A stretch of DNA of 64,000 nt, from contig NC_088320.1 in assembly GCF_910592395.1 (NCBI RefSeq), positions 4,464,001 to 4,528,000 on the forward strand, written 5' to 3'. Position 1 is the stretch's first letter; every line of letters begins with the position of its first letter. The DNA is from Lineus longissimus. Taxonomy: Eukaryota > Nemertea > Pilidiophora > Heteronemertea > Lineidae. The notes under the pieces were generated by a model. That model did no database searches and was not told the DNA's origin. It was given only the letters and a program-made list of their open reading frames with translations. Below, piece after piece: positions 1-64,000 of this stretch. A program made the translations under genes and the position numbers.

Positions 1-147
1 GCACTCATTCTTTAAGTGAATATGACATCAGGATTGCTGAGGTGTGATAAACTAAATATCTTATCCGTAACAACCAAGAATACAGAATAGTTATGCTCAT
101 TATTGGACCTGTGAACTTTTTGATGCAATTTGTCATTTTCCCTGCAG

Positions 148-3618
<3,471 letters not shown>

Positions 3619-5330
3619 GTTGAACTGAATGGATCAGAGAAGCAGCGTGATGATTAGCATGCCGGTACTCTGGTACAGGTCAGAGCTGGTAATAACTGCT
3701 TCTTTACATTTCCTGATTTACCAGTGGTACCTGCCTGGCAACGACATCTGTTTGCCTACTCGGCCCCTTCAAATGTAGATATATTGGCGACCAGGATATT
3801 TGCTTCTACTGATGATAGATCATGGGCATTGTTAGGGTGTATAAATAACCTGCCCCCCCCCCCCTTTTTGGTGGAACAATTCAATTTCCTAGCACAAGTC
3901 TTTTTGATTGAAATTGTTTTAGACCAGAAAAATGGAACTCGATGCTCTATGTTCTTGCTTGAATACTGCTATTTTCAGTTTTTATAAGGAAAGGATGTGT
4001 AATTTGCCTGCATTTAAACTGACTTTATTGATAAAGAAATGTTTTTTCTTTTCTCTTTTCATAAGGATACCGATGAATTAATACTATGCATTTGAATAGC
4101 TGGTGACTTTTCCCAGCCACTGCTGCCTTGTATTTTTGCTATAGAAAATATACATGTGTATTTTAATCTGCCAGTGTTATACCCTCAGTGAGTTTTTCAC
4201 TACTAAAGCTGTATTTCCATTGGGAGAATACTACCTGGTGCATTTGTTTGCACAACAAATCCTCCTTTTTTGGAGCTGATCTGGGGCCTGTTGTTCCCTT
4301 GGCATGAACAGTAACATTGGTGTTAGGTCCCAAAGCTACTATTGTGGGTGATATTTCCTGAAGGAGACAACAATCAGTTGGGCCAGCACTGGCTTTGTTT
4401 CTCATGCCGATTGAGCAACTGGGCCCTCGAGTATGAGATGGGTGACAAAATCACTGCCTTCGATTATTTTTCATGCATTTATGACATATTTCTTCGTAAC
4501 TCTAGAAATTCGCTGTATTTTTGCTTTCGAGTGGCTGAATGATTTAATTTTTATAGAATGTATTTATGTAGAAAAACGGATGTGTTTGATGTAAGGGAAG
4601 AGACAACATTAAAATCCTGGCATCTCTGGCATGCATATCCTGGCTTCGTGGTCCTTGGTGTTCATTTCAGGGAATTGCTGAATATAAAGTGGATGTGCTG
4701 AATAGTTCATTCATGTGTGCATCTGTATTCTTTGTATACCTTTTTTAGAACTGTAGAATATGCCGATAAAATATGTGTCTTATGTGGTGATATTATAGCA
4801 TTTTGGCTCCATATTTTTCCACGGTCTGTGGCCCAGAATGGCTGTTGTGAATCAGTAGAAAAGTATCAGTATTTAATTTTCGACCAAGAGTGTCCAATCA
4901 GTTTCTTCTGTACATTGTACTGAAACTCGGAGCAAAACCTTTTCGTAAACTAAGCATTTTTGATATGTTTTGAAACGTTTTTTAATGCGATTTTGCACGT
5001 AAATTAATAGAACTATTTTGATCTTCATGTATATATTTTTTGATCATGAACTGTGCTGATTTTGTCCTTAAAGTCAAAGAGAACACTTATTTCCAATTTC
5101 TCTTGATAGGGCGCTGTAGACTCAGCATTGACTCACACTACCTTGCAATTTCTCCATATTACACTTCCGACTTAGATTAAAACCAGTTGCATTTGTACCA
5201 TTTATATCTTTATATAACGTGTAACATAATTATTTGACTTATGATGAGGTTATGAATTTGAATATGATAACCTTAATTTTATACAATAAAAAAGTTATTT
5301 TAATAAAAATACATTTCTTTTAGTAAACTT
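3619..5330 (+). other. 3' UTR of the CDK4/6 gene
   Basis: No gene is recognisable here. The stretch is AT-rich and contains a 12-C run at 3853-3864. Two AATAAA hexamers (5285-5290 and 5302-5307) give a likely cleavage region near 5310-5330. A further plus-strand AATAAA lies at 5524-5529 inside an inverted repeat. The extent is inferred from these signals only. Confidence 0.55.
5285..5307 (+). terminator. Poly(A) signals of the CDK4/6 gene
   Basis: Two AATAAA hexamers 17 bases apart lie 1.67 kb after the stop codon, in AT-rich sequence. They are the first strong pair downstream and precede the convergent amphiphysin 3' end. Confidence 0.55.
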
Positions 5331-5517
5331 TTGTTCATTTGGATATATTGGTAGTGAGGACAACTAACTGAGGTGTGTGGTACCATCTTCATGTTACAGT
5401 GAAGGCAGCGAGATAATTGGCCCCAAGAAACAGTGTTTCTTTCCAGGAGGAAAGTTTCCAGGTTTCTTACAGAAACACCTACGCTAGCAGAAGACAGGTC
5501 ACAGCCTTGCTGCCGGC

Positions 5518-5627
5518 GATATGAATAAAGACTAGTAAATGCTTTTACTTCAATTTTGTACAGAAAGGCCTAGTGTAAATGTACGTGGAGTTATAGATAA
5601 AAGCATTTGCTAGTTTTTATTCATATC
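5518..5627. repeat. 30-bp inverted repeat between convergent gene ends
   Basis: Arms 5518-5547 and 5598-5627 are reverse complements with two mismatches, separated by 50 bases. The left arm contains AATAAA on the plus strand (5524-5529). The right arm contains AATAAA on the minus strand (5621-5616). It could be a small MITE or a structured bidirectional poly(A) region. Confidence 0.75.
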
Positions 5628-5743
5628 ACCCATTGTTGGCACCTGCCCAGTCTTGAATATTCAATTCTATAGTTATGACGTCAAGATGGAGGGTCATGAG
5701 ACAAACAACAGAACAAATTTTGCTATTGAGATACTGTTATAGC

Positions 5744-5749
5744 TTTATT
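5744..5749 (-). terminator. Poly(A) signal of the amphiphysin gene
   Basis: TTTATT on the plus strand is AATAAA on the minus strand, about 1.9 kb after the amphiphysin stop. It gives a 3' UTR of roughly 7675 down to 5720. The UTR contains a short ACATGT tandem repeat at about 6041-6064 and no other gene. Confidence 0.5.
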
Positions 5750-6040
5750 ATGACATGTACTTTAAAAAGTATATCACTATACATACCGTATTATCACAAG
5801 TTACACTAATTCATCGTAATGGCCATACATCGCCAAGCAAATGTTTTCAAAGGTGTAATTCCCATCTTCATGCACATAGTTGAATCTGCTGCTGGGAAGT
5901 CCTAACATCACTTCAATGAACACCTTTTGTTCTCCCCCTGGTGCACGGAGGCCTAATGCCCGTTTTTTGTTGTTGCCAAGTCGTGGAGAATTATCATACA
6001 TAAATGTAGGTTGCATTAGGTGTTGAGAAAAAGAAGATTT

Positions 6041-6064
6041 ACATGTACATGTACATGTACATGT
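6041..6064. repeat. (ACATGT)n simple repeat
   Basis: Four tandem copies of a self-complementary hexamer lie in the amphiphysin 3' UTR. ACATGT/GTACATGTAC words recur elsewhere in the window. Confidence 0.9.
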
Positions 6065-7675
6065 ACAAACGCTCATATTACTACAAAAGTATCTAAGAAA
6101 ATGGCAAAGCATTTTGGCGGCAACAGAGAATTTAGTTCCAATTCAACAAGAACCATAGAAAGCACATAATATTCTTAACCTGGTTAAACTGAATCAAAGT
6201 GTCATGTTCTAAGATCAGCAACAAATATACGGTACCTTTGCCATAAACATTTTCAGAAAAGAGACCCCTGGGTCAGATATTCAATTGATACATGGTAGTG
6301 GTGGTGATGGAAACTAATCAGACTTGGCTTGGCCTGAATGAAACAGACCAAAGGAGACTTTGCTACCTCAATATAACTGCATACCAAAGAGTCAAGGTTT
6401 ATTTACAGTCATGCCAAGTGAATGGAATTCAGACGTTGTCTCTTCAGTCCTACATGTAAAATGACACCAAACGTTTCAACTAAACTATGTCTTTGAAAAT
6501 ATACAGAAGCATGTGTTTCATGAAACTGGCACTACATATTTTGGCATACATTACATAATTGCATATCAGAATACTTATCCCTAACATATGACCTCTGTTA
6601 TCTGTGTTGCATTAGATCTTTCCCTGCCGCATGACTTCACGCAATAGCTCAAATGATATTTGGCATGGCATCGACAGGAAATGTCTACAACAGCACCTAG
6701 CACCTTTGTACAAATATATTAGTTATGACCATATATTTTATGGTAGAAATTCATTATATTCAAGATTATTTTGAATTTATCGAATTTGGTGTGAATTTTT
6801 CTCTTCATTTTACACACAAAACATTGCAAAAAAAACAAGATTATTTATATTAAATCATTGTGGTGAAGTTTCATTCTGTACAAAGAACACAAGACATTGA
6901 GGTATTTTTGTGGTACAATTATTGCCCCGCTACAATTATAGCCTTTACATGTACATGCATTACTACTAGTGTGTACTCCCAGCCGATTTCCCAACGATAC
7001 TGGAGTTATAAGTGTACCACTCTGCCCTACATGCCAAACCTGACAGATCATGAGATGACATCAATATTGTTGTCTGTTTTTTCTTATGAAAAGTATTTGA
7101 AGGTAGAATTTGATCCTGCAGGGTTCAAAATATTTTAGCACAAGGCATCCACAAGTCTGTGTCAGCCACCACTAAGTTCTATCAGCAGATGAAAATAACA
7201 GACAAATAATGTATACCCTCAGTATTCATTTGATGCAAATGACATAATATATTGTATAAAAAGAAAATCTTGCAGACAAAATCTATTTCTTCATAAAAAA
7301 CTAACCTACAGCATGCTCATGCGAATATAATAAAATTCTATAATATCATACATATAAGCTAATTCGTTTAAGTTCTATTTGAAATTACTAATGAATGTCC
7401 AAATTTGTATTCCTCTGCTAATATGAGATTACCATATCAAATGAAAATAAACAGAGCGAACCCCTTCTCAGGACTTCGGGGAATCTATCTTCACACATGT
7501 GGCCATGCAACACTTGGAACTGCCGGTGGTAGTAAGTGTCCACAGAGTGATGCATGAAATGTTCAAATTTCACAAATCTTCCTTCATTGGCTACTTTTCA
7601 TTTCAAGTTCTCTATGTACAATGAAATGTACAGTCTTTGAATATGATACATTCTTGAACGCCAACTTCAACTTCC

Positions 7676-10600
7676 TCAAAGTCTTTTAGTAAAATTCTGT
7701 GGGAATACACCTCGTTCATCAGGGTGGTCTTTCTTGTAACCAGATAACCAGCCGTCATCCTGGAAATGAAAGTCATAGAAACCTGAGCTTGAGATGTGAA
7801 TGACCACAGGATGGCAAGGAGGATATCACCCAATTTCAATAATACTTGCATAAGTACAGATTATAGAAGAATGTTTAATTAGCTACGGTACTTGTTCAGA
7901 AGCTAAGGATTCGCACTTCATTCTAATTAAACTAGTTCTAGTTCATAACCTGTTTAACTTATTCGAATCGTAGCATTTTCGCTTACAACAAGGTTTTATC
8001 TTTAACAAGTTTTAATCATCCGAGCATTTTCAAAATGGAAGTCCCACTGACCTGTTCTTCTGGATTTTCGAATGGCACAACATAGACAATATCACCCGGT
8101 TCTAAAGCCAGTTCATCTTCATCACCTGCTTCATAGCTATGGCTTACTATAACCTGTGGAAGAAAAGAGTGATGTACATTTTAAAATTGATGCAAAGTGT
8201 AGGACACAGAAATCGTTCATAGAGAAAATGCCCCAAGTTTGCAGAAATCCCCCCCTAAGAAATAAATAATTGTCAAAATCTACTGACATGGGAAAGCTCT
8301 CAATGGGCACTTTGTATTGTTTCATTATTTTCACCCTGTGATAGGTCATACAATTTCTCAAAATTGCATTGTTTCTAAGGGTTCAATAGATTTACCATGT
8401 ACTCCACACCATCGGGCAACTCTACTTCCTTATTTGAACCTGGCACTTGATACAAATCATCATCACGTTCATCATCCGTAGACCTCGCTGTATCGTATAC
8501 ACTGGATATACCATTGGCACCGTCGTCGTGGGTGTCGGCCGGCTTAGGGGCATCATCTGACACGTCAGATATTCTCTTGCTTTCATCTTGTTTTGTTGGC
8601 GTTTCGTTATCCTTGAAGTGAAAAACAGAAGTTACTTTTTTGAAAGGCTGTGGTAAAAACCTGCTGCAAAGTCAACATTTGATAAAACTTTTGAAGAAAA
8701 ATTTTGCCAGATATCATTATGAATGGTCTTAGCTGCCCAAAGAGTCCCAGGGATATATGTAGAAAGTTTTAGTTTTCATAAAATTGGATGAAATTTGAAG
8801 TGTCTTCCATGTCAGTACCAGAGTTAGATTTCCTTAATTATTAAGAAAAGAAATCTCTGAAAACCTACTTTTCTGACCTCCACAGGTTCATATCTAGATT
8901 CTTCTGTCAGAGTGTCCCGACCTTTGTCATTAGTAACCGTCGTCACAATTTTATCTGAATGGTCTTTTTCGCTTGACGTATCTGCAAAAATACGTCGAAA
9001 GTAGAACGATAAGCTAATTAGCTAGTTGTCGATAGCTTTTCTTCCTCAATATGCATGATCTTCTATGGGAAAAGAGAGTAATATTTGCCATGAAATTCAA
9101 TTATCCACTGCTACCAGTTGAATCACAGCATGGCTTTTTCTTCGTCTGCTTCTACCTTCAGAATATTTGAGATAAATGATAGACAGTCCATCCGTTTTTG
9201 GTAACAACGTTGGCTGTCCTAGAGAGACCTGAATAACTCATGCTTCAGTATTTGGGTTTTGATACTGAAAGTGAAAGCATGAACCATTCCCAAATTACAA
9301 AGCAATATAATACAAGCAGGTCAGTTGAATGAACTATTCAAGCACTGTTAAAAGCTTAATAAATGACTAAATTTTGATATTTTGGGGGGAACACATAAAG
9401 CTTTGCAACAATACTGAAATCAAATAATATATATGCAGGAGATTCTCTCATCTCCTGTGGACAATCCTCTGAGGCTACCAGCAGGGCCCAAAAACATACA
9501 GTTCTATAGGTTATTGAGGGACAAACCCAAGAAAGTGAAAGTGCAAGTCTATGATACCAGGTGTGCATCTTGCTGGTGATTGAGGGACCATTTCAAAACA
9601 GTGATACCAAAACATCATGAACCCACTAGGTGCAAGACTTAAAGCAGGGCAAATGAACAATTTTGGTTCCTACAATGACCACCACAAACAAAGAATTATC
9701 ATTGGTACATCTGGCAGTGAATTATAATCACTTGCTTGTGGAGCACTGCAAGTTCTGCAGGTATCAATCAACAAGTCCACTCGTCTCTTGATGGGTTCAG
9801 GGAAAACTGAACTGCTGTAATTTGCCATCTGTACATTTTGAAATGGTCCCTTATTCTCCAAAGATCTATAGCGCTAAAGGTGAAGCATGCAAATTGACAA
9901 CATATAATGATACAACATCAGTGGGACATCTGGGAGAAGAATTAACGACTTACGCTCGGAGTCTGAATCGTCAAGCTGCTCATCATCATCTGCAAGCACA
10001 TGCAAGGGCCGGCAATTGTGTTAAAAGACAAGAAGCACTAGTGTTTACTTACAGATCACTAGTGTTAGTGTTAAGATCCAAGGTCATGGGGTAAAAATGT
10101 CAGTGTTTATGTAATTGGTGTTAAAAGAATAGGAAGACTAGGTGCTACAGACCCAAGGTACACTGTAATGTCAGTTTTATGGGAACACTTGTGTTAAGAC
10201 CCAAGGTAACGCAATGAGGGAAAAACGTAATGGGCATCAAGAGGGAACTTTGATAGCTTAAGAGGCAGAGAATTAGATTGACATACTCAAGATATGTGGT
10301 TCGCATCCCAGTCAATGCAACTTATTATTTTTGGTTTCCAGGTCTAGGTATAGGTACAGCACATGTTAAAAGTTTAACCCTGGTGTTACAGTTCTATCAA
10401 TCTATGCAAGGTAAGACAATTACCAGTTATATAAGAAGATCATATCCACGTTGATATTGTTACACTTTTTGTTATGTTCTGAGTGGTGTCAAATGATTAG
10501 GAACACTTCTAGTGTTAAAGATTACAAGTTAATACCACATACAAGTATGTCAGTGTTATGCACGCAAAGAAACACTCATCACTTAAGCAAGTTGCTGAGC

Positions 10601-13600
10601 AGGACACTATTTTTGGACTTGGTCAAATGAGGGTGATGCGAGAAAAGTGATGTTCAATATTTACTCACTTGACGCAGCAATGCTGTCGGAATCGCACTCT
10701 TTATCACTGTCAGGAATGTTCACATTATAAAACTTGCTCAAATTTGGACTGTTTTCGTTCGACTTGGACGATCTATTGCTCATCGAGGACACATGACTCG
10801 GTGACCGTTTCACTCCGTAGGAACCCTTGTCAAATTCTCTATTAAGTTTTTCCATTGCTTCTTGTAATTGAGCTTTTAACTGGAAAGGAATTAGCATGAA
10901 TCGACTTTGGTTCTACTACAGGTCCCGTGGAGGAAGTGGAATTGGCTTGGCCACACTCTGAGAAAGCCTAGGATTAACATCACTCAGGTGGCATCCCACC
11001 ACGCCGTCTTAACAGAACACACTTAGACAGAATGTGAGGTGCAGCCAGGGGCAGATTGATGATTCAGAGATGAGAGGGCATCAAAGTCACAGTGGTTCAT
11101 ACTAAAAATCACAGTCAAATTCAAAGATTGAAAAAGTTGTGATTTTCAAATATTTCTCTGAATAGAAGAGGGTAGAATTCATCATCGAAATCAGTCACCG
11201 AGATGAAACAGAGGATTTGACCTTACGATTATACTATCATACTCACCTTTCCTGCTTCCACATGAAACGTTGTCTCACTGTCGTAGAGATTAGTAAAATT
11301 CTCCGAATAAACTTGGATTCTTTTGTCGTATAAATTCGGTAATTCGTTGTGCAAGTCATCATTTAATTCGTCAAATATCCGTTTGGCTGATTCTAGATCC
11401 TCATGTGACTAAAAAAAAAACATATCGGCAAACTTTCATTGAAATACAAACAGTGAGGCTAAAGTAAAACAAACAAATTTTTTCAAATTGTTTACACAAT
11501 TAAAACACAGTTCAAGTTTCCATCTGCTGATTTTCGTTCTAACAGTACAATGGGCAAGTGAGCTTTTTCCCAGGGGGGTCAAAATATACAGGAGTCGATA
11601 CCCGCACACAAGTACTGGGCCATACTCTCACCTTGGCCAGCTTTGATTCATCCTTCTTCTTCTGGTTCAGCAGTTCGTCAACGTTATGCCGCGAGTTGTC
11701 ATAGTCGACCAGTTTGCGTCCGCGTTTTGAGATTTTAGTCTTGGTTTCTTGAAATGTGGCAATATATTTATTGAGAGGGGCCATGACTTGCTCTGTTAGC
11801 TTTTGAATGTAGTCCATCCAGAGTAGTTCCAATGACTGGAAAATCAAATTTATTTATTTAAATAAATGATATTACCCATTTAGCTTTCATAATGTTGACG
11901 CCAATCCTCACAAATAGAAACTTGTCAGAAGTCGAACTTTCTTATCGACCAACCACCTGCTGGAAGTCGGCCACACCAAAAATTGAAGTGATATGTACAA
12001 CGGGAATGCAGAACTCATGCTTACCTGGCCACATTCTTGCACCACAGACTTGTCGACCCATTCAGATTCATAAACTTCAGTCAGTACTTCGTAGAATGCC
12101 TTGTTGGCATGAGACATTTCTGAAAGGTACAAATATGACAATGATACAGAGTTTGAGCTAAAGTGAGGCACAGTTACTTGATACCACAGCTAGGAGAATA
12201 CCACTGAGAAGACCCAGTGAGAAGAATGTTTGCCCCAGTCGGCCCCCCCCCCCCCGCGGATTCATACAGAGGGTTTGTATTCCCTCCAAGGACCAAACAT
12301 GTATATTCATTTTTTTGAAACAAGAATCAACCTTAAAGTAAATTTATAGATTTCTTATGTTAATATTACTCATTTATTTCTCATGGGAACACTGCCCTAC
12401 CCCCCCCCCCCCTCCCCTCCACTAACTATACCAACCTTTCGCACAGTCAATGTATTTCTTGAGTTCTTTCTGTAGCCGAGTGGCATCATGCTATAACAGG
12501 AAAAAAAGTGACATTTAGTGTGATAAATTGGAGTAGGTGGCTAGAAAGCTGAAGTGTGACGTAAACAACATGTTTCTCGAGCAATCCTCATCCAACAAAT
12601 ATTTCCACAAATCTTGTATTGTGGAACGAAGAACTATTACTAGTATTAGGACTACAGAACCTCTCTACTAAGAACCCCCCTGGGACTGACAAATGCTGTT
12701 GTTAAGAGAGGTGTCCAGATTACAGAGGTCAAATTCAATGTCGATGATTACTTGCGACCAAATTTCATATCAGGAAAACCAACCTGTTGTTTGTGGAAGT
12801 TGTTCACGTGTACATCGAACTCTTCATCCCGGGTTTTCTCTGCCTTGCCTAGGTTCTGCAACACCTGCAGATATATATAAATATGACACAAGATTAAGAA
12901 AAAATAATACTGGGCTTCAGGAGGCATTCTGAACCATCAGGTAACCCGTTCGTGGATGACGTGCCGGCCTCATGTCACAATGTTTAGTTTGCATGTGACC
13001 ATACTTTGAACAAGTCACTTTCTACACACTGCATGCATGTGACCATACCTTAGCCAAGCCACTTTATAAGTCGATATTTAACCCTCTGGCCAGATTCTGT
13101 ACACCCTTATAAAAACGTTGTTCATGCCGTGCATATATGGAACGAATGATATTCAACCTGACGATAGACTGTACCAACATCATAAGTCAAAACATTTATG
13201 TCATATCAGGTAGTCAGAGCACAACATTAATCATACAAATTACAGATATTTTCCTAATTAACCCCGAGCTATTGTTCAACCCATTTTTTCAGGATGGATG
13301 ATAAGTGCGCAATTAGAGGGCATAATTGGTGGTGTGAATCGACAGATAAAGAACCATTAGAAGGAGAGAGCACACTATTTAGATGTACTCGCACTTGCGG
13401 GAATCTTGATAGGTGCATGACTAACAGTCAACATTTGAGTAGACGAAAGAACTACTCCAATGGCCTAATGATTATTGCGTCTATCTGCATAACAAGCTGC
13501 AGGTCCAATGTTCGAGACCTGGGCAATATTCCTTGGTTCTTTACGCCAAATGGGACGGTAACTGTGGTTCGTTTTGTGTGTCTTAATAGCCCCCCCCCCC

Positions 13601-16600
13601 CCCTTGAAAAGTTATTATCATAAGTCCGTATCGAAGTACATGTAGTTAGATCATGCCAGCTTGAGTATTTCATGCAATGTGTAATTGATGGAATTAGCGC
13701 CTAACAAGGTAATCCACTTAGCGAAGATAATGAGTTTAAATGGTAATTGTTCATAATTGAACGATTTTATTTGCTACAGACAATACCCGGCTGATAGATT
13801 GGAAACTGGGAAAGTATATTTATCTGTCTCGTGATATCGAGCTGAAATGTAACAACAAGGACTGTAGTAAGCACACTTAACATTACGTAGAGAATATTAT
13901 ATTTTTGTGAGGCATCTCGCAATGCATTATTCGAACTAGTTTTACCTGTATGTAAATCAACAAGGTTGTGATCATTTCATATTCAAGCAACACTTGTGCA
14001 GCCTACAGAACAACAATTCAGAAAAACATATTGAATGTTATCAAGTATTCATAAAGACCATGAATACTTGATATTATATGAAAAACCAGGAGCATAGCAC
14101 AGGAGAATGTGCAAATATTGTCTTGGTAATTGCTGGTTTTGTGCCTCAACCAAAATTGACAGCATTATACTGCCACACAAGAGCTGGATGACCAAAGTAC
14201 CATTGCAGCATCGCCAATGTTTGTTCATGTCCTGGGTATACTTATTCAAAAGTTAATTCCACTGGCAGTTAATTGCCAACTTACTGGTCAGGGGAGTTCA
14301 AGGGGTTATTTGGCCTACATACTCGGCAGTCCAATTGGGATTCAACCAACACACTGCTGAGCTTTTTTGAGGCCACCCACAAGCTAGCTGACAGCTGAAA
14401 AAGTTGAAATCTGAAGTCCTATCCTACCATATGACACCAGCATACATTTGCAGGTAGAATTGTTTGAAGAAAACCAATACCAACCACTTGAAGTTACAAT
14501 CTATTAAAGTTCAAACATTTTGAGAGGCAATCAACATAGTTTTGGAACCCAACTTTACCAATTCTAATGCAAACATCAATACTCTATGGTGCAGTCCCAC
14601 ACACCTTCAATTTTGAGGGGCTGAATTTTCTGGCCTTGGTCATGTTGGTGCTCAAAGTGAGCACTAGATTTTCAAGGCATGCTTTTAGCGCTTGCATCCG
14701 ACTATGTTTGTGGTCTACTGCATCTGCACGCACAGAACAATCACAATTTCATACCCACATCTGGTCCGACGTCACTTTTTTATTGTCATGTAAAACTGCC
14801 CTGTTGATAGACCTACACAATGCCTAGGCAGCTCAGCTTTGCATGCCTGAATTTATTTACCAAGTTTGTTTGATGAGATGATTAGATCTGCATACCAATG
14901 TCAGTATATAAGCTTCTGGCCCAGAAAAGATAATTCAACTTATTTCCCAAGTAAACGAAGGGTAGAGGTTTGTTGAATGATTCTGGACTATGTTTTAGAC
15001 CACACTGGAGATATGCTTTTTGGACATCTTCATGCATGGCATCTCTGTCCCAATTAGATAGTTAACTACACTGAGTAAAGAATGTCTTCCTCGACCTTGT
15101 GGAAGTCCTTTAATCAAATAACCTGACCCATATAGTAGGCCTTTTATCTAATGTATGCCATTCGACCTGATGCCTTGAGGACAGAGAATAAATGCTGTGA
15201 TAATATTTATACCATGTGTTGTGTGCAATGCATGGCAGAACATCTCTATAAAGAGAATTTCGTTAAAACTAATAGTAATACAAACCTTACCACATACAGG
15301 AACTGATTAAGATGGCTATATTTTTTTACTATAAATCATGCATCTGCTATAGCAAGAAACAGGCATCATGACTGGCTACAGGAGGCATTTGTTTCTGTAT
15401 GTGTCACCAGAGGCAGAGAGCTACATTCTCAGCTAGCCAATTGGCATCTTTTAGCGCTGGGACAATCCAGTTTATGGGGTACATCATTCATATAGGATAT
15501 AAAAGCAGAGGCAAGTTGTAGAACTGAGCTCAGAATTCCGTCAACTGACCGGACCCCATGGCTAAGAATGTTGCACATCTCTTCCGAAGCATTTATTGAT
15601 TCAAATTTGTAAAAACTAGACAAAGAAATCCAAATCAAGGATAAGTAGTTACTAAGTTAGCACAATCGAAACATTTTACAGAATTAATTTAAAGATCTTC
15701 ATGTAGGAGCACGCTCTCGCTTGATACCAAAGAAAAAAGAAAATCTCTACTGGTAATTGCCTTGAACATGAGCCACCTGGAGGCCATCAACCACTGAAGG
15801 TGCATTCCTAATCTACGAGTAGAAAGTGAGGAGCAACCGAGCAGAAATCAAATGAGATTTAAATCGATGAAAAGCACTCATGAAAGCCTACTAGGTTTCA
15901 AACATGTACACAGTGGCTTTACTTTTCCAACAAGGGAAGTTCATATAGCACGAGCAGGCCTTTCATTTTCATGGTTTTCACACTATTTTTTTTTTAAATG
16001 GTCACTTTTAGTAAAAGATCAGGGGTTGCCTCGCGTCCAAAAAAATAAGCACTTTTGATCTTCTCCCATGTTAAATACCAACTTGCAGTGTGCCAACTTC
16101 CTGGACCTACCTGTACAAGTACTACTAGTAGTATGCTAGTTCCCAAATATTTTTTTTTTTATATTTCAAAAGATACATGTAACAAACCCTATTTATACCC
16201 AATGGCAATAATGGGGTAACTGTTTGGCTACATACATACAATCTACACACGTATCATGAGAAATTTCCCACAAGATTAGACTGATCTATCACTATCAGAT
16301 GAGATGCATTTTGATGATCAAGAGTACATGTATCATCATATCACCCTCAGCTAACCCATGGAAGACAAAAAATAACATGTACAATGTCATACTCTAGGCT
16401 TACATGAAAGACAACATGTACATCTATATATGTGTCACAGACCTTTGTAAGTTAAAAATCATTACTTCAATTCCCAACTATGATTGATCCGCTTGTCAAA
16501 TTTTTTAATTTACAAAACTAGAACTAGGCCGCCAATATTCATAAAAGTGACTCAGGCAAAGTTTAATAACCATGTCATTGTCGACTTTCTTTATGTCTAG

Positions 16601-17558
16601 ACTCAAAATCAAGTGCACCGGTATATCATATGAAAATATGACCTGGGTACTTGTCATGGGCGTACAAGTACTTGTCTATCTATGGCTATGACACAAACTG
16701 GCTGCAGCAGGAGTTAAATACTGGCAGACGAAGGTCCTTGCAAGAAGGACAATTTTCCACACATGTTTATAATGTGTCACCTGCCACCACAAAACAGACT
16801 GACCCCTAGAATGTATATTCTGTAGATGCGCAGTGGTGTGGCAAGCATCTAGAGAGAGAAGAATGTCCTCAGTCATACCTATTCAATTCAAACTCAAAGA
16901 ACCTGGCTAGTAGCCAAAAGTTTTGTCACCTTAAAAACTTTAATGTATATGGGTCACTTTAATGTAATAAGTAAGTGTAAGTTCGCATATGTATTGTTTG
17001 GGCATTTGTTCGTCTTTGTCGAAAAGGTCCATCATATGATGATTTAAATTTTAATGAATGAAAAACTAGTTTGAGAAAGACTATCGGTATTGGCGGAAAC
17101 ATGTATTGTATTTGTAAGTAACAAATGAGCACAAAAGACAAAATGTCATTGATTGTCTCAAACAAGAAATATAACCAACCAAATGACTCAGATAAACAGT
17201 ATGTGTAAAAAACCTTTCTGGTGTCACTGACTGTGAAAAGTGATATGTTCTAAGCTTCCACAATTCTCTGTGCATCATGTATTCAAACCTGTACAAAATG
17301 TACAGTAACAGTACATTTTGTACAGCAAGGAAGTGTACATTCGGCGGGAGAGTTGCGGAAGAGGGGTGTGTACCTCGCACTTTCGACCCTGCTGATGAGA
17401 ATACAACGAGTTAATCGGGAAATTCGAAATAGTAAATATGTAGGGACATATCGGAAGTATGTTTCAAGATAGTTTAATGCGATTTTTACCTTTGCTTTGG
17501 CCCTCACAATCTGTTTTTGGAGACGTTTCGCAAATAATCCTCCTTTCCCCTCCGCCAT
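7676..17558 (-). CDS. AMPH: Amphiphysin/BIN1-like N-BAR and SH3 protein
   Basis: Membrane-curvature protein of the amphiphysin/BIN family, acting in endocytosis or membrane tubulation. Minus-strand exons, all in phase: 17558-17490, 12864-12784, 12490-12436, 12119-12025, 11835-11632, 11408-11247, 10879-10669, 9989-9954, 8981-8869, 8611-8396, 8153-8052, 7759-7676; 475 residues. The start MAEGKGGLFAKRLQKQ matches the amphipathic H0 helix. The BAR core (residues about 24-240) includes LGKAEKTRDEEF, RGRKLVDYDNSRHN, KKKDESKLAK and DDLHNELPNLYDKR. A low-complexity acidic linker follows. The C-terminal SH3 has EDELALEPGD, DDGWLSGY and the family-typical ending RGVFPQNFTKRL. The linker has no obvious clathrin (LLDLD) or AP2 (DPF) motif, as in fly Amphiphysin. 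Intron 1 is 4.6 kb. The start is only 362 bp from the PSMD3 start on the other strand. Identity is firm; AMPH versus BIN1 is not resolvable because the gene probably predates their split. Confidence 0.94.
10046..10230. repeat. Degenerate tandem repeat in an amphiphysin intron
   Basis: About three diverged copies of a unit of about 80 bp share the words AGTGTTAAG, GACCCAAGGT and TGTCAGT. Boundaries are approximate. Confidence 0.4.
12865..17489 (-). other. Large first intron of amphiphysin
   Basis: A 4.6-kb non-coding stretch. It holds a 14-C run (13590-13603), a weak tRNA-like A/B-box pair near 13455-13530, and a 15-bp perfect inverted repeat at 17289-17325. I see no additional exon with family similarity. 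Confidence 0.7.
17289..17325. repeat. 15-bp perfect inverted repeat with 7-bp loop
   Basis: CTGTACAAAATGTAC is followed by 7 bases and its exact reverse complement. It lies in amphiphysin intron 1, about 165 bp downstream of its first donor. Confidence 0.85.
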
Positions 17559-17920
17559 GTTGAACTGAATAAAGGCAACTAGACGATTGGATGAAATATG
17601 CAAAATATGATATATTAAAATCATAATAATACAAATAGCATTAAAAATAAAACAATGAGTTTTTAAATCCAATAAAAATACCTGGCTCTGTTTTATTACA
17701 CTTAATTTTATCTAATCGCTGTTGGCCTGGTATTTATCCAATGGCATCGCCATTTTTTCGTCACTGCGGAAAGATCAGCCATAATCGTGACTCGCAGAAA
17801 TCATGCCGGCGAAATAGCAGTCAATTTTGTTGCAAATTTACAATAATAACAGCAGAATAATACCATAAGATAACTGTAATCTTGTACTAATAGTTATAGT
17901 CAAGGTATACGAGTTGAAAA
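17559..17920. promoter_or_regulatory. Divergent promoter interval between amphiphysin and PSMD3
   Basis: The two start codons face away from each other and are only 362 bp apart, so both promoters must lie in or overlap this interval. No TATA box is obvious near either start. AATGGCATCGCCATT at 17740-17754 is a palindrome with an ATGGC core on both strands, resembling back-to-back YY1-type sites common in TATA-less promoters. The shared-promoter role is inferred from spacing. Confidence 0.65.
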
Positions 17921-20900
17921 ATGGCTAAAGAAGCAACAACTGACGTAGAAATGAAGGAAGCCGGTAGCCCTGCCGAAGCTTCCTCGGAGAAAACTGAACC
18001 ACCAAAAAAGGATGTTGATGTGCTCACTTTGGAAGGTAGGCCTACATGGTCATTTATCATTCATTTTAAGCTTGGAGATTGCAGCTTACTTTTGAATTTT
18101 GAAATCTTTTGTTGTTTTGGCTAACAATTTCTGTAAATAAATGCCAGTTTTACATCTTCTGGTTCTGCGAAAGAAAGCAGGAAGGAACCAAAACGGGCCG
18201 GAACGGAGCTTCTAGTGCAGTAGTGGTTTTAAATGGCATCTCTAAAGTATAGGCAAGATAGGGCATGACATGATATGATAGCCCCTAAATATTTAATGAG
18301 GACTAAATTTACTTTCACACTGACACAGAGCTGAAGTGACGTCATCAGTTCGTGTGCAGTATAAGCGCTGTCTGCTACTGGAATCGGCCTCGACCAAATC
18401 AGGCAATATCATCAATATCACGATGGAAAAGAAGTCTGATCTTTCATTGTTCATTATATGAACATAATTTATAATTCAGGGGCCCTATCTTGCCTATAGA
18501 TGCCATTTAAACCACTAGAAGCTCCGTTTCGGCAAATTTTAACTCCGTTCCGTCCCGTTTTGGTTCGTTTCGGTCCGTTCCTGCTTTCTTATGAACCGAA
18601 AAAATATGTTGTTTTGTCCCAGACCAGCCAAATAGCTTGGCTAGCCTACCCCTACATCCATAAACTAAAAGGGGTAAGACGGCCAGCCGGCAATAAAACA
18701 CTTTGTGTATATCTTGACAGTGCATCATGCCATGCATCCACGTGTATTGACCGAGTTTCAAATGTGGTCTCTCTTTGCTCTCATTATATATTTGAATTCC
18801 ATTCTTTTAGATATCAAGGAACATGTGAAACACATTGAAAAGGCTGTGTCAACGAAGGAACCACGCTACATGATCAGGGTCATCCGAGGCCTTGTCAGTC
18901 TGCGCAGGAAGCTGAATCACAACATCCTCAGGAAAGCCATCAATGGTTACTCTCCAGCTGTCTCTCCACAGAAAGAGGCTTATCTCGGTTTTCTAGATGA
19001 GGTAATATTTGTTCCCATATGGCATGCTTTAGGTCCAATAGAAGATATTCCTCCAGAAGACCTCTGTACCTGACAGGGGCTGAGAAACTTGACAAATGCA
19101 TGATGTGGCGCAAACTGAGCTCCAATGGCAGATTGCTGTCTATTTCAAAGAGCTCCAAGTCCAAAAGTTGAGAGGACCTGATGAATGAATTCAACGGAAG
19201 GTCTTAGAATTGTGTAACAAATTATCAGTATAGAACAATTTATCCTACTGCAGCCACAGACAAGAGGGGAGTTTCAGCCTCATTTTAATATTTAACTTTT
19301 TGTTTGTGACTTTTCAGCCTATGGAAACGGATACCGTCATCACACCCATCAGAACCAGGTCGGGAAAAGGACAGACACAACTTCTGCCTGAAATTGAAGT
19401 GTACCTTCACCTACTGCTTCTCATACATTTAATAGATACCAAGCGTTATGATGAGGTAGGTATCATCATCATCCTTTTTGATGGCAAGGTTATCCAATTC
19501 AAAAGGTAAAATTTGGTAATTGTAGTATGCCTAACTATAGTTCCGATAAAGGACATCTTCTGTGATCATTCAACAGTAATTTTGTTCTTTCAAATGATTG
19601 ATATGATGTCTGAATATGATGGTATTGTGTACTGGTAGTTGATACCCAGTACCCTGTTGATCTGTTTGATGACTGCAGGACCAACTGCTCAGGCTTGCCC
19701 AAGAGGCATTTGCTAAATCCGTCCACAGGTTATGATCAATGAGTGGAGCTTTAAAACCACATTGATCAAGTTAAAAGGTTTGTGAAATCGATGATAAATG
19801 ATGGATTGACATTTGCCCTGTTGATTACTCTTACGATTCCTACATGTTTTGAAAGCTCTGTAATTTTCTTTCCAGGCTGTTAAATTTTCTGATACTCTGC
19901 TGGAGAGGATAATTGGCCAGAATCGCCGTTCGCTTGACATTCTTGCTGCTAAGTGCTATTTCTATCACTCAAGAGCCTATGAACTGACTAACCAATTTGA
20001 CAAAATTAGGTCGTAAGTATAAACTTTTGAGTATTCTTCAAAAGAGCGCACATAGATGTAATCTGTCAACAAATATGAGGTTAAAGACGAGAGGGGATTT
20101 GGGCTTTGTCCCTGACCAACAAAATATTTTGCTGTTATTCATATTGATCGAATTATCAGAATAGATAATGAGTTATTTCCTTTATTATTACCTTTTGTCT
20201 TCTTTTTTCAGGTTTCTGCACGCCAGATTAAGGACAGCCACTCTGAGGAATGATTTTGAGGGTCAGGCTTCTCTGCTGAATCTTCTGCTGAGGAACTACC
20301 TGCACCACAATCTTTATGATCAGGCAGATAAACTTGTTTCCAAGTCAACGTTTCCAGAATCGGTCTCAAATAATGAATGGGCTAGGTTTATGTTTTATAT
20401 AGGTAGGCTTTTTTTAGATGGAAATCCTTGTTTGAACACTTTTTGTTGGATTTTCTTCCAATGTGAAGCCAATTCCATCCCAGCAGCAGAGATTGGCTGG
20501 TACTAGTACTACCAATCGAGAGTGAAGCATTCTATCAAAACATCCTATCAAAACCGTTCTCTTGCATTGATGCATTTAACAAATTTTGCCTCATTTTTCA
20601 GGACGCATCAAAGCTATGCAGTTGGAATATTCAGAAGCTCACAAGAACTTACTGACAGCGATCAGAAAAGCTCCACAGCACTCAGCAGTTGGCTTTAAAC
20701 AGTCTGTCCAGAAATTCCTGATTGTTGTAGAACTACTTCTCGGGGAGATTCCAGACAGGGCCATCTTCAGGCATGCCACTATGAGGAAGACACTGCAGCC
20801 TTACTTTCAGCTCACCCAGGGTAGGCTATTGATATAATTTATGATGTGGTTTTGTGGATCTTATTCTCCAGAGATAATGAATTCCTCTAAGGTAGGATGA

Positions 20901-22087
20901 GCATTTTTGAGTGCCACCATGGCGAGGCACCAACTGGTTCATCAAGTTCAAAATGATGCATGTCAAAGTATGATGTCGAGAATTCTAAATGATAAGACAT
21001 AATATTCCAAGGTCAATTGTTTCAACATTTCCTGCACTTTTGAATTAATACCTTAAAATGTTCTTTCCAGCTGTGAGAACAGGAAACCTAGCTAAGTTCA
21101 GTGAAGTATTGGAGAACTTTGGACCGAAATTCCAAGGGGAGCACACGTACACCTTGATCATCCGCCTTCGTCACAATGTGATCAAGACAGGCGTGCGCAT
21201 GATCAACCTGTCCTACAGTCGCATCTCGCTGAGTAACATCGCAACCAAACTGACGTTAGACAGTCCTGAGGACGCAGAGTACATTGTGGCAAAGGTGGGT
21301 GAAAATAGATCGTCCAATTGTCTAAGTGACATTGATCTAATGCTTTGAATGCATCGTTCCAATACTCGAGCAACAGTTAGTCCTGGAATACATGTTCATG
21401 TACAAAGGCAAAGCGATCCTCTTCTTGAAAACAGCCAGGTTTGATCATGCCGTCCTGAAGATGCTTGCATGTTTGTCATTTCAGGCTATTCGGGATGGAG
21501 TTATCGAGGCAACCATCGACCATGAGAAAGGCTACGTTCAGTCAAAGGAAAACACCGATATCTACAGCACGAAGGAGCCCATGGCTGCTTTCCACCAGAG
21601 AATCACCTTCTGTTTGGATATACACAACCAGTCTGTCAAGGTGAGATTTCGTGCGTGTGAACCAGCTATGAATGAACTTAGGCCATCAATAAACAGCCTC
21701 GGTCGTGTGCAAGAGGATGAAACGAAGTAATACCAGTAGTCTTGGCCTGTGTTACCATTAAGTTAATACAATACTGGGGAGTGGAAGAGACTAGCCTCCC
21801 TTGCCTTGGTCAGCAACCTGGCTAGGAGATGGAAAACTCTGATATGCATAACACTAAAACTGCTGAAAATAGAAATGCTGTGCGATGGAAGCACCACGGC
21901 AATACACATCCCAACATTTCATGACAGATACAATATTTATTTACCTCGTGTATTTCAGGCAATGCGCTTTCCACCCAAATCGTACAACAAGGATTTGGAA
22001 TCTGCCGAAGAGCGTCGGGAAAGAGAGCAGCAAGAGCTAGAGAGTGCAAAGGAGATCGCGGATGAGGACTTTGATGGCTTTCCTTGA
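17921..22087 (+). CDS. PSMD3: 26S proteasome non-ATPase regulatory subunit 3 (Rpn3)
   Basis: PCI-domain subunit of the proteasome 19S lid. Nine exons in phase: 17921-18035, 18811-19001, 19318-19455, 19876-20012, 20212-20402, 20602-20820, 21071-21294, 21485-21640, 21959-22087; 499 residues (human PSMD3 is about 534). The acidic N-terminus ends in [19 protein letters not shown]. The helical-repeat region includes [35 protein letters not shown] and [12 protein letters not shown]. The PCI region (residues about 330-440) includes [25 protein letters not shown] and LSYSRISL. The C-terminal part contains [19 protein letters not shown] and ends DEDFDGFP, all highly conserved. The ATG opens exon 1 with no competing upstream frame. 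Identity is essentially certain. Confidence 0.97.
18160..18598. mobile_element. MITE-like element with about 95-110-bp terminal inverted repeats
   Basis: It lies in PSMD3 intron 1. The left arm (about 18161-18264) and right arm (about 18482-18594) are imperfect reverse complements. They share AAGAAAGCAGGAA, ACGGAGCTTCTAGTG, TTAAATGGCATCT and AGGCAAGATAGGGC, and the ends begin GGTTC/GAACC. The right arm has an extra internal duplication. No protein is encoded and no clear target-site duplication is seen. Confidence 0.75.
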
Positions 22088-22382
22088 AGAAGGACTCTAA
22101 ACCAGCTTGGTATTCCTATCAATTTGACAATACAGGGCTGCACATAGTCATAATCGTAGGCACCAAAGATGCTATCTTTAAAAGAGGGTCACTTTAGTCT
22201 TAGTCCAAATTGATGGCCTTAACACATGAAATCAACTTGGAGAAACAGTTTCCCAACACAGAGAATCTTATCTTAGACCTTCCGACAACTTGCCAAGCAG
22301 CCTGCCCTGCATGATGCATGGGAAAATCTTCGCATGACAAGAAGAACAGCCAAAATAGTGTTCATTGGTGAATCTACTAAAG

Positions 22383-22388
22383 AATAAA
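22383..22388 (+). terminator. Poly(A) signal of PSMD3
   Basis: First AATAAA after the stop codon, giving a 3' UTR of about 320 bases. Weaker alternatives occur near 23055-23090, so the true end could be later. Confidence 0.5.
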
Positions 22389-22410
22389 GTGTCCATCAGG
22401 CCACCTGGAC

Positions 22411-23524
22411 ACTATGACATCACAGTTTGTCCAACATAGTTAGAAAAAACATTCTCCTTTCCGATGACTGGCCAGCCTGGCAAGTTGGAAGGCTTGTCTG
22501 ATTCTCGGCAATCTGGGGAATAGATTCTCCACGGTAGATGTGATTGTGGGATGTTCATGATTCAGAAAAGCGACTCCCTTGTAATATGATGGTAATCAAA
22601 AATAGCATTTGTTTAGGACCTGGCAGAATTATTTCGATATAAAAGAATAATGTGCTCATCCTGGGAATATATGAAAACCATAGCAGACTCACAATTCTCA
22701 ACATCTGCGGAGAAAATGCCAGTTCTGTAAGAATATTCTGGATGTGTGTATTTTGAGCAATTATAGTTTTGGCTTTGATGTCATTGCTTCTATAAATAAC
22801 ATTAGCTGTAATAATGGACAACTTCTCAACAAGTAATCGAAGTTTTGCTGCAAAAAAGGTCATTTGAAGACTTTTGTGTTCGGAAGGCCTACAGGGCTGT
22901 CTTCTGGCTCACTTCGAGTGCCAAGTTCAAGATGTTTCCACAAACACTTGGGTTCCAATTTTGTTGAACATGGTTGTGATAAGATTGGATATTTGTCTTT
23001 TTTTAAATGGCCGAGAAAAGGTTGGGGATTTGTGAATGTAAAAAAACACTACCAAATAAAGAAAAAATGTTCAAAAATTCTTGTTAATAAAGAAAAAAGT
23101 GTACAACTTTTGTCTTAGCTTCGAATTGCAGTTTCGTACCATTTTTAAAATGGCGCTGATAAAAACAGATTCAAGACAGGCTGGTCCATCATCATGTGCT
23201 ATAATTGGAGAAGGTTATTACCCTAAATCATGGAGGTATTATTAAGAATACCTCCATGCCTAAATGAATTGATCTGGCAGACAAGACCATGAAAACCTCA
23301 GCCATAAACGTAATAAGTACACCATAAAACACATTTCCTGAAAATTTTATGACATTGGGGTGTAAGATAAGGGAGATGTTGCCTAAAAAATCACAGGGCT
23401 CCTGTTGTATTGGGAAGCCCTGTCATTTCCTCCAAGTCAAATCCAACATGGCCGCCGACTGGGTCAGTGGGTGGTGATTCGACGCTAACGCGCTGGTACA
23501 TTTTAGACAACAAGTCGATAATCT
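22411..23524. other. Intergenic sequence downstream of PSMD3
   Basis: No gene is supported. It holds A-rich stretches with extra AATAAA-like words (23055-23090) and a 12-bp-stem hairpin at 23229-23258 (CATGGAGGTATT, 6-base loop, complement). The short open frames here look random. Confidence 0.6.
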
Positions 23525-25043
23525 AGCACACAAATGTCATGAAACGATCAGGATATTTGAAAAATGTTCTGCTTATTTCGTTTATGACCATTAGATTTCA
23601 TTTTGATGACTTCAAATATACTTTTAAACCTGCACGTGGACGCTGTTTAATATGAACCGGCCGCTAGCGCCATCTGCGCTAAAAAGGTGGAACTATATAC
23701 ACCATTAGACCTACCTAAAATTAAAAATTCACCAGTATTGAGCACACAAATGTCATGAAACGATCAGGATATTTGAAAAATATCCTGCTTATTTCGTTTA
23801 TGACCATAAGATTTCATTTTGAAGACTTCAAATATACTTTTAAACCTGCACGTGGACGCTGTTTAATATGAACCGGCCGCTAGCGCCATCTGCGCTAAAA
23901 AGGTGGAACTATATACACGATTAGACCTACCTAAAATTAAAAGATTCACCAGTACAGTATTGAGCACACAAATGTCATGAAACGATCAGGATATTTGAAA
24001 AATGTCCTGCTTATTTCGTTTATGACCACTAAATTTTATTTTGATGACTCTAAATATACTTTTAAACCTGGTGGACGCTGTTTAGTATGAACCGGCCGCT
24101 AGCGCCATCTGCGCTAAAAAGGTGGAACTACATACATGATTAGACCTACTTAAAATTAAAAATTCACCAGTTTTGGGCACACAAATGTCATGAAACGATC
24201 AGAATATTTGAAAAATATCCTGCTTATTTCGTTTATGACCATTAGATTTCATTTTGAAGACTTCAAATATACTTTTAAACCTGCACGTGGACGCTGTTTA
24301 ATATGAACCGGCCGCTAGCGCCATCTGCGCTAAAAAGGTGGAACTATATACACGATTAGACCTACCTAAAATTAAAAGATTCACCAGTACAGTATTGAGC
24401 ACACAAATGTCATGAAACGATCAGGATATTTGAAAAATGTCCTGCTTATTTCGTTTATGACCACTAAATTTTATTTTGATGACTCTAAATATACTTTTAA
24501 ACCTGGTGGACGCTGTTTAGTATGAACCGGCCGCTAGCGCCATCTGCGCTAAAAAGGTGGAACTACATACATGATTAGACCTACTTAAAATTAAAAATTC
24601 ACCAGTTTTGGGCACACAAATGTCATGAAACGATCAGAATATTTGAAAAATATCCTGCTTATTTCGTTTATGACCATTAGATTTCATTTTGATGACTTCA
24701 AATATACTTTTAAACCTGCACGTGGACGCTGTTTAATATGAACCGGCCGCTAGCGCCATCTGCGCTAAAAAGGTGGAACTACTTACACGATTAGACCTAC
24801 CTAAAATTAAAAGATTCACCAGTACAGTATTGAGCACACAAATGTCATGAAACGATCATGATATTTGGAAAATGTCCTGCTTATTTCCTTTATGACCATT
24901 AGATTTCATTTTGATGACTTTGAATATACTTTTAAACCTGCACGTGAACGCTGTTTAATATGACCCGGCCGCTAGCGCCATCTGAGCGAAAAAAAGTGGA
25001 ACTACACAGACGATTAGACAAAAATTCCTCAGTTTGGGTGGAT
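23525..25043. repeat. Satellite: seven tandem units of about 213-222 bp with dimeric higher-order structure
   Basis: Units start at 23525, 23741, 23963, 24176, 24398, 24611 and 24833, each opening [AG]GCACACAAATGTCATGAAA. Lengths alternate between about 213-216 and 222 bp. Units 3 and 5 are identical by eye, and units 2, 4 and 6 are near-identical. A dimer of about 435 bp is therefore the recent amplification unit. Every unit contains CCGGCCGCTAGCGCCATCT followed by GCG (GAG in the last). No open frame is conserved, and unit 7 is diverged. Confidence 0.95.
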
Positions 25044-26731
25044 AGGTTATTTAATTCATCCAAATAAATGAGTTTTGTGTACACAAGTGTGCTTTTTTGT
25101 GCAGCATCGAATAAACCCTTGCCTTGGATTGGAGAATTAATTAAATACCCTATTTGAAAATGGGCAAGTCCAAACGCACTTGATGGGGACCGAAGCTCAT
25201 TAGCATAATAAAAGTTAACTTCCCAGAAATATTCATGCGCTCCCAAATCCAGGAAATATCCCCAATATTATGAAAACAACATATTATTTTACAGTTTCTG
25301 GTATTCTACAGTATAAATGTGGTTAACTGTGATCAGTAAGATAACAATCAATGTTGTTAAAAAGTTTTTTGTTGCACTTTTTTTTAAGGCGGTAGCACTA
25401 CTTTTGTTTGTTCTCCGCTTCCAAGATGGCAGCATAGTTTGTTGTCCCAAAGGGACGAAAGCCGAAACAAAATAGTTGTCTTTTTTCCACGAAACAACAA
25501 TATAATTTTTAAATCTCTATGTTGTTATGATAAAAAAACTCAAGGGCTTATAAACTGCCATTTTAGTTTTGAAATCAAACTGACACCTTCGGAAATAAGC
25601 CGATGTTTATGAGCGTGGTAAGACAACAAACTTTCTATCCTAGCCTACATTTTACCTAGGCTAGCCTACCCTCGAAGCACTGTCGCTGATCGCTGATCCT
25701 GATCTCTGGATTGATGGGGGCAGGACGGTTTCGCTATCAGTAAAAGCCTATGGATCGATGGTATTGTTCTAGAAGGATGTTGATATTGTACCTATTGTAG
25801 CACGTTAAGGTTATGCCAGTTTTGTATCTGTGGGATGTATTGAAGTGAAGTTCATCGATGATGGGATTGATGCCATTGCTGCATGTTTATGTTTGAATTG
25901 ATGGACATGGACGGTGATGGTCATGGATGATTAAAAATGGTTAATTTCTCTGAAATATTGAAATTGAAGATGTTCTATGAAACTGATGATACCGACCTGC
26001 ATAACGCTGCATAGGCTGTTGCATGGAGTGTCTGTTCAGCATCTGCTCCTGATAATACTGGCGAAAATAACCTCAAGCCAGCCGGCTAGGCTTGCAAACT
26101 GACCTCCAGCCGCAGCCTGGATGATTAAAGCTTTGTCTTTTGTTGGCTGGGCCCAGAGACAGACAACGGTGGTATGAGTGTGAACGACTTATGTCGGTCA
26201 TGACCTCCTTTGGCTAAAATTTAGAATCCCCGATCGGAAATGACGTAGTTTGATCGCATTCAACTATAAATCCATTGAACAGTGGTGCTTCGTTAGTCAA
26301 CCGATGACCTTTTTTTTGGGTGTGATCGAGGATTCTAAACTCGTTCCCCTCCTTTTCTTCTCTTGTGCAGCCGGAATGTTATAGGTATGCAGATATGCAG
26401 TTCTATCGATTCGAAGATGATAAGTAGGAGAGAGATCAAATATGTCGTAATTCTGCAGTTGACTTCCCTTTTGTGTCGAAATCTAAATAAGGTTTTCTTA
26501 TTTTCTCCAATAGGTAACGAAACACCACACACCAACATTCCTGTGATATTTTTGTGGCATGATAAAATGGGATCCCTCTCCTTATCCTATCATCATCAGC
26601 AACTGATTTCATAATCAATACTCATTTTCCAAACTCCACTTTTAATAGAGGAATGCTAAGACAATTAATGGTTGCTGCGACAGAGACGAAATACAAGTTG
26701 CCTTAGAAGATAAAAAGAATCGGGGCTAGAC
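25044..26731. promoter_or_regulatory. Upstream region of the KMT2C/D gene
   Basis: No coding exon is recognised. CAAGATGGCAGC at about 25422-25433 is YY1-like and could mark a TATA-less promoter, about 1.3 kb before the first coding ATG. The 5' UTR and any non-coding first exon cannot be placed from sequence alone. Confidence 0.35.
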
Positions 26732-29700
26732 ATGGCTGGTAAGGAAATCACTGGATGAATTTTGCTGACATTTTCATTGTTTTATAATTGCTGGTCGCTA
26801 TTGCTCAATTGGACTAATTATAAGTATTATGCTAGCCTCTGTCATTTCTAAAGAAAATCACACCACAGTTATTGAAGTAAAAGCAACATGAAAAGTTTCT
26901 CAACTTAGAGCAAATGTACATATGTATAGTATCATCAGTGTAAAAATGTAGGCTGTAACATATTTAATAACACCTTGAGATAACATTGATTTAAAATTTT
27001 TCTGGTTCAGCAACACGAACAAGAATTAAGATTAAGAAGCCGGAGGGTGATGAAGGTGGATTAGTAGTCACAACTATCACCGAGCCAATAGATCCACCAC
27101 CAGATGGCAGTGGCACAGAAATCAGTTCAACAGAGATAAGGACGCGAGGACCAGGACGGTCAAGGAAGGAGGGAGATTCCCCTGTACCAACCAAAGAGAA
27201 GAAAAAGCAGTAAGTCCTAAACAATATTAATGTCTAATTGCTGTCTCATGAATGACATGAGAAGTTGCAAAGGGGAGAGATGACAGAGTGACATTATAGT
27301 ATACATGTTCACTGATATTTTTAGTTTTGCTGTACGCTCAATGCCATGTTCATTTCCTTGTCATCTTCAGCAAGCACAAAAAACACAAGCGCCACAAACA
27401 TGAGAAACATCATCATCGCCATCACCAAGACCTAGATGCGCTGCCGAGTACCAGCACAGATACGAGCATTGCTGCAGAACCATCATCGGCAGAGACGACA
27501 AATCAGGGAATTGAGGAGGAGAAGATGGAAGAAGATGGGGCGGAGGCGGAACCGGCTGGAGAAACAGCAACTGCAACAACTTCAACTGCTGGAGCGGCAG
27601 ATGACGACTTTGATGCAACCTTTGATGATTTTCTGAAAAGTTTATCTGGTAAATGCATAGAGTTATAGATCTTTTGCAGATTCATGGAAGTTGTCAGAAA
27701 TTTCATCAGGATCATGTTTGCATGCATAACGATTGCTCTAGAACAATGTGTCTTTCTATCATCCTGATCCACCTGTAAATATAATGAACATGAACAGCGT
27801 TCCCCTTTAAAAATCATTGAATGATTTTATTATATTTATTTCCTTCAGCTCCATCCCAGATCTCTGAAACTCAAGCTGCAGCAGAGAAGATGCTGGCTGA
27901 AGCTGATGAAGAAGCGTGAGTATTGAATAACCGTGTTGATTTGTTTCAAAATAAAACAACCTTTTGTATCAGTATCTGGTATCTGCAAATATCGAAGATG
28001 TCTTATTCTTTGGTACATGTTGAGTGTCCAAATCAACTGAAAGATGATATTAGCCCAGAAAGCAAGAAAGTTGTCTCTTATTTTCAGGCTTGGTATTCTG
28101 TGCTCATTGTGTAACTGCGGAGAGAGAAGTCTCCTTGGCCAGGGTGACATGACCCAATATGAACCGACCCCCAACTTCAACCATGTGCAGGCATTCAAGA
28201 AACTTGTTGCAGCCAAGGGGACAAGGCGGTCATCATCTGAGACAGACAAGGACATAAAGGAGAAAGAGGGCGATATAAGTCCACCATCGCAGCCAAAGAA
28301 GCCAAAAATTAGATCGCAGAGGTGTGTTTCTGATATGTCTTAAAGGGATGTTATCCTGCATTTGTAATGCTACCCTCTTCCCGTTATTCCTTCACTTATA
28401 GGCGGGGAGAGCCTGTTAAGCCTATTCAACTACAGATATTAAGTTAACTGCTGTATGGAAAACACATTTTAAAATCAACCTGGGATAACTGTGGTACACA
28501 TAGAGGTGTGTTCGTGTACAATTTCCATTCATCTTAATCAGTCTTTTGCTGACAAAGTCACAACCAGAATGCTGGGATAAGGGCACTTTAAATAAGTATG
28601 GACAGTAACTGTAACAAAGTCGGAATTTAAAACTAATGATGTTTTTTGTCTCTAGGGAGAGGAGCAAATCCCCACGACGTCAGGCTGGTGCTTTATCGGG
28701 GCGTGCCGGCCAGGATGACCGCAACAAATATATCCCCGACGAACTAGCTATGGTCGGTTACCTTGAAGATACAGATGTCCTAAAAGTATTTGACGGGAGT
28801 TTTGTCGCGTCTGCCCATCATTGTTGTGCTGCCTGGTCTGAGGGCGTCATTCAGGCTGAGGATTATACATTACAATATGTTGATAAGGCTGTCATAGCTG
28901 GTTTAACTCAGGTAAGTGTGTAATATGCTTTTTCAGTTTCGAGTTGGGTTGAAAATTTGACACATCTGTTTTTGAAGATTTTTCCAGAAAAAGAGGTTCC
29001 TTGGTCCATTTCTGATATTATATAGTGAAATTCTGCTGTGATAAGTTTGAACCTTTTCTTTTGCAGAAATGTCACTACTGTCAGCGGTATGGTGCTACAA
29101 TATTCTGTCGTCATCCAAAGTGCAATAGAAAATATCATTATCCATGTGCTCCAGCCAGTGGATGTTTTCAGGTAAACGTTGATATCTTTGTCTGATCAGT
29201 TTTCGGTTAGTGGGCATTGTCTAAAGTCACTGTGCTAAAGTCGCTGTTTGTTACTCTTTCAATTGATCCCATTCTTTGTCCTTCCTTGCATCACTCTGAC
29301 CGCCAGCGGCCAATGTCATTGTATCTCTTGTTCCATTCCAGGACATCAAAACCATGTCATTGCTGTGTCCAGATCATACCGACCTAGCTGAGGACATAGG
29401 TAAGTCAGGCACTTTACGTCATATCGGATGGTAGAGGTCTTCATTTTTCATCTTCATTTTTGAGGGTAGGGTAGAGATTCAGAATGAGATAGGGGATGAA
29501 TCCTGATGAACTCCACTCGTGATCGTGTCTTTGAAACAAAAATGTGTAAATCTATATTCATTCTTTTTCTCTGCATTTCAGCTGGTATGGAGTCGTTCTG
29601 TGTTGTCTGTGACACGCCAGGAGACATCCTCGAGCAGCTCTTCTGTACTAGTTGTGGTCAGCACTACCATGGTAACTGCCTGGATCCGTCCGTGGAGATG

Positions 29701-32700
29701 AATCCTGTTGTCCGGGCAGGATGGCAGTGTCCTGAATGTAAGATATGCCAGACATGCAGGTAAGGCTTACATTTCTTTTTAAAATTCTTGGCTTGTCTGC
29801 CTTGTCAACTGGCAACTATCCCCCCCCCAACCGGTTTGGCATTTATTATTTGGGATGGCACCCTACAGTCTTGCCTATATCTCCCTTTAACAAATGATGC
29901 AATATTTCATTCCTATCTTCCCCCTTGATAAGTCTTTTCATTTTCTCAGGCAACCTGGAGATGATAACAAAATGCTTGTCTGTGACACATGTGATAAAGG
30001 TTACCATACGTTTTGTTTGCGGCCTGCGATGACTACAATACCAAAGAATGGCTGGAAGTGCAAGGTATGTTGCTCTAAATGCTCTTTGCTGATAAGTGAA
30101 AGGGTTGGGACAAGCCAGATACCGCAGTGTCCTTTAAGTGAGGCTCACGGCACAGAATGGAGTGGTTACTGAAAGAAGATAGGGTGACCGGTGGCGAGTG
30201 GTTAAGAGTACTGTGCACATAATCAGCAGGTTGTGGATTCGACTCTTATTTTCGCGACCTTTCATTCTTTACATAAACTTGTGATACGTTTTTCTTCTTT
30301 TCCTTCAGAATTGTCGCGTATGCGGTGACTGCAGTTCCAAAACGGCCGGAATCAAACACACTGCAAGGTGGCACCTTAATTACACAGTATGTGAAAGCTG
30401 CTACCAGCATCGAAACAAGGGCCAGTCCTGTCCGGTGTGTCAGAAGGCATACAGCGCGAAAAATATCACCCACCTCTCCATGGTCAATTGTCAACTTTGT
30501 AAGAGGTAAGAGCTGATAGTGATGTCTTTACAATTTCTGTCAAGTGCCTGTGATAATCATGTAAAGCTTAAAAATATTTAATGTCTTAACCAACTTCGTA
30601 TTCCTACAGGTATGTTCATTTGGAATGTGATGAATCGGCGGAGTTCTCCGGCTCCGAAGCAATGGCAGCAAGAGCGTGTTACGTGTGTCCAATGTGTCAT
30701 GACAACGAAAGTAACAACGACGCGGTCGAGGATGCAAATCTGACGGACAGTCTCACGGCGATGATCGATCAAACAGATCTGAAGGATTTCGATGCCTTGG
30801 ATTTATTTAAAGGTGAGAAGTGAACAGTGCAGCCAAAAACCAACTTCATATTCATGTGCAGGTGACGTCATGACAGAAAAGATGTAATATTTACGTCTTG
30901 ACTCTAGACTAAGGAACTGGCGTCAATTTCAAGGATAGAATTTATCATCTGTGCCACTGGAACAGCTCAAGTAATTGCATTGTGTTGGGTTGCGTACCTA
31001 ATCTCGGCATCCTTATGAATTTTGTATTGACCTTGTCCATTTATAATTTTACAGATACTCAACCCTATCATGGTGCAATGAACAATTCGCAGGATTCCCT
31101 ACTTTTGAGCGAAGACTCGTTACCGATGGACGTAGATGGTGAAAAGGTAAGATCAGCCATTGTACAATGCATGCTCCCTCTTGACTCGTACAATATTGTC
31201 TGATCGGATTAAATGCATGCTCCCTCCCGGAGTTACCATGCCCTTTTTATGATTATTTTCAACCCTGTATTCGGTGGTGTTGGCAAAAATTTACCATCTC
31301 AGTCATTGTCAGGAAATGTGTGCTTTTCGTTTAGTTAATGTTGGCATAATGGGTAAACTTAAAAATCTATGCTTTAAGTGTCGAAACTCCACTTTGTATC
31401 GTGATGAAAGAAATGTTACCTTGCCAAGTTATAAAGTGCAAATCTCTTGGATTTTCATAAAGATTCTCATTCACCAATAGTACTATTTATAAACATTCAG
31501 CGAGTTAATTAAACAAGTGTAGTTAATTTACATTGTGTATGAACCTTGAATCTAATGCTTTGGAGCAGGACTTTTATCAGACAGTTTTGTGATCAATTGA
31601 AAAATCTGACAATTGGTTGTTGGCTGTTCAAATTCAAATTCCGATCAAGCGAAACCAAGTCACTCCCCAAAGTGATCATTTTAATTTTAAGTGGTATCTA
31701 TGAGCCGCTTTTACAGTGTAGTGACCATCATTCACTCTTTCAAAGTTTGTCCCCTGAAGAACTGGCACGTTAGTGCTTTAAACTTGGATCACGTGAATCA
31801 CATCAGAATTTGAATAGCCGCATCGATTCATGATTTACTGCATCCTTCACCGTTTTTTTCTGTTTGTCTATGTATAACAGTTGCACGAGTTTATTGATTT
31901 TAACATCCCTCTGGTGGTGCCCTTGGTAGAAATAGCCCATGTCTTCATAACTTGATACAGTTACAACGTTAAGGGTGGATCCTCTGGTTTTGATTAGATT
32001 TAGATGGTTTCAAATTCAACTGCCTAACTTTGGGGAAGGGGAGGTAATGTGACTGCCCATGTTATTTCATCATATCCCTTGTTAGCACTGACAGGTATCA
32101 AGTTAGTTGACATGGGATAGTTTGGTTGATAGCTAGTACTAGTAGATGGTATTTTAGTCGCACTGGTATTTGTGCACTTGATTTCTGGTGATGGAGTTGC
32201 CAAGTAGGACTGAAATTTCACCCCGACTTCGAGCAAGTTTTTAGGCTGCAAATTGTATTGGAAGGTTCTAATTTGGAATGAGAAACAGTCATTTTTGACG
32301 TGTTGGTTGACTTTTGGTCAAGAGCTACATGTATGAAGGACCTGCTTTCTGCAATTAGTAAATTGACAACAAAAAAGGTGAAATTTTAGTCCATCTTTGG
32401 GCATGAAATCAATGGCAGGTAACAATGGTTACTGTCAAAACAGACATTTGCATTGCTGATTATGTAATTCTACCATCCAGGGATCTAGCTGTGATGTCAC
32501 ATATGATTTATTGAATAATTCAGAAAGGATCAACTTGCATTTTCATTTTGGAATTATCTGTCTAAAAATAAAACTTCAATTGTTGATTTCCGACTTGGGC
32601 TGGAAGATTTAGAAAGTTGGAGGTTTCGATTATTGGAGTCTATTTATACCCAGACGTTGACACTGGAAACCTAATAAATAAGTGAACAAGACGTCTTTTG

Positions 32701-35700
32701 TGGAAAGTCTTGGAAGGGTCAAAGAACTTGAATGGACTCAAATCCAGGCACAAAAAATGAAGTGGATTTAAACGAATAATGAAAAGAATAACTAAGCCGG
32801 TTATGTTATCAATGAATAAAATTACGTTTAAATTGATTTCAAAATGGTCCTGTTAGAATTGCATAAATCATGTGATCCTCTGCATGGTGTCACCATTGCC
32901 CGGGTCTATTGAGCCTGTGCTTGGGATAGGCCCTGGTGTGCTTTAGTGCACATGCTAAAGCAATGTTAGCTTGACATGGACTTTAGTTTCAGCTGGTATT
33001 GCCCAGAATGTCCAGGAGTTGGACAAAGAGCTGTATTTCGATTGGCTGATGTTTATCATTTGAAGTTTTCATTGAGATTTTTGCTGTCAGCTTGGAGTTA
33101 TTTGGATGGGAGTGTCCGATGTGTAGACATGTTTGACTTGTTCGGAAAAGTCTTGAGCCCGGCTTGAGTATGAGAGTACTGCTAACTAACAGCCAGTTAT
33201 TGCATGTAGGTTGGAGTCTGTTTACTGACGTGTTGTAGTTGTGCAACCTGGGTGTCATAGGCGTCTATTGTTTGGGAAGAACTCTCAAGGCCTATCCCCC
33301 CATAAGGGTTTCACGGTGTGTACCATGCACAGTGAGGAATGCACACTAACCGAATGTTCGTGGGCAATGGGGCCGAGTGCGTGATTTGACACATGATGAT
33401 CCACTTTATGAAGAGATAGGCTTTGAGTTCGCATACTTTACTGCTGAGAGGAGTTGCTGGGCTGCTTCTAGGAGCTGCTGTATTGCATGTGGCAGTGGCT
33501 GAAGAATTAGGAACTATTCATGTAGCAAAAGGTTGGAGTCCGAGTGAAATAAGATTCAGCGGTTGAATGTGGCCTATAATGAAGAGGTTCTGCATTTTGA
33601 GCATGGTTTGTAGGGAAATGGTGGTCAGAGAACATGCTAAAAAATATTCAATTTGAGAAAGGGTAAAGACCTCGATTGTTCTGAAAAATAATCCCAATAC
33701 TAACCACAGTTTATATAGTTACTTAAGTTACAATAACCCCAACTAACAAGTTTTAGCACTGATCACTTTTAACCAAATCACTTCACAAATCCACAGATGA
33801 ATTTCACCAAAAATCTATGCAATATTAAAAAATCATTTTAAATTCAGGGTCAGAAATTAAACCTGGTATTTCTGCCATTTGTTCAAGGCAATGTCAGTCA
33901 CTATTGGCAATCGCATATTTTTGTTTGGAGAGGACTGAAATTGCTGTTTTGAATAAATGATTGAACTGACAAAGCAGTTGGTTGATAAGATTCATCCTCA
34001 AAATAGTACAGGTGTTTCTTTCCCTGAAATCTCACTGCACTTATCATAACCATAATTAGTTTCATCAATCAGTACTAATCAACACAACGTCACAAATTAT
34101 AAAAAATATTGAGGTTGGCAATTATTGACTTTCCAGAGCCGCTATGCTGGTAGTGGCCAATCAGTTAGCGGTGGCAAGCCTCTGCGGTCTCACGGGCCGG
34201 GCAAGGGTAAGCCCTCTATTGGCAAGAAGAAGTTCTTATTTGGCAATATAAAGGTCAGTACGACAACCAACCTGCCAGAAATTAACACTATCTCTGCCAT
34301 TAGCTAACCTCGAAAAATCCTCTTAACTTTGTACAGTTGATTGAAAAATCCCATTTCAACTTTACTGTAGATAAAAACAGTTAGCCATTCTGAACTTTCC
34401 ATATCCATAGTTTCTATTAGTATTTGCTTACTTTGTGTAAAGCCATGTATATAACACTCCAATCAGCGTCTGACACTTGGAAAAATTTGGTGATTTATAC
34501 CAAACCAGGTGTCTGCACTGATACTTAGTGTGAATATTGCTTATCATCTTGGTCATGTCGGTACTCTTTATCTTTTGAATTTTCTAAATCCATTTTTTAG
34601 AGTATCTATTCAATATCGGTCCTTTTAACCTCTGTATCATGTGAGGACTATCTGGCTGTACATACCCCTTCCCTGTGGATGGACTGGGCCATAACAGTTA
34701 ACAACAACAAGCTCACCTTCAGGTGGAATCTCAATAAAGTCCCAGTGCTTGGTGTGGATTCATTGTCCAGGATATCCTGGATGCCAGAGCACAAACACAC
34801 TTATATACTGGCAGATGGCTGAATTCTGTCATAAACCAAGCACTGTACAGTTCATTGACGCTTCCACCTTTATCATAGTGTGACCTTGTGGCGTTGTTCA
34901 TTGCTGTGATCAAACCCGTCGTTCCTTCCCCAAACATTTTGTTATCGTCAGCTTTCCCGCTCAGGCCTTTTACATCTCTTGCCTCACCCATACCTGGTTC
35001 TCCATTAGACTATGTAGAACTATTTGCATAGATCTGTTATTTCTGATGTCTGTTATTTCTGATGTCATCAGTTCTTCTGTTCCTACCAGTAAATGTACCT
35101 TCACTGTAAATTAGGCAAGTGACAAATATCCGCTTTACAACTTTATGGGTGACTTCGAGCAAGTTGAGGTGACAATTAAGATTCACTAAAATTGAAAATT
35201 ATGATTTTGAATCTTATAGAATGTTCTTAGATTTTTGTATTCTTATCTTTGTAGGAGAATGTTTCCATTTATACTGTGTATTGACTAGGAAAGATTTTCT
35301 GGTTTAAATGTCTGCTCATGTTTATAGTAAATATACATGTCGTCCTCTGCTTATGTGATATTCATTTAAATCTACTCTGCTTAATTTCTTTAATTCTCGA
35401 TGTTGTAACTTTTCTCCTAAAAGTATAAGTGAAAAATTACTGTATCCGTTTTAAGTCTTCAAATCCTGATTAATTTCCATAAATTTGAATTTCTTCATTC
35501 TAGGGCCGGAATCCGTACACTGGTAAAAAGCGACGGGCGCACATTGGCGATAAAAAACGCAGCAGAGCCCCAAAATATAAATCATCTGCATCAAGTAGTA
35601 AAGGAGGAGATGATGATGACCATCATTCTACAGTTGTTTTGTGTTCTTCCAAAGATGAATTGGTTCTTCAACAGGTATGCACAAAACGATTTTGAATTTT

Positions 35701-38700
35701 CTCATACTTAGATCAGAAAGGAAGTATCCAGTTGAATTAAAAAGTACCTCTAAGTATTCCATTGACTTTCAGTCATCCTTCAAACGCTTTTATCAAACCT
35801 GATGTCTATCCAATAATTTGTTTCTGAAAGTTAATGTCTAATGTGAGGCTGAATGCCCAAGTGCAGGAATTTGCACAGGCCACTATAATACAAAAAAACT
35901 ATAGGTTTATTGTTGGAAAGCTTTCTGTTGAAAGCAGTATTTTTTTCAAGCAAACTATTTTGAATTGCGTTTTTGGCTCGAGTCCTGACAATTGGAATCT
36001 TTGTTTGTAGGATATGTGCTTGGCATGTGGCAGCTTTGGTGTTGGTGAAGAGGGAAAACTGATCTCTTGTACACAATGTGGACAATGTTACCATCCTTAC
36101 TGTGTCAGTATTAAGGTAAGTTCTCGAGTTTTTATTCTGTTAGACTTCTGGTATGTTCATCGTCAAGTTCTGCGTCTGAATGAAAGGAGGAGGATTCGCT
36201 GAGTGCCCTTTGCCTCATCCTGTAAAAAATCTGTGAGAAATCGTTGATGACAGAATGTTTTAACATAATATTGAATAAAACTCTTCATTTATCAATTTCA
36301 GGTGACGAAGATTGTTCTTCAGAAAGGTTGGCGGTGTCTCGATTGTACCGTGTGCGAGGGCTGCGGTAAACCTCACGATGAAGGCCGCCTAATCCTCTGT
36401 GATGAATGTGATATCAGTTATCATATATACTGCCTTGATCCACCCCTGGATCATGTTCCCAAAGGCACTTGGAAGTGTAAATGGTAAGAGTACAAATTGA
36501 TCACTTGGGAATCTAATCTATTGTTCTGGACATGCTAATTTTTAAACACAACACCTTGGACGGTGCATTCAACTCAAAAGCCATTAAAAATACTGATCTA
36601 TAAACTTTCCTCCCAACAGGTGTGCAGTTTGCGTAACCTGTGGCACGACCCAGCCAGGTTTTTCCTGCACCTGGCAGAACCAGTATTCGCAGTGTGGTCC
36701 GTGCGCCAGCTACTCCTCCTGCCCGTCCTGTCAGCGGAAGTACTCCGAAGATGAGCTGATAATCCAATGCACGCAATGTGATCGGTGGCTGCACGCGATG
36801 TGCGATGGATTGAAAAGTGAAGACGACGCGGAACGAGCGTCTGATTTTGGCTACCAGTGTATGTTTTGTCGGGTGCATACTGGTGTTCCAGGACCTCGTA
36901 AGTAGATTTTTATTGTTCTGTTATTTCAGGATGAACTGTAGCATGTTGGGAAGTTCAGAGCACTGAAATTGTCCGACAATGATGAGACTTTTTTCCTGCT
37001 AAATTGACGCATGCTTGGCAATAAACTGAAATTATCTTACTGACAATCTTATTGAAATCTTTGTTTTTCCAGTGCCCCCACCACCTACACCAAGCCCGGA
37101 GCCAGAACCAGAACCTATGCCTTCACCTCAGACAGTGTGGCATCAGGAGTACCCAACGAAACAACCCCGCTACTTCACGGTCGACGGCATCCAACTGTCC
37201 GAGAACGGCTTCGCTCACCTCAAGAGCATCACAGTCGAGTCGCCAGCAAAGAAGCGTACGCTACGTCTAAGACACCATGACCCCTCCATGTCGAAGCATC
37301 CCAATATTTCCAGGCTCCTATCCATGAGCGAACGCTCTGACATCTCGGAAGAATTTGATGAGGGATTCTTGAAGGATAGAGGTACGTTCTTGACTTAATA
37401 TTTACATTGATTGAACTGAAAACCACGAAATGTTCATATTATAATCATAAGGCTAATAGTTGGTGAGTTTATGCATTTAGAAATATTTCTGAATACCTCT
37501 GTACTGAAATTTATACCTTTCTTTTCATCGGCCTACCATGTCAACAATGTCAAAATATCCCCTAAATCAAATTATAGGAATCACGCAGCAGGACCCTGAC
37601 CATATTTCAGGTGATCCTCATGATGACGATGACCATGAACACGATCACGAAATAGACGAGTCCTACGAGAAAAAAGATGGCGACGTTGAGAAGAAAAAGC
37701 GTCAGCGCCACCGCAAACCGGGCATCGGCGGGTTTATTCCGCGTCCCAAAGGTGGCAGGAGTATCTTCAAGAAGGGTACGCTGATCACGAAGCTCCCGCT
37801 TGAGCTTTTGCCGCCTGCTGACAGGGAGAGGGAGGAAAAGTTACTCATGTTAGGTAAGCTGAACCAAAATCTCAAACACTTGAAATGACCACTGTTAAGT
37901 AGGGCAGAGTCCAAGAACTGTAAATCACTTTGGTTTAGGAACAAGATGAATTGAGTTCTTGTTTGCAAAGAGATAGTCACAGGGAATAATGTAAAGTACC
38001 AGTACTACTCATTTTCTGCTCTATTCACTTCACAGAATGCCGAAAGAAAAAGAAGCTGGGTCGTCGGAAAGGTCCGCTCGAGGACAACTACCCGTCGTAT
38101 CTCCAGGAAGCATTCTTTGGAAAACTGCTCGAAAAGCCTACCGCAGGAGACATGGATCTCGATGATCTTTCAGAGGAGGAGAAAAAGGATGAATTCTCAC
38201 CACGTGTGAAGGAAACGTTCCCGTTCTGTCTGTCGCCGAGAAAGGAGGATGATGATCATTTAGGTGAGTAGAAAAATTATTTTTTCATGAAAAGCTGTGG
38301 GGCTGCAAAGCACCTGTGTGTGTTTTGCCCTATAAGTCTGAAAATTGTTTTCAGAAAAAGATATCATTTTGGGGGCTTTATTGTCAAGGTTTTCTCTGAT
38401 CTGTACTTTCCTGTTTTCAATAGTTGGTGAAGACTTGAAAGACATGATCGATCTGCTCCCAAGTGACCTAGCACATGACGAGGAAATCCTGGGCATGATC
38501 GGAGATGATTTCAAGGAGCCAGGTGGTAAGTTATCTTGTTATTTCTTCTACCTCGAAGTTAAGGTATTAAGTTAGCTGTTCATAATCTGCAGTTTTTATG
38601 GTCAGCTGACTTTAAATTTGTTTTACCTAGGATTCATTTATGGTATGGTGTTTGCCTTTCTACCATGCTGGCAGCAATCCCGTCGTAGATGGAAAGTCCT

Positions 38701-41700
38701 GTTCTGTTTAATTAGTTTGACATTTTTCTTGCTTTGTTTTTGCAGATGACTCTCAGGATGAACTTGAGATGCCTTCGGAAGGCCACGGCAAAGATAACCT
38801 GACAGAACGCTTTGATCAGATGCTCGGCAATGTGGGCAAGTCGCTTGATGTCGATAAGATGCTATCTGAAGGTACGTTCTAGATAACGGAGCATCATCTA
38901 GAATGTGATTCTCGAAAATCTTCGGTCCTTTTAGTGTATGTAAAGTCTCCTTTCATATCAACGATGATGACCAATAAAAAATGTTTTACATTTTCCAGGC
39001 CTTGCTCAAATAGACAGCAAGATGGTTGAAGATATCTTCAAGGGTGTGCTGAGCCCTCACCCGAGCTCGACTAGCCCTGCTGCTGACCAGGCTGGCACCT
39101 TCACCCTACCGCCAATACCTGCTACGATGCCCTCGGGGCCCAGACCACAGCCTCCCACCACGCTGGCACCATTCAGTATACCTCCAGCACAGCAGGGGTT
39201 CCATGGTGGAGACTTCAGGTGGGTAACTTTGTGAAACTAGATGACCGTTTGATTATCATTTCATGAAGAGGATGACAAAAAAGTTGGGAGAATCGCCGAT
39301 TAACTTCACCTGTATCAATATTGATATTGTCCTGGACATTATAGAACGTGCCATTCTATTTTCCAGTCCACAATTCAGTCCAAGTTTCTCAGATGCCCCT
39401 GGTGCCCCCATGTGGCCCGGCCAAGACGACAATGAGGAACAACTCTCCTACAATAAACGCAACATCATGAAATGGGAAAAAGACGAACCTCTTGGAGATA
39501 TGTCATCTATATCTCCCGTTCTTTATGCAAATATGAACCATCCTGAACTGAAGGCGCAATACCCAGACTGGAACGAACGGGCCAAACAGATCGCAAAGAT
39601 ATGGCGTAGGGTGCCTCCGGATGCAAAGACTCCTTATTTGGTGAGTGTTGTTTGTTTGTCAAGCTGAAAACTTTGCCATTGTTAATTTTAATGGATGTCG
39701 TCTGCTCAATTCCTGAACTATGTTCATTATTCAAACACCTATTTCAGGCCAAAGCTCGTGAGAACCGTGCGAGCAGCAGACTGCAGCGCACTGCAAAAAT
39801 GGTCATACCGGAACAGCCAAAGCCTGTTCCAATGCCGCCAATGATGGCACCAACTCGTGGCCCAGCAGGTCAGATGCTACCACCACCCCCGCCACGACAG
39901 AAACAGATGTCAGTTGAGGAGAAGTTCATGAAGGAGCAGCGGGCGATAAGGGAGCAGGAGCAGGAGAGGCAGTGGAAGCACCTGCAACAGATGAGACATC
40001 AACAGGCGCAAGAACGTAAGATCGATGCAGGTACGCTTAGTAGATGAATCTGAGATGATGTGTAGCCCGCATCACCAGATTCTAATCCTTTACTTTGCAA
40101 TCAAAGCAACTTCGGTAGAGGAAAGAGCTCTGTTATCTAACAAATTGCTCAAAATCAACCACTGGCTTCTGTCACTACACAGGTGGCACACACAAGTTCA
40201 TAAATTAGGAGAGATAGCAAATCATTAGTGCGAGAAAATTGAGAAGAGCTCTGTGTTAGTATTCTCCGAACTTTAGAACAACTTTTGGCTTCTATTTGAC
40301 CACTTTGGGCTTCACTTGTATTGCAAATGTTTGAAAGTTACCTGTAGTGAAAGTGACTTGTGGCTTGGATCATAATGAAACCTTGGTTTAGGAAGAAACT
40401 GAACAGATTTCATGTTAGTGCGATGTTGTGTTTTGTGTTGTAAAATTAACTGAATTTGCTGATATTTTCTAGGTCTTTTTGTTTGTTCCTTTACCACATG
40501 AATTCATTTTGCTTTATTGCAGTAATCAGTAAAGTCATTGCCGACGGTGAAGAGATGAGTTCGCCCCAGGGTGTCATGGGAGGTATGGAGGGCGAGGCTG
40601 GCTCACAAGGTCAAGTGAGCCGTGAAGGTTCCTTGCCGAGCACACCAGACTCCATAGGACCACAGTTTGTGCCCCCGACTTCAAAACCAGGCCCGCCTTG
40701 GGATCGTGATCCATATGCGTTGCCTCCTGGAACACCACGCCCGGTACCGAGTGTTGAGCAATTTCCTGGACCCAGACCGCCTATGGATCCATATGCCCAT
40801 CAGCCTGGAACACCTCGACCCGAGCCACAACCCCGACCCCCAATGGATCATATCCGACCGATGGGACCACATGACGGTTTCCAGGGTATGCCCCGCCCAA
40901 TAGATCCATATGCCCTTCCGCCAGGAACTCCAAGATCATCATCATCATTCACAAGACCTTCAGGACCCCGAATGGAAAATGTGAGCCAACCTCAGCTTAT
41001 GCCAAGAATTCCAGATGAGATTATGCGAGCGAGGATGGCGCAAGCAGCAGCAGAAAACTTCGGTCATCAAAGTCCAAGATCAGGAGCACCACCTTTCCCC
41101 TTACCCGGGCCACGAACTGGTGACCCATTTGCTCAAGGTCAGCGAAAGCCCGGACCACAATCTGCCATGATTGGACAGTTACGCATGCAGCGACCACCTA
41201 GATTGCAAATGCCAGATTCGTTTGGGCCCCGGGGGCCGGGCGTTGGAAATATCCGACCACCGGAATCGTTCCAGATACAGAATCACCCCAGCGGGCCTGG
41301 CCCACAAGATGCTTACACGCAACAACCAGGTACGCCAGGATCGCTTCCAAAGGACCCATTCGGGCAACAGCCATCAACACCACGGCCTGTATCAACAGAA
41401 AGTTTCTCTATGGGGCAGCGTCCGCCAGATCAATTCATCCCCTCGCTTTCGCGGTCGTCGTCCCAAGAGTCGTTCACGCATCAGCAGACGTCGCAGGCCA
41501 GCCCAGTCGGATCGTTTCCGCCCGGAGTAGAAGGTCAGGATGTTGATCCAAACCTGCAGCAGATTCTCAGTGGGGAGAGGAGCCATTTCATGGAAGACAA
41601 GCCGGTAAGAAGTTTTCTGCTTTTCCAGATTTATCTGCACTCTCGTGCACGTTGAAAGTTCTTAGATTGGTCTTTATTTTGACCATTTACTTTTATTGAA

Positions 41701-44700
41701 ATAACTTCTCAACAGCATTTTTATGTGGCCGTTTACAACTTGCTTTCGGTGGCAGGCTTTTGCACATCTCAGATCATCCTGTACAAACCATTTATTGCCC
41801 AAAAACATCGCAGGATATTATGAACAGCACTATCGGGTTCCCTCACATCCTTGCTCTAAGTAGGAGGGTGTCCCACACCCAATTAGGAAACCTCAAATTT
41901 GAAGAAAATGTCTCCGTATATTTGTCTGTAAATGCCCTGCACTTTCCCAAACGTTTCATGTCACTCAACTCATTGTCAACTCTCTCCTTGGTGTTGGTAC
42001 TATTACTAATCCGTTTGCAATTTGAACATGATGTTGATAACATGTGGCCATATCATCATACAACTGGAAGACTTCAGCGAAATACCCTTTGCCTTTATGT
42101 GGGGGACCTTTACAATATTTGTGTGGTGCTTTATGTTGTCCAAAAAGATGCTTGATCCCTCTCCTTTCTACTGTACATGTAATAAGCTCGAAAGTCCTAT
42201 TCTACTAAACCTAGCTTGGATTTGGAACCAATTTGAAAAAGTGTGACCAAGGGGGAGTTTTTTTAGTTCTTGCAGCTGAGCTCAAGTCTTCCAAATGTAC
42301 TGGTTTGGTTTTCTAACATGCCATGGACAGGATGTAGTGCAGGGGTTTCAGCAGCAACATTCCATTGATCAAAAAATCTGTGAAAAGTTTTCCACAGACA
42401 ACCATGAACCAAACTAAGAATGTTGTATATTTGATGATTTTCGGAAGCCAATGTTTGTAAAACTCAACTTTCAAAATGTGTGGATAGTGACCAACAGATT
42501 ACTTATGAGCAGATCAGTCATGCCCAGGACGAGAACCATCCGCCCTTCACCAAGTTGTCCCTTCCCTCCTCCACAAATCCATCCCTGTCACTCACATCCT
42601 GTCCAGTGTAGATCTTACCTGCTTCATCTTTGCCTTGTTTGAAATGGTGCTGTGTCAGCTGTGATTGGGGGCTTGCGGGCATTCCACCACCTCGGGCCTC
42701 ATTCTCCTCCCCATCCTGTCAATGAAGTGTTCCTGTCATCTTCCCTACACGTTCCAATGAGAATTCACTGCAAAACTGTACCAAAATGTGGCTGGGAGAT
42801 CATGTGGAGAACTAAAAACATACCTCCACCAGCGCAGATTTTCAGTTGACTTTCGGCTCAATCTTGTCAACTGTTAGTGGAGTATCAGTTGCTATTATGA
42901 AAAAGGAAGTTGCTTGGGGTTTACAGAAATCAGCAAGATTAGGTTGACTTCAAATGCAAGCTGCCTCTTTGATTGCATGACCTACCCAAGTTGATAGAAC
43001 TTCTAAATTTTGGTTGTCTTCCACGCTGACCCAGTACCGGAACTAAACCACTAACTCTTCTCCACCCACCCACTAAAGTCAGGCAGACGTTTTAATTTAA
43101 CATTCATTTTTCCCTCTTTTCTATGTGTTGATTGTCTTGTGCTGGTAGCTTGAGCACGTCTTCAGCAGACGGCTTTCTTACCTTGGTATTAAGGCTTCTA
43201 CGCAACTTACTCCGGGCGAGTTGGCCGATAGCGAGCGGGTAAGTTGAAAATGGTGGCATGAACTAATTTGGATTTTATTTTGTTTTCAAAAGCATGAGTT
43301 TCAAAGCTTGTCCCGTGTCCAACTAGATTTTGCATGAACAAAAACTGGACCAACCAGTCCTGCCTTGGTTCAGTCAAACTTGTGAAACAGAACGTTCGAC
43401 CCCAAAAACCCATTGGAGTTGACGTGATCCTGTCCCTCTGACCTACTGTTTTAAACCTTCGACAGTGATCCAGTGCCAAATGCAAAATACCCAGTGCCTG
43501 TGTCCAGACCTATTTGACCCACAGTTGAATCCTGAATACCCAATGTTGAGAACCAACAATCCAGTGTTAAATTCCCAAAAACCCTACATTGGAGTTGGAC
43601 TCCTTGCAAAGATACCAGTGTTTGACCATCAGAATTGATAATTGGACTAACTGGATCAAATCTTGAATGCCTTCCCAAACAAGTGTTGCACTAAGATCCT
43701 TGATGAAGCGCATATCCTCCACTGTCAAAATACGAACTTCCTAGCCCACACTGCCGGTAGCTACACCAGTTCCTTAACTTGCTACGCTTGCCTTGGTGTT
43801 CCTGAGTTAAGTTTGCTTTCGTTTAAAGTAACCCGTGTTCTTCAACAAAATTAACATTCATGCATGCCATAAAAGGGGAGTTAGATGGAAAATAATCTTC
43901 TGTAAAAATTCTCATTTCCTTGTAGCCTTTACCACTGCCTTCCTTTCTGTCTGTCTGTTTTTGTTGTGTTTCAGTCTTTGTTTCACAAATCAAGTGTCCA
44001 GAACATTTTGTCGCCTCAAGCACCCCTGCAGACTAGATATTTTTATCACTGCAAGCTGTGATTATTATCGCTGTAATGATTGACAAAAAGATTGCTTGTT
44101 TGCAGCTAAAACTGGTCATCGTGGGGTGGTAGTATTCATTTATAGCAGGTCATAGGTTCAATAAATTCTTGTCAGAGGGTCTGCAAAGAAGAGAATTTTG
44201 TTGGATGCGATCATTATTGCAGGTTACTACAACAAAGAAACACTCATTTGCGGGGTGCTTTACATCAGGTGTTTTGTTCTAGAATCACTGTTGTACAAAT
44301 AGAACTTGATTTTCACATATTTTGCACTTAGATGATAGCCGATAATCCTCTCATCCTCCGTACGAGTGCAGAACTTGACATATTCTTTCTTCCTCCATTT
44401 GTAAGTCTGTGAATGTCAGTGTCACAATGAAACAAAGTGCTTTAATATGCAGGTATGGAAGCTAAGAGTGTGGTTTTCTAATGGTTTCAGGGCATCTGCT
44501 TGCAATGGCCACATGATGAAATCAGTAGATAAGGTTAAAATGACCTTGGTTGAAGGAATCTTTCATTTGCCTGGCACTTTAGGTCAAAGAAAAAGTTCAA
44601 CCAAGGTCATCCCAGAATTTGATTTGCAAGCCCGAGAAAGGATTCCAAACTCATTTATTTATTACATAGAAGCTTTCGTTTCTATTTTAAGGGCCAACTC

Positions 44701-47700
44701 GCTGCCGACCAAGAAGCACAGAAGCAGGACATCCAACGTCACCAGTTGCGTGAGCTCCTTGCCAAGCAGACTAAGGAACGTCAGAAACAAAAAGAGCAGG
44801 ACCGGTTGATGCAGGAACGATCACAGATGCCCTTGCGCCACTGGCCTTCGCAGGAAGATGTGCCTGGGCAAGGTAAACAAATGAAAATTTTCATACCAAT
44901 TATTTATCACAACTTAATATTGGCTATGGTCTCTTTCTCCTGAACAAGAGTTTGTTATTAAACTACCTCCTACTACATGTATGTAAGTGTTGTAAACAGA
45001 GAACACAACGTACAAACTTCTCTTTCAGGTTCCTCATCGCAACCTCAAACGCCAATGTCGCAGTCGTTCCCCTCACCTGGTGTTGATACTAGACCCCAGG
45101 GGCCTGGCTTCCCAGGCCAGTTCGGACCCAGGATGATGGAGAGATGGGCAGACCAGCCTCAAATGATCAGGCCACCTCATCCGAACCAGATTAGACCAGG
45201 TATGTGAAACTTCAAGCAAATTTCATATTGATCTCTTTGAATTGAAGATGTTATTGCAAAAAGGTGATCAAGTTAAGAGATGTTATTGTGAAATTTTTGC
45301 ATTTTGTCTGAATTGGATTCCTCTCAATCTTTCAGATGGTGGACAGTTCAGCCCCCACGATGTTGGTCCACGTGGTCCTTTCTCTGGAGAATGGCGAGGT
45401 CCTAGGCCTGGGCAGCCAGGTCACCCGATGGGTCCAAGGATGTCACCTGGCCAGATGCCGCAAAGAGGACCTGGCTTCATTGAGCTACGACATCCACATG
45501 AACCTGGTGACCATCCAAGGCCACCATTCATGCAGATGGTTCCGGAACGCATGCGTGGCCCTGCACCTGGACTACCGTCACCAAGGACGAGTATGCCTCC
45601 GGGTACTCCGAATCCATTGGATCCTTTTGATAGTATGGTGGTGCGCCAGCAGCAGCAGCAGCGCATGCCAGGAATGGAGCAGACGGTGCGCTTGAGCCAT
45701 ATGCCAGATAAGCAAACCATGGGGATGCCACCTGGGTCTTCAGCAACAACGGTCAGCCAGACAATGAGTAGTCCAGTTCGGATGCACAGCCAGCAACTTC
45801 CGGTAACTATGACAGATACCACTGTGGGACAGCAGATGGCTTCAGAGGGTACTCAACAACAGCCTGGGCCGGCAAGAACTCAAACAGACAAACCGAAGTC
45901 AGATGTCCTTGATGAACCAAACGATGGGGAAATTGATGATTTGCTTGGGGCAGATGGATCATTTAATCTCCTAGAATATGCTGATCCTGACTTGGACAGT
46001 GCTCTACATGAGGCCACCCAGGATAAGAGCATATTTGATGAGCATCTTGGACTCAAAAAGCCAGATAAAACCGGGAAGGAAGAGGAGAAAAAGTCAGAAG
46101 AAGGTGTTGCAGCTGATGCGGTAAAAACTGAAATCAAGAGTGAAGATGGAAAAGATGACAAGAGTGATGATGGGTCGAAAGATTCGGCTGATCGTGCAAA
46201 ACAGGTTGGCGATTTCCAGGCGCAGTTTTTAGCATTCTCACGTCGAATGTCTGAAAAAGATACTGATAAGGAGGGTGGCGAAAATACAGAGGGAATTAAG
46301 AAGGAAGAGATGGTTATGGTGAAGCAAGAGAGGCCAGGATCAGCCGTGCAGAGTCCCCAGATGGCTGCGATCAAGCAAGCTGCCTCGGCCCAGATGAGTC
46401 CAACTTCCCCTATGGTTTCAACACCTTCGCAGGTTGCATCCCAAAGCCCTATGCACAGCCCCCAGATCAACGCCTTGATGCAGATGTCTCCACGGCCAGG
46501 TTCGCATACACCTTCGAGTATTCCCTCTCCGTATGCCCAGCCTCCGGCCCAGATGTCTCCAAGAATTGGTGTCCCTTCGCCATTTTCTCAGAAACCAATG
46601 TCGCATTCGTCGAGCATGCCCCCTACTCCTTCGTTCTCACCGTCTCAGACTGGTAGCCCTAATATGACCGACAGAAACACACCGAATCAAACTGCAATGC
46701 TACCATCACCACAGCAACAGATGCCACCAGTTCGTCCACCAGTACCAAGTTCCGCACCGAATGCTGCAACAACCCATAGCGCCCTCTCGCAGGCATTGGC
46801 ATCACCTTCAAAAGCAAGTCAGGGTCTCCTACCCCAGGAGCAACAAATGTTAGCAATGGTTCAGCAAAGGTTGCAAGGACCCAGAGGATTCCGGCCACCT
46901 TTTCCGATGCAGAATAAGCCGTATCCGCCAGGATCCAAGCCAATGCAGCGACCAATGGGACAACAACCAATGCAGAGTGGCCCAGGAGGCAGAATGCCTG
47001 GTCCAGGTGGCCAAATGGGACCCCGTGGTTATATGCCTGCGTCGCAAGGGATGATGCAACGTATGCCCGGGTTTCATCCGCGTATGATGGACCCACGTAT
47101 GATGGACCCACGCATGATGGAACAGCGTATGATGGAACCACGCATGATGGAACCTCGCATGATGGAACCACGCATGATGGAACCGCGCATGATGGAACCG
47201 CGTATGATGGACCCACGTATGATGGCTGGAGGGTCTGGGATGCAAGGTGGACCTGGTATGCCGCCGAGAGGGCCTCCTGGTATGACGCCTGGTCACGCTA
47301 CCCCTCCTGGGATGAGCCCCGGAGGCAGTCAGGTTACACCGCCTGGAACACCTGGTGCCGGACCAAGACAGCCGATGATGATGCCAGGGGCTGGTGAGTG
47401 CAATTTCTTAAAACCATTTTAGCATTGGGAAGTTTTATGGCAAGTGTATTTTGCTTGTAATGATGATCTCTTCTTTACTTCGTTTTGTACCGAAACAAAT
47501 AGTTTTGAACAAAATCTGTCTGGGAGCCTATGTCAATGAGGTCGAGTCGGAGTCAGACTGAAACAAGGGTAGAAGGGCATATTGGAGCACATTGCTGAAA
47601 CATCCTTGGAAATCTTGTTATGTCTGTTGTCGCCTCCTGTCAAATACTAACACATTGGCCCTTTTTCGTGTTTTCAGGCCAGGGTATGCCACAACGGATG

Positions 47701-50700
47701 CAGATGCCTCGTAACCCATCACCAATGATGTCACCGACCCAACAACAAACCAGAGAACAAAAAGAGCGTGCCCTGCTTCTAGAAGAGCAGCCGTTGTTAC
47801 TAGAAGACCTTCTGGAACAGGTAGGAATTAGCTTCACTTGTGGAATGAATGTGTGGGCCAGCATTGACTCTTTGACGACTGAGAGTACTTTGAAATGTGA
47901 AATTGACAAAGGGCAGAGTTATAAAAGTGGGGAAGTGGGGCTATTTCTAAGATGCAACCATCTTGGCCTGCAGAATCTGGGGACGAATTTCTGTGAAAGG
48001 AGCCCCGGCTTGATGAATGATGTCTGGTGAGGTCATTCAAAGTCAAATTGAACACGGAGCTCCAGTTAGTTCTTGTCAGTTTAATTCGACTTGAAAACAT
48101 TCTCAAAATACTCTGGTCGTCTCCGAGTTCACAAGTTTCTCGTATCCTGTGCCAATTTCTGAATTGTTCATTGATTTTGATTATGATTTTTTTCATGCGA
48201 GAAAGCAAACTGGGACTGTTTCAGCCAGACCAGAGAGATCAGTGTGGTGTACTTAACCTTTTTAGTCCCAGGGGTATAGCATGCCCCCTGCCCGGGGCAT
48301 TTTTAGCAACACACAGCCGCTTCTTATTTCTGGATGCAGCCATGTGTTTCAGGTGCAAATTGATGGATCATTAAATTGATGACCACAGCACACACTGGTA
48401 TATTGGTTTATTTTTCAAACAAAAGGTGGCAGCACCTGTCACAATAACAAATGTACAAGGCATGGTTGGTGGAATGGCATCCCGCTGTGGGCAAATACAA
48501 TGGTAACTTATGCGGGATGCTGTTCTGCCTGGGGACTCAAAAGGTTAAAAGATCATTGAGATTAGTGCGTACCGGAGTGGCGATTCAAATATACATGTAC
48601 GGTACCAGTTTGGGGCCATTGGAAATTGACAACAGTCTTTCCAGAATCCTTTGTGGACTTGTGAAATTGAGGGGCTAAACGGGTTCAAGGGCACTCCTAC
48701 AATTCCTTTGACTCTCAGTTTCACCTGCCCTTGCCAATGAAGAAATTCCCTGCTGATTTTAGATGAAATCGTCTAAGTTTGCTCTTTCCACACTTGGTGA
48801 CATAAATTTGTTTATTCTGCAATAATTTGTGCTTAGGTACGTAAACACAGTCGCATTATAATGGTGAGTTTCTTCCTTAAAGACGATCTCGATATTGTAC
48901 TTGTGATGTTAGAAATTGTGGTGCAGAAACTGCTATCTATATTGAAGAACTCCTCACATAATCTTTCCGAACAGGCGAAGAAAAAATTATACCCAGGTAC
49001 TTCTGCTGCTGCTGTTGATGATGATGATGTCAAATGTTTCATGTTTCTTGTTGTCTTAAAACCTCTGCTTTCTGCTATGTGCCTCCCCTGCTTCTATGAA
49101 TAGCGATGAGACTAAAACATTTCTATTTCTCATGAATGACACAATTACTACATACAAAAATGCCAATAATATGAGTCTTTATGCCATAGTGGATTTAGGT
49201 GTAACTTCTGTAAAAATCCATTGAAAATGTTGAGCTGCAGGCTCATGTCAATTTTATACTGAAAAGTCAGGTAGTGTTGGACAGCCTGCAGTTCTGCGTC
49301 ATGTCTCACGGTCTCATCTCTGTTAGTGTAAGGTGTCGCTATCGGCCTACCATGTCCCATGTTAGCTTATCATTGGTGACTACATAATGTCTGCTGGTGT
49401 TGATTGACCGGTGGCACAGTGGTGAAGATCTATGCCTTATGCCTGCAGTTGACTCTGTGTGTGACCAAGGTTCAGTTCCCAGCCCAGTTCCGGGCAAATT
49501 TACCCCGAGTTCCTTCCGTGGTTAAGCATTCATCCCTTCATAAAGGCCAGTGTCAGTTTTAGCTTCATCCTTTCTTCTAACTTTCTTTGGCGTTTTGGGT
49601 ATTATCGATTGTTCTCTGCGATTTAGGTAAAACTTATCCATTAATTTGAGCTGTAAAAGCCTAAATTGCCGAGAAACAGTGAATAGTCTCAAAATAACGT
49701 CTTTACGTTCTCACCTCCGCAGCTTCCTAGCTCTTATTTGCAACCAGGGTCTTATCTTTAGGTATGCATGATTGTTTCAGGAGAAGATCGAACAGCGACA
49801 CCAGCAGGAACAACAAGCCATCATGCAAAAGCAAGACACTGGTCTACTCTCGGATGCAGACTTCGAGAAGTTGCGTGCTGACGTCATGGGTGATGTTCCC
49901 AGGAAACCATCGCCGTTCCCGATGGGACAGCCCCAAGGACCGCCAAGAATGATGTCACCGCAGTTGGAGGCAGCGCGAATGCAGCACATGGGGCCTCAGG
50001 GAGCTAGAGATTCAGCCCAAACCTTTCCTAGAGGGCCACCTCCAGCGTATCCTGGCCCACAGATGAGTTCCAGGACGCCATCTCCGTTTGCTGGCCCTTC
50101 TGGAATGTATCCTCCCGCGCACAGTCCGTCGATGCCACATGGGCCTCCAGGAGGACCCCCTGGACCTCCAGGTTGGTTGACATCTAACGGTACCAACACA
50201 GTGAAGTACATCAGCATTTTTGAACCTGCATCAGCCTAATTTTGTGTGGCCCGGTAATAGATGGAATGGCTGAAATTTCCTTGGGGGTACATCAAGAGTC
50301 TTCTTTTGCGTATTTTTCTGATCCTGTTTACTGATTCATTTGAATTTCAGGACCGCCTGGAGACCACATGGGTGACCCTGACCGCAAACAACAAGCCCAG
50401 TACGAAGAATGGCTCATGCACCAAATGAATGTCCACAGCATGCAGATCAAATACCTTGAACAACAAGTCGCAAAGCAGCGCAAGGCCAAGAAAGCGCTGA
50501 ATGCACGCCAACGCCAGGCAAGGAAGGTTGGCTCTGAGTTGAGCGAGGCTGATGCGATGGATTTGGACCGTATTGGGCAAGAACAGGCCAATATGCAGAA
50601 AGAACTGGATCAGGTGCGCAAACAGCAACGACAACACCAGATGGTCATGCAGGATTATCGAACAAAACAACAGGTATGTTCTTTATGATAATAGAGAGGT

Positions 50701-53700
50701 TTTGCTGATGCTATATTTTCGCTGTGTCAGTGATGACCAGATGCCATGTCATATCCTAGCTTGTTATCATCTGCATGATATTTTGATAAGTGTAAAAATT
50801 CACCACCTGGTTCACACTTTAATCTGTCTTGCCATTTCAGGAGCGAGTTCCAGGCTGGCCTGGGCCCGGACCACCCCAGCAAGGACAGGTTCTACCCCCG
50901 AGTAGCATGCCCGCAGGTCCACCAGGGCAGCAAATGATGGGGCCAAGGTCCGCTTCAGGTAATGCGGAGCAGATAGATTGGGGTAAAACCATTTCATATC
51001 TCTTTATGGGTCTGTTTTAAGTGTAATTTTCAGTCTTTGTTCCAATCCGCGAATGATATGATTACTTGATAAGTTGACCTCCTAGAGATAGGTTGGGCTG
51101 TTCTGGCCATTGTGATTATTTATGGCACATAATCTTTTAAGCAATTTTCAATTTTTGCCTCCCAGGTTTTCAGAGGAAATTGAATGGAATTTCTATCAAC
51201 CTCCCTGTTTTTTGGTTGTCAACTCTACATGTTGTCTGTTCTAACCTTTTGATTGCTTTGTTCTGAAAGTAACTTTCCCTGTGGACATGGTGGAAGAACA
51301 TAAACCCTTCCCTCAAGACTAGGATATTTCTTATTCATGTATGGTCTATCTTTTCTGGTTTCAGGCCAAGGGAACACTGCCAGACTACCTGCTAGTGTCC
51401 GACTAGAATACGAGGCCTACATGCAACAGCGACTGCGCATGATGAACCAGGGAATGCGGCAACCAATGGTGACCAGCGGGGTGAGTGGAACCAGCATGGC
51501 TCCATTTACCCCTGCATCTGCTACAACTGTCCCCTTAACCCTACCTACTAGTCTAGTGGGCCCCACTCACAGCCCTATAACCGTAACATCACCCCAGTTG
51601 GGCCCCTCTGGTGTCGGGTCACCTAAAGGCAATCCACGTGCAAGCACGCCAACAGGACACCCATCACCTGCGGGGACACCAACTGGTGGCCCACCTTTAC
51701 AACAAGTCCAAATGATTGTACAGCAGTTACACCCCGGGCAACCACGACTAAACGCTCCGGGCGGACAAGCTGGCACGCCGATACGTGTCTCCATCCCGAA
51801 TCAATACATGCAGCAGTCTCAGTTGCAACCAGGGCAGCGGATGGAGCATCCATATCCCGGACACATGATGCGGCACCCTGGTCAACAGGTCCAGCATGTT
51901 GTTCAAGCGCAAGGATCCGGTTTGCTCTCAACGGCTAATAAACCGGGCGATGCGCAGAAGGTAGGATTAGTTACGCCAGGGATTGCCGGAGGCTGTCGTC
52001 GGTAGACATGATGGAGAAAATTGTAACTGACTCGACGAGCTGTGGTTGATTGTGATCTGTTGGTAGTCATCACAATCAATCGGAGCAAACTGTAGCAGTT
52101 TACCCCAACACAGACCTCGGACTTGGTCCTTCTTCCTTCTCAGTTTTCTAAGAACAGTTCAGAACAACTCCTCCCCTTTTGGGGGGATTTAGGGCTTCTT
52201 CCTTTGGTTCCTTTCACTTTTTGCTACGTCTTTTGTTTTGGAAAGGGGTATAAATTCTTGTGTTGATGAAAATATAGCAAAGCGACATGGAACCAAACTC
52301 CTCCTTCTTCCACCCCATCAATTAATTTGCCTTAATTAGTCATGTAATGGTCACACACTTAAATAGCAAGTTTAAACAAATTAGACCCTGTACATTTTAT
52401 CCTTGCTTCAAAATTTTTATGCTCAGTTCTGATTTTGCTGCATGTATTGTGAAAAACTACATGTAAAATATGAAAACAAGCTCGTTTGTTCTACTAACCC
52501 GTCATTGCCACTAATTTGGTAAATCCTTACTGGTTGATTTAAACTAACCATTTATATTTTGATATTCTCAGTCAGTTGATTGTTTTATAAATTTTTCAAG
52601 TCATGCAGTGTGTGTGGCTGAAATTGTAACTCGTGTGAATTTTGGCTACTAACAATCCATATGTGATGTTCTGCAAATCAGACAACCCTTTGAATATCTA
52701 AAAGCATGTTAATAAGACCACCAAGATATATCCTGAGTAATAGGCAAGCTCCAAGGAATATGGTAGCTTTGCACTAAGGGCTCTATTCCAAGAGTGTGTT
52801 GGCAAGCGGTAGTTTTATGCAAACCACACTCTTGACCTAGGAAAACTCCCATGCATAAAAGTGCCCTGTGACCTGGCTATGGCATGGACTCTAAAGCATT
52901 CCTCTCTTGGCGCATCTGTGCTTAATTTTAGGGACACGTCTTTACTAATCTCCAAGCATGGCTATCCAATATAACAAACCTTAATAGCTAAGCTATCAAA
53001 TCGAAGCATGGAGCTCTCTTCTTGAATATATCTGCATGCTGTATCTAGCAGCTACAATTCCCTTGTATTATACTATAAGCAGATAACTGGGCATGCACTG
53101 CAGCATGTGACCTTCTCAGCAAGCTTGATGTACACATACGTAATATTAGGTCTTGACAAAGTAATATGATGAACATATTTGATACTAGAAGCCTTTCTAA
53201 TAGCCTGATTTAGTAGTAGCATATCCTAATGCCTCACTAAATGAGATTCACTTTTTGTCCTTTACAATAATCAATGGTGACACAAAAAGAAAATCCAGTT
53301 TCACCACTGTTACTGACATGAGGATAGGTGTTTGGTTCTTTCCCTTTCTTGCTGTGAAAATGAATTTCTTAATTTTGATCCTTCTCTCTCTCGGTAGCGA
53401 GTTAGCTTCCTCTTTTAACTGTCGTAATTCTTGATGGAATTAACCACCAAGAGTTCACTCTCTCTTCGTCCCCCGATCTTAATTCTTATACTCTGACATG
53501 CATACCACTCTGATCTCTGGTTTTCCCTGCGCAAATTTTAACGATTAATCGATATTAATCAGGCAGTTCATTTCAATGTTACTAATCACACCTGATGAAA
53601 TTTAACAATATTTTAGAGAGAAAAAAATATTTTGTTGAAACAGTTATCTTCCAAGTTAGTCCACTTTAAGCTCATTTGAAGCTAAATACATAACTGGTGG

Positions 53701-56700
53701 TGGTATTTCAAAAAAAGTCTGCATTTACAGCGCTGATTACAAAAATGCACCATTTTGACAGAAAATGCTGTGAGAATTTCTTATTGAAATGAACTGCTGT
53801 TGATGTTGTGTTGTATCTCTGTCTCTTGAGCTGCGAAGCAAAGTAGTCTGCTCCTAGTACTTGGCTGTTTGAATGCTCATTCCTTCTAAAGGAAAACTGA
53901 TCAAGAAGATTTGGCTGGATTGTTGTTGTGACTTTGGCTTTGCTCTTTTGGAAAGTCTAAATTGCAGGACTGCTTTATATTTTTCAAAATAAAAATCCAA
54001 AACTGAGTATTTTGGTATCAAGTGTTTCTTGATTTTGTGTACTTTGAAAGCCAAAGATTGAGAAATAAGTACTTTTAAACACTGAACCATTGGAAACCAT
54101 GGAAAGTGTGCTGTATAGAATATCCTGAAATTTCCTCAGCCTACTGAGCCTCCAATTCCAATGCACACGATGTGAAAAATGTAATTTCCTGTTATACTGT
54201 AGTTTTAAAGAAGCATTTTTTCACACGGAGACTCATATCTATTGTAGGACAACAACCCATTCAGCGAGTCATACCATGACATGGAACGGATGCGGATCCA
54301 GCGCCAGATGCAGCAACAGTTCGAGCATCATCGCCAGCTGCACGATGAAGGTAAAGACGAGAAAGGTGAGGCGGCTGTCATGTGACATTTTACAGCTTGC
54401 CGTTTGGAGTTTGCGTACCCCTAGTGAGACCTATACTAACCTGGTGCCGGCTTGCCGTCGTTTGGGAGTTCCATTACCGTGTTGAGAAGCACTTTTACTT
54501 TGTCAGCGCTGTGGCCGATGTTACTTTTGATGATGAGTGGCCAGAAAGCTACTTCCTCAAACTTCATTGTGAATTTTTTTTGTGTTTCAATTTTTGAGTT
54601 GTGGAACTTTCAAAGGATGCGCACCATTCATTTCATAGGTTTTGTGAGCTTTTGAGAGTGTTTTGTGTGGCACCCTGTATATGAAACTCTAGACACTCAT
54701 TCACTAATGTATTGTGTCACATTATCGGTGTGTACGTCTTGTTTGGTGATACTTGTACGTACATTCTTTAGTGAAGATCTATTATTGGTTATCGGGATTA
54801 ACGCTGGTGTCGGATATGACATAACAATAAGTCTAAAAAAGTACCACTACTGGGTGGCATTGTTTAACTACTGAGTCTTGGTGATGTGGTTGTGGGTATC
54901 TCTTTGTAACAAATGTTATGTAACCAAGACCTAATAATACTTCCTTCTTGACTATCATTTTATCTGTGACTTGTCTTCAGTTTAAATCAAGACAAGTCAT
55001 TGGATGAAGAAAAATGTCCGAAATATTTGTGAAATAAGTTTAAAAGTGCATTGACAAAGAAGGATCAAAAACTGATTCATATTTCCTTTTGAAAATCTTT
55101 TAAACCTTCACAAAAAGCAAAAGCCTCGTCCTGCTTTACCTTCAGAAATGATGGAAGAAAGACTAAAAATGCCCATGCAGATGGCATTCTTTCGAGAGCA
55201 GGCAATGCCAATGGGGCTAGACCCTCGTGGCTTCCACCCAGCAGGCATGCGCATGGACGGACCGCGTCCTCGAATGCCTCTCCGTTATCCGGAACCTGGG
55301 CTTCGCTTTCCCGACCCAGGTGCCCGGTTCTCGGAGCCAGGTCCTCCACCGCCTTCAAGTAAGTGATGTACAGATCCTGGTTGGCCTCCTGGCACTATGT
55401 TCTTTTCGTCACAGCTTTCTGTGCATTTTGTCTGTTAACTCAAATCCTCTTTATGATTGACTACTCCTTACCTGTTTGCCTGTTTCTAACATACATGTAA
55501 CTGCTAGTATTTATAACCTTACATTTGCTTGTCTACTATGAATATTCTCACTCTAAAATCACTGCATATGATAGTGATTTTATAGTTCAGACTTTTAGGG
55601 CTTGAGAAACCATTTGCTCCTATGCCTCTAGACATCCAAGAATATTTAAGAGGGAAATCTTCGTCAGTATAATGATATACTGAAATACAGTCAGCTTATT
55701 ATGTGGAGGCATTGTTTGAAAAATGATCTTTCAAGTCCCAAACTACAGTTTCCTGCTTGGCTGGTGTCGACTCGGCGTCATTTCTCATTGATGCCTTGCT
55801 GATTCTTGCATATTTTTACTTCCAAACAGTCATGCCAAACTGTCCCTAATTCACAGCTAATTGGTCCTCGGAGCTGGATATTTTGTAGCTTTGAAAGTTG
55901 GCAAATTTGTCCATCTTCAAATTTTCATCGATTGCATTTATGGGTCAGGATGACAAAAATAGCAACAAGATAAAAATAATTCTTGATAGTGGCACTACTG
56001 TCTGGTGGTCTGTTTGTGCATTTTGTCTGCTAACTTCCTCCTTTCCTTTAAAGATGAAATTTCACAATTTCCAAATCCTAACCTTGAATAAATCCATCTT
56101 GAAATTGATATTTCTATCCATCTTTAGATCAGTTGACCAATACCTGCATGCTCTTAATACTAGTTTTCTTGCAAAATGTTTGGCCTTTGTCAGGTCAAGT
56201 CAAACACCAGGAATTGAATAACTTGGGGAGGGAGTCCAGATAGCGATGCAACCATATATACGCAATGAAAGTTGCTAACATCTTCATGATGTAGACGTTT
56301 ATTAACACTATATACATATTCCACGATCGATTTCGGTTCGCTCGAACCCTCTTCAGGCGGTATACAAGACTGAATGAGAACCATAGACTGGTGACATATA
56401 TACTATTATACATTATGCAATGCTTGAGTAATTATAAGTGAGCTAAATTTAGAATAGTTGTAGAAAATATGACAACCCTTGAGTTGACAATAGGGTGTTT
56501 AGAATTGGCTTTTTGGTTTTGATGTGTATTGCCTCTTTGATGGAACATTGAAAATCATTTCTACAACTATTCCAAATTTAGCTCACTTATAATTACTCAA
56601 GCATTGCATAATGTATAATAGTATGTATGTCACCAGTCTATGGTTCTCATTCAGTCTTGTATAGCGCCTGAAGAGGGTTCAAGTGAACCGAAATCGATCG

Positions 56701-59700
56701 TGGAATATGTGTATAGTGTAAATAAACGTCTACATCATGAAGATGTTAGCAACTTTCATTGCGTATATATGGTTGTATCGCTACCAGGAATTGTGTTGAT
56801 TCTCAGTAGCTTCCTATCCCAGGTTGACCAAACCTGTTTATGGGTATCCAGTATGAAAATTCTTTATTTGCTCTCTGAGTCTTTCTGCTTTCTCTTGGTC
56901 TGAGTGATAGCCTTTTCTTAATTGCATATAAATGTCTTAAAGCATCAGTTTTGGGACAATTTAAGAAAATTCTTCCTCATTCATTCAGAGACCCTACTTC
57001 TAGGAGTTCTTAAGTAGTTGTACAACATCTCAAAGCTACTGGCGAGGGGGGGGGGGGTTATTACATCTCATTCAAGTGAACCATAGTCTGTGTCTCAAAT
57101 GTGATGACACTGAAGTACTTTCTCACTATTGTACTTGAAAACAGTGTATTCAGTTAACTCAGTCTATTTATTAGGCCCTTGTAACAAAATTCTCTTTGTA
57201 TTCCAGTGCCAAATGTGCCTTCAGGATTCAAGCTGCCACCCGGTGAAGCACCATCTCCTGGACAAATGCCCCCAGGTAAGTCAAATGCCCCAACTGAAAT
57301 AAAGCGTTGCTGTTTCTGTTGAAAATGTTCATTCTGTTTGAAAAGACCATGGGTGACTTTCTACTGGGCTGCCCAAAAGTATACAACTGTCCAGGGTCCA
57401 CCTTTTGAGCAGCAACAGTAACCACATTATTATCTCTACAAGGTTTCTACCAGTAAAATATGTCCCATCAGCAGCTACCAACAGATATATTGAATGCAAC
57501 TTCATCGCACCCCACATTGCAAGTCCATCTCAAGTCAAAATCATATTGGATTACCGGTACCCCCTGACGCCACAAGTGATGATAATTTTTTGGCTGTGCC
57601 AGGACAGAGTCACCTATGCGTCTTACAAGTACAAGTAATGCAGTCAGGACAACATGCCTGCTGTTGCTTCTGTGGTAGTTACAATACCTTACACATCCTT
57701 GTATAGATGGAGGCATAAAATTCAACTGTGCCGTCACCTGTCGGCAATATTGTATAGCTTTTGCTCATTGGAGCACAGTGCTTGTGGGGCTTGGACTGCA
57801 AACCTCAACTCCTGCTTGGTGACAAATCATGGTGTTAGGCTGCTGAAACTCTGGTTTCTGTATTGCATGATGTCATTCAATCATTGATTAAATGAATTGC
57901 TTACCCTCATTAAGAGGGCAGGTGCCATTTAGGTGAAATCAATTTTGCTGGTAGGGAAAATTTTGCCATTTGGTTGGAGTTTTGTTCTAGTCTCTGCAAC
58001 TGGAGGCTGGAGCAGGGTTCCTGTGGAGCGTCCAATCTCCACCACTGGCAGACTTGTCCCATCTTACGGCAGTCCGGTAAAATGGCACTTTTCGTGATCA
58101 CTTCATGTTCTATGGATATATTGGCAGAGTTCACCAACCAAAAGTTCTTGCACTAGCAATGTTTATTTGTTAAGTTCGCACATGTTGCAAACACTGCATG
58201 AGCCTTTCCATTTCTCGTACAGGGTTTTCCATGTTGCCCCATTTCCCTTCACTAGAGGGAGCCGGCTTCCCAGGTGAGCCGAGCAAACTCGACAAACCCA
58301 AGAAAAAGCGCAAGAAACGTACAAAGAAGGGAGACCAGCTTGCCGAGGGAGCACCGGCTGCCGCTGCTCTGCCATCACTCCTCGGTGTCCTAGGTTCGTG
58401 GGTGCTTCCATAGTGTGGCCAAACATTTTATTCTAAATGCCTAATCGATCGATGCTTTGCATGATATTAGTCTAGACATTTCTAACCATCTTTCTCAATC
58501 TTGATAAATTTTGTTTGCATTTTGAGGGATCAGAAATTTTTTGTCTTCATCTTTAGGGATCATGCAGTTTTCGTCCTTATCCTATGGATAACATTTGAAT
58601 TCAGGTTAGAGGCCATAACATTCAAACATGGACTCTGACACACACCAGCATTTTCCTTATTAAGTATGCTGCATGCCGGGTACTGATAATATATTGAAAG
58701 TGACAAACTATCTGCATTGCTCATTTAAGAGAAATAGTAAAATGCACAATAAAAGTGACTAAATTCATTTTTGCTGGGACAGTCGCTTCAACTTAGTTTG
58801 CAGTTTTTTCCATTCATTATAAACATCATTGTTAGGGTGTCCCTAAATCTTGGTAACATCCCTTCTTTGGGGATTACTTCACTATTTTCTTTCGGTTGCC
58901 TGCTTTTAAATCTCACAATCCTTTCTAATTCTAAAATTTCAATAAGATTGACTTTTCTCATTTTAGCTTCTTCCATTTGATTTGATAATATTTTTTCTCC
59001 AGTGGTTTTTCCCCTCTTGAAGCGAATGTGTTTTGCATGTGGAAATGACCCACCGTTTGGTGGATTTTACTAATATGCCACCAGACGTCATAAGCGATGT
59101 GGCTCAGTTCCTGATATTTGGTTGACACACCACCTTAAAACTATGGGATCCATGGAATAGTAAAAGAAAGAAGAAGAACTTGTTTCCCATCTTGACGATG
59201 TCATTTTATCAAGTTTCGAAATTGGAGTTCCAGGGGTTTAGATGCTGCCATTTTAGAATGATCTCTTGGCCACACTATGTTGGTTAAAGAAGAAGCTCTG
59301 TTCAGCATTAAAGAAAAAATATCCTGTGATTTACTGAGAGGAATCAAAAAATTGCTGAGCAGTGCCCCTTTGAAAGCATCTTGAACTTTTCTTACCATAT
59401 CTTTTAACCATATTTACTAACTGAGCTTTGCTTATTCAATACGGACGCTTGAAATGTACATGTTACGAGAGACAAACTGTATCATAGGATACATTATTTC
59501 AGCACTGAAATTCAGACTCCTTTCAAATGTTCACTGAAAATAATTTATAGCTGTCAAGTCTTTGGAGTTAAATCCACCCTCGTAATGTGTATGTTTTCTC
59601 TCTGCTTTCCTTTAACTTTGCTTTGTATTTCTAATATAATGTAATTTACAGATTATCGTGGTCGAGTCAAAGCTTAAAGCTTAAAATTGGTTGGCTAGAA

Positions 59701-62700
59701 TGTTCCCGATGAAAAGTGATGTTCTCAATATTATCTGTGTCTAAAGGAAAGTGATTATATTCACCAACTTGCCTCCAAATGTCAAGCCTCAATATTGCCT
59801 ATTTAGATTCATGTATCAATGTAGCACCTTCTTATCATTTCAGGCTCATCTCCCACCATGTCAAACACGCCCATGTCCACATCTGGATCAACTGTTGGTA
59901 CCCCAACAACATCACAACCATCCACACCCTTGAGTGCGCCACCGAACCCAATGCAGAGTGCAGTAGAACCAATGGATACCAATAGCCCTCACAGTCAACA
60001 AAGTGTTCCAAAGCTAGAGAGCGAGATGAAGTCTAGTCCAGGTACTGCTGTTGGACCTGAGGGAGAGGTTTCAAAGGTCTCGCCGCCGGTGGAGGACAAA
60101 GATGCTTGTTCAGATACGAAGAGTAGTGGGGAAAGTAAAAGTCAGGAATGTACAGACGGAAAGCATTGTGGAGATAATGAGGGTTGCACAGATGGACAAC
60201 ATTGTGGAGATAATGAGGGTTGCACTGACGGACAACATTGTGGGGAGAATGAAAATCAGGAATGCACGGATGGAAAGCATTGTGGAGAAAATGATAAACA
60301 GGAGAATGAAAGGCAGGAATGCACGGATGGAAAGAATTGTGGAGAAAATGATAAACAGGAGTGCACAGACGGACAGCATTGTGGAGAAAGTGAGGGTTGC
60401 ACAGACGGACAACATTGTGGAGAAAATGAAAATAATGAATGCACAGATGGACAGCATTGTGGAGAAAGTGAGAGTTGCACAGATGGCCTGCATTGTGGAG
60501 AAAACGAAAATCTGGAGTGCGCAGATGGACAGCATTGTGGAGAAAGTGAGGGTTGCACAGACGGACAACATTGTGGAGAAAATGAAGGGTGCACAGATGG
60601 CCTGCATTGTGGTGAAAATGAAAATCAGGAGTGCACAGACGGACAGCATTGTGGAGAAAATGAGGGTTGCACAGACAGACAACATCGTGGAGAAAATGAA
60701 GGGTGCACAGATGGCCTGCATTGTGGTGAAAATGAAAAGCAGGAGTGCACAGACGGACAGCATTGTGGAGAAAATGAGGGTTGCACAGACGGACAACATC
60801 GTGGAGAAAATGAAGGGTGCACAGATGGCCTGCATTGTGGTGAAAATGAAAATCAGGAGTGCACAGACGGACAGCATTGTGGAGAAAATGAGGGTTGCAC
60901 AGATGGCCTGCATTGTGGTGAAAATGAAAATCAGGAGTGCACAGACGGACAGCATTGTGGAGAAAATGAGGGTTGCACAGATGGCCTGCATTGTGGTGAA
61001 AATGAGGGTTGCACAGACGGTAAACATTGCGGAGAAAATGAAGGGTGCACAGATGGCCTGCATTGTGGTGAAAATGAAAATCAGAACTGCACAGATGGAC
61101 AGCATTGTGGAGAAAGTGAGGGTTGCACAGACGGACAACATTGCGGAGAAAATGAAGGGTGGCCAGATGGTAAACATTGTGGTGAAAAAGGAAGTCTGGA
61201 GTGCACAGACGGAAAACACTGTGGGGAAAACGAAGGTCAGGAGTGCACAGATGGAAAACACTGTGGGGAAAATGAGAATCCTCAAGATTGCACAGACGGA
61301 AAGCATTGTGGTGAAAATGAAGGTCAGGAGTGCACAGACGGAAAACACTGTGGGGAAAATGAAAGTCAGGAGTGCACAGACGGAAAACATTGTGGGGAAA
61401 ATGAGAATCCTCAAGATTGCACAGACGGAAAACACTGTGGGGAAAATGAAAGTCAGGAGTGCACAGACGGAAAACACTGTGGGGAAAATGAAGGTCAGGG
61501 GTGCACAGACGGAAAGCACTGTGGGGAAAATGAGAATCCTCAGGATTGCACAGACGGAAAACATTGTGGGGAAAATGAAAGTCAGGAGTGCACTGACGGA
61601 AAACACTGTGGGGAAAATGAAGGTCAGGAGTGCACAGACGGAAAACACTGTGGGGAAAATGAAAGTCTGGAGTGTACAGACGGCAAACATTGTGGGGAAA
61701 ATGAAGGTCAGGAGTGCACTGATGGAAAACACTGTGGGGAAAATGAGAATCCTCAAGATTGCACGGACGGAAAACACTGTGGCGAAAATGAAAGTCAGGA
61801 GTGCACAGACGGAAAACATTGTGGCGAAAATGAAAACAAGGAGTGCACAGACGGAAAGCACTGTGGGGAAAATGATAGTTGTACAGATGGGAAACATTGT
61901 GGTGAAAATGATAAAGAAGGCTGTACAGATGGGAAACATTGTGGCGAAAATGACCAAAATGATAGTGGTAATCAAGGTGCTAGTACTTCTCAGTGTAGTG
62001 ATGGTTTGCATTGTGGAGAAAATGAGGGTGAAAATAATCAAAATCCTCAAAATTCAGGGAACACTGGCAGTAGTGAAGAGACTAACCCTCAACCTTCTGA
62101 GGTGGAGATGCAGGAGATGGCATCAGAGGGTGCCAATAGCTCTGAGATGGATAACATAAGCAGTGGCTGTTTGGAGGTGAGCGAAGGCGTGTGCAGTGAT
62201 GGTCGTAATTGTCCTGGAAATGATGAGGAAAAACAGCAACAAGAAGGCTCCAGCGATGTTGAGCAGACGTCAAGTGTTGTTAACATTCCAGTCGAAGCAG
62301 ACGACACACCAATGGAAGTGGTTGAGGAACAGATCATTGAGGAGGTCCCTGTAGATGTGCCAGTGTCTGTCGAGGAACCTCCTGAAGCGATTGGAATGGA
62401 CTTGTCTATGCCACACCAAGAAAAAGGTGAAGACTTGTCAATACCAGAACAGGCTCAAGAGTCTCGGGCAAAGTCTGCTTCAATTGATGTTACTCCAGTA
62501 GCTGCTGATGTAGCTCTAGAAGCTTCAGCTGTCGTTTCTCCTCCTCCTCCTCCTCCTCCTCCTCCTGCTAAAGAGGAACCGCAGGCAGATTCTTCCATTG
62601 ATCTTCCCATTCATCTCTGCGAATCGCCTAAAACACTGCCAGCAGATTCAATGCAAATAGCTCAAGACTTGAGTGCCATTCCACTTCCTCCTAGTCCTGA

Positions 62701-64000
62701 AGGTCTTGGAACTGATATGCCATCCATAGAACCATCATCCCCTGCCCCAGCTCCTTTTGAGCAAGAGCAACAACTGCCAATTCCATCTGCATCTGAGTCT
62801 ACTCCATCATCACCACCAGCTGAGTCTGCCGTTCTGCCTCCGATTTTACCAGAGCCCTCACCAGAACAGATGCCCGAAGTCAGCCCCGACTCTACACCTA
62901 TGGATCTCTCAGTACACAGAGAACAACCAGAACCAGCACATCAGCCCCATCAAGCTGAAACTGCCTTTGAGGTAGAGCATGTAGCAGGAGAGTCACCTGA
63001 GGCTGTTCCTGAAGACTTGTCCATGCATGCTCCAATCAAATCTGAATTACCAGCGAGAATCACGGAAGACCCGAAGCAAATTGTGCCATTAGAGCCCAAG
63101 CGTGAGATTGGTGAACGGGAAATGCCTTTGCGGAGTCCGTTAATTCCCAGTCCTGCCCATGCTCCAGAGATGATGAAGTCTCCAAAACATCCACTGCCAT
63201 CTCCCACAGAACACCGACCATTATTCACGCCTCCTGCTGCAGAAGGTTCAAAATCGCCAAAAGCTGGGTCATCACCAAGACGATCACCTGGCGCTGTGAC
63301 ATCACCAAGAAGATCGCCGGCTGCTCATTTATATCCGGCAGCGTCTTGTCCATTGACTGGTCAAGTAATGGCAGACGTTAAACCAACTGCCAAGGAGTTG
63401 GAAAGAGCCAGGCCAGCTTCCCTTCCAATACCTGAACCTGTACATGTGAGGGAGGACATACGCATTAAGACTGAGCCTTCTGAACCTTCAATATGCAGCT
63501 CACAGCGTTCAACGCCTTCTAGTTACCTGCCTATGCCTGCAGTGGCAACTAGCCATCCACCGACCAGTCAACTCCAGCGGCCATTGTCCCATCCTGGTCA
63601 TGCCATTGGGCCAGCTATGGAAGGAATCCCAATTGAAATGCAGATACCTCGGTCATTGCAACGGGCAGTGTCACCTAGGATGTCGATTCCATCAAGTTTG
63701 CCCATGTCTGCATCTCATGCCATGGGTACTCACCATCATCCCGGGGTACCTCCTGGACATCCCATGTTTGGCCAAGCACGCATGCCAGGACAACCTCATC
63801 TTGTTCACAGCGGGCAGGGGCAGGGGCAGGGTGGCCATCCTCATTTCCATGGGCAGCGTATGCCCATGCGACCATTTGGGCTCCATCCTCATGTAAGGAC
63901 GTCAGTACCTCATCAGTTTTCTGGCGGACAGAACATGCAAACATTCCAACAGCGGCCTTCCATGTCACAGATGCAGCAGACAATAATGAGCCGTATGTCT
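26732..64000 (+). CDS. KMT2C/D: Histone H3K4 methyltransferase KMT2C/KMT2D (MLL3/4) orthologue, 3'-partial
   Basis: Catalytic scaffold of the COMPASS-like complex that monomethylates H3K4 at enhancers. Forty exons join in phase: 26732-26738, 27011-27209, 27371-27648, 27849-27915, 28088-28321, 28656-28911, 29067-29171, 29342-29399, 29582-29759, 29950-30064, 30309-30505, 30610-30812, 31055-31146, 34137-34253, 35504-35674, 36011-36115, 36302-36483, 36620-36897, 37073-37381, 37578-37853, 38036-38263, 38424-38525, 38746-38871, 38999-39218, 39367-39640, 39748-40030, 40523-41604, 44692-44872, 45029-45199, 45336-47393, 47678-47820, 49781-50171, 50351-50673, 50841-50958, 51365-51960, 54248-54350, 55146-55358, 57207-57275, 58223-58393, 59844->64000. 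That is 4812 codons. Order of parts: ePHD1, PHDs 2-4, PHDs 5-7, HMG box, PGTPRP repeats, coiled coils, disordered exon. FYRN/FYRC and SET lie past the edge. The 7-nt first exon (MA plus one base) is the least certain. Confidence 0.95.
27011..27915 (+). other. KMT2C/D N-terminal basic and His-rich segment (exons 2-4)
   Basis: Residues about 3-184 precede the first zinc ligands. Exon 2 is basic (TRTRIKIKK, TRGPGRSRK). Exon 3 opens with a Lys/His block (KHKKHKRHKHEKHHHRHH) that could bind nucleic acid or metal, or act as a nuclear signal. An acidic stretch DDDFDATFDDFLKSL follows. Vertebrate N-termini are poorly conserved here, so function is open. Confidence 0.75.
28088..29399 (+). other. KMT2C/D extended PHD finger 1 (exons 5-8)
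   Basis: Residues about 184-402. Zinc-ligand patterns CSLCNCGERSLLGQGD, AHHCCAAWSEGV, KCHYCQRYGATIFC, KYHYPCAPASG and LLCPDH are seen. They match the N-terminal ePHD of KMT2C, including the diagnostic GERSLLGQGD and YVDKAV words. All Cys/His ligands expected for an extended PHD seem present. Exon 5 ends in a Ser/Lys-rich linker. Confidence 0.9.
29582..30812 (+). other. KMT2C/D PHD fingers 2-4 (exons 9-12)
   Basis: Residues about 402-632. PHD2: FCVVCDTPGD, FCTSCGQHYHGNCLD and WQCPECKICQTCR. PHD3: KMLVCDTCDKGYHTFCL and WKCKNCRVCGDC. PHD4-like: CESCYQH, CPVCQKAY, NCQLCKRYVHLEC and YVCPMCHD. These fingers in KMT2C/D read histone tails. Exon borders fall between zinc ligands at conserved phases. 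Confidence 0.92.
30184..30260 (+). repeat. tRNA-derived SINE-like element, short copy
   Basis: Starts GACCGGTGGCGAGTGGTTAAGA (A-box-like TGGCGAGTGG) with a B-box-like GTGGATTCGACTC at about 30233-30245. It lies in the intron between exons 10 and 11. No full tRNA cloverleaf is supported. Confidence 0.45.
31147..34136 (+). other. 3-kb intron of KMT2C/D (between exons 13 and 14)
   Basis: No exon or gene is supported. It is AT-rich unique-looking sequence with short random open frames. Flanking exon phases match without an intervening exon. Confidence 0.65.
34137..37381 (+). other. KMT2C/D basic linker and PHD fingers 5-7 (exons 14-19)
   Basis: Residues about 664-1050. Basic Gly/Lys-rich exons 14-15 end in STVVLCSSKDELVLQQ, conserved before this cluster. 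PHD5: MCLACGSFGVGEEGKLISC and CGQCYHPYCVSIK. PHD6: CTVCEGCGKPHDEGRLILC, CDISYHIYCLDPPLDHVPKG. PHD7: WCAVCVTCGTT, CGPCASYSSCPSCQRKY, CTQCDRWLHAMCD and YQCMFC. Exon 19 is Pro/Glu-rich, then has DGIQLSENGFAHLKSITVES, a segment also conserved in KMT2C/D. Confidence 0.92.
37578..39218 (+). other. KMT2C/D linker between PHD7 and HMG box (exons 20-24)
   Basis: Residues about 1051-1368. Recognisable family blocks are HRKPGIGGFIPR, NYPSYLQEAFFGK, DEEILGMIGDDF and KMVEDIFKGVLSPHP. Exon 20 begins with an Asp/His-rich run (DPHDDDDHEHDHEID). The remainder is probably disordered. No enzymatic domain is present. Confidence 0.85.
39367..40030 (+). other. KMT2C/D HMG box (exons 25-26)
   Basis: Residues about 1368-1553. 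The block KWEKDEPLGDMSSISPVLYA, then YPDWNERAKQIAKIWRRV and TPYLAKARENRASSRLQR, matches the KMT2C/D HMG-box region, which in family members contributes to chromatin binding. A Gln/Glu/Arg-rich coiled-coil-like stretch (EEKFMKEQRAIREQEQERQW) follows. Confidence 0.9.
40523..41604 (+). other. KMT2C/D exon 27 with DPYA-PPGTPRP repeats
   Basis: Residues about 1554-1914. Pro/Gln-rich and disordered. Irregular repeats DPYALPPGTPRP, DPYAHQPGTPRP, DPYALPPGTPRS, DAYTQQPGTPGS and DPFGQQPSTPRP are present. This repeat is a hallmark of the KMT2C/D family and strongly supports the gene assignment. The exon ends at a GTAAGA donor after EDKP. Confidence 0.9.
41605..44691 (+). other. 3.1-kb intron of KMT2C/D (between exons 27 and 28)
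   Basis: No gene is seen. A stretch at about 43470-43640 has loosely repeated CCCAGTG/CCAGTG words, and the rest is unremarkable. Exon 28 uses an AAG-type acceptor at 44690-44691. The upstream TAG acceptor near 44669 would meet a stop at once. Confidence 0.6.
44692..47393 (+). other. KMT2C/D exons 28-30: coiled coil, GPRGP-rich region and acidic block
   Basis: Residues about 1915-2717. Exon 28 is a charged coiled coil (HQLRELLAKQTKERQKQKEQ) ending in PLRHWPSQE, conserved in KMT2C. Exon 30 is a single 2058-nt exon. It starts with GPRGP-type repeats. The acidic DGEIDDLLGADGSFNLLEYA and PDLDSALHEATQDKSIFDEH block is conserved with vertebrate KMT2C. SUMO-like sites VKTE, IKSE and VKQE, Ser/Pro/Gln-rich sequence and an RMM[D/E]P array follow. 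Confidence 0.88.
47081..47230 (+). repeat. Ten-unit coding array of the pentapeptide RMM[D/E]P
   Basis: A 15-nt unit (CGTATGATGGACCCA and variants) is repeated ten times without interruption. Nine units read RMMDP, RMMEP or RMMEQ, and the last diverges to RMMAG. It lies near the end of exon 30 in a Met/Pro/Gly-rich context. Synonymous variation among copies (CGT/CGC, CCA/CCT/CCG) indicates it is not brand new. Confidence 0.95.
48253..48548. mobile_element. MITE flanked by TTAA (piggyBac-type, non-autonomous)
   Basis: It lies in the intron after exon 31. It runs from TTAA-CCTTTTTAGTCCCAGG to CCTGGGGACTCAAAAGG-TTAA. The terminal inverted repeats start CC and are bounded by the TTAA duplication typical of piggyBac insertions. 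About 296 bp, no coding capacity. Confidence 0.65.
49405..49530 (+). repeat. tRNA-derived SINE-like element
   Basis: It starts GACCGGTGGC. An A-box-like TGGCACAGTGG (49412-49422) and a B-box-like GGTTCAGTTCC (49469-49479) lie about 46 bases apart. The sequence does not fold into a convincing tRNA. It shares its first ten bases with a second element at about 30186, suggesting a family. Confidence 0.5.
50841..51960 (+). other. KMT2C/D exons 34-35 with internal alternative donor
   Basis: Residues about 3004-3241. Exon 35 starts GQGNTARLPASVRLEYEAYM, a conserved KMT2C/D block, then becomes Ser/Thr/Pro/Gly/Gln-rich. A consensus donor GTGAGT at 51481 follows GGG in phase 0. The downstream donor at 51961 is also phase 0. 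Using the first would drop 160 residues in frame. Confidence 0.82.
51961..54247 (+). other. 2.3-kb intron of KMT2C/D (between exons 35 and 36)
   Basis: No gene or clear repeat is recognised. It is AT-rich and ends in a TTGTAG acceptor. Confidence 0.6.
54248..58393 (+). other. KMT2C/D exons 36-39, ending in a Lys/Arg-rich segment
   Basis: Residues about 3242-3426. Exon 36 encodes DNNPFSESYHDMERMRIQRQ, exon 37 a Met/Arg/Pro-rich stretch, and exon 38 a short Pro-rich one. Exon 39 holds PKKKRKKRTKKGDQ, a strong nuclear-signal-like basic cluster. Its end donor GTTCGT (58394) is weak. A strong donor GTGAGC at 58274 is in the same phase, so the basic segment may be optional. Confidence 0.78.
56206..56793. 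mobile_element. Large palindromic element with 226-bp inverted arms
   Basis: It lies in the intron between exons 37 and 38. Arms 56241-56466 and 56558-56783 are reverse complements with about eight mismatches (about 96% identity), around a 91-bp centre. An 11-bp direct repeat, ACCAGGAATTG, at 56206-56216 and 56783-56793 looks like a target-site duplication. Each arm contains CTGAAGA, a GGTTC/GAACC stem and GAAA, resembling a hammerhead core as carried by Penelope-like elements. It encodes no protein. Confidence 0.8.
58394..59843 (+). other. 1.45-kb intron of KMT2C/D (between exons 39 and 40)
   Basis: No exon, RNA gene or repeat is recognised. It ends in a TTTCAG acceptor. Confidence 0.6.
59844..64000 (+). 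other. KMT2C/D exon 40, open to the window edge
   Basis: Residues 3427-4812, with no stop in the splice-defined frame (codons starting at 59846, GGC TCA TCT CCC). Parts: a Ser/Thr/Pro lead-in (to 60148), the CTDG-x-HCGEN array (60149-62029), an acidic Ser/Pro-rich region with a Pro run from (CCT)8 near 62539-62562, repeated DLS motifs, SPRRSP repeats, SUMO-like IKSE and IKTE sites, and a His/Gln/Met/Pro-rich end. It corresponds in position to the long disordered exon of vertebrate KMT2C/D. Confidence 0.88.
60149..62029 (+). repeat. Coding tandem array of about 46 units of CTDG[KQL]HCGEN
   Basis: Each unit is 12-15 residues (36, 42 or 45 nt): CTDG, then K, Q or L, then HCGEN or HCGES, then a short acidic/Gln linker such as EG, ENQE, ESQE or ENPQD. 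Units 1-26 are mainly Q/L types with 12/14-residue alternation. Units 28-44 are K types with 14/15 residues. A break at the diverged unit WPDGKHCGEKG (61160) separates the two. A few units have lost the second Cys (HRGEN). A degenerate relative, CSDGRNCPGND, follows near 62191. Each intact unit offers two Cys and one His (C-x4-H-C). I know no such array in KMT2 proteins. Confidence 0.95.

Follow-up and report, generated by a model that had tools for sequence, protein, structure and literature searches.

The window, that is, the whole 64,000-nucleotide stretch of Lineus longissimus DNA analyzed here, carries on its plus strand protein kinase exons and, after them, an open frame of 577 residues that matches no Pfam family (283-3615; Pkinase, 74.5 bits at 283-654), a gene matching the proteasome families PSMD3-like and Rpn3_C (18678-21727), and, downstream of this neighbour, a KMT2C/D gene. 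Among the exons of the latter, one encodes a PHD finger (29582..29759, +; Pfam PHD, 40 bits), one an HMG-box-like stretch (39367..39640, +; Pfam HMG_box, 23.3 bits, just below the cut-off of 25.4), and one, in our exon model, a coiled-coil-like stretch belonging to no Pfam family (50351..50673, +). Farther downstream, the exon at 58223..58393 (+) joins without a stop to the exon at 59844..64000 (+), whose reading frame begins at 59846 after a 2-base split codon and which runs off the window. The joined peptide was found at residue 3375 of P0001, a predicted protein of 6313 residues (cluster of 15 member sequences) that contains the 1385 residues of the latter exon as a whole. Our home-made splice model and this database protein give the same frame, which bears out the splice-defined frame of the original prediction.

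P0001 has precomputed Pfam domains of the PHD, PHD-like, FYRN, FYRC and SET families, the last three lying beyond the window. Protein searches returned, with the queries counted, 2 matches out of 5269 candidates, 3 out of 171 and 103 out of 2211, giving 104 distinct proteins, of which two were KMT2A; the search reached proteins of 0.55-1.75 times the query length that shared exact words, and no oyster, octopus or brachiopod was among those retrieved. With residues 5560-6100 as a query, the 100 other KMT2C/D-like proteins scored 351-647 bits versus 139-141 bits for the two KMT2A proteins, and in a tree built from 36 of the 104 the window protein grouped with Owenia and molluscs (support 100/98). 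By scores and tree, the host protein is nearer to KMT2C/D than to KMT2A/B, in support of the KMT2C/D host of the original prediction, and the tree places it among spiralian KMT2C/D.

The exon at 59844..64000 carries a tandem array of 46 units at 60149..62029 (+), each consisting of a core C-T-D-G-[K/Q/L]-H-C-G-E-N-E and a linker, as defined by per-position counts, spacing and strict matches. The array spans 1881 nt or 627 amino acids, position 60149 being the start of the first core Cys codon, so that the coordinates and length given in the original prediction were exact, and all 46 units lie in this single exon and in the KMT2C/D frame. Both Cys are present in 43 of the 46 units, in line with the more than 40 predicted, His in 45, all three in 42 and Asp in every one; we define the motif by the features seen in these units, namely two Cys six residues apart, an Asp-Gly turn, His and a trailing Gly. 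The exceptions are CTDGKNC with Asn for His (60320..60340, +), CTDRQHR and CTDGQHR without the second Cys (60668..60688 and 60782..60802, +) and WPDGKHC without the first (61160..61180, +), all found by pattern match. A relaxed core pattern detected 47 units in the exon, the additional one being a stray, diverged CSDGRNC located 66 residues past the last array unit (62192..62212, +). Unit-to-unit gaps were 14 residues in 22 cases, 12 in 17, 15 in four and 19, 24 and 66 in one each, indicating that the array hides no further unit; Tandem Repeats Finder called the array under several overlapping periods. The whole protein P0001 contains 44 strict cores including the stray, where 0.005 are expected from composition. 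A 623-residue array stretch has a net charge of -130 and 89 Cys, and AlphaFold gave no fold for a 98-residue window piece (pLDDT 45.1) or for a 56-residue piece with 10 window rows (pLDDT 40.6).

Comparison of the units with one another showed a strong deficit of replacement changes in the core and selection acting on the protein. Over core codons 1-7 of the 47 units, pS was 0.62 and pN 0.078, giving a corrected dN/dS of 0.061 (unit bootstrap approximately 0.037-0.093), with the reservation that silent changes are near saturation, that tandem units share history and that the pattern used for picking units fixes some residues. This value is not near 1, in agreement with the selection on the protein that had been predicted, and it was 0.046 for the 27 distinct cores. 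When units were separated by length, the ratio was 0.088 in core codons 1-8 versus 0.175 in the linker for 12-residue units (14 distinct of 17), and 0.040 versus 0.490 for 14-residue units (19 distinct of 22); no replacement change was found among the four 15-residue units. At codons 1-8 of the 46 array units, departures from the majority numbered 29, 9 and 106 at codon positions 1, 2 and 3. The uncorrected pN/pS was 0.114 in the coding frame versus 2.46 and 1.41 in the other plus-strand frames, and 1.98, 0.235 and 2.96 on the minus strand, where the frame with 0.235 mirrors the codon positions of the coding frame; the silent-rich pattern is thus confined to the coding frame and its mirror. 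This frame control rules out a repeat at the DNA or RNA level that is open by chance, while homogenisation of tandem units can mimic constraint.

The original prediction named no comparable repeat in human KMT2C or KMT2D or in fly Trr/Lpt, but the view that nothing comparable exists was not supported: a search of the related KMT2C/D proteins with the unit, which it had proposed, did find relatives, the core being common to eight molluscs and one non-spiralian animal (P0090). The strict core C-x-[DEN]-G-x-[HN]-C occurs in nine of the 104 proteins (44 copies in the window protein, 24 in Dreissena, 31 in Pecten, 26 in Mya, 29 in Argopecten, 2 in Haliotis, 20 in Physella, 21 in Littorina and 7 in P0090), for which composition expects at most 0.006 per carrier. 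C-x-D-G-x-x-C-G was found in ten, i.e. the window protein, the eight molluscs (1 to 31 copies) and P0090, with Patella having one unit, CIDGHGCGTDDEDD. A core profile built from 17 hand-picked units of the nine strict carriers scored 27.8-41.4 in those same carriers, which is circular; Patella, the one carrier outside the build set, scored 10.4, and no other real protein exceeded -1.5 and no shuffled one 2.1. The shared core is followed by unlike linkers among carriers, such as GENE.., GTPPP.. and GTDDE.., and the CxDGxHCG core was found in none of the retrieved vertebrate and insect KMT2C/D proteins.

The position of the units was assessed relative to the coiled coil upstream and a block LTPEQQ downstream, which served as anchors and which a profile search placed in 98 and 44 of the 104 proteins, respectively; an earlier pattern-based search had found both in 3 of the 104. 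Units lie between the two anchors in eight of the nine strict carriers, that is, in all with both anchors placed (six by profile, P0002 and P0004 by pattern; P0090 is unplaced), and the interval contained 4-88 Cys in cores versus 0-8 outside in the six carriers measured. The notion of an insertion was therefore not supported, and an insertion private to the window species is ruled out by the relatives with the same core. Instead, we conclude with high confidence that the array consists of a short motif, shared with the KMT2C/D of other animals, in an expanded and partly homogenised run, a lineage expansion rather than a novel insertion. To judge from sequence comparison, the motif looks like a conserved, hitherto unnamed working part of KMT2C/D.

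Linkers were 62% alike in the window, 76% in Littorina, which has eight successive identical units, 80% in Mya and 90% in Physella, indicating that homogenisation plays a large part there. P0090 has units of C-[TSE]-D-G-I-H-C-G-T-D-[DS]-E, snails having mostly C-D-D-G-I-H-C-G-T-D-D-E, and its linkers of 17-38 residues are 43% alike (29% when shuffled), with cores 93% alike.

Looser relatives were also observed. Solemya has 48 units between the same two anchors, CTQPGQC (38), CTRPGQC (9) and CTGPGQC (1), spaced 13-14 residues and mostly followed by NTPPP, versus GTPPP in other bivalves; both Cys and the C-x5-C spacing are retained, with Asp, Gly-4, His and Gly-8 replaced. In the Solemya protein (P0005), a second repeat of the GHRPGTPGHQ kind follows the Cys array from about residue 4870 onward. 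The two crinoids share CDGIHGCPGD and a CCG-x-GNC some 110 residues farther on, in unlike surroundings (residues 2246 and 2355 of P0043, 2289 and 2397 of P0046), the sequence around them being otherwise diverged, and the Antedon loops lie upstream of the coiled coil, not downstream. When a loop pattern was applied to 96 of the 104 proteins (the eight array carriers excluded, and neither Cys-dense stretches nor the last 900 residues considered), it matched only Haliotis, Patella and the two crinoids. The crinoid loops may be akin to the array. The core profile misses Solemya and the crinoids, Anneissia scoring -3.4, below the best shuffled protein; the looser patterns find them. Common to the carriers and Solemya are two Cys six apart that flank a turn containing Gly; Asp and His are usually present as well. 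The C-x4-H-C spacing of the original prediction stands for most array units but is not universal, since Solemya has C-x5-C without His and His lies one residue earlier in Patella and the crinoids, so that the His looks less fundamental than the two Cys and the turn.

The interval between the anchors in the annelid Owenia, 594 residues long, contains no Cys at all; together with the single unit of Patella, this indicates that the motif can disappear or remain in one copy. The patterns used detected no motif in the remaining retrieved proteins. In the retrieved vertebrate KMT2C/D, patterns and profile gave no Cys loop except a single C-x5-C in four fish (P0086, P0098, P0100 and P0102); like a similar match in P0013, these are without the core and may be due to chance. 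Three of the fish KMT2C proteins share CSTPTRC (residue 5196 of P0098, 5330 of P0100 and 5619 of P0102).

As to the age of the motif, P0090 (EukProt) grouped in the 36-protein tree with the cnidarian-side rows Dendronephthya, Actinia and P0092 (support 100/100) on a long branch. Forcing it together with 10 spiralian rows was rejected (log-likelihood 58.0 lower, AU p 5.2e-6), in a test whose group was named after the tree had been seen and which involves that long branch. The presence of units requires at least three changes on the tree, unpolarised, with Solemya and Patella taken as carriers and Antedon not. Our reading of this distribution is that the motif is probably of old origin with losses, while a separate origin or a misassigned P0090 may account for it instead. 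A bolder proposal is that an ancestral metal- or thiol-sensing module of KMT2C/D predated the cnidarian-bilaterian split, was lost in vertebrates and arthropods, expanded in several spiralians to arrays of 20-48 copies, and links H3K4 mono-methylation at enhancers with the nuclear metal or redox state; this we regard as unlikely.

No Pfam family matched the window array or the arrays of two relatives at cut-off, weak matches all being below the cut-offs, and no PDB chain matched the array or the core profile. A known domain as the identity of the unit is ruled out by these results. None of ten literal motif strings occurred in the open literature, subscription papers and preprints being outside its scope, and topic searches there showed nothing on such a repeat among the matches listed. 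Several known systems resemble the array in part. The RNA polymerase II tail is made of tandem short linear motifs, with many copies, disorder, a constrained core and variable copy number; the array resembles it in these respects, but its core is made of Cys and His and is not known to have a reader or a modification. In zinc knuckles and classical zinc fingers, two pairs of ligands share a fold (C-x2-C ... H/C), and the unit has in common with them a short Cys/His spacing able to hold soft metals; with two Cys and one His and no C-x2-C, however, it falls outside that class. Metallothioneins likewise have many Cys in a flexible chain, whereas the array is a segment of a nuclear methyltransferase with regular units of 12-15 residues.

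Most work on KMT2C/D, which writes the enhancer mark H3K4me1, has been done in vertebrates and insects. A Cys-loop unit shared by distant animals and located in the disordered half of this protein would be a sign of a mode of input or assembly to which the usual models are blind, and copy numbers of 1 in Patella, 2 in Haliotis and 20-48 elsewhere would make a natural series for testing multivalency. In the mechanism that we propose, each unit would form a tight turn (Asp-Gly, or Pro-Gly in Solemya) holding two thiols six residues apart, usually with His beside the second, and could coordinate a soft metal (Zn2+ or Cu+). The good ligands of a single unit number only two or three, so units would pair within or between chains; present many times in a disordered, very acidic stretch, they could turn the region into a multivalent assembler that works at enhancers, depends on metal and owes its avidity to the copy number. 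Low-complexity regions of human KMT2D are reported to drive the formation of condensates and to have a stabilising effect on WDR5 and the enzyme complex (PMC8579673), and MLL4 condensates are cited in a review (PMC9974629). These human regions belong to the same family and are repetitive disordered stretches thought to assemble the complex (PMC8579673), the Lineus array differing in its Cys loops. Assembly is thereby made plausible, but the human regions are without this unit and so uninformative about it. Given the shared expanded motif, we place the soft-metal step close to an even chance or slightly under it, and the model as a whole, expansion of a conserved motif plus metal-dependent multivalent assembly, also falls somewhat short of even.

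The retention of both Cys and their spacing in the 48 Solemya units, where Asp and His are gone, favours a thiol-based role; on the other hand, we counted against the metal model that His is absent in the stray unit, in one array unit and in Solemya, that one Cys is lost in three array units, that the Owenia interval is devoid of Cys and Patella has just one unit, and that the low ratio extends to the linkers of the 12-residue units. Moreover, Asp-3 and the non-ligand Gly-4 and Gly-8 are as constant as the Cys, which multivalent docking explains equally well as metal binding: a conserved nuclear partner would read the reduced C-x-D-G-x-H-C-G, more copies giving more avidity with no need for metal. 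In favour of docking, the core is preceded by basic and followed by acidic residues in snails, Patella and P0090 alike, but flanks differ in bivalves and the window, no partner is known, and Solemya replaced precisely the residues other than Cys, so that we consider docking doubtful. The same retention of C-x5-C around an Asp-Gly or Pro-Gly turn in the array carriers including Solemya would suit a redox switch, in which oxidation would join both Cys of a unit in a disulphide loop of seven residues and thereby alter the compaction or contacts of the region; the near-constant His would be superfluous for a disulphide and the nucleus is normally reducing, which makes this reading improbable. Finally, the wide variation in copy number and linkers and the plain block homogenisation in Littorina, Physella and Mya are what slippage and conversion of units in a disordered region without any role would produce. 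Such tolerated expansion is already disfavoured by the silent versus replacement pattern in the core, by the same core in lineages with unlike linkers and by the far better kept core of P0090, and we hold it to be highly improbable.

Repeats of other kinds lie along the same region. The KMT2C/D gene contains a second coding repeat at 47084-47225, with a 15-base unit in 9.5 copies that reads MMEPR/MMDPR, and the array exon has a pure CTC run at 62538-62566 that encodes a proline stretch. Between the proteasome-subunit and KMT2C/D genes, a 216-base unit is tandemly repeated at 23525-25019 (435-base double unit, 3.4 copies, 96% matches).
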